Of a stretch of 64,000 nucleotides of DNA, positions 1-64,000 are shown piece by piece. The notes under the pieces are model-generated. The model made no database searches, was not told where the DNA came from, and worked only from the letters and a program-made list of their open reading frames with translations. A program made the position numbers and the translations under genes. Each line of letters starts with the position of its first letter. The stretch's first letter is position 1. The DNA comes from Clytia hemisphaerica (lineage: Eukaryota; Cnidaria; Hydrozoa; Leptothecata; Clytiidae), in assembly GCA_902728285.1 (NCBI GenBank), contig CACVBU010000363.1, positions 434,001 to 498,000 of the forward strand, in the 5' to 3' direction.

Positions 1-22
1 ATTATTATTATTATGATGATGT
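1..22. repeat. ATT/ATG microsatellite at the LINE 3' end
   Basis: A run of ATT then ATG triplets at the window edge. Read on the minus strand it follows the end of the reverse-transcriptase ORF as a triplet tail, a common 3' tail of some non-LTR retrotransposons. It may continue beyond the window. Confidence 0.5.
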
Positions 23-77
23 ATACAAGCTCACAGGCCCGAGGTGAACCTCTACGAACCGATTTCTAATTACAATA

Positions 78-1089
78 TTAATATGTCAAGTATCTTAGTT
101 GGTGTTTTTCCCACGCTTTGTTTAGGCTTTCTTTAAACGATTTGATTGAGGTTGACTCGATGACAAATCGCGGTAGTGCATTCCATGTTGGGATCGATCT
201 ATAGTAGAAAGATTTCGTCTGAGCCCCACGAAAACCATCATCAGCAAAGTTTGGAACAAATTCATGATCATGGAATCTGGTTGGACGGGATTTTTTAACA
301 AACTTGTTCCGAGTTGTCTGTGGGTCGTAAAAATGAATATGCTTATATATTTGCACCATATCACTGAAAAGCCTTCTGAACTCAAGAGATGGAAGTTTGA
401 GTCTTTTTAAACGTTCTTCGTAGTGGAGATTTCGATATTGAGGAATCAGTCTTGTCGCCCGTCTTTGAACACCTTCAATCAAATTTATACTACGACGCAA
501 ATTTGGCTGCCATACTGATTGTGCATATTCCAAGTGACTTTTGATGACTCCAAGGATTGAATTTGCTTTGTTAACCTGTTTGGGTATATGCTCCTCGAAA
601 GTTAGTTCCGAATCGATCAAGATGCCGAGGTCTTTTTCTTCAAAAACATGTTCAAGTTCATTACCCCCAAGCTGGTATCTGTGTGCATGCTTGATGTTGG
701 CGAATTTACCTATTGTTAAGACATGACATTTATCAGGATGGAACGTGAGTAACCAATCCTGAGACCACTTTTCCATTTCATCGATATCTCTTTGTACAAC
801 GATAGAGTCTTCTACCGAATCTATAGTCTTCACTATTTTCGTGTCATCAGCGAAGAGAAATGCATCCGAAACTTCTTTGTCTGGCAAATCATTGATGTAA
901 ATGACAAATAGCAGAGGTCCAAGTACACTTCCTTGAAGAATCCCACTTACGACAGGGTTAGTTGTTGATTTGGCTGAGTTGACTTTGACCAGCTGCTTGC
1001 GATCTGACAAAAACGATGTTATCCAGTTTAGTAGACTTCCAAAAATTTCAGATCCAGAAAAGCGTGTGTCTGCGAAAATAATTGACGTA
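78..1089 (-). mobile_element. 5'-truncated non-LTR retrotransposon (LINE), reverse transcriptase C-terminal half
   Basis: The minus-strand ORF encodes the second half of a LINE reverse transcriptase. It has the G-x-L-Q-G-S-V-L-G-P-L-L-F block, then INDLP, then the catalytic FADD box (A-F-L-F-A-D-D-T), the thumb region, and a conserved C-terminal part with IEGVQRRATR and NALP motifs. An ATG lies at 1010, but the frame stays open to about 1089, where it meets a run of A residues at 1090-1112; the EN domain and the first half of the RT are missing. This is the jockey/CR1-type RT family. No intact upstream ORF is seen, so the copy is a dead 5'-truncated insertion. The exact clade is not resolved. 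Confidence 0.85.
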
Positions 1090-1112
1090 AAAAAAAAAAA
1101 AAAAAAAAAAAA
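1090..1112. repeat. poly-A run at the truncated LINE edge
   Basis: A homopolymeric A tract borders the truncated 5' side of the LINE fragment. It may mark the insertion junction or simple slippage. Confidence 0.6.
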
Positions 1113-2160
1113 ATTCGTAATGTATTTTACAGTAATGTTTTTCAGAATTTAAAGTTCAGGCGAGAATCGCAATTTTAGCACTTCCACTTTATTCATTGAA
1201 TATTTCGATTTTGTAGGGGCTTTGTGGCTTATAGGCTATCTTCCAAACCTTATTGAAGCAAATTTGAGCTTTTAAATCCTGAGATCCTCAGGTCGTAAGT
1301 CTTAAGTCTCGTTTTAAAACTCTTCTTTCCAATTGTAGTTTAACGCGCTTAAAAATCATCGTGGTGTTTAAAATTATTTTGTCAATGATTGTAGACCAAA
1401 ATGACTTTACCCCCTTCAATGCTCCATAAGAAATCTTTCCACAGCTTTGCCAACTATGGCTATGGCAAAACCGGTTCTAACGGACCATATAATGAGAAAA
1501 TAACATAAAAAACCCATATATACTACTTGGTAAAGGTTAAAGCAAAAAAAAGTTTTTTCGCCATCAGACTATTATTTGGTTTTTCGAAAAATATTTTTTC
1601 TTTTTACACCCTTACAACGCATTTTCCCTGTCGACCCTGCACTTCACTGTCTGTCACCAGCGGACTTTTCGATCAATATATATGATTGCTCATTAAATTT
1701 CTTAGTCTTTATTTATAAACATGGGTATGCAATTTAAAATTTCATATACTACATAGTTATCTCAAATTAATTTGCTTATATTTCGCTAACAATTATAAAA
1801 ATAAAGGAATCCCTCTTAAAGAGAAAATTTGAAATAGTTCTAAGATTCAAAGATTTAAAAGAAATGTGAAATGTATTTTTTTTTTTATAAACGGTTGCAT
1901 TGGACGAATCGTAGATTTGCCTATTGGATAGCTTTAGTTTTAAAATGTGGTACATGTAATAATCTCACAATTTTCCTTATCACTTTAAAACTTTGAGTGT
2001 TCAGTTTAAATACAGTTGTAGTTTTCCATAAATCAAATGCCACTACTATGTGAGATGGTAAAAATCACAATCTCAATACCTCGGTAAATTATTTCGATCA
2101 GCGAATGTGAATCTTATCAACGATGTTGTTTATACCCTTCACAACCTATATGATCTTCCT
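1113..2160. other. non-coding interval downstream of the PARP-fusion gene
   Basis: AT-rich sequence between the LINE fragment and the stop codon of the minus-strand PARP-fusion gene. It should include that gene's 3' UTR. I see no coding exon here and no convincing inverted repeat. Confidence 0.5.
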
Positions 2161-2304
2161 CTACTTCTTATATTTGATCAGATATCGTGGATATACTTGA
2201 TCACCTTCAACGACGTACATATTAGGATTAGCAATGTTGTCCACAAGACTATCGAACAAAATGTTTCCTTGCCGCACTGGTGGACGTACATATTGGCCTT
2301 GACC
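2161..2304 (-). CDS. exon 7: C-terminus of PARP domain and stop
   Basis: 48 codons including TAG after acceptor ATGTTACAG. Encodes R-P-P, then F-D-S-L-V-D-N (the F/Y-D-S-x-V-D block), N-P-N-M1083-Y-V-V and Y-P-R-Y-L-I-K-Y. The third triad position, Glu in poly-ADP-ribosylating PARPs, aligns with Met1083, as with the hydrophobic residue in mono-ADP-ribosylating members. Confidence 0.88.
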   Translation of the reverse strand, partial: GQGQYVRPPVRQGNILFDSLVDNIANPNMYVVEGDQVYPRYLIKYKK

Positions 2305-5300
2305 CTGTAACATAATAGATTGAAAAACAATTTGGTCGTATTCTTTAATGGCAATTACAAATCGTAGATTGAAGGAGAAAGGATTTTTTCAAAAATGTTT
2401 TATATCCAGGGATATTTTAAAAGAAGCGCATTCTTGGCAAACAAATAACGGAGAGTTTAAAGTGCTACAGTATTTAAGCCTGAGTTAAGAAGAATCCTGA
2501 GAATGGGATTGAAATTTTGAATTTTCTCAATTTTTTCTTCAAATTTCACTAAAATGCCACACTATTTAGGACTAGTGTTTTATTCTTTCATGTACCATAA
2601 CAAGCGGCACATCCGATAATGTTATTGGTATTAAATTTCGCAGGCTACAAAATTTCGCGGGTACTTAATTTTGCGAAATTTCGCGAAATTTCATACTGTT
2701 TAAATTTTTCAAAAGTACAAAATCGCGAAATTAAATACACGCAAAAAAATTTCAAAATAGACCGAAAATCCGTCACTAGTTTTGTTACTATTTTTGGTAT
2801 GTTTACACCCAATACATTGTGTTTCAAGCGAAATCAGTCATATTTTTGCTTTATTCCCACTTTTTGAAAATGCCCAATTTTAGCAAATCGCAAAATTTTC
2901 GCGAAATTTTGTAACCCGTGAAATATAATACCAATAAGGTACACACTCTTACCAAAGTCGAATAGCCAATCAATACATCAGCTAAAAACATATACGATAG
3001 CCCATTTCCATCAACAGATTTGCAATATCTACTTGACATAACTGCATCTCTTGCAAAATAAACACCTTTACCATATGCGTGGGCTGTGTTCACTCGTCCA
3101 TCGAAGTTTTGAGCACAAATCGCTTCTACAATTTTATGGCTGGTTCCATGCCATATTTGTTTTTCATTGACATTCGCTTCACCGTTTGTTTTTTTCATAT
3201 TCTGCTTCTTCCTTTAAAAAGAAAAGAGAAAAAAGTTTCTTTGCCTCCTTTCTAGAAGAAATCACAGAAAATTAAGAAATCAAATCATTAAGTACTACAA
3301 AAGGTTAAATAAATATTTTAAAGCAGTTGCTTTATGAAGATCTGAGCTTTTGGGAGATTTGTTGAGAAATTTTATACGCACTTCTCTTTTTTCCTTAGAA
3401 ATCAGCTCTCAGAAATGACTCATGACTGGCCTATATTTATTTGTTTTTCCTTGACTATATCCCTTATCCTTCATTGTAAGATGTTCAAAAAGTACGTTCG
3501 TCCATAGACTAGTAAACTAGTCGTTGAAAACAGACCCATATACAAAAAATCAAGCTCCAAATAAAAAGAATCGAAGGGGTGAAGTTGCGTCTCTTTTCTG
3601 AATTTCAACGACTAGAAGCTACTTCCCTCAAAAAACGTTGTTTAATTTTACAACTTTTTTTAGGTTTTTGAGAATCCATCCAACTTTTTTGACTAAATGA
3701 TATTTCATAGTAACATTGAACATGGGAACATATAAATAAATGAGCATTTCTAAAAACGCAATAAACAGAAAGAAAAATAAATGCAATCCCGCACGAGTCA
3801 GACATACAGAAATCTGTATGTCTCTCCTTGCGATTTTAGGTGAAGAAAAAAAGGCGTTGGAAGTAGCTTCTAGTCGGTTATTTTCCTTTTCTCTCACGGG
3901 CGCTGAATATTTAATTAGTGTTTACATTATTTGATTGACAGTGTTATTATAAGTAATAACCGACTAGTTTACTAGTCTAGTTCGTCCATTTTTCACCATA
4001 TCTTGGACCCCCTCTGTCTGTCAGTATTCGAGTGTTCAAGTAACCCGCTCTAATACTTTCGTTTCTATCTTATGTTTCCCGGAAATTTCTACTTCATAAT
4101 TTTAATCTTTTCACAATGACTGAGCACTTGCAATATTTTGACTCCATACATTACTTTAGATCACGATCAGATCCAGATATGAAATAAAAAATCGTTGCTT
4201 CAACTTACAAACAATATCGTTGAAACGTTTGTACATTACAAACTTCTTGGATGGATGCAATCTTTCCATTCGCTTGTCCTCCGACTTGATTGCTATTGTA
4301 TTGTTGTCTCATAGTTTGTGTGAATTGAGCAGCAATTTCATTAAACTTCTGATCAGTCACAGGGATCAATACATAGCCGGCATCTGGAACATTATTCCAA
4401 TGTGCAGGAACCTCGAAGATGTTTGGTTGAGGTGGCTTATCCTCGCTAAAAATAAGAGAATGTATTAGTATTCCAAGTGTGAAATATCTACTATACATGA
4501 AATTGGAAATTTGCTATTTTATAGTCACTCTTTGATACAAAAAATTAATTGGCTATTCCAGAAAAAGTGTGTACCCCCTATGTTGAGGAGGTGTGACGTC
4601 CAGTGAATGAAGAAATCCAGGTTGGTCAGTAAAATCGGGTTGAAAATCCAGGGTAGTCAGTATAACGAGGTCGAAATCCAGGGTGGTTAAAAAAAAAGGG
4701 AGAAAAGAATCCAAGTCCTGAAAAATTGGAAAAAAATTCAGGGGGGTCACCTTTTTAAAAAACGACCTCCTCAACATAGGGGGTAAAAATTAGAAATTAG
4801 AAATAGAAGCTGCGTAGGAGAGCAAAGAAAAGTTGCCGAGAGGTTGCTTTCTTTCCCCGCGTGATATCGCTTCAGCCCGACCGGTGTGTCAGTCTAAACA
4901 TGGCTTAAAAAAGTCCCCGTTTCCAAAAATTATATGTTCCAATTAAATGAAATTTATAATTATCCTCAAAAACATTTCTTTCGAGCTGAAATATCATTTG
5001 ATTGTAATTTTTGATGAATGAAAATATTCCCTAAGGCTGTATATACTCCCTGGGACTGAAATTTGGTTTTCTGATTTTCAAAACCCTTAGGTGGTCTTTG
5101 GAAGTCTAAATATGGTACCCTAAAGGGCAGCACATACCCGTACCCTCCATTTGCCCAAGGGGCACTGAGTGGTGTAAAAACTTACATTGGAACTGCGCGT
5201 CTCTCAACTTTTTTCTCCTCTTCATTGTCCAAGTTCATCACGAGCATGTCTTCAAAATCCAACATATGGTCCACTCCATCTTCGGATGAGAATTCGATAT

Positions 5301-8300
5301 AATTTGGTCCACCCTCCATCTTGTACCTTTGATAATGTACATCAAGAAGTTCCGAATTTATCTAAAATATTTGAAAATAAATAATTTGAATCAAGTCCAA
5401 ATTCAACCTAACGCTTAGGGGGAATCCTTCTTATTTTCAAGTTATCTTATAAAGTTTAAAGATTAAAGATTAAATAGACGTTAAAACAACTATGTTTGAT
5501 TGCCTGGATTCCGCCATCTAATCGCTGTGTTTGTCAGATTCATCGTGTTTAAATTTGTACTGACAGCAGCATAGCAAACAGCTTTAGATGTATTTATAAC
5601 GGGAAAAGATTTGCCTTGAAAATTTTTTAGAGGATGATTGAATTGTTTCAAACGACAGCTCTTAACCCTTGAGAAAAATAGCCAACCAAAAGTCTTAACT
5701 TCAACATTAAATCATACTCACGCCATCATTTTTATCGAATTCCTGCCATACTCCACCAACTTCATACACCCATTCATATCTTTCCTTTTTTATAACTTTG
5801 AGACACGTCTTACAAAATTCGTCATCATCGACAGTTGGTTGTTTACAGTATTTGCACCTGGTAGGCTGTAAGACTGGTTGTTGTTCTTCAACTTCATCTT
5901 CAATTGCGAGATCTTCGACATCCTTAATTTAATATAAAGCATTACTTTACAGAAAAATTATGGCGTTCTAAATTCGAAAACTTCGATCAATAAATCGGCC
6001 TCAATAAAATTAACGTAAATGGCTAAAATCTAGAATCTAATATTCATTCAAGTTGGCTTCCTTGTAATCTTTAGGTTCTTTACAATCTTGAGAATCCCTA
6101 CTATGGATATTTGAGCTGTATCCTAGAGAATTGACATCCCCATTGCAATTGGTCAACGAGGTTGGGGGTGTTTAGCTACTTAAAATTTAGCTTCTTTTTA
6201 AGACATTTAGAAATCTACAAAATGAAGACTTTCAAGAGACATTACGAATCAAAATCCCCGGTCGGACCTATCTATCTCTGGTCAAGTTTAGAAAATTTAA
6301 TCCCTTTAGGGTTTCAGATACCACCGTGGCACTGAGACAGGAGAGGCATAAGCATGGTATCTACCTTTGCAATATCATCTTCTTGGTCTTCACCCTTATC
6401 ATTCTGCTCATCGTCATCTGTATCATTTTTACCGTCACCGTCACCGTCATTATCAGCATTGTCTTTGTTTCCATCTTCGTCATCTTTTACTGGTCGATTA
6501 TCCTCATTATCTGCATTTCCTTCGCCTGTTACTTTTTGGAGTAACTCCTTTTGTTTGGTGACGCACTCCTGACAAGAAATCGAGCCATCAACGATAGGGT
6601 TTTTATTGCAAATGACACATTTTGCTTGATTCGGGTTAAAGGCTAGTCTTGCATCAGCTTCTTGTTGATCCTTTTTCGATTGAGCAAAACAGCCTTCACA
6701 TAAACCGAATCCGTTTTCGGTGAAATAGACTTTAAGACATTTGGAACATTGACCTTTCGGTTCCGGATTATATCGTGGTGGCTTTTGAAACTTTTGATTC
6801 TGTTGCCTTTCTAAGAATTTTCGTTGTTCATCTTTTCGTGCGATCATTTCTTGTTGTTGCTTGTACTCGAGTTCTGGTTTGAATGGTTGTTTTTGAGGGA
6901 GAGCTTTCTGTTCTTGAGCAATGGCAAAGCCGTTGTTCGCAGCATGGTACTGGTTGTACTTGTTAGCAGCGTCATAATAATCTTCATTGCTGTTGTTATT
7001 GAAAGGAGGTTGTGGTTTATGAATGGGAAACGGCGGTTGGTATCCATTTTCCTGAAGAGGATAAGTTTGATTTTGGTGATTGAGATAGTGGTGTCCATCG
7101 TATCCAGTTTTGACAACCTGGTTAGGTTTGTATTGGTTTTGATAATTAACGTTTTGCTGACCATCAGGTGCTAGGGCAAAAGGTGCACCATATCCGGTAT
7201 GCACAGCATTTTTTGTAGGTTGATACTGATGATGGTTGTATGTTTGATTCTGGTGAAATGGGGGTCCGTGTTGTGGTGATTGTCCCAAAGCTGGTCCATT
7301 TGTTGCATGACTGTTTGGCATTTGATGTGCAGGATGATATTGCTGCCGATTATGATTGAAGAAAGGATTTTGCTGGTTGTATGCTGTGGGTGACGCTGGT
7401 GGTTGCTGGTTGTATGCTGTGGGTGATGGTGATGGTTGCTGGTTGTATGATGTGGGTGATACTGGCGGTTGCTGGTTGTATGCTGTGGGTGATGGTGGTG
7501 GTTGTTGGTTGTATGCTATGGGTGACAGTGGTGGTTCTGCATATTGGCCAGAATAGCGTTGATGTTGTACATGTTGATTTTGGTATAGGTATTGCTGTTG
7601 ATTTATAGCATTGCCTCTTTCGGTAGCCCATCTTGTAACAATTTCAAGCGTAGCTGTCATCATCTTTTGAGTATGTTCATTTGGCATTTTGAAACTCAAT
7701 TCAGCAACTGTTGTTGTTACAGATCCTTGTAAAGTGATGACATCCAAATATCTTCGAAGCATGTATAATGAATTTGCAAATTCTTGATCTCGTAAAAATC
7801 GAACAGGGATATTTGAGCCATTGGAACGTACTAAAGGTGCATGATAATTTGAATTAGGGCTGTTGTTGTTAAATGTACTGAAATTTAAATCATCATTTCT
7901 GGCGATAAGCAGGGGTGAAAAATTATCTGAATTGTAACCAATCAGGACGGGAGATCTAGCACAGTTTTCTGGTGATCGCATCAGCGGCAAATAGATTCCT
8001 TCCAAACGTATAGCATTAGCGCTCTCCTCTTGATCTCCATAACCAGCGTAAACAATGATAGGTCGCCCAATTATATTTGCCAAAATAAAGATATGTATAG
8101 CTTCAATCGAAGCGTATTTCTTTGTTCGTGGATGAGGATTTTGATCTTTAACATTGCTTAAATAGTATTCCCACGATTTATTAAACTCTTTATTGTAATC
8201 TTTTGGAGATGATCGCTGCAAAGCCATCAAACATTGTTGGTGATCATTAACCCAACGAGTATAATAATCTCCTGAAATTGTGACAAAAATAATACAAAAA

Positions 8301-9320
8301 TTTACTCCACACAAATTGATATTGCACTTTCATTAGATGGATACATTTCAACCACGTTTAAAAACTACCATACATGTTTTTTTATAAGCAAGTGTCTGCC
8401 CCTGTATCAGGCTCGCATTGTGCTTACCATTCTATTGTTCTTAAACAACAGAGCCATTGTTTAAGTACCAAAAACTGAGCCTGTGTATGTGTGAGTCTTA
8501 TAAATGTTATGCTTATAGATAAAAAACATGTATGGGCTTTTGGCTTTTTCTCACTACGTAAACTAAGGCACTTGGAATCTTCACTGACATTTAAGCTCTA
8601 AACAATAGTATTCAGAATACCACCCCATTGCTTTAGCGCTTCTATTCAAACTATTTTACTGTTGGTTTGCCCCTTTATTTAATCTGTGTCACAGGAAGAG
8701 ACAGGGGTGTATATTTGTAATTTTTCACTTTAAAAGGCAAAGTTATAGAGGACAATGAAAATAAATAGTCTGGGAGCAGAATCCAAAACAGCAATTTTGC
8801 TTACCCAGTTTTTCTAACGTTCACAATGTCCATATAACGTTAGATGAACGTTGAAACAACGTTGTGTGTCAGCTGGGTAACCTAGGAAGAATCATGACTG
8901 AAATGAAGAAGACCTGTTCGTATCTTAAGCTCACTTACCATCCCTACTTTCCATGTTCATTATTTGAAAGATTGCTTGTCTGAGAATATGTGCTTTGTCT
9001 TGCAAACCAAAAATATAAACAGATACGGAATGAATTAATGAGTTGCCATCATCTTCGACGTACACTGGCAATAGAGGTTTTACGTTTGGATTCCAATTAA
9101 TTGCAGATTTTTTCTCCATACTTCTCAGTAAAGAATAATCACTAATATATTTGATCAGATTGTTTGTAAAACCATGTGGCAACATTATGGTAGAGCTGGT
9201 GAATTTAGCGTCCATAAAATGTTGGTACCCTGATGTGGTGAATGCTCGAAATATAATTTCTTGCATATTTCTACAAGCATCTTTGTCACATTTGTCAAAT
9301 GTAGTTTTTCTATTATCCAT
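2161..9320 (-). CDS. A20-like pseudo-OTU / zinc finger / WWE / PARP fusion protein (7 exons)
   Basis: Exons in transcript order: 9320-8939, 8271-6365, 5922-5722, 5361-5186, 4445-4209, 3211-2953, 2304-2161. All six introns are GT...AG and every junction phase agrees, giving 1102 codons including TAG. Domains: OTU fold of the A20/Cezanne type (about residues 15-255), Gln/Pro/Asn-rich linker with 11-residue repeats, four-Cys zinc modules (Cys636-655, 679-697, 786-803), acidic Asp/Asn stretch, WWE (about 810-887), and PARP catalytic domain (about 895-1101). In known families, OTUs of this type cleave or bind polyubiquitin, WWE binds iso-ADP-ribose or poly-ADP-ribose, and such PARPs modify proteins with ADP-ribose. 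The OTU lacks the catalytic Cys and His, so it is more likely a ubiquitin binder than a protease. The start ATG at 9320 is preceded by in-frame TAA, so I take it as the initiator; a spliced 5' UTR exon (TTGTAG just upstream) is likely. Likely cytosolic or nuclear; no signal peptide or membrane span seen. Confidence 0.87.
2625..2934. mobile_element. MITE with TTGGTATTA TIRs and TA target site
   Basis: Left end reads TA-TTGGTATTAAATTTCGC; right end is the imperfect complement ending TAATACCAA-TA. The interior is built of TTTCGCGAAATTT-type motifs. TA flanks fit a Tc1/mariner-type MITE. Its right end is less than 20 bp from the splice donor of exon 6. Confidence 0.75.
2953..3211 (-). CDS. exon 6: PARP catalytic core with His and Tyr of the triad
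   Basis: Encodes N-E-K-Q-I-W-H989-G-T and H-A-Y-G-K-G-V-Y1019-F-A-R-D, the NAD-binding His and Tyr blocks of PARPs, then S-S-R-Y-C and M-F-L-A-D-V-L-I-G. The junctions restore L968 upstream and L-G downstream. Donor TTTG|GTAAGAG. Confidence 0.88.
3212..4208 (-). other. intron 5 with a MULE-like MITE
   Basis: GT-AG intron of 997 bp carrying the element at 3506-3979. No coding sequence is seen. Confidence 0.7.
3506..3979. mobile_element. 474-bp MITE, TIR AGACTAGTAAACTAGTCG, with 10-bp TSD
   Basis: TIRs AGACTAGTAAACTAGTCG and complement. The flanks at 3496-3505 and 3980-3989 are identical (GTTCGTCCAT), a 9-10 bp target duplication as seen with MULE-type elements. A second inverted pair lies inside (ACTAGAAGCTACTTCC at 3610-3625 and its complement near 3859-3874), so the element can fold in two nested stems. 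Non-coding. Confidence 0.82.
4209..4445 (-). CDS. exon 5: N-terminal PARP catalytic domain
   Basis: Begins with one base completing an Ile codon and ends with two bases (TT). Encodes P-A-H-W followed by F-x-x-I-A-x-Q-F-x-x-T and I-Q-E-V-C-N-V-Q-T-F-Q-R-Y, the opening helix and the I-x-x-I-x-R-V-Q-N-x-x-L-W-x-x-Y equivalent of WWE-PARP catalytic domains. Acceptor TTATTTTTAG, donor TGTTT|GTAAGT. Confidence 0.85.
4446..5185 (-). other. intron 4 with a 214-bp MITE
   Basis: GT-AG intron. It contains the MITE at 4572-4785 and otherwise unremarkable AT-rich sequence. Confidence 0.7.
4572..4785. mobile_element. MITE with 21-bp TIRs (TACCCCCTATGTTGAGGAGG...)
   Basis: A perfect inverted repeat of about 21 bp, TACCCCCTATGTTGAGGAGG at the left and its complement at the right. 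The inside holds imperfect copies of a GAAATCCAGGGTGGTCAGT-like unit. Non-autonomous, no ORF. It sits inside intron 4 of the PARP-fusion gene. Confidence 0.85.
5186..5361 (-). CDS. exon 4: C-terminal half of WWE domain
   Basis: Starts in phase 0 and ends with two bases of a codon. Ends in M-L-D-F-E-D-M-L-V-M-N-L-x8-V-E-R-R, matching the typical WWE ending (Y-x-V-D-F-x-x-M-x-Q-x-N ... x-R-R). In place of the usual Q there is V, so poly-ADP-ribose contacts may differ. Donor CCAAT|GTAAG. Confidence 0.82.
5722..5922 (-). CDS. exon 3: third zinc finger and start of WWE
   Basis: 67 codons, phase 0 at both ends. Carries an acidic lead, then Cys786-x2-Cys789-x10-Cys800-x2-Cys803, then Y-E-W-V-Y-E-V-G-G-V-W-Q-E-F, the first Trp-containing strands of a WWE domain. 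Acceptor TTAAATTAAG, donor GGC|GTGAGT. Confidence 0.82.
6365..8271 (-). CDS. exon 2: C-terminal OTU, Gln/Pro repeats, two zinc fingers, acidic stretch
   Basis: Starts with the OTU helix region (I-E-A-I-H-I-F-I-L-A-N, then G-I-Y-L-P-L, then S-P-V-L-I-G-Y). In this family the next block contains the catalytic His; here it reads S-D-N244-F-S-P-L-L, so the His is Asn. Then follow about 370 residues rich in Gln, Asn, Pro, Tyr and His, and two zinc modules: Cys636, 639, 652, 655 and Cys679, 682, 694, 697 (C-x2-C-x11/12-C-x2-C, close to the A20-type spacing). The exon ends in an Asp/Asn/Glu-rich tract and a donor AAG|GTAGAT. Length is unusual for an exon in this gene. The low-complexity half is probably disordered. 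Confidence 0.85.
7368..7535 (-). repeat. 33-bp coding tandem repeat, YNQQPPxSPTA units
   Basis: About five tandem units of 11 codons within the linker of the PARP-fusion protein, each reading Y-N-Q-Q-P-x-x-S-P-T-x. The units differ at the x positions (P, V, S, A), so the array has diverged while the frame was kept. S-P-T is a potential proline-directed phosphorylation site in each unit. Confidence 0.8.
8272..8938 (-). other. intron 1 of the PARP-fusion gene
   Basis: GT-AG intron of 667 bp. Near its 5' end (8803-8880) lies a small inverted structure with TTACCCAG on one side, CTGGGTAA on the other and repeated AACGTT motifs, possibly a short MITE remnant. Nothing coding is seen. Confidence 0.6.
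8939..9320 (-). CDS. exon 1: N-terminal half of pseudo-OTU domain
   Basis: Encodes residues 1-127 plus one base of codon 128. It contains the OTU block D91-G92-N93-S94-L-I-H followed by S-V-S-V-Y-I-F-G-L-Q-D, which lines up with the D-G-N-C-L-x-H and G-x-Q-D blocks of A20, Cezanne and TRABID. The nucleophilic Cys is Ser94 (codon TCA, two base changes from any Cys codon, so not a simple read error). Donor is G|GTAAGTGAG at 8938. Confidence 0.85.
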
Positions 9321-10426
9321 CTTTTATCTCTACAAGAGGAATATTCATGTAAAAAAAGTCGTGTTTTGTCTAATTTCCAGAAAGCCGTATTAAAGAAAAT
9401 GAAAGTAATTACAAACCACAAATATCTGCAATTAATATTCTCACTAATTTCTATAACCTCAACTCAGAAGAGAATCCTTATCCTTTTTCGAATTTGCACA
9501 TCTTTTGACTCCTGATCTCTTATCCGTTAGCTACAGTATTGACCCTTGAATAATAAATTTAAACCCCCGCGAGTCTCACTTTAACCAGTGTAATAAAAAG
9601 TTCAATGTAAATCTTAGCGATATTATAACTAGATATGTATTATCAATTCTAAAAAGAAACATAGTTTATAAACATACAACTTTCGTTTTCACCTTTACAA
9701 TATATCCTTACCCTTCTTATCCTTCTGTACCATTATATAAAAACATGATCTAAATACTCCTAGACTACATATTTCATCAACTTTCGCTTTCTCGTTTGAA
9801 AAGACATATCTTGTATCTCCATGACACTGTATTAGTCTAATAACGTATTCCAAAAGCAAAGCTATGTATTTGTTTTGATATGCGAGCGAATGAAAGGTGA
9901 GAATGCAATGGCACTGTAAAATGATATGGCTTATGATTTTTTCTGATTGGATGAGAGTTCTTTTTTTTTTTAATTTTTTAAGGAGCAGTGGCGGATTTTT
10001 CCGACATGTGGTTTTTAAAGGGGGGCTTTTCGAGTTCATAGTGAATTTGATATATTAAACGCTTTTTTTATATAATAATAGTGTACTTTGGATGAGGGTC
10101 AAATATTCTTAACGTATTCTTGCTTTTTTGGACTACCTTATTTTTGGGTTTTCAGAAGTACAATTTCCAACCCCCAATTAGGCCCCCTTCCCCTTTATTA
10201 AAAGATTTTCAACATCTGGACGGGAAACTCGTCCCACCGCGTCAAGGATTTTGCAGCAGTGGAAGGCCTGAACCCCAAGCCGTTTTCAGGGGTTGTCGGG
10301 TCAAAGGAAAATATTTTAGGCTTACGCACAAGGGGCCGTAGTTAGCCCAGTTTGGGATTTGGCACTTCAAAGGCTCACTTTCATTCCTTTCTTATGAGAA
10401 ATTGGTCCGCTCCTTTCAGAGCTTAA
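9321..10426. other. intergenic, upstream of the PARP-fusion gene
   Basis: Should hold the promoter and any 5' UTR exon of the minus-strand gene; TTGTAG just upstream of the start ATG could be an acceptor. At about 9985 a CAGTGGCGGATTTTT motif resembles a hAT-type end. At 10058-10105 there is a stretch nearly identical to 14366-14415 (GTGTACTTTGGATRAGGGTC). No exon recognised. Confidence 0.45.
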
Positions 10427-11139
10427 GGGCTCTGACCATAGTGAATTTTTAATATTTGCCACTTACAAAATATAAAGTTCTACTTGATGTAGCCCACAAA
10501 ACTGTGGCATGTTATACATATTTTGTTAGGCCAATTATCCGTGAGTCAAAATTCAAGAATCACGATGAAAACATTTGATGGAGAAGAAAATGAAGACTTT
10601 TGCGAAGAAGAGTATTTCAACTTTGAAGAGCTTAGTTTCGGCGAAGAAAAAACATTTTGAAAACATTTTGAAAAGTTTTTTGCGGTAAATGGTGTATCTT
10701 TTATCGAACTAAAATCAATTTTTCGGAAAATTTTTCTAAAAGCTTATTTGCTTCAAAATCTTGAAAATAGTGCTTTTTGACCAATTTTCCATCCCAATTT
10801 TTCATAGAAAAACTGCCATAACTTTTGATGCATTAATTTAGAAAATTTTTCCGAAAAATTTAAAACAGTTCAATTCTTTGCGGACAGTTTGAAAAAACTT
10901 CGAAACAAAAAGGTTAATTACCCATTAAAACTTAGCACTTTTTATAAAAGAAGGTGATGCAACATAATATTAACGTCTTTTTAAAGTTCATAACGTCATT
11001 TTTGCAATTAAATTCTTAATTACTTTTGAATTAAAAAGCAATTTATAAAGGCAATTCTTTGTTCAAAGTGTTAAAGAACCTAAAACATAACTTTAATGTT
11101 CAAATACTAAAATCAATGTTCCGACTATGGTCAGAGCCC
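10427..11139. mobile_element. piggyBac-type MITE, copy 1 (713 bp, TTAA target site)
   Basis: Bounded by TTAA on both sides (10423-10426 and 11140-11143), with TIRs GGGCTCTGACCATAGT and complement. A second full copy at 42658-43369 has the same ends, near-equal length and similar interior. TTAA duplication is the hallmark of piggyBac-superfamily transposition. Non-coding. Confidence 0.9.
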
Positions 11140-11143
11140 TTAA

Positions 11144-12205
11144 GTGTGGGCGGCTTAAGTGTGGACGTTCGCTTATCTCGCACTCGATTCAGAAATTTTC
11201 TTCCGACACACTCGAAAGCTCTGTCTGAAGGTTGGGAAAATTTTCAACAACTGGAAGGTTAAGATTACGTCATTGCCAGACTGGGTCAAGGAATTTTAGT
11301 GGGCGGGAGGCCTGAATTCCACCCCTCCTTCTCGGTGATTGTCAGGTCCAACCAACCCATTTGCAGAGTTAGGAGGAAGGACTGTCGAGCCCGACTGGAG
11401 ATACGGCACAGAATTGAGTTGGACAGCGTGGGCGGCCTCCAACCCGCCATAAAACTTTTGCGCACATAATCCAACCAGAGGCAAGTTTTTAGTGGAATTT
11501 AAGAAATTTTGTACAAAATTGTTCAGACTTTGGGAGCAGTGGAATGTAGCTAGCCGTGGAATGTCTTTTTTCACTTGACCTCTTCCAAAACTTTTTAAAC
11601 AGATAAAAAATGACAACTAATGTGATCGTTAATGTCTTTTTTCTTTGTTTGAAAGAGACGTTCATAAAAATAGTTTAGTATTACACAATTGATTTTCTAA
11701 TTTATGTTTATTGCGTTTCTGTGGTTTCATCGTGTTTTGCGTTAAAGAGAGAAAAGACATACACTCACAAAGATCTTTCTACTTGCAGTCGTGTTCTGAC
11801 ACAGGACTTTTTTCCAGGACACGTACCGACTGTACTTCGACCTCTTAGTATACTAGGACCTAATACGAGTCAAATGAATATCTTAGTATATTAAGAGGTC
11901 GTAGTATACTGTATACTGTACTTCGTGGTCTTAGCATGCTACGGTTAAACTCGACTGTATGGAGAAAAGAAATGATAAGATGTTTGCTGTACAGCTCAGT
12001 GGTGTGGTGCGGTGCAAGTGATAGTATCGGTTTAACATTTTGACAAAGATAGTATTTTTTTTCGAAGGAATGTTCGTGTCGTTTTAACAAAGATAGTGTC
12101 GTTCTAAAATATAGTATTTATTTCCGTTTTGGCGCGTCATACAAGTGCATGTGGCTATTTTATACTCCCATTTCTTGACATGCTTTGATAATTTTTGGTT
12201 TATAA
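11144..12205. other. non-coding interval
   Basis: AT-rich. Around 11840-11950 there are several short AGTATACT/CTTAGTAT inverted motifs around CCTCTTAGTATA and AAGAGGTCGTAGTA. No exon or complete element recognised. Confidence 0.4.
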
Positions 12206-12410
12206 TACACCTTTTCGACCGTAGCCGCCAATTGCCGCGCGGGCGGGCATTTATTTGTCCGCTTTATTCCACTAAAACCGTCCCAGTCCTTTCTTCGCTT
12301 CTATAGACAATAGAGAAATGTGTCAAAAAAGGAATGGATCGAGTTTAGGGGGGTAATTGAATAATTAAGTGGCACGCGCCTGACCGCGCGACTTCGGTCG
12401 AAAAGGTGTA
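12206..12410. mobile_element. MITE, TIR TACACCTTTTCGACCG
   Basis: Left end TACACCTTTTCGACCG and right end its exact complement, 205 bp apart. Unusually GC-rich just inside both ends (CCGCGCGG-type motifs). Non-coding. Confidence 0.75.
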
Positions 12411-13067
12411 TAATGTCAGCCTGTTTGCCTTGTTTGTACTAGTAATGGTTCGGAGTGCAATTAACGATTAATCACGACTAACAAAAAGGACAGAAGGAGA
12501 AATACCAATTTAATGCAAATTATGGTATTTTCTCCCTTTATTTGTTACGAGTTACGATTTGAAAACCTCTTTTTGATTTTTTGTCTAGAGAGAAGACACC
12601 GCAGTGCGATTTTTTGTTTTTATTTAAGAGAAGATATATCGCATGGCAAAATTTCTTTGTATTTTAAAGTAAAACTTGCTGTATTATTATATTACTACAC
12701 TGGGAGGGGCTGTTGGAGGCACTTCCACGAAAATTAGTTTCAGTTAGAATTAGTGAGCAAAGTAATGGGGCGTGGAGGCAAAAGGCAAAAATAAAATAAT
12801 AAATGAAGTACTTACATGTCCTGTTTTTACTTTGACTTTTGAATTAACTTTCTTTTGTATTACTGTCCAAGACGATCTCAGTCGAATCTCGCTTAATTAA
12901 GTTTTGGGTAGAAATGGATTGGTTCGATTGCAATTGTGAAGCTCGATGTTATTCAATAGTGTCTGCAATGGAACCATTTGAATCTGGAACCGCACTATTT
13001 TTCAATATAAATCAATTAGCAGAATAAGCCTTCAAGTTGGTTCGATTGGTTCAATTGTCTCTATATA
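12411..13067. other. non-coding interval upstream of the methyltransferase
   Basis: AT-rich, no exon recognised. May contain the promoter and first untranslated exon of the downstream gene. Confidence 0.4.
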
Positions 13068-13461
13068 CTTTAGGCGTACAAACTTTCGCGAGCAGAAACT
13101 TTCGCGATTTTGGCGAATTTTGGCCTTTTTCGCGAAAGTAAATGTCTCTGAAAATTCTTAACAGGGCAATTCGCGAAAAATTCTCAAAAAAATTCGAAAT
13201 CTATAAAACCTCGAAATCGTAATAAATATCAAATGCATTTTTAAAGTCGGAGAGCAACCGTCTTTAGCGGATTTAATAATATTTTTTTATTATTTTTAAG
13301 GCAATTTTTATTTGAAAATTCTTTTTTTTATCCAACGATTCGCGAAAGTTTATGCTCGCGAAAAACATTTTTTCCTCAAATTTAAGAAAGTAAATGTCAC
13401 AAATTTTGCGATCTTTCGACCTTGCGAAAGTTTCTGCTCGCGAAATTTTGTCCGCCTAAAG
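13068..13461. mobile_element. MITE with CTTTAGGCG ends and TTTCGCGAGCAGAAAC boxes, TA target site
   Basis: Flanked by TA on both sides (13066-13067, 13462-13463). TIRs of about 35 bp begin CTTTAGGCGTACAAAC and CTTTAGGCGGACAAAA and share TTTCGCGAGCAGAAACTTTC. The TA duplication suggests Tc1/mariner-type mobilisation. Related pieces are at 14605-14730 and 59168-59453. It lies about 80 bp upstream of the methyltransferase start codon, in its presumed 5' UTR intron. Confidence 0.85.
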
Positions 13462-13510
13462 TAGATTGTCTGGCACTGTATATAAAAAGATATAAAATTC
13501 ATTCACAATT

Positions 13511-13520
13511 TATTTTCCAG
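13511..13520 (+). other. probable 3' splice site in the 5' UTR of the methyltransferase
   Basis: TATTTTCCAG followed by ATATTC, 18 bases before the ATG. Fits a spliced 5' UTR; the upstream exon is not identified. Confidence 0.5.
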
Positions 13521-13538
13521 ATATTCAAAGAGAACATC

Positions 13539-14288
13539 ATGCATTGGTTCGTCGTGGTAGTCATAATAATCGCAGTGATCTATGCACTATCCAAAATTCC
13601 ATTCATCAAAAGGCTTATCAAGTATTATCATGAGCGTTTCATTGCACAACGAGTTGCCAACTATGCTAAAAAGCATATTCATGGGATAAAGGAGATCAAT
13701 GATAAAACGTGCAAATTGTTCGAATCTATGGAAAGTGTTATTGATAAGGTTGGTGGACCCATATTGGATCTTGGTTGTGGATCTGGTGGAAATGTTTCAT
13801 ACTATCCATCGAATGCAAAGATATGGACTATAGATTTAAACACGCAATTTCACTCTTACTTGAAAGAGAGTATGAAATCTAGCAAAGCTACACTTGAGAA
13901 ACACCAAGTTGGCAATGCTGAGGAAATGCAAGAGATTTTCAAAGATAACACCTTTAGTTGTGTTGTTTGCACGAAACTTTTATGCTGTGTGGACCAAGAG
14001 AAAACTCTTCGTGAAATCATGAGAGTGTTGAAACCAGGTGGCCGATTTTATTTCTTGGAGCATATTATTGAAAAACCATGGACCTTTACGCGTTACTTTC
14101 AAATCCTATACACACCTTTATGGAAAAGGATTATTTGTGGGTGTCAGCTGCACAAAGACACTGACAGAGTGCTAAAAGATTTTGGTTTTGATAATTTTCA
14201 ATTTGAATATTGGCAACGACCTTTGCCATCTTCGTTTTTCTTTGCTCGTCGTAGTTGCATTGGTTACGGTGACAAACCGGTTATGTAG
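13539..14288 (+). CDS. METTL7/TMT1-like membrane-anchored SAM-dependent methyltransferase
   Basis: 249 residues, close to the usual METTL7A/B (TMT1) length. An N-terminal hydrophobic anchor (M-H-W-F-V-V-V-V-I-I-I-A-V, residues 1-20) is followed by a basic stretch. Then comes a class I methyltransferase fold: motif I P-I-L-D-L-G-C-G-S-G-G-N, acidic loop W-T-I-D-L-N, and E-I-M-R-V-L-K-P-G-G-R-F-Y-F-L-E-H, with a C-terminal region typical of METTL7 (H-K-D-T-D, F-E-Y-W). Family members sit on the ER or lipid droplets and methylate small thiols. The frame is open further upstream, into the MITE, but the METTL7-like anchor starts at 13539 and TATTTTCCAG at 13520 looks like a 3' splice site, so I use the ATG at 13539. 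The coding part is one exon. Confidence 0.88.
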   Translation: MHWFVVVVIIIAVIYALSKIPFIKRLIKYYHERFIAQRVANYAKKHIHGIKEINDKTCKLFESMESVIDKVGGPILDLGCGSGGNVSYYPSNAKIWTIDLNTQFHSYLKESMKSSKATLEKHQVGNAEEMQEIFKDNTFSCVVCTKLLCCVDQEKTLREIMRVLKPGGRFYFLEHIIEKPWTFTRYFQILYTPLWKRIICGCQLHKDTDRVLKDFGFDNFQFEYWQRPLPSSFFFARRSCIGYGDKPVM

Positions 14289-14604
14289 GACTTGATGTTT
14301 TGTTTTGTGTAGATGTCTTAAAAATTGATTACAATTTATTTTATAACACGAAACGTTGAAGTATAAACACGCTTTTTTTTAATAAGAATAGTGTACTTTG
14401 GATAAGGGTCAACTTTTTTACAAATATGATAAATGATCAATTTGAGAGTTTTGGACTTTTGAAAGAACATTTGGAGCTAAAATTACATTTCTGCCTCAAA
14501 GTTTAAATTCAAGTCTAACAACGGAAGCTGTATTTTTCTGTTAACCAGATACAAAATGGCTGTATTCTTATCAAATTCTGTGAAACTCAACCTAGAGGGT
14601 ATTC

Positions 14605-14730
14605 TTAGGGCGTACAAACTTTCGCAAGCAGAAACTTTCGCGAGATCGAAAAATCGCGAAATTTGCGACATTTATTTTTGCAAATTTGAGGAAAAGATGT
14701 TTTTCGCGAATCGTTTGATAAAAATGATAA
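14605..14730. mobile_element. half copy of the TTTCGCGAGCAGAAAC MITE
   Basis: Begins GGGCGTACAAACTTTCGC and continues with the reverse complement of the right half of the 13068-13461 element (GAGGAAAAGATGTTTTTCGCG, broken here by one change). The second terminus is missing. Confidence 0.65.
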
Positions 14731-15009
14731 TTATATGGTTGATTACATTTAGCTTAGATTTGTAAAGGACGAGCGGGACGATAAATCCGTAATAGACCCG
14801 CTTTTTTGTAATCGCCCTGATGTAAACAAAAATTTCTATTGGTTGAAAGAAAAAGTTGATTGGTTAACAAAATATCGTACGAAATTTTTAAGCAAATCAA
14901 AATAAGAGTGTCAGTCGAATGTTTTTTTATAGTTTCGAATGTTTTTATAAGTTTCGAAAGAATAGCGATTGAGTGTTCTTCAATTCTTTTTATGACCATA
15001 TAATTAACG
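14731..15009. other. non-coding interval
   Basis: No feature recognised. Confidence 0.4.
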
Positions 15010-15166
15010 CGGAATAACATGGTATTCTCGGGTGATTTTGGATTAATAACCCCTCGTTTCATTGAAAACACTTCAAAATAGCACTCACTACGTCCGGGCT
15101 ATTTTGAAATGTTTTCAATGAACCTCGGGGTTATTAATCCCAAATCACTCTCTAAGCCATGTTATT
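15010..15166. repeat. large imperfect palindrome (about 70-bp arms)
   Basis: Arms about 15010-15080 and 15097-15166 are near-complements (ATCCAAAATCACCC, GAAAACACTTCAAAATAG and complements) around a short loop with CACTCACTACGTCCGGG. Could be a foldback remnant or the tip of a MITE. Confidence 0.75.
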
Positions 15167-17900
15167 ACTAGTACGAATTTTCGAATAAAAATTGCCTTAA
15201 AAGTGAAAAACATTCCGGTTGCTCTTCGACTTTATAAAAGCATTAAATGTTTAATGATGATAAAAATTGCAAACGTGGTAGAATTTCTTTGACTTTACTC
15301 GATCAAGTAATTAAAAATGAGAATTGTCCGATTGAAAAGTTTTGTGGACTGGCTATTGCAAAGAAAAATGCAAGATAGACAGAGAGTCTTCTTAAAAGGC
15401 TCTCCTGTCCTTATTTTCTAGGAATAGTAAAATTTTAATAATATGCCGAAAATGTAATATTTATTATATTACGGTTTCGACAAAAGAAACTCTAACCCGA
15501 TGATAAAATATTTTAGTAGAGCTCAAGTTTTGCTCTGAACATTCTATCTATCAGTGTTAGCTTTCAATTGTACAAGAGTTAAATAAACTTAGCCCCACGA
15601 AACAAGTCCTGGGGGGGGGCGGCACTCAAGGTAAATGATCAACCGTACGCGTGCGGCCCGGGTTCTTTTTCCAAGCTTCTTAAATCCCAGCTCAAAGTGT
15701 AAGGGTCGAAATGATCAAAGATGAGAACAATTGAACTCTGAGGGTGTGATATTTGGAAAATTTAATTATATTTTGCCTAAAAATGGTCAAGAATTTTCAT
15801 GAAAATGTACTATGAGCATAAGAGTCGATTTTTGCTAAGTTTTCTCTGCACTGTAAGGGTCCAACTTCAAAGGCCTAATTTTCGACCGCATGCACTTTCG
15901 TTTTTAAATCAAGTGCCCCCTTTTGAGAATTTTGGAGGAAAGCAGGAAAGTATCAAGCAATAGAGTTCACTTTGAAGAAAACACCGATTGAAAAAATCTT
16001 TTAATTTGATGAGAATGATTGCCAAGTTTACTTACAGGCCTATTTTTATTTAGTCCAAATATTTTTTTACACCGACGTCAGAAACAATAGATCTCGTCTC
16101 ACCTAATACACTCTTCTCAAGATGCATAAATTTATTGTTGTCCTCGTTTTCAAACAGATTTCATTGCTATCAAATTATACATTTAAACTAATTTAAACTA
16201 ATTTAAATTTATGTGTTTTTTACACTTTTAGAAAAGTGAATTTTGACTTTAAAAGCTCATAAGTAGAGAACAAGTTGGTCAAATTTAAAAAGTGATGGCT
16301 CAAATTTTAAGTTAGGATATTTACTTTCTAAATATCAAAACTCCAAGCACTTTGGGACATTTGTTCGGCCTCAAGACGTCGGGAAACGTCTGAACTTTTT
16401 CGTGGGTCACCCGGTATGACAATATGAGATTTTTTTAATTAATCGTAGAGGAGAGGGCGACCGTGATTAATCATACAGTACATCTCCTGTTTTTCTTTAT
16501 ACCTCCGTGGTTTGATTTATTGATTGAAACTGATTTTTGTTGAACAGAAACCACAAAAGCACTCTTGCTTTATTTTCTCTCGATCTTAAAACATATTTTC
16601 GCAGGGAAAAATAGACCATACTGTGAACAAAATATTTTTCTCAACTGCAAATTGAAATTCCGCGAAACTTCCAGGTTTTGAGAGGGTTCTTCTTAAAAGC
16701 GTATGCTTGCGTACATGGGGAGGGGAGGGGTCGAAGGAAAATGTACGTACGCCAGAGAAAATTTTTTCATAGTCCTTCTTTGCTTTACTTTTACGCTTTT
16801 TATACACATCAAGGAAAAGAAAAAGTTTCTTAATAGACAACAACAACACCGGACAGGGGGTGAATGTAAAAGTACGTACTTACCCAGTGATAGCCATTTG
16901 CGTACGCGTGCTTACAGGGGGGGGGTATTCGATTTTCGGCATTTTAGTGCGTACGTACTAAACTTACTATGTGGACGGCGGCCCCCTTTTGAATTTGATT
17001 TGAGAGCCGCGAAAGTTTCTTGTCTTAGAGCGTACGGCACAATCGCGCCTAGGCCGAGGACTAGCTTGCCAGTTCCGAGCAGCTCTCGTGAAAAGTGTGC
17101 GTTGTTTTGATTGATGGTTGTTAGTCTACTTTTGAAGCAAAGTTTATATTGGTCATTTTCCAAGCATACCCCTAGTAGAAAAATGATCACATTTGCTTTA
17201 ATCAGGACATAAAATTAAAAGCTATACACCCATTACACAGTGCACGAATTTTCATCCGAATCCAGCTGCTACACTTTTATATTTTTTGCACTTGACCTTC
17301 CTGTTTTTGGTATATTTAACGCTATTACACGTTCATTGACGGTGAGCTCTCCTTTTATTTCATTTCTCCTTCCTATTTTAAAGATATAGTTTTTATGGTA
17401 TATCTATAGGGGTTTTGCTTTGTTTTTCATAGACTGGCGTTATGATGATGGGTGATGAGTTTTCAGAGTATGGCATAAATCATCGAGATCTCGGGGGCAG
17501 AGTGTGTATCAGTTTCAAAGGCAGGGGCAAATTTTATATAATTTTCTGGTCTCAGGTGCAAAATCACTGAAAATGGGCTAATTTTGTTACTTCTTCTGGT
17601 TTTTTAGCAGCCTGCCTTTTTATTCTGGATGTGGGTACACAAAAAGTTTAAGGGCAGGGGATCACGTGCATTTGGTTTGGCAGTTTGGGAACGCGAAACA
17701 CAAACGCGAACTACCCATGTCTAAACTTTTCTATATATCTCCAGAACTAACAGACTTTTTGAAATTCTGTTAAAAGTTCCAAGTTCCTGAATAGTTTTAC
17801 TAGTTCTGTGAAAAAATCAGAACCATCAGTCAAATACACTCGTTCATCTATTTAAGATTGAAGACAAAAATTTGCAAAGAAAAATAAACCTTGAGCATTG
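15167..17900. other. 2.7 kb without recognised genes
   Basis: ORFs here are short and lack family features. 16.7-17.05 kb is locally GC-rich with several GTACGTAC motifs and G runs, probably another short repeat. No exons, RNA genes or complete elements recognised. Confidence 0.4.
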
Positions 17901-18932
17901 CATTTTTGCTTAACCCTAAAAAAGAATGGGGTTGTTATATACCGTTGGAACGGAAATTTTATGCTGATTATGGAAACCCAGGTCTAAAAAAAGTCTATCC
18001 TGGACGATTTTGAAAACGAGTCTGGAGTTTGCACTCCTCCGTGGTGTTTTTTCGATTTTACCTGTTTTAGAAAAATGCTGACTGTCAGCAAAGTAAAGGT
18101 TTTTAGAATTTAATTTTTTTTGAAAATTGCTACCAATAAAATTGCCTTTCAGCAAAAAATTCAAAATTTTTGAAAAAAACATTTTTTGCACTCCTTCTTG
18201 GAGGTTTTATACTGCTAAAACAAGTCTGCTGGCAACTGAAATCTGGGTTCAAATGACCCCTTTAATGGTTTTGACGGAAGAACTATATCTTACCACGACA
18301 AAAAACCGAAAACTGCTGTCAAAAAACAATTATTTGGCTTTTTGCTCTCCTTCTTTGGTGTTTTTTGACAAAAATCGATTTTAGCCGTTTTTAACCAAAA
18401 TTTGACTTTAACAAACTATTCCCTTTAGTTTGGAAACTGAATGCCTTCCGTATCTCTAAAAGTTATTCTCCATTATGTAAAATGATGAAAAAAATCAAAA
18501 ATTGATCTCCTCTGTTGATGCTTTTTGACCAAAAAGTTATGTTTTGAACGAATTTCTGCCTAATGGTCCAGGGGAATTTCAGGCTTAATTTAGGGAACCC
18601 AAAATTTGCGTACACATGAAATTTTTTGATTGAAATGTGTTCGTTAGGTCCTTAGGAGTGAAAAACCATTGAGTGACACTTTTCACACCTTGGGCATTTT
18701 TCATATTGGTGGAAATATCAAAATGGCGGATTTTGTATTTTTTTGAAATATTGATGTCTCTGAACATGGACATATTATATACCGTTGGAAAGGGTTTTTC
18801 ATGCTGAACAACTTTTTTGCTTACAAAAAAGGCATAAAATGTACTCAATGTGAGTAAAAGTACAAAAGGTGTTAAAATGATGTCATCGTCACCACCAAAA
18901 ATTTGACGTTTGCTTCAAATTATTGGAAAGAG
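17901..18932 (+). repeat. left arm of large inverted repeat
   Basis: About 1.03 kb that reappears in reverse complement at 21695-22749. It begins at CATTTTTGCTTAACCC and carries two internal TATATACCGTTGGAA motifs (17938 and 18778), so each arm contains a degenerate direct repeat. Non-coding. Confidence 0.85.
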
Positions 18933-19980
18933 AGTGACTACAGGACCTTGAAAACCTTGAAAAGCTTATGAAGAAACTTTAAAATAGCCCAAACAACCTT
19001 GAAAAGTGTACATGATCTAAAGGAATTCCTTGAAAAAGAGCATTTTGTCTTGTTTTTTGATTTGTGTTTTCCCGAAGTCTCTTTCTATACAAGCAATATT
19101 TCCAAAAAAATTGCGTGCTTGCTTCTCTCGTTTCTCTCGTAATCTCGAGAATACTACGAAATAATCTTTTATACACACCTCGTTCAAGAGTATTGTACTA
19201 CCAGTCAAAATCAAATGGAGCCCCGAGAAACCTTAAAGATACTCAATAAATGAACCGAAAACCCTGAAAAATGCCTAAAATTTGACCCTACAAAACTTAA
19301 AACCTTGCAACTAATGAGAACAATTCTGTAGACACCCCGGAAAAGAATTTTTCGAGCTGAACATTCTTTTCGCTTAATACTAAAAAGTCTGAAATTTTAC
19401 TGAGTAATGTGTTATGTAGGATGTATGTAATGTAGAGTATAAAGCAATAAAAATGAAATATAAGCCGAAGGCTAGAAGTCATGCTCTGAAATACTGATTG
19501 AAAGTGGAAGAGATTCCAATGGTTTTAACTCTCTAGACCACCTTTTCTTTGTTCGCTTGACCCACAAGGGTAATCTAGTTCATTACAGATTCGCTTCATC
19601 TAGTTCGCTTACGTAGCAAGGCAGCTACAAAGAAACCATCGGTGTCATCAAGCAAAACTAAATAATCGTCATTTTTATTTTTACACCCCTGTAGCATCAA
19701 TAAACCGTTGAGAATTTCTTAGCAGGTGGGGAGCTCGAATGGGCTAAGTGCTAACGGGAATGGCAAATCTCTTTTTTTTATCATCGAGATGGTTTTTTAG
19801 TCCACTTTTTTCAATTGATATGAGTTCTGGGGTTATACGTTTGTGTGTTTTTACAATACCTTGCATCTGTGGTACATCACATCACATCCTGTCTGTAGAA
19901 CTGGCGCTTAAACCCTTTAGGTAGATCTCCTATTTGACGATGGATTAGGTTAAAAGGTTTGATTACCAGGTCAAACTAAG

Positions 19981-20226
19981 AGGCCCCCAGCGGACCAAAA
20001 ATACACGCATTCACGCAAGTTTTTCTCAAATTCATGCAAACCCGATTTTTTTGAAATCAGGGAAATTTTCGGAAAAAATCAGGGAAATTGTCAAAGATAG
20101 GGGAAAATTTGCACAAAATTTGGGTGAGAAGGAAAAATTCACGCGTTCACGCAAAAAACAGGGCAGATTCAGCATTCACGCAATAAAAATGGATTTTCAC
20201 GCATTAACACAAACCGCTGGGGGCCC
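19981..20226. mobile_element. MITE with GGCCCCCAGCGG TIRs
   Basis: Ends AGGCCCCCAGCGG and CCGCTGGGGGCCC, flanked by AACTAAG on both sides (19974-19980 and 20227-20233), a 7-8 bp duplication as in hAT-type elements. The interior is full of TTCACGCA motifs. A related interior without clear ends is at 39020-39265. Confidence 0.82.
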
Positions 20227-20836
20227 AACTAAGTAATAGTAACTTTACAGATTCCGAAAGCAAGCACATGGGCATCTATAAATCACTCACACATTGGTTT
20301 GTTTTATTACAAGATACAGATATTACAGATATGCAACAATAGCGACATTTTCAATCATACCCAAACATTTCTCTTTCCAAGATCTTCTTTAAACTCTTAT
20401 ATCTTGGATGATTGATGATTTAACTACTTTTTCAGACAGACTATTCCACTGTTTGATGCCTCGATAGTAAAGAGAGTTGCTATAGGGTCCACGATCACCA
20501 TAACTTTCGAAAACTTTTACCAGTTCAGAGCTGTGTTCTCAGGTCTTATGTATTTGTTGGTTAAATTTTTTAGAAACACATGATTTGTTGTCATAGTGAT
20601 TCAAAAGTTTGAAGATCTCAACTATATCATAACGCAAGCCTATATTTCAGAGTTGGGATTTCCGATTCTTTGTAATCCAATCATCAATTCAATTACAGAA
20701 CAAATACCATCGTTAAATCGCCTTTAAATGATACAGATGCCTTCGATAAAAGTGCGCTGGCACCTTTTCTATTAAACTGTCGCTAGACTATGTATTGAAG
20801 ACTTCACTCAACCGCCACAAACATATGGTGTAATAG

Positions 20837-21201
20837 AGGCGTAGCCACGAGTTTTCGTTTCGGGGGGCGAGATTGGAAAAATTTTCACCTTTTTTAGAGG
20901 AAATTTATGCGCCGCAGGCGTAAATTTTTGTTGTAAGCAAGTTCAAATAGCTTAACAAATGGCATTGGAAATCTCAAAGTTAGTGAGAATAAGGTCATAA
21001 AAAGTGTAAAAAACGTAAAAAAAAATTCTAAGAAATGTCAAGCAGCTTAAAGGATGCCTTAAAAAGGTCAGATGTAGCCAGAAAAAGGTTACAAAAACTA
21101 CAGACCCCTTCACATTCTATTGGGAAAACTTTGACCTTTTTGGTCAATTTTTATTTTTTTTTGGGAGAATCGCCCATCCCCCCGTGGATATGCCACTGTG
21201 T
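20837..21201. mobile_element. probable hAT-type MITE
   Basis: Left end GAGGCGTAGCCACGAG and right end CCCGTGGATATGCCACTG (complement CAGTGGCATATCCACGG), the CAGNGGCGTAGCC-type end common to hAT MITEs. Imperfect 8-bp flanks. Non-coding. Confidence 0.55.
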
Positions 21202-21694
21202 TATTCCCCAAAGATCAAGAAGCAGGTACTACTTTACAGATACAATCTGGGCAATTCCGAAGATGCAGAAAAACCCTTCCACACTATCAGTTTCTCCTGT
21301 CATAGTTCTACATGTTAGCTCAAAAAAGATCGAATACATGGATATACTCTTGTAATGTAAAATGTAGAAGAATTCAACTGCCTTGGCAGTCACAAAGCCT
21401 CCAAGGGCATGTTAATGTGAGAATCTCAAAATGATTAAGTAATTACTACTGAATCAAACCTTCATGGCAAGATTAAACACAACCTTTTTCGTGCTACAGT
21501 GGAATCAGTGCTTTTTTATGGTGCACCAACATCAGCATGAAAATACTTTTCAATGGTATATAGACATTCATCAATATAATGGAGCAAATGTCAATGCTTT
21601 GGACAGTGATGACGTTATTTTGATACCTATAACTTTTTACTCGTACATTGCACATTACTTATTAGATTTTCAGACTTTTTCGTGAGTAATGAAA

Positions 21695-22749
21695 AATCCT
21701 TTTCAATGATTTGAAGCAAATGTCAAATTTTTGGTGGTGATGATGACATCATTTTAACACCTTATGTCCCCTTTTACTCACATTGAGTACATTTTATGCC
21801 TTTTTTGTAAGCAAAAAAGCTGTTCAGCATGAAAAACCCTTTCCAACGGTATATAATATGTCCATGTTCAGAGACATCAAAATTTCAAAATAAATTCGCC
21901 ATTTTGAAATTTCCACCATTATGGAAAATGCCCAAGGTGTGAAAAGTGTCACTCGATGGTTTTTCACTCCTAAGGACCTAATGAAACCTTCAATCAAAAA
22001 AAATTTCACGTGTACAAATTTTGGGTTCCCTAAATTAAGCCTGAAATTCCCCTGGACCATTAGGCAGAAATTCGTTCAAAAACATAACTTTTTGGTCAAA
22101 AAGCATCAACGGAGGAGGAGATCAACTTTGATTTTTTTCATCATTTTACATAATGGAGAATAACTTTTAGAGATACGAAGGCATTCAGTTTCCAAAATTA
22201 AGGGAATAGTTTGTAAAAGTCTAATTTTGGTTAAAAACGGCTAAAATCGATTTTTGTCAAAAAGCACCAAAGAAGGAGAGCAAAAAGCCAAATAATTGTT
22301 TTTTGACAGCAGTTTTCGGTTCTTTGTCATGGTAAGATATAGTTCTTCCGTCAAAACCATTAAAGGGGTCATTTGAACCGGATTTCAGTTGCCAGCAGAC
22401 TTGTTTTAGCAGTATATTTTTGTAAAAACGCTGATTTTTGCAAAAAACCTCCAAGAAGGAGTGCAAAAAATGTTTTTTTTTTTTAATTTTGAATTTTTTG
22501 CTAAAAGGCAATTCTATTGGTAGCAATTTTCAAAAAAAAAAAAATTCTAAAAACCTTTACTTTGCTGACAGTCAGCATTTTTCTAAAACAGGTAAAATAA
22601 AAAAAAACACCACGGAGGAGTGCAAACTCCAGCCTCGTTTTCAAAATCGTCCAGGATAGACTTTTTAAGACCTGGATTTCCATAATCAGCATAAAATTTC
22701 CGTTCCAACGGTATATAACTACCCCATTCTTTTTTAGGGTTAAGCAAAA
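21695..22749 (-). repeat. right arm of large inverted repeat
   Basis: Reverse complement of 17901-18932 with scattered substitutions and small indels. Its outer end abuts the first base of the BEL/Pao 5' LTR. Confidence 0.85.
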
Positions 22750-23575
22750 TGTAGAAAAATCAGTCAATTTTCATATTATATAATACAAACAAAAAATTTA
22801 TTCAGGTTATTTTCATTTTCATTAAATTTATCATATTTGTTCAATGCAGGTCATTTTGTCAATGTTTACATTTTATACTCAATGTAGGTCATTTTTGTCA
22901 ATGTTTACATTTTATACTCAATGTAGGTCATTTTGGTAATGTTTATTTTCAATGTAGGTCTGTATTTTATACATTGTTTACATTTCTACCATTTTGATGA
23001 GTCATCACTTTTTGGTGTCCAGTCCACATGAGGCTAGACTAGGGCTTGCATGCTTCTTCATGTCATTCACAATCAAGCTCACAAGGAGTAAGGAGCTCAA
23101 ATTAAAACTCTAATTTTTTCAATATGGTCAACATTCAATACTTTCAATAGTCAAGTTCAGACTTTGAAAATCAGACAAAAATTCACAATGCTTTCATGCT
23201 GGCAGGCTGGTAGGTTTTGCTTTCTTGTTCTGCCTTTTTGCTTTTTTGCCTGTCAGTTGTGGCCATTTTGTTTTCATAGCATGCTTTGGCGGCCATCTTG
23301 GATTTTCAGCATGCTTAGGTTAGGTCATCTGGACTTAGATTTTCTCAAACATTTTCAATATTTATTTTTCTAATCAATTCAATTTCAAGACTTAACTTTG
23401 TCAATCAAATTTATTTCATTTAAATCAATCAATCAAATACTTATTAGTTTATCATATTTCATTTTCAGTTTGAACATACGTCAACAACGTTACAAATACC
23501 TGTCGTCTGAATCATTGACCCCCTCAACCGCCCTTGGGTAGTCTCAGTCATCATTTCGACCCTCATATAACAACA
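22750..23575 (+). repeat. 5' LTR of BEL/Pao element 1
   Basis: Starts TGTAGAAAAATC and ends ATAACAACA. Contains three tandem copies of a TCAATGTAGGTCATTTT-type unit near 22853-22960, likely in U3. Confidence 0.9.
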
Positions 23576-23585
23576 TTCAAACAGC
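23576..23585 (+). promoter_or_regulatory. probable primer binding site core
   Basis: TTCAAACAGC follows the 5' LTR directly. The same ten bases follow the 5' LTR of element 2 although the LTRs differ, which supports a conserved tRNA-primer site. The tRNA is not identified. Confidence 0.65.
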
Positions 23586-23597
23586 ATATGTTCACCT

Positions 23598-24335
23598 ATG
23601 ACTACACGACCAAGGCGTTCAACACGTAAAGACATTCACTACTCCATGTTCAACAACACAGGACGTATTGTCGAGAAAATTGATTCATCAGTTGGAGATC
23701 ACAACCTATCTTCAAATTATCAAACCATCATGACTGATCAGAGTCCAACAAAGGAAGAGATACTTCACCATGTCAACTCCACAGCACTCATCACTGATGT
23801 ACTTACCGGATTAGAGGAACTTACCGATATCATGAATGAACACAATATCAGTACAAGCTCAGACTCTGATAACAATGAAACAATACAATCACTCAAAGAT
23901 CTTCGTCGTGACATCCGCCATCATATGAACCAACTAAAAGTCCTCAATCCAGAAGTTCATGACGTTCACTCTAAAACCTATGATTCAACCATAAAGGAAG
24001 TCGGTGAGTTCATTATTGAATGCAAAAATCACAAGACAAATCATCAGGCTCAAATGGAGAAGGCATTGGGTGATCAAACCAAGTTACAAGAAAAATCACA
24101 GCAATTTATTGTTGATGACACAAACATTCTTCTGAACAGACTTGAAGTGATTTTCAACAAAATCTTAACGGGATGTCCGACACAGAAATTCTTCATCTCA
24201 AATCACAGCTATCAGATCACGACAAATCATTACGAGTTATTTCCGAAAAATACCAAGAACTTCTCAAAACACCATCAGCCAACGTGGAATTGGAATCTCA
24301 AATATCAGAAATTGGTGAGAAGTACATTGAGTTGA
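23598..24335 (+). CDS. BEL/Pao gag, N-terminal ORF
   Basis: 245-residue ORF starting with a basic segment (T-R-P-R-R-S-T-R-K) that matches the start of element 2's gag (Q-R-P-R-R-T-C-A-K-R), then a helical, Gln/Asn/Asp-rich region. Real gag similarity probably stops near residue 190. After that the coding sense continues in the -1 frame, in the next ORF. In element 2 the equivalent region is one uninterrupted frame, so the break here is more likely a one-base indel than programmed frameshifting; I see no classic slippery heptamer. Confidence 0.75.
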   Translation: MTTRPRRSTRKDIHYSMFNNTGRIVEKIDSSVGDHNLSSNYQTIMTDQSPTKEEILHHVNSTALITDVLTGLEELTDIMNEHNISTSSDSDNNETIQSLKDLRRDIRHHMNQLKVLNPEVHDVHSKTYDSTIKEVGEFIIECKNHKTNHQAQMEKALGDQTKLQEKSQQFIVDDTNILLNRLEVIFNKILTGCPTQKFFISNHSYQITTNHYELFPKNTKNFSKHHQPTWNWNLKYQKLVRSTLS

Positions 24336-27300
24336 GCAACCTAAAAGGAACCTTTATTGATTACCTCAATGAACAGTTTACAGATCGAGAGATTGAAAAG
24401 TACAAATCTTTCAAAGAATCCAACCTCAACATCAAGATTGAAAAATTTTCAGGGTATGAATCAATAGACATTTATACGTTCAGATCAAATTTTGAGAAAG
24501 TTCATCTACGAAATACGCCAAAGAAACTCTTACCTGATTTACTTATAAACAATCATTTATCTGAACCTGCCTTATCACTTGTTAAAGGCTTAACTGACAT
24601 TGAAATTATCTGGAATCGCCTAGTTGAAGCTTATGGCAACTCCAAAATGCTTGTATCTCGTAAACTTGCTGACATAAAGAAGTTGGATCCAATCAAAACC
24701 AGACACGATCCTGCCAAAATCTTACGAACTATCACTGGACTGATCAAAGTACTGAGAGACTTAATTTCTCTTGCTGAGCAACATAAAATTGAAAATCAAC
24801 TTTACTACGGCGATTGTTTGGATCAAGTGTACCAACTCTTGGACGACACCAGATTGGACAAATGGCTAGCAACAATCTGTGAGGAAGAGATCACTGAGAA
24901 ACAAAAGTGGTCAAATCTCATCATCTTCCTGGAGAAGGACGTCAAACTTCTCCAGCAAAAGCAACTCATCAAACTCCCAACCAACAAAGACGATAAAGAT
25001 GGCAAGTCAAAATCAGGCAAATCAGGATATGGAAGTCATCATGTCCCACCAAGTCAAGACCCTGAACCAGCTTGCTACTTCTGCGACGGCAAATGTCCAT
25101 CTGAGCATATTCAAACAAGAGGACCATGGGGGAAGATGGTAACTCAATATTTTGCCTGTAAACAATTTGTCGACAATACTCCACGTGAACGACTGTCAAC
25201 TCTGAAGCGCAAAGGATTGTGCTTCCAATGTCTACTACCCGGAGCAAAATTGTCAGAAGGCAAACACAGAGATGGAAGGTGTCAATATGAATTTGTCTGC
25301 AAGCACCCAAGTCATTCATCATGGACTGTTAAGAAGCACGTATTAGTCTGTGATGATCACAAAGATACAGATGACAATCAAACTCTTCTTCAACGTTTTA
25401 AAGACAAATTCATCAATCGAAATCAACAGCTTCCAACCTTCGTCAAGGAGATCAAAGTCTCATTTCACACTGACTGTCACATCAATGCCATGCCATCTGA
25501 CAACATCCATCATTCAAGCCCTGGCATCTACCTATTACAACAAATTTTGGTCAACAATCAGAAGTTCACAGTATTCTTCGACAATGGCTGCAGTGACTTT
25601 GTCATTCGAAAATCTGCAGTCAACCGATTAGGATCATATGCTACCCAAATCTTCAGTGGAAGTGTCAACATTGGTGGTGTGGGTGGAACATCAACTCAAT
25701 CCTCACATGGCATCTATCTTGTCAACCTACCTCTGCACGATGGTGACATGATCCCGATGAGAGGTATATGCCTTGATCAGATTACGCAAACATTTCCAGT
25801 GTATCCTCTCACACCAGCAATATCAGATCTACAAAGAGCCTACTCAACAACTGGTGATGTATCAAAACTCCCATCGCTTCCACAATCCATTGGCGGAGAC
25901 GTCGACATCATGATTGGCGTCAGGTACTTGAATGTCCATCCCAAACTCATCTTCCAAATGTCAACTGGCTTATCAGTATTCGAATCTGTTTTCAATGGTC
26001 CAGACGGTAGAGGTGTACTTGGTGGTCCACATTCATCATTTGACGAGATCCACAAGAAGCATTACAACACACTCTTCAATCTGAGGTTACCAATGCTGAC
26101 CTACTTTGCATCCCTATCATTCATTGGTCACGGTAATGACAAATTCGACATCAACCCAGAAGTCCAATCACATCACATGTTCGATCTTGCAGAGAAGACA
26201 GGTAGTGAAATTCTATACCGATGCGTTAACTGTCGGAACTGCAAGGATTGCAAGAGCCACGGTGCAACCGAGAATATCAGCATCAAAGAAGAGGTGGAGC
26301 AACACCTCATTGCCAAGTCGATTCACATCAATGAAGAAACAAACATCATCACAGCAAAACTTCCATTCACTCACAACCCGGATGTAAAGCTTGCACCCAA
26401 TAAAGACAAAGCCTTGAAAGTATATCAACAACAATTACGCAAACTCAACAGGAAGGAGAACCTCAAAGACAAGGAGGATATCATCAACTCCGAAAAGAAG
26501 TTACAAAATCTCGGATTTGTCGATTATGTACGCAATTTGCCAAATGACATTCAACGTCAACTTCAGATTCAGACGAAGCATTTCATCCCATGGCGAGCGG
26601 TATGGAAGCCAGGATCAGTCAGCACCCCATGCCGAGTCGTATTTGACGCCTCATCACAGACATCAACCGGCTTCAGTTTAAACGACATCATTGCAAAGGG
26701 TCGCAACAACATGAACCTTCTCCAAGAAATCGCTATTCGCTTCTTGATCCACAGAGCTGCATTCACCACAGATGTATCCAAGATGTACAACACTGTCAAA
26801 TTGTGTGAAGAACACTGGTGTTATCAACGATACGTATGGCAAGAGGAGCTTGATCCACAAAGAATACCAGAGGAAAAGGTGATAAAGACTTTAATTTACG
26901 GTGTTCGATCCGCAGGGAATCAATCTGAATATGCCCTCCGAGAAATTGCCAGACTATCACAAGACCTGTATCCAGAGGCATCCAAGATCATTCTCAATGA
27001 TACATATGTAGATGATTGCGTCAGTGGAGAAGATTCAATCGAACTTGCACGTCAACGCTCTCAGGAGCTCGAACAAGTCGTCAACAAAGGTGGATTCAAG
27101 TTAAAAGGTATCGTCATCTCAGGAGAAGATCCACCGGAGACAATGAGTGAAGATCAACAGAGTGTAACCGTTGCAGGAATGAAGTGGTTTCCAAAGCAAG
27201 ATGTCATCTCATTGAACATTGGGGAAATGAACTTTGCTCCAAAGAGAAGAGGAAAGAAATCAGCATCATCAACCAACATCATCCCTGACAAGCTAACAAG

Positions 27301-29755
27301 ACGTCACTGCGCATCAAAAGTCGGGGAAGTTTTCGATCTTCTTGGAAGAGTTACTCCCATAACCGCACAGTTCAAGCTTGATCTTCATGACCTTGTTATC
27401 CAAAAGTTCGACTGGGACGATGTGCTTCCTGATCACCTTCGCAAACTTTGGATCAACAATTTTGAGATGATGCAAGAAATCAACCAACTTAAATATCAAA
27501 GGACAATCGTACCACCTGATGCTATCAACCTTGAAGTTGAGACCCTGGACTTTGCTGATGCAAGCCAATCCCTTGTATGTGTCGCAATTTATGCAAGATT
27601 CAAGCGTCAATCCGGAACCTACTCATCTCAACTCGTTTTGTCGCGATCACGGATTGTCCCAGAAGGAATGTCTCAACCACGCGCAGAGTTATATGCTGCC
27701 TTACTGAATTCACACACTGGCGAAGTTGTCCGAAAATCACTTGAGAATTGGCACCAATCTGCAATCAAATTTTGCGATAGCCAAATCGTTCTTCACTGGC
27801 TCAGCAATGACAAAAAGACGTTGAAACAATGGGTTCGTAGCCGAGTTATCGAAAGTTTACGTTTCACACAATCCAATCAATGGTTCTACGTTCAAAGTGA
27901 TCATATGATCGCAGATATTGGCACTAGAAGAGGACCTTCAATCCCTGATGTCGATAATGATTCTCGTTGGTTCAAAGGAGATCCTTGGATGAAACTCAAC
28001 TATTCGGAAATGCCAATCGTCAAGATTTCCGATATCAAGATGTCCAAATCTGAAGAGTCTCAAGCAGCCGTAGAAATTTATCACTCTGAGGTTCATCACT
28101 CCAAGCAGTCAAACCCAATTATAAGGATCATGGATGAAGTTAACAAACGTCTGGAATTCAGCAACTACCTGATATCACCGCTCAAGTATCAGTTTCGAAA
28201 AGTCGTGAACATCATGGCAATCATCTTCAAATATTTCAGAGCATTGAGGAAAAGAAGAAAATCACCAACCAATTCACCACTTCCTCTCAAAGCTGATTCA
28301 TCATTTGTCTTCCTAGTTGAGGAGGACATAACATCTGCAAAGAATTATTTCTTCCGAAAAGCCACCCAAGAGATCAAGAAGTTTCTACCATCAAAAGGAA
28401 TCAAGGACATCACATCAGAGCAACACGGTATCCTGAAGTACACCGGTCGGATTCTTGACACTAATGACATCACAATTGTTGGCAGATTTACCAATTCAAT
28501 GAGAGACTTATCTTCATCAACATTCCGTGTACCTGTTTTGGACAAATTCTCACCAGTAGCAGTAGCAATTGTCAACAACATCCATTGGTATCACATCACC
28601 GCAAAACACTCCGGTGTGGAAACTACTCTACGATTTGTTCATCTTCAAGCCTACATCATTGAGGGACGGTCACTTGTGAAGATGGTACGCAGATCATGTC
28701 AAAGATGTCGCTATCTGTTGAAAAGAGCCGTAGACGTTGCAATGGCACCGGTCTCCAGACACAATCTCACCATTGCCCCCGCCTTCTATTCAACTCAAGT
28801 TGATCTTTGTGGACCATTCGATTCATACTCAGCACACCACAAACGCACTACAGTCAAGATATGGCTTCTCGTTTTCTGCTGTGCCACAACTTCAACAACA
28901 AACATAAAAGTTATGGACGATTACAGCACTCAGTCGTTCATCCTTGGCTTCACAAGATTTTCATGTGAAGTAGGATATCCGAAAACCCTACTTTGCGACG
29001 CTGGCAGTCAACTCATTAGAGGCTGTCAAGACATGCGGTTCAGCTATCTCGACGTCAAACATCAACTCTTCATCAGTAATCAAGTTGATTTCGAAGTTTG
29101 TTCTGTTGGTGCTCATAACGAACACGGCAAAGTTGAACGAAAGATCCGTGAAATCAATTCATCCATCAATGTTGCACACCGACAAAAGTTATCTACACTT
29201 CAGTGGGAGACACTTGCTTCCTCTATCGCCAACAGCATCAATAATATGCCCTTAGCCATCAAGGGTACAATCGGAGATCTGGAAAACCTCGATATTCTAA
29301 CGCCAAATCGCCTCAAGCTTGGTCGAAACAATGAAAGATCACCAGTTGAACCAGTTCAGCTTGTAAGCAATCCGAGCAAGCTTGTTGATGAAAATTGTAA
29401 GATATTCAGTTCATGGTTTGAGAATTGGCTTTTGTCACACGTCCCAAAATTACTGAAACAGGAGAAATGGTTTACTACGAGTCATGAAATCAAAATTGGA
29501 GATATTGTTTTATTTTTGAAAAATGATTCGAAAATATCTTCAACGTATCAGTATGGAAAGGTTGTTAATGTTGAATTTAGTTCCGATGGTTTGGCTCGTC
29601 ATGCTAGTGTACGTTATATGAATGCTAATGAGAAAGTATTTCGTGAGACACGTCGTTCCACACGAAATTTAGTTATCATCAATCATGTCGATGAAGTTGA
29701 TTTGTTTTATGAATTGGGAAAGAACACTTTAAAGAACTTTTCAAAAATCAAATAA
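24173..29755 (+). CDS. BEL/Pao gag-pol polyprotein (protease, RT, RNase H, integrase)
   Basis: 1860-residue ORF. In order: rest of gag (DUF1759-like, F-S-G-Y-E-S ... V-E-A-Y-G); Cys/His zinc region (C-Y-F-C ... C-F-Q-C); retropepsin-like protease (DUF1758 type) with D470-N-G in place of the usual D-T/S-G; reverse transcriptase with Y-V-D-D (residues 945-948); RNase H with D-A-S and A-E-L-Y-A-A motifs; integrase with H-x3-H-C2 zinc motif, then core D, D and E residues (Q-V-D-L-C-G-P, C-D-A-G, N-E-H-G-K-V-E); and the C-terminal DUF5641-type domain ending R-S-T-R-N-L. The order integrase-after-RNase H with H-H-C-C and Y-V-D-D fits BEL/Pao. The Met at 24173 is only the first ATG in this frame; the natural product probably starts in the upstream gag ORF. 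Apart from the frame change and the D-N-G protease it looks intact. Confidence 0.93.
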   Translation: MSDTEILHLKSQLSDHDKSLRVISEKYQELLKTPSANVELESQISEIGEKYIELSNLKGTFIDYLNEQFTDREIEKYKSFKESNLNIKIEKFSGYESIDIYTFRSNFEKVHLRNTPKKLLPDLLINNHLSEPALSLVKGLTDIEIIWNRLVEAYGNSKMLVSRKLADIKKLDPIKTRHDPAKILRTITGLIKVLRDLISLAEQHKIENQLYYGDCLDQVYQLLDDTRLDKWLATICEEEITEKQKWSNLIIFLEKDVKLLQQKQLIKLPTNKDDKDGKSKSGKSGYGSHHVPPSQDPEPACYFCDGKCPSEHIQTRGPWGKMVTQYFACKQFVDNTPRERLSTLKRKGLCFQCLLPGAKLSEGKHRDGRCQYEFVCKHPSHSSWTVKKHVLVCDDHKDTDDNQTLLQRFKDKFINRNQQLPTFVKEIKVSFHTDCHINAMPSDNIHHSSPGIYLLQQILVNNQKFTVFFDNGCSDFVIRKSAVNRLGSYATQIFSGSVNIGGVGGTSTQSSHGIYLVNLPLHDGDMIPMRGICLDQITQTFPVYPLTPAISDLQRAYSTTGDVSKLPSLPQSIGGDVDIMIGVRYLNVHPKLIFQMSTGLSVFESVFNGPDGRGVLGGPHSSFDEIHKKHYNTLFNLRLPMLTYFASLSFIGHGNDKFDINPEVQSHHMFDLAEKTGSEILYRCVNCRNCKDCKSHGATENISIKEEVEQHLIAKSIHINEETNIITAKLPFTHNPDVKLAPNKDKALKVYQQQLRKLNRKENLKDKEDIINSEKKLQNLGFVDYVRNLPNDIQRQLQIQTKHFIPWRAVWKPGSVSTPCRVVFDASSQTSTGFSLNDIIAKGRNNMNLLQEIAIRFLIHRAAFTTDVSKMYNTVKLCEEHWCYQRYVWQEELDPQRIPEEKVIKTLIYGVRSAGNQSEYALREIARLSQDLYPEASKIILNDTYVDDCVSGEDSIELARQRSQELEQVVNKGGFKLKGIVISGEDPPETMSEDQQSVTVAGMKWFPKQDVISLNIGEMNFAPKRRGKKSASSTNIIPDKLTRRHCASKVGEVFDLLGRVTPITAQFKLDLHDLVIQKFDWDDVLPDHLRKLWINNFEMMQEINQLKYQRTIVPPDAINLEVETLDFADASQSLVCVAIYARFKRQSGTYSSQLVLSRSRIVPEGMSQPRAELYAALLNSHTGEVVRKSLENWHQSAIKFCDSQIVLHWLSNDKKTLKQWVRSRVIESLRFTQSNQWFYVQSDHMIADIGTRRGPSIPDVDNDSRWFKGDPWMKLNYSEMPIVKISDIKMSKSEESQAAVEIYHSEVHHSKQSNPIIRIMDEVNKRLEFSNYLISPLKYQFRKVVNIMAIIFKYFRALRKRRKSPTNSPLPLKADSSFVFLVEEDITSAKNYFFRKATQEIKKFLPSKGIKDITSEQHGILKYTGRILDTNDITIVGRFTNSMRDLSSSTFRVPVLDKFSPVAVAIVNNIHWYHITAKHSGVETTLRFVHLQAYIIEGRSLVKMVRRSCQRCRYLLKRAVDVAMAPVSRHNLTIAPAFYSTQVDLCGPFDSYSAHHKRTTVKIWLLVFCCATTSTTNIKVMDDYSTQSFILGFTRFSCEVGYPKTLLCDAGSQLIRGCQDMRFSYLDVKHQLFISNQVDFEVCSVGAHNEHGKVERKIREINSSINVAHRQKLSTLQWETLASSIANSINNMPLAIKGTIGDLENLDILTPNRLKLGRNNERSPVEPVQLVSNPSKLVDENCKIFSSWFENWLLSHVPKLLKQEKWFTTSHEIKIGDIVLFLKNDSKISSTYQYGKVVNVEFSSDGLARHASVRYMNANEKVFRETRRSTRNLVIINHVDEVDLFYELGKNTLKNFSKIK

Positions 29756-29772
29756 AATTTTTTTTTGTCTTT

Positions 29773-29782
29773 ATGGGGGGAG
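29773..29782 (+). promoter_or_regulatory. polypurine tract of BEL/Pao element 1
   Basis: ATGGGGGGAG directly before the 3' LTR; element 2 has the equivalent GTGGGGGAG before its own 3' LTR. Confidence 0.75.
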
Positions 29783-30606
29783 TGTAGAAAAATCAGTCAA
29801 TTTTCATATTATATAATACACACAAAAAATTTATTCAGGTTATTTTCATTTTCATTAAATTTATCATATTTGTTCAATGTAGGTCGTTTTGTCAATGTTT
29901 ACATTTTATACTCAATGTAGGTCATTTTTGTCAATGTTTACATTTTATACTCAATGTAGGTCATTTTGGTAATGTTTATTTTCAATGTAGGTCTGTATTT
30001 TATACATTGTTTACATTTCTACCATTTTGATGAGTCATCACTTTTTGGTGTCCAGTCCACATGAGGCTAGACTAGGGCTTGCATGCTTCTTCATGTCATT
30101 CACAATCAAGCTCACAAGGAGTAAGGAGCTCAAATTAAAACTCTAATTTTTTCAATATGGTCAACATTCAATACTTTCAATAGTCAAGTTCAGACTTTGA
30201 AAATCAGACAAAAATTCACAATGCTTTCATGCTGGCAGGCTGGTAGGTTTTGCTTTCTTCTTTCTGCCTTTTGCTTTTTGCCTGTCAGTTGTGGCCATTT
30301 TGTTTTCATAGCATGCTTTGGCGGCCATCTTGGATTTTCAGCATGCTTAGGTTAGGTCATCTGGACTTAGATTTTCTCAAACATTTTCAATATTTATTTT
30401 TCTAATCAATTCAATTTCAAGACTTAACTTTGTCAATCAAATTTATTTCATTTAAATCAATCAATCAAATACTTATTAGTTTATCATATTTCATTTTCAG
30501 TTTGAACATACGTCAACAACGTTACAAATACCTGTCGTCTGAATCATTGACCCCCTCAACCGCCCTTGGGTAGTCTCAGTCATCATTTCGACCCTCATAT
30601 AACAAC
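29783..30606 (+). repeat. 3' LTR of BEL/Pao element 1
   Basis: Same sequence as the 5' LTR apart from a few single-base changes and small indels in a T-rich run near 30255. Identity ends at AACAAC; the next base is G where the 5' LTR has A. Confidence 0.9.
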
Positions 30607-31554
30607 GCTTCTAACTCGAGATATTGAATTCTGCTCCCCGACTATATTTACCTTCCCCAAACATCGAAGACGCCTCTACTAATCAAAGTAAATGAGATAA
30701 GATAAGATAAAACCTTAAAAAATCAACCAGAATTTACAACATTTCGTCCAAAGCAAAAGACATGCTTTTCTCGCCGCCATCTAGCCTGGATATCCAGCCC
30801 GTAAACTTTTTTTGATTTTGATATTTCTAATGTTTACGGTCTGGTTTACCTAGATCGTCCTGAGGATGATTATGCGGATATTCTGATTGGTTGGGTCTAA
30901 GCAAATCAGAGATCTGAATGGTGGCGCGCGTATAAGAAATTATGCGAGCCGACTTGAAGTGTCCGCCTAAGTATTTGGATGGATCGCGTGGTCGATCAGC
31001 AAGGCATGTATGCTGCTTTGCAAATCTCCCTGATTTTTCTTCTTCAAAGCAAATAACAATAGAATGCCTTATTATCTCCCTTGGGTGTTTGACCACGCAT
31101 CCAAATAAAAATAACAACAAGAAGCCCGTTGGGCGTGAAGGCCCAGGAAAAGCGAAATTTTCGTTATTTTTACGAATTTCAGAATTTCTAAAAATTCAAA
31201 ATTTTTTAACACGATTTCAAATAAAAACAAAATGAAAAATAATTCGACAAGGATAACTCTCCCTTTTTTCATTTCTTAGAACAGGGAAGTGAAAAAATAA
31301 ACGAAACATAATGTAGTCAATGAAAAATGAATTGAATGTTGAAAGCTGGAAACTTTCTACCCGAAGGTAAACAATCAAATCCAAAATATCATCAAATTCC
31401 ATAAGAAACAACATCAAAAAATGCAAAAATGGTGCCACATCGATTTATTGAGCTTCTTTGTTGTATTGTCTTTGTTCATGTTCTCCCTCTTTCCTCAATC
31501 AAGGTCAATTCGACTTGAAAACAATTATGTGAGTTGAGTTTGAATAATCCAAGC
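30607..31554. other. non-coding interval
   Basis: No exon recognised. TAGCCTGGATATCCAGCC near 30782 is the approximate complement of CTTGGATATCCAGGCTA near 33362, so the 2.6 kb between them (with the satellite) may be one element. Confidence 0.4.
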
Positions 31555-32345
31555 AATCAACGACCGTTATGACCATTTCATTTAATGTGTACAAGCATCA
31601 TGAAAAAAGTTCCAATCTTGTTCAAATTTACACATGAGCTGCATTTTAGTCTCCATTGCCATATTCCATTAATAATCGGTATTTGAAATAATTCTGTGTC
31701 GAGTTTGAAAAATCAAACCACCAATTCGTTAAACGAGACAGATCTAGAAATAACCATTTTCACATGTAGCATATCATGAAAAAAGTTCCAATCTTGTTCA
31801 AATTTACACATGAGCTGCATTTTAGTCCCCATTGCCATATTCCATTTAATCGGTATTTGAAATAATTCTGTGTCGAGTTTGAAAAATCAAGCCACCAATT
31901 CGTTAAACGAGATAGACAGATGTAGAAATAACCATTTTCACACATAGCATCATGGAAAAAGTTCCAATCTTGTTCAAATTTACACATGAGCTGCATTTTA
32001 GTCTCCATTGCCATATTCCATTTAATCGGTATTTGAAATAATTCTGTGTCGAGTTTGAAAAATCAAGCCACCAATTCGTTAAACGAGACAGATCTAGAAA
32101 TAATCATTTTCACACGTATAGCATCATGGAAAAAGTTCCAATCTTGTTCTAATTTACACATGAACTCCATTTTAGTGTCCATCAACAAATTCCAGAATCA
32201 ATTTACTTGAAATGATTCTGTGTCGATCAAGTTTGAAAATCATGCCACATCCCTAGCCATTGTGATTGTCACTGACCATTGTTAACAGCGACAGATCCAT
32301 AAGTAACCTTGTGTAGCATAAAGAAATATTCAAATTTACACATGA
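31555..32345. repeat. about 175-bp tandem satellite, 4-5 units
   Basis: Units anchored on TGAAAAAAGTTCCAATCTTG at about 31601, 31777, 31953 and 32128, spacing 175-176 bp. Each holds ACACATGAGCTGCATTTTAG and CTGTGTCGAGTTTGAAAA. The last unit is degenerate. Confidence 0.88.
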
Positions 32346-33660
32346 GCTGCATTTCTGTTTATTCATTTTTATGTTAGAAGCCATTATTTCCTAAAAATAA
32401 AGTCTTTTTTAAAACAAGAAACTAAAAATGAAAGTGATTCTAGGTAGAATTTTCACTCAGAAAGCTTTGTGAAAACTATATGATATGACAGAATGTTGAA
32501 AAAGTTTACAACGAAAAATCACTACAAAGTTTCTTTGGTTTGAAAGTCTCTTGACCACTAAAGCAAAGAAAATGTTTAAGATAGTATGAATCAACAGATG
32601 AAATCAATCTCCTCGCTTCGACCGCCATCTTGTTTTGTTTTGAAAACGTTTGTTGTTTAAGGAGCGCGGAATCAGAAAATATATCTTTTCTAGCCAGTAT
32701 CCAACTTTTGCAAGCTTTTCCCTGCCCAGACGGCAAAAAGTGTGGTACTGGTATTAAGCGCCGTTTCTACCAAAACAGACAGACAGACAGAAGGAAACAC
32801 GGACAAAAAAATAGTGACACTCTCTTTAAAGGCCCACTCGCTAGCGCTGGGCCAATAATGGTAGGGATGAAGTGGGAAGATCAAAACATGGGAATTTTTA
32901 GATGTTCTGGTTGTTTTCTTTTCATACTTGCTTAGATATCTTGTTTTAATTTTCTTAATGACATGGTTGCACCGTGTAAAGAACTAAAGGTACTGTATAT
33001 CTTTATTTTGCTTCAATTCTTCTTTTCTGTTTGCCAATTTTGTAGTGCTGTTTTGGGTCGGAAGTTTTGTTTTGATAATTTTTTTTCTCCAAAATTCACT
33101 TTGCACTTTCTCTGTCTAACAGACTTTCCACCACACTGTCTATATTTTATGGTCAAGGCTGCCATTCTAAATTGATTTATCACTGCTGGGGTACCATCTT
33201 AAAATTATGCATGTCATTATGTGCATATATTTATTTGCAGCCATGGGATCCATGCAGGAAAATCTGTCATCAGGGGTTCACCTGATTTTTAGGTGAACCA
33301 AGCTCTATAATTTAGAACTTTTTCTGGCTGAGGTAAAACTTATTTTTTCTAAAATTTTGAGCTTGGATATCCAGGCTACCCGCCATCTTGTTTTAGAATG
33401 AGAATTATTTTTGGTTCCAGTTCCCACGGTCTTTTTTTCATACAATCAGATCCCGTGATTTTTCTCTAGTCCAATAACACTGCAGGATTTGAGTCATGTG
33501 ACATCTCTATTGAAAAACCTGTGCGGAATAAAATAGAAATACAGGAGGTCACACTACTGGCTACAGGAACTGAAAGCAAATAATTAAGGCCAATATTTTT
33601 GGTTTTTCTGAAGGACAAAAGGTATAGGAAGCTTTACTGAAAGAGGGATAAGGCTGGGAC
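32346..33660. other. non-coding interval
   Basis: AT-rich, with two CGCCATCTTGTTTT motifs (32622 and 33381). No exon recognised. Confidence 0.4.
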
Positions 33661-34003
33661 TACCTTAAAGGAAGAAATTTTGGTGGAAAGAAAATTTGGC
33701 GGATTTGGCAGATTTGGCCAGAATCCGCCAAATTAAGTTCCTGCCAAAATTTCTTTTTTCCGCCATCCGCCAAATTAAATTCCAGCCAAATTAAACTTTT
33801 TGAAAATATGATCTCTTTTAAGGTGTTTTTGGATTTTTTTGCTGTTTTTACGCCATTTTAAGGATAAAATTTTCAGCAAACGCCAAATTAATTTCCCGCC
33901 AAATTTAGTTTTTTCGTCCATCCGCCAAATTAAATTCCATCTAAAAATCTTTTTCGGCCATCCGCCAAATTAAATTCCCGGCAAAATTTCTTCCTTTAAG
34001 GTA
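33661..34003. mobile_element. MITE, TIR TACCTTAAAGGAAGAAATTT
   Basis: Ends TACCTTAAAGGAAGAAATTT and AAATTTCTTCCTTTAAGGTA are complementary. The interior carries several CCGCCAAATTAAATTCC-type direct repeats. Non-coding. Confidence 0.82.
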
Positions 34004-34061
34004 TATATTTAAAAGAAAGTACGGTGGTGGCACAGTTTTCAAATTTAAAATATGCATGCGC

Positions 34062-34299
34062 ACTAAGGGATCTTCGACAAAAAACTTTCGAATTTTTTAT
34101 TGGCATTGGGCCGATAAGGGGGTGGGGGGGTCCAACTACATACCGAAGGCGGACAAGATTGGAGGAAATTGTGTTTTCGAAGATGTAAAAGTTGGATTTG
34201 AAAAATTTTGGCCGATAAGAGCAAGGGGGGGAGGGGGTCTGAAGCTTATCGGCCCAATGCTGATAAAAAATTTGAAAGTTTTTTGTCGAAGACCCCTAA
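34062..34299. mobile_element. MITE with long TIRs around GATCTTCGACAAAAAACTTT
   Basis: The two outer 50 bp are near-complements (AGGGATCTTCGACAAAAAAC against GTTTTTTGTCGAAGACCCCT; GCATTGGGCCGATAAG against CTTATCGGCCCAATGC). G-rich centre. TGCATGC occurs just outside both ends, possibly part of the target site. Confidence 0.78.
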
Positions 34300-34303
34300 C
34301 TGC

Positions 34304-35351
34304 ATGCATTCATATGCAACATATTGCATTCCTTATTGGACAATATGTTTAAAAAAATATGAAAATATTGTTTCTTGTTGATAAAACCTTCAAAATAGCT
34401 TTTAAATCAATAAAATTTCTGAGCTAAAAAGGTAACACAGTTCAAAAGGCACCAGAGTTGAAAGATTTTGGATTTTTAGGTTATTTTGCCGAAAATGGCT
34501 AAAAGTAACATTTTCATTAAAAATGACCGACCTAGATTTTTATTTAGGTGAAAATGATTAAAGTAAGGTTTGGAAATTAAACTTTAGTAGGTTAACTACC
34601 CGCTGTTGTTATTTGCGAAAATTGCCCACCGTTAAACCAAAGATATTAGCTAAAGAAGTAAGATGTTACAATATTAGCCAGTTTGTCCTTTTATTTGTCA
34701 GTAAAGTCATAATATTGTCTCAAACAAAGCATCAAGTAAACAGTCTATTGCCTTTTGATAAAGGATTCATTGATAAATAAATAAAATCTGGCTTAAAAGG
34801 AACAGAACATTACAACCTTCAAGTCTTGTTACACCATTAGCCAATGAACTTTTTAACCCAAATTCATTGCTAATAACATCTCCTTCAACCCCCTAATGAT
34901 GCCAATGTACCGTTTTTTATGTGAATATTACCTTAACAGCTGTTTTGGAAATCATTAGCCAGCTTTTTTTGAAAGTTGCAATGTTACATCATTAACCAGC
35001 TTCTGGCAAGGTTCAAATCATCATAACTTGAGATATACTTAACCATAGAAATTGTTGTTACAAAATTTGCCAAGAGAAATCTAATGAGCTAACCATCATG
35101 TAATTTTCCCCGTTAAAAAGATATAGGCCAGTATAGGCTAATTTTGTAACATTGGTATGAAATGTCACAAAAACCTCAAAAACTTGCCTTTTTTATGAAC
35201 ATGTCCTATTGCAAAAATTTAATTGTTTTGAAAATTGTCATGATTTGCTTCTCATTCATCATCAAGTCAGGACACTAGAGGAGAGGTGTTATAGGATTAA
35301 TGTAAGACCCAAGAATATTCACTAATTTTAGCACAATATCTTCTTTACTAG
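34304..35351. other. non-coding, upstream of TMEM161-like exon
   Basis: Contains repeated TTAGCCA/ACATTAGCC-type motifs between 34670 and 35000, a loose repeat. Ends in CTTCTTTACTAG, a probable 3' splice site. Confidence 0.4.
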
Positions 35352-35597
35352 GCTTGAAACATGGCATTACTCGGAATACAATTTGTAATCACTTTGGTGG
35401 TCGCACTGTTCCTACAGAAGCTGTCACCGTATTATTCGTTTGCCAGATGGATTATGTGTAGTCGCTTATACCGATATCTTCATCCAAGTAATGAACTGTT
35501 AAGGGCCACTGCGGGCAAACCTATCAATCAAGGAGGAAAAGGTAACAAACAATTTCATACACGGGAACAAGTTTTCGCGGAAACTAACAATGCGGTG
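35352..35597 (+). CDS. TMEM161-like protein, first coding exon
   Basis: After acceptor TTCTTTACTAG the exon opens at ATG 35361 and encodes M-A-L-L-G-I-Q-F-V-I-T-L-V, then Y-S-F-A-R-W-I-M-C, R-Y-x-H-P-S, E-L-L-R-A-T-A-G-K-P. This is the conserved start of TMEM161A/B, multi-pass membrane proteins linked in animals to heart rhythm and cation handling. The exon ends at a donor GTG|GTATGA; without splicing the frame stops at once after V-V. TMEM161 proteins are about 480 residues, so most of the gene is missing from what I can read. The next exon (conserved F-P-E-F/Y-Q-W-L segment) was not found in the following 5 kb. It may lie further off, or this may be a stranded duplicate. Confidence 0.72.
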
Positions 35598-35801
35598 GTA
35601 TGAAATTGGACTTTTTGCGATACTTGTTTTTGAAGTAAAAGGTTTTTTTTTATTTTGCCAGGGATTTTTAAGAATTCTTAGGAAAGCTCGTATTCACAGA
35701 ACTTCAAACCCAAAACTGCTAAAATTGGGTCCTTCAAACTAAAGTTACCTTTAAGGAATTTTCCAAATAGTTTCAAGCAGTTTATTCTGGTTTATCATTA
35801 T

Positions 35802-36625
35802 TGGACCTACCCCGGTGGGGTGGAGGTCCTATAAATTAACCCATGTTCGTTCGTTCGTTAGTTAGTGTGTTAGTTACCAGCTTTTCTCGAGATTGGCTCA
35901 TTAGTTTTTTCTGATTTTTGGCACAAAGGTGCATGACCATAAACCCTCGAATGTGACGGAGCCCGATTTTCGAAAAAAAAATTTTTTGGGCAAATTTGGG
36001 CCAAAAAACGGCTTAAAAACGGGTTTTTTGGACTTTGTGAAAAATTAGATCATTAATTTTTTCTGATTTTTAGCATGAAAGTAGGGTACAATCTTAGTTA
36101 AAGGATGGCTCAAGCAGATTTTTGCAAAAAAATTTTTTTGGCTCAAAAATCGCATTTTTATCTATAAGAACCACTTTTAATAAGAATACATCAATGTTCT
36201 TAGCCATATTATTATTATTATTATTATTTCTATTATTTTTTTTTACGATGAAAATGTCACGGTGGAGGGTAATGGTTAATCTATATCTATAAGAATCACT
36301 ATTTATGAGCATATATCAATGTTATTAGCCAAATTGTTTTTTTATTATTATTTTTTCTAATAGAAGAAAGTGTCACGGTAGAGTGCGACGGTTTGACTTT
36401 TCTGGAAACCATATTTATTAAGCTGTGCATTTTTCTGATAGTGGTTTTTATAAAGAAAAGCGCTTAATAGCTTTTTTATTTCTTTTTCAAAAATCTTTTT
36501 CAATAATAGTTTCTCTCAATAGATATGCTTTCATTTTCTTTATTTTTTTGTATTTTGACCAGTTATGTCTTATGTGTTTCATTGTTTCAATGTTCACTGA
36601 TTAGTTTGATAACCAGGTAGGTCCA
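35802..36625. mobile_element. candidate repeat element with GGACCTACC ends
   Basis: Left TTGGACCTACCCCGGT and right complement of TATGGACCTACCTGG. The interior contains duplicated blocks (ATTAGTTTTTTCTGATTTTTGGCA and a second copy near 36050; TCTATAAGAA...AATGTT...TTAGCC at 36159 and 36282). Related sequence surrounds the piggyBac MITE at 42.2-43.6 kb. Confidence 0.5.
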
Positions 36626-36921
36626 TAAAAGTATCGCTTGTCTTTTTTAAGGCAATAACAATTTTAAAACATATTACAGTATATATATCTACTCTCTTTA
36701 AAAAGATAAAATAAAATGAAAACATATAAAATATAAACTTGTCTTAGACCAATCACACCAAAACGTTTCAAAATGGCACCTTGAAATAAATCAAATATAT
36801 AGCTAAAATGTAATAACCTCATAGAAATTAAGTTATAGTAGGGGTTTTGTAATAATAACACCAACAATAAAGGCTCTTGTCTTCTCTTTAAAATTATATA
36901 AAGTTAAGAGAAGAAAATACT

Positions 36922-37726
36922 TACTGTGAGATCGGGTAACTTGCATCAGTGGAGGCTAACATACATGCATTAGCCCTCAAATGAAAGACTTGGCTGGTCA
37001 TTAAAATACAAAGTTAATTCAAAACAAAAATGGTAGAGTAGAGCTGCGAGCGGAGCTGCGTAGTCTATATATTAATACGCTTAAACGTGTGTGTTTACAA
37101 CGTTTTGTAAAAAGTTTTCGAAAATCTAACAAAGCTCTACAAAGCCTCCTCTTCATGGCGTTGAACCATAATCTTTTTGCACCTTAAGCAGATTTCCTAC
37201 CACTAGACTAACTTTGAGACCCTAAGATGCTATTTTCTATTCACCAAGTTTGGAGCTTGATGGGTTAAAATAAACCTTCTTCCCAAATTTCTTTTGTCAA
37301 TTTAAAGAATTCTTATTCAGATGCTCTTTAAAACTTTCTGTTTACAATAGCGGCTCCCTATCACTTTCAAAACTTTTTAAAGTCTTTTAAAGTCACCCTC
37401 GAATGTCCAACCACGATGGTTAGCCACGATGGCTAAGAAGATCTAAAATATACTTTTGCTAAGTCATTTATTTAATTGTGGTTAAAAATTGCAATGCAAT
37501 GTTATCTTTTTTCTCCTTTATTTCCTAAAATCAAAATCAAATCATCGATCGGCGGCTATCTTTCTTCCGTTAGAATTTTTTAGATGTGTAGTGATTCACT
37601 GGATTGGGACACGCAGCGTGTGACGCTGCGCATACGGCTAGTTGTATTTTAATAACCAGACAGGTCATTCATTTGAGGGCTATGCATGTTTGCCTCCACT
37701 GATGCAAGTTACCTGATCTCACGGTA
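36922..37726. mobile_element. about 800-bp MITE with about 85-bp TIRs, TA target site
   Basis: Left end TA-CTGTGAGATCGGGTAAC and onward; right end complementary, GTTACCTGATCTCACGG-TA. Complementarity extends through GCATCAGTGGAGGC, GAGGGCTAATGCATGT-like and TTTTAATGACCA segments. The centre is GC-rich (GAGCTGCGAGCGGAGCTGCG). TA flanks fit Tc1/mariner type. Confidence 0.83.
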
Positions 37727-38579
37727 TAAAATGTCTATCTGTCTATAGATGTCTTTGATAGGTTTTGACACTTTTTGACGAAACATATGGAAACCTCAAA
37801 AAAATGCTTTCTTGGACAACCTATCACATAAACACAAATTAATTGATAAAAAATAAAATTGAAATAACCTATCTACATTGGAGCACTAAAAGATAACACT
37901 ACAACAATCCAAACAAGAAATGATGTCGCCGTTAAAACATCAAAAAACATACTCCAAGCCAAAATGCAATGTTTATCAAATACAAGTTCACAGTATCTCG
38001 TCAAGAAAACAACCAAAACAATCACACAAGTTTCAAAAGTTTATAAAACCCACAAAACCCCTGCATTAACTTGTTCCTGAGGTAGCTATTGTCCATATAA
38101 GAGTTTGTATTCCAAAGCAAATATTTCTTGTACTGCCCATTCTTCTCATCAATTCGTTAACTTGGACCAGTTTCACATCTCAATAGAATGTTAATACCAT
38201 TAATACCATTTTGCCAGTCATTTAATGTCCAAAGTTATGGGGATGTAGCGTTTTCTTCATGTCAAGCAAATGTCTCTAAAATCTTTAAGTTGGTTGGTTT
38301 GGTATACGTATACGTTCAACTGGTAGAGGGCAAAGTGATTGTTTGTCCTTCTCTCGTACCCATGTTGGGTTTTTGGCTTCAACCACTGTGTCGAAAGGTT
38401 GTCTGAGTCATCCAAATATTTTATCTTTCATTTTAGATTTGCTTTTTCTCAATATTGCTAACTGTAAATAATAAGTGGTAGATCGATTCATAAAAGGAAA
38501 TAAAGATAAGACACAAAATGGAAATCAAATTCGAGTCAAAACATCAAAAGATAATTTACCTCGCTACACCATGGTAACT
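37727..38579. other. non-coding interval
   Basis: No exon or repeat recognised. Confidence 0.4.
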
Positions 38580-38581
38580 TA

Positions 38582-38939
38582 CTCTCGGGTGCCTAATAAA
38601 CGTACAGACCAAAATAAACGTACAGGGGAGGGAATAAGATTGAAATTAATAAACGTACAGGCTGAAATAACAGAAGCAGCCGGCGGAGAAAGTTTTTAGT
38701 TTTTTGTTCTTATGTTCTAGGGAGACCACATATTATGACCTTCAATTTTCTTATACAAATGATTTCTGATTTCTAGGAAACCTTGTCGCACTATTTGTCT
38801 CCCTAAGCTTATGGCTACTTTATGGTTGAATGTGTTCTAAAATCTAGGAAAAGCATTTTGGCAAGATATACGTGTAAGATGTATGAAATTTGACACGAAA
38901 AAAATAAACGTACATGTACGTTTATTAGGCACCCGAGAG
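38582..38939. mobile_element. MITE, TIR CTCTCGGGTGCCTAATAAAC, TA target site
   Basis: The 25-bp ends are perfect complements and continue as AATAAACGTACA. TA lies at both flanks (38580-38581, 38940-38941). AATAAACGTACA is repeated three times at the left. Confidence 0.88.
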
Positions 38940-39019
38940 TAGGGATTCACACCTCGAACTCCTTGCAAGAAAATTATATTTGATGAGAATAAGAAGCTCT
39001 AATTTTAAATAGTATTTTT

Positions 39020-39265
39020 CGAAATTCACGCAAATTTGCCCCTACTTTCACGCAATAACCCGATTTTTCATAAAATCGGAAAACTTATCGAGAAAAAATC
39101 GGGGAAACATTGTAAAATTGGGAAAAACTACACATAATCGGTGGAAAAAAAGGGAAAATTCACGTATTCACGCACAAAATAGCCCAGATTAATGCATTCA
39201 CGTTATACGCATTTCTTTTTCAAGTTTCACACATTCACGCAACCGAAAATGCCCATTCACGCCAG
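39020..39265. repeat. TTCACGCA-rich repeat related to the 19981-20226 MITE
   Basis: Same run of motifs in the same order as the interior of the GGCCCCCAGCGG MITE (CACGCAA, CCCGATTTTT, GGGAAAATTCACG, ATTCACGCA). The terminal repeats are not recognisable. Confidence 0.6.
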
Positions 39266-39711
39266 ATATCTGTAAGGCCCGAAGAGCTAGATAGGCAACT
39301 TTAAGCTTTCTCCAGCAAAAAAGATTTCGCTTTTTAAATTTAGTGGCGATGGATAGGATCTAGCATTTTAATTCATTGTTTTTGGAGCGTGAAATAAAAA
39401 AAAGTAGGTGGCAAACGCTTTTTCGCATCTCTTAAACTGAAATTGTTTGTTGTTGCGTGATTTCTTTGGTAGGAAATCCTACCAAAACTTGCTTCACTTT
39501 TCGATAGGCCACAGATCTAGCCCTTCGGGCTTTACAGATTTTTGTGGGTGCTAGCCTAATATTGGTTACTTTTCTAGGCTGTTTGAAAAAGACTTCCCGG
39601 TGCTCATGAGAGATCAAACACGGTGGAAAGATCAAGTCATCAGATGCCAAGCTCGCTCGACCCGGTAACTGTTTAGGCAAACCCTTAAAATTCAAGAATT
39701 TCAGTTACCGT

Positions 39712-39806
39712 ACTACTTCGAATAAACGCCCCTCCGTTGAGGAAAAATTTTCAAACTACGCCCCCTCCCCCTTTAGGAGGGGTGTTTATTTGAAACAAGT
39801 AGCTGT
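39712..39806. mobile_element. very short MITE, CTACTTCGAATAAACGCCCC ends
   Basis: Left CTACTTCGAATAAACGCCCC and right near-complement GGGGTGTTTATTTGAAACAAGTAG, less than 100 bp in all. Confidence 0.55.
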
Positions 39807-39906
39807 AAGGAAGTATAATATAAGAGAGAACTTAGACATACCATAATAATTGTTTTCTTTTGATATTCGAACTGATTACGGCCCGTTTTACATCGCTAAA
39901 TTGGAA

Positions 39907-40059
39907 TACCTTATCGGGGAAAACTTCGTCGGGAAAAAATTCGTCACTTGCTGGTAGTTGGTAAACGCATTGCCGGGGAAAATTTTCGTCGGGGAAAATA
40001 TTCGTCACTTGTCCAAAATTTCGTCACTTTTCCCCGACGAAGTTTTCCCCGATAAGGTA
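39907..40059. mobile_element. MITE, TIR TACCTTATCGGGGAAAACTT, copy 1
   Basis: 153 bp with complementary ends TACCTTATCGGGGAAAACTT; the interior repeats TCGTCGGGGAAAA and TTCGTCACTT. A second copy in the opposite orientation is at 62829-62985. Confidence 0.88.
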
Positions 40060-40870
40060 TTTGTACTCGAATAATAATGAAAAGGCAAAATAAGGTTCCA
40101 ATTCACATTATCAAAGTGACCTAGGTTCTTAAATTATTTATTAAACGCCTCCCCTAAAAATCACATAGTTTATTGGACGTTTAGTGTGAAGTCAACCTTT
40201 TTCAGACACCTCTATTTTTATAGTTCTGTAACACAAATTTTGAATTGGTAGAAATCCTTCACGACATACTTTTAGAGGTTTAAAATATAATTACAAGGAG
40301 AAATTGAAAAACAAATTATACCTAATATTTGTCTAATTTCTAGAGCGGTGTACATATGAAAACAAACACAAGAGTGCTCTCAGATCTCTTCGCAAAAAAA
40401 TTTCAGTACAACGTCAGTTGTACAAGTTATGAATACTATGTAGAGCAAAAACTGCGTAACATATTAAAAAGACTTCAAAGTTACATACTTTTTTATAAGA
40501 ATACTAGAATATTAGTCGAGGTTGGGCGTGAAGTTTATAAGAACTTGAATTGAAAACAGGTATCAAATTATTCTTTATATAGTCATATAGTCATAAAGCC
40601 GCCACAAGAAGTTTGATTCGCTAGAAATAATCCAGATGAAACTCGACGAACTACCTTACACTCAAGGTGCGCCCTGTTTGTTATGGAACCTGTTCAATTA
40701 AAAAGCTGATAGCAACTTTACTTGAATTATTTTCACTTTTTATTCAATTTTACAATGAAAAATTTAAAAACTTCCAAGTAAACATAGAAATGTAAAAGCA
40801 TAAATATAAACTTTGAAGAGAGCTCACGATATTCTAAATGCCTGACAAATTGCGTCAAAATACATTAGAT
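40060..40870. other. non-coding interval
   Basis: Includes an open frame at 40356-40553 preceded by TCTAATTTCTAG, which could be a small exon, but it matches no family I recognise. Confidence 0.35.
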
Positions 40871-41374
40871 TTAGAGTGTTTTGAGAATAGCATCGTACCA
40901 TTGACGGCTGCTCTTTGAATGTTTAATCTTGGAATAAATTTCTCTTGGCGTCTTTGGGTCGATTTGAAAATGTTTGGCTTTTAGTTTTGAGGCTTCCTTG
41001 CAGAAGAGCTCATTCCGGTAACATAGTCTTTCCTTAGATTCGTTTGAAAGTATACTGTAAAGCAAAATAGTCTCGACGTCGGACCATTTGCCTTGGATAG
41101 GGTCCTCTCCGATATATCTTACGTATTGTCCATCAGGAACCCTTGCAGTCGACAATTCTGGTTTTGACCTTTTTCTTGATTTCGTCTGCTGGGGAACTCG
41201 AATTCCATAAGTATTCCCACACTTTTTGCAAATGCAAGCACTGGTACATGGCCGTTTAGCTATGTAGCAGGGACATTTCGTCTTGTGAAAGTTATCATCA
41301 ATACAAGCGGCGTCTGATTTCGACAAACGACCACAGGAACAAGAGGCTTTCAACTTTTTGGATGGTGGCTCCAT
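40871..41374 (-). CDS. CXC-domain (MSL2/tesmin-type Cys-rich) protein
   Basis: 167 residues. Residues about 12-54 form a Cys-rich block with C-S-C-G, C-P-C, C-T-S-A-C-I-C-K-K-C-G spacing, typical of CXC/CRC zinc domains (MSL2, tesmin) that bind DNA through Zn3Cys9 clusters. A short basic segment (K-S-R-K-R-S-K) and a helical tail W-S-D-V-E-T-I-L-L-Y-S-I-L follow. The frame is open upstream of the ATG to about 41411, where ACATTTACATAG could be a splice acceptor, so this may be the last exon of a longer gene with the ORF at 41394-41912. Similar CXC proteins occur both as cellular proteins and in transposon-rich gene families; I cannot tell which this is. Confidence 0.6.
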   Translation of the reverse strand: MEPPSKKLKASCSCGRLSKSDAACIDDNFHKTKCPCYIAKRPCTSACICKKCGNTYGIRVPQQTKSRKRSKPELSTARVPDGQYVRYIGEDPIQGKWSDVETILLYSILSNESKERLCYRNELFCKEASKLKAKHFQIDPKTPREIYSKIKHSKSSRQWYDAILKTL

Positions 41375-41393
41375 GATTTGTTCTTCACATACG

Positions 41394-41912
41394 TCAGCGT
41401 AGGTGTTTCCATGTTGAGCTATGTAAATGTATAATATATATGTATAATGGTGTAGTGCAGGTTGATGGAAAATATGGGAAAACTGGCAAAGATTGATGGT
41501 TGGTAATCAGGATTATCGTAATGCCTATAAAATTGCATATCGATTGAATAGTAGAGCATTTATTCTCCTTCAGCAAAAGAACGTTATCCTCGACTTTATT
41601 TGTGACTCCTTTCAAACTTAATATAGTCCTTGTAGAGTCATCACACTTTTCGATCAGTATTTTCATTTGATTGGCAGCCACAAGAATAAGATTTTCGGGA
41701 TTTTCAGGAGAGGCGTAAATGACAGAAATTTTAGAAAAGCCGAGTTTAGATACGTTTTCAACTTCACCGCCATGTGGAATTTCGGTGTCCTTAGCGAAGC
41801 CACACAGCTCAAGGACATTCATGTTTGGCATGAACCGTTTAATCATTCGAGACGTGTATATTCTCGGGACCAGATGATGATCGAAAACGATATACTTCGA
41901 CGGTTTGTCCAT
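41394..41912 (-). CDS. unrecognised ORF upstream of the CXC protein
   Basis: 172-codon ORF. The first about 135 residues have ordinary protein-like composition (Y-I-V-F-D-H-H-L-V-P-R-I-Y-T; V-L-E-L-C-G-F-A-K); the last about 35 are hydrophobic and aromatic and probably intronic read-through. No family recognised. It may be an exon joined to the CXC ORF, though I did not find a convincing donor. Confidence 0.35.
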   Translation of the reverse strand: MDKPSKYIVFDHHLVPRIYTSRMIKRFMPNMNVLELCGFAKDTEIPHGGEVENVSKLGFSKISVIYASPENPENLILVAANQMKILIEKCDDSTRTILSLKGVTNKVEDNVLLLKENKCSTIQSICNFIGITIILITNHQSLPVFPYFPSTCTTPLYIYIIHLHSSTWKHLR

Positions 41913-41916
41913 TTAC

Positions 41917-42014
41917 CAGGAGGTTCCAGAACTCTCGCGATAGACTGGCGCTTGAGTCCTCCAAGCCCAAACGATTGTTCTTTTCGTTCGCCGTCAGATT
42001 TCGAACAGACTTTC
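41917..42014 (-). CDS. possible small exon upstream
   Basis: Open segment between acceptor TTTTCCTTTTAG and donor CTCCTG|GTAAAT, encoding about 32 residues (K-S-V-R-N-L-T ... S-R-E-F-W-N-L-L). Could be an exon of the same minus-strand gene. If this donor is used, the ATG at 41912 is intronic. Confidence 0.25.
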
Positions 42015-42239
42015 CTAAAAGGAAAATGTGAAGTATAAAAACAAACATTCTCAATGCTGAAAATGCATTCCTAACAACTCATGTATAAAATGATCAATAA
42101 ACAAAGAATTTCTTGAACCATTACCTTGTATAGCGGGTGGACAAACCTTTCCAGGAGGATAAAAAGTTAAATTCTAAAGGTTCCAGGGATATAAGACCAA
42201 CTTTAGGTCGTCCACCCCCATTTTAAGGTATAACAAGCA

Positions 42240-43585
42240 ATACTTTTATTGACTAGTTATTTACTTTTATGCATTTAAAACATATAATTGATATCTACGT
42301 AAGCATGACCGTTAAAACAATCATTCAGAATACAAATAGGATATACAATACCATTTATTAAAATTCTTCGTTCGTTTTCATCATTGATTGGCCATTGGGT
42401 TATTAAGGGAAAGGGCTGGAAGTTAGAAAATATCTCATCTAAAATTTGAGTAATTTAGTTAGGAACATCGATCTAAGTTTATAAATTAAAAGTGATTCTT
42501 ATGGATAAAGATTCAAATTTGTGCAATAAATCATAAAAAATAAATGAGCCAATCTTGAGAAAAATTAATAACAAGTGATTGCTATCGAATTTGACCTATT
42601 TTTCCACGTCTAGCAACCAGAATTTCATGTCTTAACACAAATATTCTTTTAAATTAAGGGCTCTGACCATAGTGAATTTTTCATAATTGCCGTTTTTAAA
42701 ATGTGTTTTCTGACTGATGTAACCAACAGAACTATGGCATGTTATACATTTTCTGTTAGACAAACTATTCCTGAATCTGAAAGTTCAAAAGTTGCATTGA
42801 AAAAATTTGATAAAGAAGAAAATGAAGACTTTTGCGAGGAAGAGTATTTCAACTTTGAAGAGCTTAGTTTCGGCGAATAAAAAACATTTTGAAAAATTTT
42901 TCGCAGTAGATGGTGTATCTTTTACCGAACAATAAAAATTTTTGCGGAAAATTTTTGTAAATGCTTCTTTGTCTCGAAATCTTCAAAATAGTGGTTTTTC
43001 ATCAATTTTTCATCTGGATTTTGCTTAAAAAAAACAGTCATAACTTTTGACACATCTTTTTAGAAAAATTTTCCGCAAAATTTAAAATAGTTCAATTCTT
43101 TGCAGACAGTTTGAACAAACTTCGAAACAAAAAGGTTAATTACCCATTAAAACTTAGCACTTTTTATAAAAGAAGGTGATGCAATATATTATTAACGTTT
43201 TTTTAAAGTTCATAACGTCATTTTTGCAATTAAGTTCTTAATTACTCTTAAGGGGTTTGATTAAAAAGCAATTTATAAAGGCAATTCTTTGTTAAAAGTG
43301 TTAAAGAATCTAAAACATAACTTTTATGTTCAGATACTAAAATCAATTTTCTGACTATGGTCAGAGCCCTTAAGCTTTCACGAAAAAAAAACATCTATCT
43401 CATCAAAAAATTGACTACCTTGGGTAAGAACATTGATACATGCTTATAAATAGTGATTCTTTTAGATAAAGATGCGTTTTTTGAGCCAAAAAATCAAAAA
43501 TTTGAATTGGCCAATCCCGAGAAAACCTAAGAACAGACAGACGGACATACACAGGTTTTTAATTTATAAGGTAGGTCCAAAAAGA
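42240..43585. repeat. repeat region interrupted by the piggyBac-type MITE
   Basis: Both sides of the MITE share motifs with the 35802-36625 element (AGTGATTCTTNTNGATAAAGAT, TGAGCCAATC/TTGGCCAATC followed by TGAGAAAA) and the right side ends GGTAGGTCCA. Reads as an older repeat into which the MITE inserted. Confidence 0.5.
42658..43369. mobile_element. piggyBac-type MITE, copy 2 (712 bp)
   Basis: TTAA at 42654-42657 and 43370-43373; TIRs GGGCTCTGACCATAGT and complement. Co-linear with copy 1 at 10427-11139, with many substitutions, so the two insertions are old. Confidence 0.9.
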
Positions 43586-43826
43586 ATTCTTTCCAAGGGT
43601 CATTTTGAAAAATTTGCCATTTTTCAGGGGATATCCGCACAAGAGTTTTTCAAGACTTTATTTTTCTAAAGGAAAACAGAATATTATTATACAAACCTTG
43701 TACTGTCATTCTCACTGGCACCCTTTTTGGAGAGTTCAATACTTCTTTTACTGGGTCCGAGTTATGAGCTACGGAAGTAATTTACAGACCAGTCTGCATG
43801 CCCGAAAAAATTAGGATCATAATAGC

Positions 43827-44484
43827 TGTGGCGAGGAAGTACTCAACAAATTGTCTGGTATGTTTGGAACATCTTTATGACGTAGAAGTTCAAACTAAAT
43901 AAATAAAATAAATCTCTCATTACAAATCTAGTTTGAATATAGAATTGAATAGTTGAAGTTGACTCATAAATTAAGGCTTAACTTAGTAGTGCAAAGACAG
44001 AGGCCCAACAAAGGAAAAACAAGATGGCTGCCATGAATGAGAATGAATGAAAGCAAACACTGAAAAAGGCCACACCTACAAAAACAAAATGGCTGCCATG
44101 AAAGAAAAACAAGGAAAGCAAAACCTACCAGCTTGCCAGATATAAAATCCTGTGACTGGCAGCAATAAGTCAAGTGAATGTATGATTGATCCACAAGACC
44201 ATGAAAAATATTATTGAGTTGAGTTAGAGAGCTCCTTCCTCTGTGGTGACTTGATGTTAACTGAAGAAAAGTGTGAGTGGGCACTATTTAAGGCCACATT
44301 AAGGAGATAATAAAAACTAAGGAGATAAAATAACTAATCATATATGATAAGATTATCTCTATAATAATAGAAAATGTAAACAAATGAACTGTTCTACAAA
44401 TTGACATCATGGAGATAATATGATATTGAAACAAAATTGTAATTTCTCATAATATTGAATAAAATTAGGGCAATGCCCGCTACA
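43827..44484 (-). repeat. 3' LTR of BEL/Pao element 2
   Basis: On the minus strand begins TGTAGCGGGCATTGCC after GTGGGGGAG and ends CCTCGCCACA. The last about 460 bp also occur at 51033-51495. Confidence 0.85.
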
Positions 44485-44535
44485 CTCCCCCACGAAATAG
44501 AGAGTAAACACCAAACATTGAGTCCATTGACATAA

Positions 44536-46239
44536 TTAATTATTGAAACAATCATTCAGTTCTTTGGACCAATCAATTTCCTCAATTCGATGGATAACAA
44601 CCAAGCTACGTGCTGATCGTGTTGTAATCCTTTTACAATTTTCACTTGCGTTGTGGTATCGAACTTTTACACGACGGATTTGATTATCTCGGCTACGTTC
44701 AACTTCATCAACCATGCCATATTGATAGGTATTGGATAGAATTGATTCCTGTTTTGTAAATAGGACTACATCACTAATATTAATATCAGTGTCGGAGTTG
44801 AACCATTTGGGACGCGCAACGAGGCTTGGCACATGAGTTGTAAGCCAGGCGTCAAACCATGAGTCGAAGATCTTTTGATTGTCGCGGATCAGTTTGATAT
44901 GATAATTTTCAGCGGTTAATCTCCCTGTTGGACTTCGTTCATTGTTTCTGCCCAAAAGGAGTCGGTTAGGGGTGATAAGATCAGCCATTTCAACATCTGA
45001 TTTTATGTTGTTGACTGCGATCGGCATGTTGTTGATTGAGTTGCTGATTATTGACGCCATTGTTTCCCATTGGATAATTGACAGGTGGTGGAGTTGCAAA
45101 TTTTTGTCGAGTGAATTTCGAACAGACTTGATCTTTCGCTCTACTCGCCCATGCATGTTATGCCCCCCAACAGGACATGTTTGAAATTCCAAATGTACAT
45201 CCTTGTGTAGTTGTTGCTGAATGTCAGTTATGTCGAACTTCATTGTTTGGCAACCCTTCACTAATTCACCTTCGTCAATTAGCAATTTTGATGGATAACC
45301 AAATTGACAGGAAAAGCGTGTGAATGCTTGAATGAATGATGGTGCTGCATAATCCTCCATCACTCTGATGTTGACACTTGTTGTAGTCGCACAGCAGAAC
45401 ACAAGGAGCCATACTTTAACAGTTGTTCTCTTGTGATGTTGAGAAAAGGCTTGAAAAGGTCCAGCAAGATCGGCTTGTGTGATGAAAAAGGCTGGTGCAA
45501 TGCATAAGTTGTCCATTGATAATGGACCCATTTCAATGTTGATGGATTTCTTCATTATGTAACGACAACGCTGACAGAAAGATCGCACATCCTTTACCAA
45601 TGATTTACCATCAATGATAAGTGCTTTTTGAAGAACATGTCGCCAAGTTGTTTCATTCCCAGAATGTTTGGCGGTCGGGTGATGCCAATGGACATCATTG
45701 ACAATGCTGATGGCAACCGGTGAGAACTTTTCCACAAGGGGAACACAAAATGTCGTGGACTTTAGATCTTTCATAGTTTTTGTCAAGTTGCCCAGAACAG
45801 TGATTGAATCTGTTGGCAATATACGTCCAATGTGGATAAGTATGCCATCCTTTTCCATTGATATCTTTTTGTACTTTGAACGGTCTGTGAAATGCTTGAT
45901 TTCCTTTGTTGCCTTTCGGAAGAAGTACTTTTCTGAATGACAAAGTTCATCTTCTGTTAGTGATGGACTAGGTGATTTCTGTTTGAACACATGTACATTA
46001 ATGAATCGAAGTACATATGCCATGATTCGGACAACTTTTGAAAACCGATGACTGTTGGGGTCGACCAAGTAACCAGAGAATCGATATCTGGCTTTGGTGT
46101 TATTGATAAATTTCTGATTGAGATGACAGGATGGTGTTACTTCTTGTTTGACCTTCTTTTGAACCTCCGCCAGTTGGCTGTTGGTTAATGTTATTTCCTC
46201 CATTGTCTTTGAAGGGAAGGATGTTGAGGATTGCTTCAT
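44536..46239 (-). pseudogene. element 2 integrase region
   Basis: 567-residue frame with the integrase H-H-C-C motif (H-P-T-A-K-H-S-G ... C-Q-R-C-R-Y), core D (Q-A-D-L-A-G-P), D (I-D-E-G) and E (M-H-G-R-V-E) residues, and the C-terminal DUF5641-type domain ending R-S-A-R-S-L. Separated from RNase H by a frame change near 46240. The domain itself looks complete. Confidence 0.88.
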
Positions 46240-46646
46240 TCATGGATAGCCAGTTGTCCAAACAGATGATTGGTCCACTTCTTCGTTGATGTGCATCTTC
46301 GTGTACCAATATCAGCAATCATGTCAGTTGTTTGTACGTATACCCACTGAGATGATGATGTCAGTCTTTTGATCTCGTTGACTCTATTTCGCACCCATTG
46401 TTTGAGTTGAATGGTTGGCTTGGTGATCCAATAAAGCACTATTTGAGAGTCAGTGAATTTGACTGATGTTGCGTGTTGAAATGATTTCCTGACAACTTCT
46501 CCTGCATGCGTATTGACCAATGCTGCATATAACTCAGCACGAGGCTGTGTCATTTCTTCTGGCACAAGGCGACTTCTGGCAAATACCAATTGACATGAGT
46601 AGCTTCCATTTGTCAGTTTAAATCTTGCATAAAATGAGATATCCAT
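46236..46646 (-). pseudogene. element 2 RNase H fragment
   Basis: Holds A-R-F-K-L-T-N-G-S-Y ... P-R-A-E-L-Y-A-A-L and A-D-I-G-T-R-R. Compared with element 1, about 45 residues are missing just before it, including the first catalytic Asp (D-A-S), so the RNase H cannot be functional. Confidence 0.82.
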
Positions 46647-48793
46647 ACATTTCGTGATAGATTATTGGTAGATATTCGTAGATTATCTGGTAGTGCGTCA
46701 TCCCACTCCATTCGCCTCAGGACAAGTTTGTGTAGATCAACTTTCAGTGTGGCTGTGATTGGGGTGACAAGTCCAGCAATATCGAAAACCTCTGCTACTT
46801 TTGACATGCATTGACGACGGGTCAATGCTTGTGGAACTTCTTTGATTTGTTTTGGTTTCTTTCCACGGTAGTTTTTGGCAAAATTGATTTCAGGATTGTC
46901 AATACTGATTTCATCTGCTTCTGGAAACCATTTCATCCCAGCAACAGATACAGACTCTCCATCACTTGACAAAGATTGTTTTGGTCTTTGATGCGAAAAT
47001 GTGAAGCCTTTCAGGTGGAATCCTCCATGGTTGACTACTAGCTCAAGGTCGTCAGCAAGTTTGAATGCCTTATCGATAGTTTCCTCTCCAGTCACACAGT
47101 CATCGACGTACACATCTTTGTTAATGATTTGATGAACCTTTGGGTGGTGCTCCTTGAAGAGGTTTGCTGTCTCACGTAATGCTCGTTCAGATTGGTTTCC
47201 GCTTGACTTGATGCCATAAATGAGGGTTTTTATAACTTTTTCTTCGGGTAGCTTGTATGGATCAAACTCATCTTGCCAGAGATAGCGTTGTAGGCACCAT
47301 TGTGATTTGTCCAATTGAACTGAATTATACATCTTTGCCACATCTGTATGTATTCCAATGTAGTGACTCCTCCACCTGATGAACAATTCCACAAGTTTGT
47401 TCATGTTGTTTCTTCCCTTTGCAAGTAGATCATTGAGTGATTTACCAGAGTCAGTTTTCATTGAGGCGTCAAACACGACTCGGCATGGAGTAGAAATTGA
47501 ATTTTCCTTCCATACTGCTCGCCATGGGATGAAGTTCTTGATAGGACTCTGATGCAGTTGTTGTTGAACATCACTTGGAAGATTCTTTACATATTCTACA
47601 TATCCCAGATCTTGAAGTTTCTTCTCAGATTTCAGCACATCTGCCTTGTCATCGGGGTACTTGGCAAGACGCTTCATCTGTTGGTTGAACACTTTCAAAG
47701 CGATATGATGATTTGGTGCTAGGTAAGTGACAGGATCCATCATGAGTGGGCGTGTTGCAGTAGATGATCGATCACTAACATTGACAGTGACTGAGCGGTC
47801 AATGACATCTTGCTCAATCTCTTCCTGAACACTCATGGTTTCGTCAGTTGATTGAAGATCCTTGCATTTCTGGCAGCCACGGCAGTTGGTGCATCGGAAT
47901 GTCAGCTCACTTCCAAGTTGTTCGGCTGCCTCAAATAGCATAACTTTGTTGACAAAATCTTGATCCTCTGCTTTGTCTGAGACATAGATGTCAGCTTGGT
48001 AAGATGGATATCCTAGAAGTTTGGCATCTGGGTTGACATGATACCCAAAGTTGAACAGTCGAAATTGTTGATTGACAAAATTAGCGATGTTGTGATGTTG
48101 TTGATTAATCTCTCTGAATAGTCTATGGGGACCACCAACAACACCTCTTGAACCATCGGCACTCTTGAAGTGGGACTCAAAGATAGTGAGCCCTGATGGC
48201 AATTGAAAGATGAATTTAGGATGGTAACGCATGTATTGTATACCTATCATAAAATCGACTTCTCCACCAACTTGCGCTGATACCAGTGGGAGTTTCTTGG
48301 GATCACCACCAATGTCTTTGAACCCATTGTGAATGTCATTGATAACATCACCATTGAGCTTGTACATTGGAAAGTCGTGTGTGAGCTTGTCCATACAAAC
48401 TCCAATCATGGTTGCATCTTCTCCATTTGCGAGAGGTATGTTGACAGAGTAGATGCCATTGCTTGATAGGCTGACTTGATCGCCAACACCATTGGTTTGT
48501 ATTGATCCAGCATAAACTTGTTTGGCACGTGTCTTGAGTTGTTTAACGGCTTTGAAGCGGCTGATGAAATCACTACATCCAGTATCATAAAAGATGTTAT
48601 ACACCTTTTTGTCAACGAGGATGTTTTGGAACATATAGATGGCATCTGTGTTGCTATCTTCAATATCGGCATGGAAAGATAGTTTGATCTCTTTGGAGAA
48701 ATTCAGGACTGGTTGATTGATGATACTATCTTGATTTGTACCGCTTGAGTGTTTCCTGGTTCTGTGTGTTATTCTTGTGTTTCTCACAAACAA
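46613..48793 (-). pseudogene. element 2 protease and reverse transcriptase
   Basis: 726-residue frame. The protease site is Y-D-T-G-C-S (canonical D-T-G, unlike element 1). RT has F-I-P-W-R-A-V-W, T-D-V-A-K-M-Y and Y-V-D-D. Ends in the deletion near 46.64 kb; joined to the zinc region by a frame change near 48.74 kb. Confidence 0.88.
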
Positions 48794-50486
48794 GAATGTG
48801 CTTCTTCATTGGATATGATTGATGGTAGGTGTGTTGACAAACAAATGTATGTTGACAGTGACCATCGCGATGCTTCTCTTGGTTGGCACTTGCTCCAGGG
48901 AACAAGCATTGAAAGCACAGATTCTTGGATTTCAGTGTGCTGAGACGTTCAGCCGGTGTCAAATCAACAAAGGTTTTGCATGAGAAATATTGAATCAGTT
49001 TCATACCACGTGGACCTCTTGTTTGGACATGGTCATTCTTTCCACAAATGAAACAGATGGTTTGATTGTTCGTTGGTTGACTGGATGGAGGTGGATTCCA
49101 TGGTGGAGGATTCGCCTGTGGTCTTGCTGCTGGTGGATTTGAGTCTGTCTGATGGCCAGATCCACGTCTGGTTGGTTGTTATGATTGTTCCTGCTTCTTT
49201 GACTTTGATTGAAGAATCGCTCGTTGTTGTTGCATCTTGACTTCCTTATCGAGAAAGTCCAGCATTTGTCTCCACTTCCATCTGCCTTCCTTTGGTATCT
49301 CACAGCTGAGGGTTAGCCATCTGATTGATCTCTCCTCACCAAGTAGATTACACGCTTGATCGAATGCATCAGAATAGTACAGCTCGTTCTCGATGTGGTG
49401 ATCAGTGGATAATTGCATCAGGTCTCTCATCAAGTTGGAAATCTTGCTGATGCTATTGATGATTTTGGCTGGATCTTTGGATTTGACTGTTTCACAATCG
49501 GTCAGTTCTGATATTTTGTTTGTCAGAAGTATCTTTGTGTCTCCGTATGCTTCTTTGAGGCGTTCCCAAATATCTCTGATCTCTAACACATTTTTAACGA
49601 GTGTTAGTGCATCCTTCTCCAAGTAGTTGTTTTTGAGCAAATCAGCTTGGAGATGTGTAGGTACAGATTGAGCAAAGAGTTTATTGAAATTGGTTTTGAA
49701 GTCGTAGATGTTGGTTGAAGATTCATACCCACTGAACTTGCCAAGATTGATGTTGAGTTGCGATTTGTTGAATGAATCAATTTTATCCATCTCACGATCT
49801 TTGAACTCTTTGATAATAAGGGCTTTGTAGGTTTCCCATAGTTGGATAATAGTATCATAATCCCTCTTTGCAGCTTCAAAGATGACTTTCGATGGTTCTA
49901 GTTCAATATATTCTTTGAATTTTGCTGACAATGACGTAACAGTCTTGGTGTATTTACTGAGGTCTTGATTGCGAACCTTTACTTCCTCATTTGACAATTT
50001 ATCCACCTCGCATGTTGAAATCTTTCTGATTGAGGATCGAATGTTTTTCATTTCATCAGTCAAGAAAGCGGTTTTATTAGTTTTGATTGTCTTTACTGAA
50101 CTATTTGCCTCTTGGATGACTTTGTTGGCACTTTGAACATACATGCTGATGGAATCATTCACTTCTTTGTACTTCAGTGCGTGAGGTTGGTATGCCTCTT
50201 CGCCAAGTTCAGCTTGTAAGAAAGAGTGTTGTGTTCGGAACTGAGCACGCAGTGATTGGATTTTCTCGAGACAGTTCATAATTAAGTCATACGAATCTTG
50301 AATGGTTGTGGGGTCGTTGTCATTGATGAAATCTCCTATTTCACCTTGAAGGATTGACACACTGACTGCAGTTGGAATTGCTTGGATAGGTTTGTTCTCA
50401 GCCATTGCTGGAGGTATCTTTTCACCTGTAGAACCAAATATATTGTAGTTGATTCGCTTGGCACAAGTTCTCCTTGGTCTTTGCAT
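48726..50486 (-). pseudogene. element 2 gag and zinc region, interrupted by one in-frame stop
   Basis: The gag frame (435 codons from ATG 50486) reads through the basic start Q-R-P-R-R-T and F-S-G-Y-E-S block to a TAA at 49179. The same frame reopens directly after it and encodes the Cys/His block (C-F-I-C-G-K-N-D, C-F-Q-C). Only one stop separates gag from the zinc region, so either a point mutation or read-through could explain it; decay elsewhere favours mutation. Confidence 0.82.
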
Positions 50487-50950
50487 GTGAGCGAGATGTC
50501 TGACGCTTGACAGATGAGCGAGACCTTGGACGCTTGACAGATGAGCGAGACGTCTGACACTTGACGGATGAGCGAGAAGTTGGACGCTTCACGGATGAGC
50601 GAGACGTTGGACGCTTGACGGATGAGCGAGACGTTGGACGCTTGACGGATGAGCGAGACGTTGGGCGCTTGACGGATGAGCGAGACGTTGGACGCTTGAC
50701 GGATGAGCGAGACGCCAGACGCTTGACGGATGAGCGAGACGTTGGGCGCTTGACAGATGAGCGAGACGTCAGACGCTTGACGGATGAGCGAGACGTCAGA
50801 CGCTTGACGGATGAGCGAGACGTTGGACGCTTGACGGATGAGCGAGACGTCGGACGCTTGATGGATGAGTGAGACGTCGGACACTTGACGGATGAGCAAG
50901 ACGTCGGACGCTTGACGGATGAGCGAGACGTCGGACGCTTGACCGATGAG
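50487..50950. repeat. 27-bp minisatellite, about 17 units
   Basis: Unit GACGGATGAGCGAGACGT plus TGGACGCTT, in tandem from just before the gag ATG of element 2. Because 27 is a multiple of three, both strands stay open (S-L-I-R-Q-A-S-D-V on minus, T-D-E-R-D-V-G-R-L on plus). It occupies the leader between 5' LTR and gag. Confidence 0.92.
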
Positions 50951-51022
50951 TGTCAGGATAAGTTAATAGACTGGTGACATCAGACCATTGATTGGATGAC
51001 TTGACAGCATTTGAGTTATCTT

Positions 51023-51032
51023 GCTGTTTGAA
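51023..51032 (-). promoter_or_regulatory. probable primer binding site core, element 2
   Basis: On the minus strand TTCAAACAGC follows the 5' LTR directly, identical to element 1. Confidence 0.65.
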
Positions 51033-51495
51033 TGTGGCGAGGAAGTACTCAACAAATTGTCTGGTATGTTTGGAACATCTTTATGACGTAGAAGTCCAAA
51101 CTAAATAAATAAAATAAATCTCTCATTACAAATCTAGTTTGAATATAGAATTGAATAGTTGAAGTTGACTCATAAATTAAGGCTTAACTTAGTAGTGCAA
51201 AGACAGAGGCCCAACAAAGGAAAAACAAGATGGCTGCCATGAATGAGAATGAATGAAAGCAAACACTGAAAAAGGCCACACCTACAAAAACAAAATGGCT
51301 GCCATGAAAGAAAAACAAGGAAAGCAAAACCTACCAGCTTGCCAGATATAAAATGCTGTGACTGGCAGCAACAAGTCAAGTGAATGTATGATTGATCCAC
51401 AAGACCATGAAAAATATTATTGAGTTGAGTTAGAGAGCTCCTTCCTCTGTGGTGACTTGATGTTAACTGAAGAAAAGTGTGAGTGTGCACTATTT
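51033..51495 (-). repeat. truncated 5' LTR of BEL/Pao element 2
   Basis: Near-identical to 43827-44290. The outer about 190 bp of the LTR are absent; the similarity stops abruptly at TATTT, next to GCGCGCGCAGCGCG. Confidence 0.85.
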
Positions 51496-52234
51496 GCGCG
51501 CGCAGCGCGTATCTCGTTTGGTAAAATGTGCGCGCGATATACTAAATTGGTCCGTATATGGCTAAACTTTTTTGAAAATTCAGTGTTTCGAGTATGACTA
51601 CATGAAACCAAAATCTCGTGTTTCCTCAGATCGCTCCGTTTCGGCACTAAATCCTCATATTGCTGCAAGAGAACTGCTATGATTGGTTTGTTTTCCCGCG
51701 CTACTAGCAAACTGGCAAACATTGTTTTTTGATTGGTCGATTTATCTGAGCCTGATTGGTTGATTTTCTTGAAGCTGTTGCTATTGCCTACCCGCAAAAG
51801 CTGTTTCTGTCTGCTGTGGATCTGTCACTGGTTTGATTGATTGTTTCATTTTTGTTGAAATTTTTTAACAAATTTTGAGAAAAAGAAGAGGATCTGATTT
51901 ATTATAGTCTGTTAGTATCTAATCAACACATAATTCGTATATCTTATCAACATATTATTTTGCACAATTGTTTTTGTGTTTGGATTATCTGCTCTTGCAA
52001 GACTTCTTGTTGTTCATATTACTGTTGTGGCTGTGTTTGGCCTGACCACTGCTGTTGGTTTCCATCATCAATTTTTTCCAGCTAGCTAGGGAAGTATATT
52101 AACTTTTTTGTTTTTAACTTTGCACATTTTCTGTAGTAGAAACTGAAGTAAAGGTTTTCACTCCAACAGAGTTGTGATAATACTCCTGTAGTAACACCAT
52201 CTAAATAATTAATTGTCACTTTACATTCACAAAG
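51496..52234 (+). other. leader of the Helitron-like element
   Basis: Starts with a CpG-rich palindromic stretch (GCGCGCGCAGCGCG, then TGCGCGCGATATAC) unlike the surroundings, followed by AT-rich sequence. Probably promoter and 5' end of the element. No ORF of note. Confidence 0.45.
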
Positions 52235-54079
52235 ATGAATATTTTGCAATCAAGGACAGCACCTTTAGGCCTTAAAAATCTTGGTCAAAATGTTTGTTTC
52301 TTTAATTCACTCGTCCAAGCATTGTATTCGATTAAAAGTCTTCGGGAACGTGTTTGTCAATTTGAAATTAATGTCAGTACCCCAGTTAAAACAATGGCGA
52401 TTAATGAATTATTTACATCAATGACATCTTCGGCTGTTCCGATAGAAACTTATCAACTACTTCCTTTCTTTGGAATTGGGGGATACGACCATTCCAGATT
52501 TGAGCAGTTTGATGCTCAAGAATGTCTTTTACATATATTGGAAATTATTTATCCATCAAATGCAGATAATACTGTGTTAGACGCTTCAATTTTTAAAATT
52601 GCAATGTTAGAGGAATTGCTTTGTAAAAGCTGTAAAAAAATTTCAGAGAAAAATATGTACGATTCTATATGCTGTATTAAATTTTCTAACTTATATAACA
52701 ATTCCATTGAAAAAGAACTTTTGAAACTGATAAATGCGCAAAACGCAGAGCTGCTTGATGAGCCATATGTGTGTTCTAATTGTCCAATTCGTACGATGGC
52801 ATTAAAATCAACAACACTGCTCCATGTTTCTGATTATCTGATTATTTCCTTGGGTCTATTTCGTTTTGATCAAGCAACAAATACTTGTAGAAAAGTAATT
52901 CCAGAAATTACAATTGAGAATCGAATTGACAATATTCTATTGGGAACTTTACAATTACAAGCAGTCATCTTTCACCATGGCGAAACTGCAAATAGCGGCC
53001 ATTACACATCAGCTGTAAAATACGGTGAACAGTGGTTTTCTGTGGACGATGCCATAGTGAATCCTATTCACAACCCTAATTTTAACTGTAAAGTGAATGA
53101 CCATATTGTGCCTTATTTATTAATATATAAAAAATCAAATGTTGTTACATCTTTTGCTAATCATACCTGTCACTTCTCTAATTTGCAATTAAATATTAAT
53201 CAAACAAAAACAAATTCTCCTCTGATATCCTTTCCAACAAAACCAACGCTGACAACAACTACACCTAATGAGCTTAACAACAACCGAAAAAACAAAGCTG
53301 ACCAAATTCTACAGAAAGAATGTGATTTATATGGGATTACATTTTTACCACCAAATGAAAATGAAACAACCACTGCCATAAGGAAACGAAGAAAAACAAT
53401 GCGAGATGAAATTAAGCACAAAAAAAAATGTCCTGAAAACAAAAAGGAAGACTTTCACTTTAAAGTATGTGCTGAAGATGAAAAAAAAACAGTCTTTAAA
53501 AAACAATTTCCCAGTCTTGTCAACAATTCAAATATACCTCCTAATCAACCTCAAATTGACAAACCCACATTTGATTTTTCAATCACTTCCATCAATTCTA
53601 TTTCAAAAAAGAGTAATCCAAAATATTATGGCAAAGCTATATGCACCTTTCCTTTGAAGAAAGTTTCAGTTGATAAGCCAATAATAAAAATAACATACCC
53701 AAATCAAGTTAAAAATGAGGTAAAGACAGAGAGTCCTTCAAAGAGTCTAAAAGCCAGGAAAGAGATATTAAAAGTGAAAAATGTAAAAATAATACAAAAA
53801 GGCATTCTAAAAAGTAAATTCCTTTTTCAAAATAATCAAAAGTATAAAAAGAGTATTGAGAATAACAAATATTATGTTAAAAAGAAACTTTCTCAGTCAC
53901 ATTCAAGTCAAAGCCAAAACACTGAAATTTTGAGTTCAATACCAGAAGCGGAACAGCCGATCGTCCAAGAGGGCAATGAAATATCCTCAGGTGTCACTTC
54001 TAACGACAACGTCTCCTCAGCCATTCATAAGAATCCTAAAGTCTATGAATCAATTAAAAATTTGAAAATGGAGAAATGA
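52235..54079 (+). CDS. USP-type (peptidase C19) deubiquitinase ORF
   Basis: 614 residues. The USP fold spans about 10-305: Cys box G-L-K-N-L-G-Q-N-V-C21-F-F-N-S near the very N-terminus, F-D-A-Q-E-C block, zinc-type C-K-S-C and C-S-N-C pairs in the fingers, His box H-G-E-T-A-N-S-G-H256-Y-T-S and W-F-S-V-D-D272-A-I-V, then P-Y-L-L-I-Y-K-K. All catalytic positions are present, so it is predicted active against ubiquitin or a ubiquitin-like protein, or adapted to process the element's polyprotein. Residues 306-614 are Lys/Asn/Ser-rich and probably disordered. The stop overlaps the next ATG (ATGA). OTU-type cysteine proteases are known in Helitron-like (Helentron) elements; a USP is not one I recognise from them. 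Confidence 0.87.
   Translation: MNILQSRTAPLGLKNLGQNVCFFNSLVQALYSIKSLRERVCQFEINVSTPVKTMAINELFTSMTSSAVPIETYQLLPFFGIGGYDHSRFEQFDAQECLLHILEIIYPSNADNTVLDASIFKIAMLEELLCKSCKKISEKNMYDSICCIKFSNLYNNSIEKELLKLINAQNAELLDEPYVCSNCPIRTMALKSTTLLHVSDYLIISLGLFRFDQATNTCRKVIPEITIENRIDNILLGTLQLQAVIFHHGETANSGHYTSAVKYGEQWFSVDDAIVNPIHNPNFNCKVNDHIVPYLLIYKKSNVVTSFANHTCHFSNLQLNINQTKTNSPLISFPTKPTLTTTTPNELNNNRKNKADQILQKECDLYGITFLPPNENETTTAIRKRRKTMRDEIKHKKKCPENKKEDFHFKVCAEDEKKTVFKKQFPSLVNNSNIPPNQPQIDKPTFDFSITSINSISKKSNPKYYGKAICTFPLKKVSVDKPIIKITYPNQVKNEVKTESPSKSLKARKEILKVKNVKIIQKGILKSKFLFQNNQKYKKSIENNKYYVKKKLSQSHSSQSQNTEILSSIPEAEQPIVQEGNEISSGVTSNDNVSSAIHKNPKVYESIKNLKMEK
54076..54079 (+). other. ATGA stop-start overlap between USP and Rep ORFs
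   Basis: The Rep ATG overlaps the USP TGA. The preceding context GAAAATGGAGAA also holds an ATG in the USP frame. Such overlaps allow termination-reinitiation in some non-LTR elements and viruses. Confidence 0.85.
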
Positions 54080-57000
54080 GTCACACGTTTTTGAAATGCA
54101 ATATATGTATGGAAATACATCCTCAATTCCACACATCTTTTGAAAATAAAGATAATCGTTTAGTAAATTTAAATAATATAAAACTCAATAAAAAAAATAT
54201 CTGTCCAAAATGTGCCACAGACAGTAAAAAGCGCAAACCAAAAAAGACCTCAAGCAATGAAAATCAAGATGTAAAATGTACTAAGAAAAATAAATCCAAT
54301 GATAAAGAAAATCAAGAGCTTAGAGCTGCAAAGTGGTCAGGTATTGATAGTCCTGAAAGTGATCTTGGTCCAAAGCAAGACATAATTAGGCATAATAACA
54401 TGCACTTTGGTCCAATTCCAGAATGTTTGAAAAATCTTACAACTGTTGAATTGGCACTCATATCTAAAATAACTGTCTGTATGCGTGTTCACATGCTGAG
54501 GTATGGCATGTTGTCATCTAAGGGCCATTCTATAAGCATCCCTCAGAGGATGTCAATCGCCACCCAGTTACCTAAACTTCCTGAGCAGGTAGGTATTGTT
54601 GTCTTAACACGCAGAGGTAAAAAACAAGAGAAAATCAAGCATTTCACTGTACAAAGACAAGCAGTTGAAATTGCATTGAAATGTTTGTGCTTTGGTATAC
54701 CAAACGGTGGTTATAACACATTTAAAGCTAATACAAAAAAATATTGCGGACCAGACCACAAAAATAGAACATTGACTAACAAATATTTTGAGCATTTTCC
54801 AAACCCTTATTATTTTGATGTTGATATAATGTTTGAAAGATTGAGTGCTCTACCAGCAGAAAGGGAAGAATATTCTGGATTAAAAACTGTGTTTATGGAA
54901 AACAATGTACCTGAATCTGAACTAGGCCCGGCACCTGCCCAGTTTGAAGTACCCTTCTCGCCTGACGATGAAAGCTATACAACATCAAGTATCATATTAC
55001 CTGCTGAACCCAAAGATGTTAGTGAAGAAATTAAAACGATTGTAAAAAACGTGACAGGAAGTGAAGATATTGCCAACAAGTTTGCACTAGCAGAATGGAA
55101 ATACGCAGATGCTGAACCTTTATCCGAATTAAAAACTCCTGGCTTTTTTGCGCAAGCCTTTCCATCCATCTTCACAGCAGCTACCTGTGACTTTACCCAT
55201 AATCCTTTGGTGACAGTCAGTTTGGATGAATGGATAAAGCATATTTACTTTCAAAAGGATAACCGTGTCTCTAAACATCCATTTTTAAAATTTTTTCTGT
55301 ACAATCTATCACTACGTAAAAAAGCTTTAAACAATGGCAACTTTTTAGTAGCGCAACAGCTAACCGACAGTCACATTAGCATTGATGAACTGAAAGAGCG
55401 TTTTAACAATAATGACGATTCAATTGCCAGAAAAGTTATCAGGATGGGCTCCAATCTTGTCAATTCTGACCCATATTGGAACAGATGCAAAAGAGAATTG
55501 GATGCTTTACTTTTCTTTAGAAGATACTCAATAGGGGATTTACCAAGCTACTTTCATACTAATAGTATGGCAGAACTCCACTGGGCTCCACTTAAACAAT
55601 TTTTGGCTAAATACCTTAGTTCTACATGTGAGATCACTTATGATAACATTTTAAATAAATTGAATACAGATATGCATTATCTCAGAAGAACAGTTTTACA
55701 AAATCTGCACATTGCCACTTTATATTTCGAGACAAGGACAATAAATTACTATAACACAGTAGCCAAAGAGTTGTTTAACTTAACTGATTATTGGTTTCGC
55801 TTTGAATTTGCCAAATCAAGAGGACAAATTCACAGCCATGGACTCCTATTTTCTGAAACTCAAGCCAAAAATATCGAGCAAGCTCTTGATATAGATGGTT
55901 TATCTAGTGACCAAGAAAAAGCTGAGACCTTATATAAATGGCTTCAAACACATGAAGAAGACACAGATACCATATTTTCACCAGGCTTTGTTAGTATGCA
56001 CCCTGCAGGTGGCTCCCAAGAAAATGGCCAAGATGGCTCTAAAGTCTGGATTCCAAATAAGGAAAAATGGGCAAAACCAGAGGGTACCCAAGAGCCTCCT
56101 GAAATTGACCCACTGAATCTTATAATGACAGAATATTGCACCACCCCAGAAAAAGTTAGAGAATTGTATCTTTATCTTGTGAATCGAGTAGCATTACATA
56201 ATTGTAATGACTATTGTCTGAAAAGAAAAAGAGTTGACTCTGATACACGATATTGTAGGGTCCATTTTGGAAAAGAAGATCCCATAACAAAAAAAACACC
56301 AGGAAAAGAACTACATCCTTTCGCCCCAATTCTAACTGGAGATAAGCATCCACGGTATGAGGGCCCCAGAGACCATTGCAGGATGATAATGAATGTAAAA
56401 GCTCATTTATTATCCTGGTTGGCCAACTGCGATACTCAGGCTCTGGTTGATCAAGATTTGTTAAATTTACAAAAATATATCACATCTTACGCATGCAAAG
56501 GTGCTGCCGCAACACAGGATTTGGTCACTATCTATGGTCACCTTTTAGACAGTGCAGATCCCAATGCTTCAGTTAAGAGTATCGTATTAAGACTGCTTAA
56601 TAGGATACTTGGTAAAATTGATACACCTGCTGCTTGTTGTGACTTTATCAATTCTGGTGGCAAACTATGGCATTGTACTAGAAAGTTCCAATCTGTTGGT
56701 TTGAGTGGTTATAGACCTCTTACCAGTAAGCCTGACGGTGAAAACTTCACTCAAAAAATTGCTATCGATAAGTTTCTAAGTAATGAGCGTAGAGAAAAGA
56801 ATCCTACAATGACCTTATATGATTGGGTGAGAGAATGTTCTTGCAGAACCAAATGCACTGCTGATCACTGCCCAGTTTTCACAGGTATCCAAGTGAATCC
56901 TGTCTGGCCACTCTCAGAAGACTACTGTAAAGGTAAGCTCATGATGTTTTCACCTGGAGTATGGACAAAACCTGAAGATTTGAAGCTAGAAGGAGAAACG

Positions 57001-59124
57001 TTTGGTGAAGCTTTTGCACGCTTTCTTGATACAGATCAATGCCCACGTGTTGTTAAAGATAATGTGAAATCAGCGAAAAAGAGATATGATGAAAAAATGG
57101 AGAGAGAACGTAAAAGAAGGCACAAGCTAAATGAACAGCACAATGATAATGCAAATCAAGAGTCACAAGCTGATTCCCAATACTCCTTTTCCTCCAGTAC
57201 CTTTTCACAAGATTCTCAAATGAGGGAAGTTAATGTAGCTAATGAATTGTTGAATGAGCTTCACGATGCTAATCCCTCGAATGCTGTTGATGAAGAACTT
57301 GAGGTTCCATTACTTGATGGAGGACCAGACTTTGATTGGCATGAGTATGCAATGCAATGCTTAGGACAAACTTGGCCAGATAATGTTGGTTCTTGGTTGG
57401 ATGATATGGATGCCGAAGTTGAGAAACAAACTGTCAATTCGTACGGTAGATGTGACTTGCCAAGAATTAATCTACTTTTAGCCAACGAGTTGCAAAGACT
57501 TATAATAGCAATAAATCTAGAACGTATGATTTTACTCCAGAAAGGGGAGAACTATGAACCGTTACGATTATTGGTACAGGGGACTGCAGGTACAGGTAAA
57601 ACTTTTGTCATAAATTCACTTAGTTTTATAGCAAGGAGATTACGTCAAAGAAATAATGCAGTGTTGAATCTGGCTCCTACTGGAACAGCAAGTTTGCTTC
57701 TCCCAGGTGGTCGGACAGTTCACTCCATCACACCTCCTCTTTCGAAATCCAAAACAAATGATCTCAAGTCAGCCCAAATGAGTGATTACCCATTAAAGGG
57801 AAAGGCTTTGAAAAAGCTTTGTGAGACTATTGGTTATAAAAATAAAGGGCTTGAATTGGCTGTTTTAAATATGGATGAACGAAGCATGTTTTCAAAAGGA
57901 CTCCTTGGATGGACAAGTGAAAGATTTTCCCAAGCCACAAATAATTATGACAATACCTTCGGAGCGATTCCAGTTGTGAACTTTTTTGGTGATCTTGGCC
58001 AGCTGGGGCCAGTTAAAAAGTTAGATCTTCATCTCCGCCCTGCAAAGAATGCTTCACCTGATGAGCTTGCCGGGTTTGCCATTTACCGAAACTTTCAAGA
58101 CGTCATTGTTCTTAATCAGACAATGCGACAGAAAGAGTGTGAAAAAATGTTTCTTGAAAGGTTATTAAGAATTAGAGGTGGCAGAATCACCCAACAAGAC
58201 TGGCTTGCTGTAAATGCCAGATACGAAAAAGAGCTTCCCGAGGCTGAAAAGATAAATTACTGCAATGCTGAAATAACAATAACATTGCATGAAACTTGGC
58301 GTGAGGTGAATAAAGAAAACCGAAAGAATTTAGCCAACTTAAATGTTCCTGTTGCCACAATACCATCTACAGGTCGAGGTTATCATCACAAGAATGGAGA
58401 TAAACAAGTTGGTCAAATACCACCTAAAGCCACAATCGCAGTTAATTCGAAAGTTATATTGACAAAAAACCAAAAAGCGTTTACCCCCTATGGCTTACAT
58501 AATGGTGCTGTTGGTATTGTGAAAGCAATTTTATATGAAAAAGGCACATCACCTCCACAATTACCTACAGCAGTTATTGTTTACTTCCCGAGGTATACTG
58601 GACCAGCTTGGGATATTAACAATCCCAAATTTATCCCGATTACTGCAGTCCGCTCAAAATGTGAAAGTGAATGCTGTAGTCGAACTGGTTTACCATTGAT
58701 GCCTGGTTATTCCCTCCCAATAGCTAAGGCCCAAGGTATCACTGTTGGAAGCAATCAACCTGCTGAATTCATGAGGGTGAGTATACAAGAAGGTAAGTAC
58801 ATGGAACAGCAAAGTTTGGGAATAACCTATACTGCTTTATCAAGAGCTGAAAGTGAGGATCGATGGTGTCTAATTGATAAAATACCACAAGACCGGCTTC
58901 ATTACATCAACAACCATCCACAAATGCAGAATCGCCATCAAGAAGAAAAGCGACTAAATGAACTATCTGCTAATACTATTGCCAGGTACTCGCATCTTTT
59001 AAATAAATCAAAGTATCTTCAGCTGCTAAATGAATTTGATGCACTTTGCAACGATGGTATCATAACCAGTGTATGTACCAGTGGAAATGCAGCTTGTACC
59101 TGTGTATATTGTTCTTTGAAATAA
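54076..59124 (+). CDS. Helitron-like Rep (HUH) / PIF1 helicase
   Basis: 1682 residues. N-terminal C-x2-C zinc motifs (C-N-I-C, C-P-K-C), a conserved region P-E-C-L-K-N-L-T ... R-V-H-M-L-R-Y-G resembling DUF6570, then the Helitron N-domain with the HUH motif H586-S-H588 (R-G-Q-I-H-S-H-G-L-L) and paired tyrosines Y801-I-T-S-Y805-A-C-K. The C-terminal third is a PIF1-type SF1 helicase: Walker A G1169-T-A-G-T-G-K-T, A-P-T-G-T-A, N-M-D-E-R-S-M, F-G-D-L-G-Q-L-G-P, N-Q-T-M-R-Q and Y-T-A-L-S-R-A. This is the rolling-circle transposase architecture, complete and uninterrupted. Expression is probably from the same mRNA as the USP ORF by stop-start coupling. Confidence 0.93.
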   Translation: MSHTFLKCNICMEIHPQFHTSFENKDNRLVNLNNIKLNKKNICPKCATDSKKRKPKKTSSNENQDVKCTKKNKSNDKENQELRAAKWSGIDSPESDLGPKQDIIRHNNMHFGPIPECLKNLTTVELALISKITVCMRVHMLRYGMLSSKGHSISIPQRMSIATQLPKLPEQVGIVVLTRRGKKQEKIKHFTVQRQAVEIALKCLCFGIPNGGYNTFKANTKKYCGPDHKNRTLTNKYFEHFPNPYYFDVDIMFERLSALPAEREEYSGLKTVFMENNVPESELGPAPAQFEVPFSPDDESYTTSSIILPAEPKDVSEEIKTIVKNVTGSEDIANKFALAEWKYADAEPLSELKTPGFFAQAFPSIFTAATCDFTHNPLVTVSLDEWIKHIYFQKDNRVSKHPFLKFFLYNLSLRKKALNNGNFLVAQQLTDSHISIDELKERFNNNDDSIARKVIRMGSNLVNSDPYWNRCKRELDALLFFRRYSIGDLPSYFHTNSMAELHWAPLKQFLAKYLSSTCEITYDNILNKLNTDMHYLRRTVLQNLHIATLYFETRTINYYNTVAKELFNLTDYWFRFEFAKSRGQIHSHGLLFSETQAKNIEQALDIDGLSSDQEKAETLYKWLQTHEEDTDTIFSPGFVSMHPAGGSQENGQDGSKVWIPNKEKWAKPEGTQEPPEIDPLNLIMTEYCTTPEKVRELYLYLVNRVALHNCNDYCLKRKRVDSDTRYCRVHFGKEDPITKKTPGKELHPFAPILTGDKHPRYEGPRDHCRMIMNVKAHLLSWLANCDTQALVDQDLLNLQKYITSYACKGAAATQDLVTIYGHLLDSADPNASVKSIVLRLLNRILGKIDTPAACCDFINSGGKLWHCTRKFQSVGLSGYRPLTSKPDGENFTQKIAIDKFLSNERREKNPTMTLYDWVRECSCRTKCTADHCPVFTGIQVNPVWPLSEDYCKGKLMMFSPGVWTKPEDLKLEGETFGEAFARFLDTDQCPRVVKDNVKSAKKRYDEKMERERKRRHKLNEQHNDNANQESQADSQYSFSSSTFSQDSQMREVNVANELLNELHDANPSNAVDEELEVPLLDGGPDFDWHEYAMQCLGQTWPDNVGSWLDDMDAEVEKQTVNSYGRCDLPRINLLLANELQRLIIAINLERMILLQKGENYEPLRLLVQGTAGTGKTFVINSLSFIARRLRQRNNAVLNLAPTGTASLLLPGGRTVHSITPPLSKSKTNDLKSAQMSDYPLKGKALKKLCETIGYKNKGLELAVLNMDERSMFSKGLLGWTSERFSQATNNYDNTFGAIPVVNFFGDLGQLGPVKKLDLHLRPAKNASPDELAGFAIYRNFQDVIVLNQTMRQKECEKMFLERLLRIRGGRITQQDWLAVNARYEKELPEAEKINYCNAEITITLHETWREVNKENRKNLANLNVPVATIPSTGRGYHHKNGDKQVGQIPPKATIAVNSKVILTKNQKAFTPYGLHNGAVGIVKAILYEKGTSPPQLPTAVIVYFPRYTGPAWDINNPKFIPITAVRSKCESECCSRTGLPLMPGYSLPIAKAQGITVGSNQPAEFMRVSIQEGKYMEQQSLGITYTALSRAESEDRWCLIDKIPQDRLHYINNHPQMQNRHQEEKRLNELSANTIARYSHLLNKSKYLQLLNEFDALCNDGIITSVCTSGNAACTCVYCSLK

Positions 59125-59167
59125 TTTGTCAACCGTATTGAAAGCAAAGATGGACCGATTCAAAATA

Positions 59168-59453
59168 CTTTGGGCGTACAAATTTAGCGAACAGAAACTT
59201 TGCTTTGGCAAGGTCAAATAAATATAAAATCTACGCCATTTTACTTTCGTGAATCCTTTCGTTAAAACGAGACTTCTCAAAGGAAATCGAGTCAGTAGCA
59301 ATTATTCCTTGAATTGGATACAACAATATTTTTAACTAAGATGTAAAAGGCTACAAATATTATTTGAATTTGAATTAAAATTTATTTTTATCTTTAACAA
59401 TTACATGCATAAGCCACAAAAGTTTCTGTTCGCAAAAGTTTGTACGCCTTAAG
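59168..59453. mobile_element. diverged MITE of the CTTTAGGCG / TTTCGC family
   Basis: Left end TA-CTTTGGGCGTACAAAT with AGCGAACAGAAACTTTGC; right end CAAAAGTTTCTGTTCGCAAAAGTTTGTACGCCTTAAG, the complement in broken form. Same family as 13068-13461, shorter and older. Confidence 0.72.
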
Positions 59454-60024
59454 GATGCAATTTTAATGCACAATAATTGAATGTTCCTAGTACTTGACAT
59501 TCCTAGTATTTCTTTTTAGCTATGTTATCAAAACAACCTAATGTAAATGAAATTTGGTTTTCAGATTTCATATCATCCTCCCTGCATAATAAGCTAACAC
59601 TTTGAGATAAACTTTTTTACCCCCACTTTAACGCCTACTTTATAAACCGTTTCGACTTTGGACCTTCGGAATTAATATATAATGAATGTCAAGTCCTAGT
59701 ATACATTTTTAATTCTTGTAGTAAAGCATTAGATATTAAAATTCATTCGCTTTAAGTGTGCACTAATCTTTGATTTGCTTGCCATTTTTCGACCGTTACT
59801 AGAACACTATATTTTCTAAGAAAAATAATTCGAAAAATCTAGAAAATGAAGAAGAATTACTTTGAAGCCTCCTGATTCCAGAGGTACAATTATTTTGGCA
59901 TAGCTGAAATTAAAAAGCTAAGATTAGTGCTCACATAAGGGAAAGGACTTTAGTAATAAACAAAGCAGCAATCCAAAATTGGACATGACTTCATGGCTTA
60001 TTGAAACGAATATTGGTAGAAAAG
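59454..60024. other. non-coding interval
   Basis: AT-rich; no feature recognised. Confidence 0.4.
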
Positions 60025-60352
60025 ATCGCAATAAGACGATAAATATAAATTATCTGGATGTTGACTGGCCACTTATATCGCAATAAGACGATACTTATCA
60101 AATTACAGCTAGCTGGAGTCGGGACGGATGGCAGACTATATCGCAATAAGACGATAGATATAAAAGTATATGTTGGCATACTATACATCGCAATAAGACG
60201 ATACGTATTAAAAATAAACTGCCAGCTAGCCGGAGTTGGGCATCATCAAATGCTAAAGTCTGAACAAGGGTGGAAGGGTGGCAGACTATAAATCGCAATA
60301 AGACGATTGATTATCTGTATGTTAGCAGACCATACATCGCAATAAGACGATA
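60025..60352 (+). repeat. cluster of six ATCGCAATAAGACGAT boxes
   Basis: The 16-bp box ATCGCAATAAGACGAT occurs exactly at 60025, 60077, 60140, 60187, 60292 and 60336, all in the same orientation, with uneven spacing (44-105 bp). Its ends are inverted (ATCG...CGAT). Longer blocks around it also repeat: TGGCAGACTATA before boxes 3 and 5, ATACATCGC and ATACRTATTAAAA around boxes 4 and 6, and CAGCTAGCYGGAGT (60108, 60223). The boxes are better conserved than the sequence between, which suggests a bound site rather than a plain satellite. Confidence 0.9.
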
Positions 60353-61348
60353 CATATTAAAAGTGACAGTTTTGGACTGATTTGGACATTAAATTCTGGA
60401 TATCATCCCTCTATTTGACTTCAGGTTTGAAAAAGTAGTTGTAAGAAGTAAGAAACGGTAAGTCTTAGTTATTACATGTTTTACTTTTTTCGGTATATCC
60501 TTCAATTTTCTCGCAAAATAAAAAACAAATGCAATAAAAGTGACCGGTTTAAAGTCGTTGCAGTTCCTAATGTTTCTCTGAACCCACTTTTCTTTGAGAT
60601 TATATATTACGTTTTAAAAGTTAGCCTGATTTCTGCTCTGTTTTTCTAATTCAATTAGATTCAATATGATGTCCTGAGAAAATCGAAACTGTTTCACCAA
60701 CAACCAACGATTGAATCCAAGAATTATGAAATAGGTAATTCCCTTGATATTCTTTGTAATCTTTTTTACAGTTCCTTTACCCTGATGTTTTATATTTTGA
60801 AAATCATTCAGTTTAAAAATCTATTTTTTTCCATTATTCAGGTGACTAGTATCGGAGAATTTAAAAGACAAGACAAGTATAGTGCAGTTTATAAGTATTT
60901 CAATTTGTTAGCTAAGAATAGTTTGATTTAATTTTTTCCAATAAAATTCCACCTGATACTATTACTTGTTATCTTCGATATTCCCGGGAAATAGATATCT
61001 ATCATATCTTTCAAACAGAATGTTTGGTTGACTTTTCTGTTTTCTATACTATTTGAAAAAATGATTTATAATTGAGACCATTATTTTAATAGAGACTATT
61101 ACTTTTCTTAACTGTTCTGAAATGTCCAATTGTTTACTTTATTTAAAATTTAAATTACGTTGGCGGATACAGTATATCTAGTTTTTATAAAATACTAAAA
61201 ATCAGCTTATGTGTTCTTTGAGTAGACGCAGGTAGACGTTGGACGTACAGGAAGTCAGAAACAACTTACAAATTCAGTCCCAGTTTTATAATAAAAGAAG
61301 TTCCGTTTTCTTTTCTTTTTTCAGTTCTAATATATTTGTAGTAAAAAA
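60353..61348 (+). other. upstream region of the RGG/RS gene
   Basis: AT-rich. TTCTTTTTTCAG at about 61312-61323 and TATATTTGTAG at 61341 are possible 3' splice sites, so the gene may have 5' UTR introns here. No coding exon recognised. Confidence 0.4.
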
Positions 61349-62636
61349 ATGTCAACACAAGTTACCGACCCGCAAATGATCAGTTTAATGTCTCAGTTGC
61401 AGACAATAATCAACGGTGGTATATAATATTCTATATTCGGTTGATTTGTCAGTTATATTTATATAGGCACTGCCACCCAAATCTCCTGAGTGAAATTATA
61501 TAGTTAGACAGAAATTCTTAATTGTTCACATATTTATCGAAGGTTGTGTTTGATGCTAACAGTTCACTTCTTAGTATCCCCTACTAATTTTGAATTATTG
61601 CCTTGAGATTTTCATACTACTCATTGTCCTCACTTTCTACCAATATCGTTTGACATATTACTCAAACCCAATAATACATTGACATAATACAAAGATCGCC
61701 CAGACGGACCACCAGCTTTCGGCTAAAAGTCTGATACTGAAAATGATTCCTTTTTATATTCTTTAGCTGCTGAACAGTTAAACAATCTGCAGAGCAGGAT
61801 CTCTGGATTTGGTAGGTATATTCGATTATAACTGGAAATCTTTAGGGTTGTACATTGTTCTAGGGGTTAATTTGATAAGGGAGGGAGACTTTGTAAGTTG
61901 CCCAACACATATGAAGAAGAAAAATAGAAACAGCGATTTACCTTCATGCCTTTCCAACTTGTAAGTTTATTAACCTTTTTTTCAGATGGGACAGGTAAAT
62001 CGTTGGATTCGATTCCACCGGGCGTTCCTGTCAATCAAGTCAGTAAGTAAATCACTTAACTTTAAATTTGAAAATAAAATTATGTGATTTGGAAAAAATT
62101 ACATACATCACGTTGAACCAATTTCGTCGATTTTTTCTTAGTGATTTAAATCCCTGTTAACAAATTTATGACCTCATTTAATCTTATAACCCTTTTACCT
62201 GATCATACAGGTCACAAACGCTATGTTCATTTTGGTTGTTCTCAAGATCAATTACTTATAATGTTTCTTTCATTTACATCACCCCTTCAAATCTGTTTTT
62301 TCAGCTTTCACGAGACAATTATTCGTCCACCGGGCGCAATCGGTGGCCAACGCCGACACAAGCGATGCTGGGCTTGGTTATTGGGTGAATGGAGACGGGA
62401 TGTTACCCCCACGCACAAAGCCGGAAAGGCGTTTCAATAATGATCGTGGCCGTGGGAGAGGCAGTCGTGGTGATGGGCGAGGTGGTGGTCGAGGTGGTGG
62501 TCGAGTTGGGCGTGAACGGACCAGATCAAGATCACGAAATCGTTCGCGCTCAAGCTCCCGATCCCGTTCACGGTCCAGGTCACGCACGTGTTCGGAATGT
62601 CGGCGCCGCAATCGCCAATGCTACCATAGAAAGTAA
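61349..62636 (+). CDS. small RGG/RS-rich protein (4 coding exons)
   Basis: Exons 61349-61418, 61767-61811, 61986-62042 and 62305-62636; all three introns are GT...AG and all phases agree (each exon breaks after codon base 1), giving 168 codons including TAA. The short 5' exons encode M-S-T-Q-V-T-D-P-Q-M-I-S-L-M-S-Q-L and A-E-Q-L-N-N-L-Q-S-R-I, a helical start. The last exon encodes Y-W-V-N-G-D-G-M-L-P-P-R-T-K-P-E-R-R-F, an RGRGRGSRG / RGGGRGGGR tract, a long Arg-Ser alternating tract, and a Cys tail C-S-E-C-R-R-R-N-R-Q-C. RGG and RS tracts bind RNA and splicing factors and are targets of arginine methylation and SR kinases, so a nuclear RNA-related role is likely. Exact family not recognised. 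The Y-W-V-N-G-D-G segment followed by basic R-rich RNA-binding sequence recalls coronavirus-nucleocapsid-like wording only by composition; I do not propose homology. Confidence 0.75.
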
Positions 62637-62828
62637 TAATATTTATTTCTAACTAGCTATAAAATATTTTAAGACTTCAAAAGAAAAAAATCTGTATTCT
62701 TACTTTGCTTCGTTGTTGCTGGAAGAAATAGATATGTTACTTTTTATGATAGCATTTTATTTTAGTAGTTTATCTACATCACTTTGTAAAATAATCGTTC
62801 GATCTTCGAGGGTCTTCAAAATAATTTA
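62637..62828 (+). other. 3' flank of the RGG/RS gene
   Basis: AT-rich, probably 3' UTR; no clear AATAAA is seen before the MITE. Confidence 0.4.
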
Positions 62829-62985
62829 TACCTTATCGGGGAAAACTTAGTCGGGGAAAAGTGACGAAATTTTGGACAAGTGACGAATATTTTTCCCGAC
62901 GAAAACTTTCCCCGGCCTTAATGCGTTTAACAACTACCAGCAAGTGGCGAATTTTTCCCCGACGAAAATTTTTCCCGATAAGGTA
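62829..62985. mobile_element. MITE, TIR TACCTTATCGGGGAAAACTT, copy 2
   Basis: 157 bp, ends complementary, same interior motifs as 39907-40059 in the opposite orientation (GTGACGAAATTTTGGACAAG is shared). Confidence 0.88.
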
Positions 62986-64000
62986 CTTTCCAAATATTTC
63001 GTGCTTTTATGTTTGCTTTAAAAACAGATGTTATGGACTTTGTCCATAAAATTATTCGTTATTCGTTATTAATCATTTCTAAGTAATTCGGTAAACAACA
63101 TAACGTTACTTACTTGATATATTTAGTCTCTAGTCTCTATTCTTAATCTTTATGTAGTCTCCTGTCTCTATACTTAATATATCTTAGCGCTTATTTATGA
63201 CAATTAAAATAGATATTGTAGATATATCATTATATAATATTAAGATAAGTTATTGAATTATCATTGTTTATTTATTTGTTTATTTATCATTTGTTTGTGA
63301 TTATCATTGTTTGTGATTAATCCTACGAAATTATATCAAATTTGAAAAATTCAAAACCTTTACTGTGTTTCTTTCTTACCTGTTGAAATTGAGACAGATT
63401 TTTAAAGAATACCACCAGAAAGAGCATGTAGGCCGTATATTCCATCTCGAGGAATGTTTTCTTATTGACATTCTAATTTAGAACGTAACAAAGGGGGGGG
63501 GGGTAAATCAAAATTTTTGCTGCAATCCCCACCATCATATTTGGCATAAAAGGGGAATTCCCTCGAAATTTGAAAACCGCAAGTGAATTTTAGGTGCTTT
63601 AAAGTACGGTTGGAAAGATATTCTATTCTATTCGCAATTCTCACCCGAGCTTCAAATTCGGACAAATGTTAAAACAAACGTTATTTTTCATAATGACTAT
63701 GATTAAAATACCCAAAAATGCCAAAATATTTCGGTGGGGATTTGGAATCCCGGAATTGCGAAGATTAAAAAAAAAGATAAAATCGTCACACTGATTTGTA
63801 GGGGTTAAAATACCTGAATGTAGAAATAAGGCTAATCACCGTCACCGTCTGATTTTGAAATATTCTTCCCCGTCTCTTTTTTCGTCAAATTCCGTACTTA
63901 AAAAGGCCCGATACTGTCACACCGTAAAAGTACGAACTCTCCTAGCAAGATATTTAATTCCTGTAACCTGTATAGCAACTAATGAACTCTTTGCAATGCA
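62986..64000. other. non-coding tail of the window
   Basis: AT-rich with short TTAGTCTCTA and TTTATTTGTTTA repeats at 63120-63290 and a G run at 63493. No exon recognised. Confidence 0.4.

Follow-up and report, generated by a model that had tools for sequence, protein, structure and literature searches.

A20-type OTU domains bind polyubiquitin as a substrate for cleavage, and in A20 (TNFAIP3) the OTU is followed by zinc fingers. Ubiquitin binding can also share a chain with ADP-ribosylation, as in PARP10, whose UIMs bind K63 chains and restrain NEMO ubiquitylation and NF-kB (PMC9149570). More generally, PARPs have repeatedly been fused to UBCc, UBA, UIM, RWD or U-box domains (PMC4245714, PMC2964712). 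OTU goes unmentioned in the available portions of four accounts of PARPs (PMC4245714, PMC2964712, PMC10450202, PMC12687431), and a search of open-licence papers for OTU, PARP and WWE together returned no description of an OTU-PARP chain. Fusions of PARPs to ubiquitin-related domains are thus already known; an OTU as the partner would appear to be a new variety.

The window analyzed here (the whole stretch of DNA, 64,000 nucleotides) comes from Clytia hemisphaerica, a hydrozoan cnidarian, and corresponds to positions 434001-498000 on the plus strand of contig C257. One locus within it encodes a single chain of OTU, zinc modules, WWE and PARP, and the fusion is real. Like A20, its nearest OTU of solved structure, the protein has an OTU and then four-Cys modules, the first of them A20-like; unlike A20, it has neither the catalytic Cys and His nor the C-terminal A20 fingers, and carries WWE and PARP domains instead. 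The second half resembles PARP12 (and PARP7, 11 and 13): the nearest solved PARP domain is that of PARP12 (2pqf), and WWE stands directly before PARP, but no CCCH finger was found, the triad has Met rather than Ile, and the N-terminus holds an OTU. The likeness to PARP10 would be one of function—a ubiquitin-binding part, presumed in our protein, in one chain with a mono-ADP-ribosyltransferase. PARP10, however, uses short UIM helices and an RRM where the Clytia protein has a dead OTU and zinc modules, and the two are homologous in the PARP domain only. Ser likewise replaces the catalytic Cys in Drosophila CG3251 and Otu, of the OTUD4 family (PMC4654579), but the Clytia OTU is of another subfamily, has lost the His too, and is attached to a PARP.

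The initial annotation had proposed seven exons and 1101 residues, and this model was confirmed: the seven minus-strand exons (Table 1) total 3306 nt and contain a single, terminal stop, and GT/AG borders flank six of six junctions. An alternative start of exon 6 at 3251 broke the frame, whereas 3211 restores both the frame and the 1101-residue length. Exon 2 holds 635 open codons, against a longest frame of 186 in 500 mononucleotide shuffles. The NCBI entry P0001 ("uncharacterized protein [Clytia hemisphaerica]") matches the window protein at 99% identity over its 1101 residues. The domain order given in the initial annotation is borne out by matches to Pfam and to solved structures. Catalytic loss in the OTU, another gene with this architecture and a downstream copy of PARP exons 5–7 go beyond that annotation. 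An Rfam search of the window gave no matches.

Table 1. Features of the OTU-PARP gene, by position in the window.
Feature	Position	Strand	Remarks
Exon 1	8939..9320	-	Start codon and N-terminal OTU half, including Val88 and Ser94; 48% identical to exon 1 of the C820 gene
Exon 2	6365..8271	-	Remaining OTU, Gln/Pro-rich linker, four-Cys modules 1 and 2, acidic stretch
Exon 3	5722..5922	-	Four-Cys module 3 and first WWE half
Exon 4	5186..5361	-	Second WWE half
Exon 5	4209..4445	-	Start of PARP region; copy exists downstream of gene
Exon 6	2953..3211	-	PARP core: His989 (3148-3150), Tyr1019 (3058-3060)
Exon 7	2161..2304	-	PARP C-terminus, Met1083 (2218-2220) in third triad column, stop codon
A20-homologous OTU region, residues 40-305	7739..9203	-	A20 2vfj, E 1.2e-26; intron 8272-8938 inside
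Ser94, column of A20 catalytic Cys	9039..9041	-	From A20 alignment
Asn244, column of A20 catalytic His	7922..7924	-	From A20 alignment
Pro/Tyr/Asn/Gln repeats	7364..7516	-	Within 33-bp tandem array 7370-7536, 5.1 copies
Four-Cys module 1, residues 636-657	6683..6748	-	A20-finger-like by score
Four-Cys module 2, residues 679-698	6560..6619	-	Shuffles score alike as A20 finger
Four-Cys module 3, residues 786-804	5800-5856	-	In exon 3
WWE, residues 813-884	5200..5775	-	Exons 3 and 4; Pfam 18.9 bits, below cut-off 21.1

The OTU is recognized by Pfam at residues 91–242 (2.3e-9, above cut-off), and when residues 1–258 were compared with 13 PDB sequences, A20 (2vfj, 1.2e-26) was the best match, followed by OTUD7B (1.4e-18) and ZRANB1 (2.2e-16). 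The catalytic residues of A20, which we take to be C103 and H256, are both replaced: the A20 motif DGNC reads DGNS, and the His preceding a conserved Phe is Asn. Conservation elsewhere is extensive. Of the 36 columns that never vary among eight active relatives, 30 are retained. Besides the Cys and the His, the six losses comprise Thr88, now Val, and three Leu columns, two of them now Ile and one Met. In a motif scan of 15 database proteins both catalytic motifs were found in 12 (an OTU is absent from P0004 and P0005, and P0015 was unmatched by the patterns used). Eight of these have Cys and His; the four that do not are the Clytia protein P0001 (Ser/Asn), P0002 and P0006 (both Ser/Ile) and P0011 from Callorhinchus milii (Ser/Arg). 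The Thr-to-Val loss is common to all four, and of the same 36 columns P0002 keeps 30, P0006 29 and P0011 28. Judged by these residues, the window OTU is catalytically dead with its core retained. As to membership of the A20 family, the OTU is closest to A20, but the catalytic dyad and the C-terminal series of A20 fingers are missing.

Among the zinc modules, an A20 character can be argued for the first only. With the non-Cys letters shuffled, 5 of 1000 shuffles were as A20-like as module 1, compared with 505 of 1000 for module 2 and 123 of 1000 for module 3, neither of which is separable as an A20 finger. An A20-finger profile run against the whole protein gave no row for it, and module 1 stood out once the modules were cut out; at E up to 1, Pfam reported no zf-A20, CCCH, UIM or RRM domain in the window protein, bearing in mind that short UIMs can escape Pfam. 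The WWE, below the Pfam cut-off in this protein, scores 43.0 bits and passes it in the C820 paralogue; a PDB search with the window WWE alone gave no matches at E up to 1. The PARP domain is secure (Pfam, residues 936–1100, 2.5e-20, above cut-off), and the C-terminal 317 residues match PARP12 2pqf best among solved structures (3e-32), then PARP13 and PARP15. His989, Tyr1019, Ser1027 and Tyr1030 are present. The third triad residue is Met1083 rather than Glu, its column being assigned from the PARP12 alignment by what we take to be the corresponding PARP12 residue number. Mono-transferases have the triad H-Y-I, with Ile listed for PARP12 (table in PMC9149570); the window protein thus departs from it (H-Y-M), while the C820 paralogue reads H-Y-I and a fish PARP14-like protein (P0004) likewise has Met in the third column. 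Closeness to PARP12 and the non-Glu third residue point to a probable mono-ADP-ribosyltransferase. With respect to the PARP7/11/12/13 group (clade 3), the protein shares the PARP12-closest domain and the preceding WWE, and lacks the CCCH fingers, which PARP7, 12 and 13 have and PARP11 does not, and the H-Y-I triad.

The catalytic half of the gene is partly duplicated. Copies of PARP exons 5–7 lie just downstream of the gene, outside the window on the same contig (C257): the exon 6 copy ends at 429937 with a GT donor, the exon 7 copy starts at 429540, and the exon 5 copy lacks its first residues. P0001 and the window protein are identical over the first 991 residues and differ at 14 of the last 110, and the differing letters of P0001 are found in the downstream copies. 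An allelic difference is therefore ruled out as the source of these changes, the matching exons lying on one contig. Residue 935 is Arg in P0001 and in window exon 5 but Gly in the exon 5 copy, so in the NCBI model exon 5 is followed by the downstream copies of exons 6 and 7. His, Tyr and Met are present in both exon versions; the exons in the window agree with PARP12 at HGTS, YGKG and ARDA, where the copy reads HGTR, IGKG and ARNA. For the duplicated exons 6–7, dN is 0.059 and dS 0.130 (Fisher p 0.056), which does not establish purifying selection.

Searched against the 417-Mb Clytia assembly, P0001 yielded 43 matches (67 candidates, 42 scored), and these include a second gene of the same design, on contig C820. 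It has six exons and 1408 residues, its domains stand in the same order, and all five of its junction phases (1, 0, 2, 2, 0) agree with those of the window gene, in which exons 2 and 3 take the place of a single 3032-base exon of C820. Inside a 1055-codon open frame, that exon leads from the middle of the OTU past the zinc modules and into the WWE. OTU (37.8 bits), WWE and PARP (82.1 bits) all exceed the Pfam cut-offs. Its alignment with the window protein shows 46% identical residues across 344 positions of the OTU, 38% across 77 of the WWE and 54% across 161 of the PARP region. The OTU is again dead (Ser/Arg), and the PARP residues are His, Tyr and Ile. Because a diverged second gene has the same design, the case for the fusion does not depend on one gene model. 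The initial annotation had taken the locus for one gene encoding one chain, to be abandoned if transcripts separated two genes between 6365 and 5922. P0001 is a single chain, and the C820 frame, which spans the presumed boundary, contradicts such a split without recourse to transcripts. The same annotation knew of no family with both domains. In the database searches one of 15 returned proteins, this gene's own, has both Pfam domains; the absence of others is weak evidence, since the C820 protein of the same genome, which has both as well, was not returned.

Unfused relatives are also present. Dead-OTU loci among the P0001 matches comprise C257 (the window), C820, C351, C470 and three tandem copies on C193; in the six of these seven copies whose catalytic columns were read, the Cys column is always Ser, and the His column is Asn in one and Arg in five. 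At C351 the dead OTU is followed by A20-type fingers to the C-terminus (by eye), and positions 160051-169500 contain no WWE-PARP match except a weak one (E 0.015), a zinc module by position. On C470 and C193 dead-OTU genes lie about 8–10 kb upstream of separate PARP genes on the same strand, the latter with CCCH and WWE-like stretches (by eye). Frames are broken in C470 and in copies 1 and 3 on C193; copy 2 is listed with a 525-codon open frame. C662 has exons resembling CCCH, WWE and PARP domains (CCCH and WWE judged by eye), and the 10.8 kb examined there gave no match to an OTU. The live A20-like protein P0008 gave 16 genome matches, 14 at dead loci and two at C540, which has the motifs DGNC and SHF; its nearest relatives are P0013, which is OTUD7B-like, and the unnamed P0015, so it is more Cezanne-like. 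No live A20-type gene was found in Clytia by this six-frame search of one assembly, which could miss one.

Phylogenetic analysis groups the dead OTUs firmly. In a 13-row tree the dead cnidarian-side group is a clade (support 100/99), and the shark protein P0011 needs a separate loss; in a 14-row tree all seven dead rows of the cnidarian side come out as one clade (100/100), within which the window OTU sits together with A20-finger proteins. The two fused genes, C257 and C820, group in the OTU tree (93/93, not starred) and fall together in 94% of bootstrap trees as against the unfused dead OTUs. The PARP tree (13 rows, about 130 residues, long branches) resolves little, with 2 of 10 inner branches starred. 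C820 falls there beside the C662 genes, which are unfused (90/92, not starred), so that the fused genes need two changes, and only 2% of bootstrap trees unite the fused genes; its starred branches are compatible with one origin. The trees would accommodate a single fusion followed by exchange or loss as well as two fusions. The tandem arrangement of dead OTU and PARP genes on C470 and C193 suggests a plausible route to fusion.

Our main reading, to which we give a probability of about 0.42, is that a mono-ADP-ribosyltransferase is guided to ubiquitylated targets by the dead OTU and zinc modules, with a PARP10-like effect. The OTU and zinc modules would hold ubiquitin chains and not cut them, the WWE would sense ADP-ribose, and the PARP domain would modify the ubiquitylated target, ubiquitin or itself with single ADP-ribose units; the outcome may be a damping of NF-kB signaling like that by PARP10. 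The duplicated 3' exons would permit a second version of the catalytic core. Because the catalytic Cys and His are lost and the OTU core is retained, ubiquitin reading is favored over ubiquitin cutting as the likely role of the OTU. TRABID C443S, a Cys-to-Ser form of an A20-group OTU, traps ubiquitylated proteins, and its NZF fingers are required (PMC7948964); binding by a dead OTU on its own may therefore be slight. ADP-ribose units are ligands of WWE domains (PMC10450202), and mono-ADP-ribose marks made by PARP7 gather with ubiquitin and p62 under proteotoxic stress (PMC12488922). A role in innate immunity may be suggested, from A20 and PARP10/12 only.

It is also possible that the dead OTU no longer meets ubiquitin and serves as a scaffold or partner-binding domain, with the PARP half an ordinary WWE-PARP. 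We give this an appreciable chance of being right: Drosophila OTUD4 homologues with Cys-to-Ser changes apparently lack more than the catalytic Cys and function with no deubiquitinase activity (PMC4654579), and the window OTU evolves fast (branch length 0.79, compared with 0.25 for C820), but the retained invariant columns, and the mildness of the losses other than Cys and His, speak against it. Cleavage of ubiquitin with a serine nucleophile can hardly be right, even though a Ser stands exactly in the nucleophile position; serine-protease activity is unlikely because the catalytic His is gone too, to Asn, and the Ser-containing OTUD4 homologues are inactive (PMC4654579).

Doubt may equally fall on the other half of the protein, or on its unity. 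PARP13 performs no catalysis and has no catalytic His. A PARP domain inactive as in PARP13, or one that only reads ADP-ribose, is improbable here: Met in the third triad position and changes near the NAD+ site of the downstream copy speak for it, but, as set out above, the His and its companions are all in place, a fish PARP14-like protein shares the Met, and the C820 paralogue has Ile. That an adjacent OTU gene and WWE-PARP gene were wrongly joined in annotation is very improbable indeed. Clytia does have unfused OTU and PARP genes in tandem on one strand, and intron 2 holds ATTAAA hexamers at 6301 and 5933; yet AATAAA is absent from that intron, the first in-frame Met from exon 3 onward is residue 845, within the WWE, and the independent NCBI model is one chain. 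It is on account of C820, where one exon runs from mid-OTU to WWE, that we reject the two-gene reading.

The reading of a dead OTU that recruits a transferase to ubiquitylated targets can be extended, tentatively, to the organism. Clytia might have dropped A20-type deubiquitination and made the dead OTU a ubiquitin receptor for an ADP-ribosyltransferase, yielding a reader-writer class that converts ubiquitin chains into mono-ADP-ribose marks, with the duplicated 3' exon cassette giving interchangeable catalytic cores; as a whole this scenario is rather unlikely. If the dead OTU does bind ubiquitin, the protein would be a natural substrate-trap deubiquitinase joined to a transferase, and would offer a direct test of ubiquitin/ADP-ribose crosstalk in a cultured animal. 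And if the A20-type genes of Clytia are dead, how NF-kB-type signaling is restrained in this animal would become a testable question.

The 3′ end of the OTU-ZnF-WWE-PARP gene is duplicated: a tandem copy of exons 5-7, which encode the PARP region, retains 83-95% identity at the DNA level across its segments, and the C-terminus of the NCBI protein (P0001, uncharacterized) draws on these duplicate exons. About 1 kb beyond the stop codon of the gene lies a reverse-transcriptase-like frame. The first of two BEL/Pao-type retroelement frames is flanked by identical arrays of 39-bp period (22841-22945 and 29874-29978). In the Helitron-like element, one ORF matches the USP-type ubiquitin hydrolase family (PF00443, 2.9e-24), and the ORF immediately after it has DUF6570, Helitron_like_N and a PIF1 helicase domain; the USP ORF is a second deubiquitinase-like module in the window, here adjoining transposon genes.

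Features in the window and at related Clytia loci (C257, contig of the window; C470 and C193, other contigs; assembly G000)
Feature	Location	Strand	Remarks
Reverse-transcriptase-like open frame	window 78-1148	-	domain read by eye
Methyltransferase-like frame	window 13386-14288	+	intronless; PF08241, 7.9e-18
BEL/Pao-type frame, first	window 24146-29755	+	Pao peptidase match, 8.6e-29
BEL/Pao-type frame, second	window 44536-50588	-	
Helitron-like element	window 52205-59124	+	two adjoining ORFs with domain matches
Duplicate of exons 5-7	C257:429398-431364	-	tandem; outside window, immediately downstream of gene
Dead-OTU gene(s), CCCH-WWE-PARP-like gene(s)	C470:86501-99700		separate; tandem, one strand
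Dead-OTU genes, CCCH-WWE-PARP-like genes	C193:1197200-1220480		separate; tandem, one strand

On both C470 and C193, genes for A20-type OTU domains without catalytic Cys and His ("dead" OTUs) lie upstream of separate CCCH-WWE-PARP-like genes on the shared strand. In P0011, an A20-like protein of the shark Callorhinchus milii, the catalytic Cys is replaced by Ser and the catalytic His by Arg. Because P0011 branches apart from the cnidarian-side dead OTUs in the tree, its loss of catalytic residues was apparently independent of theirs.
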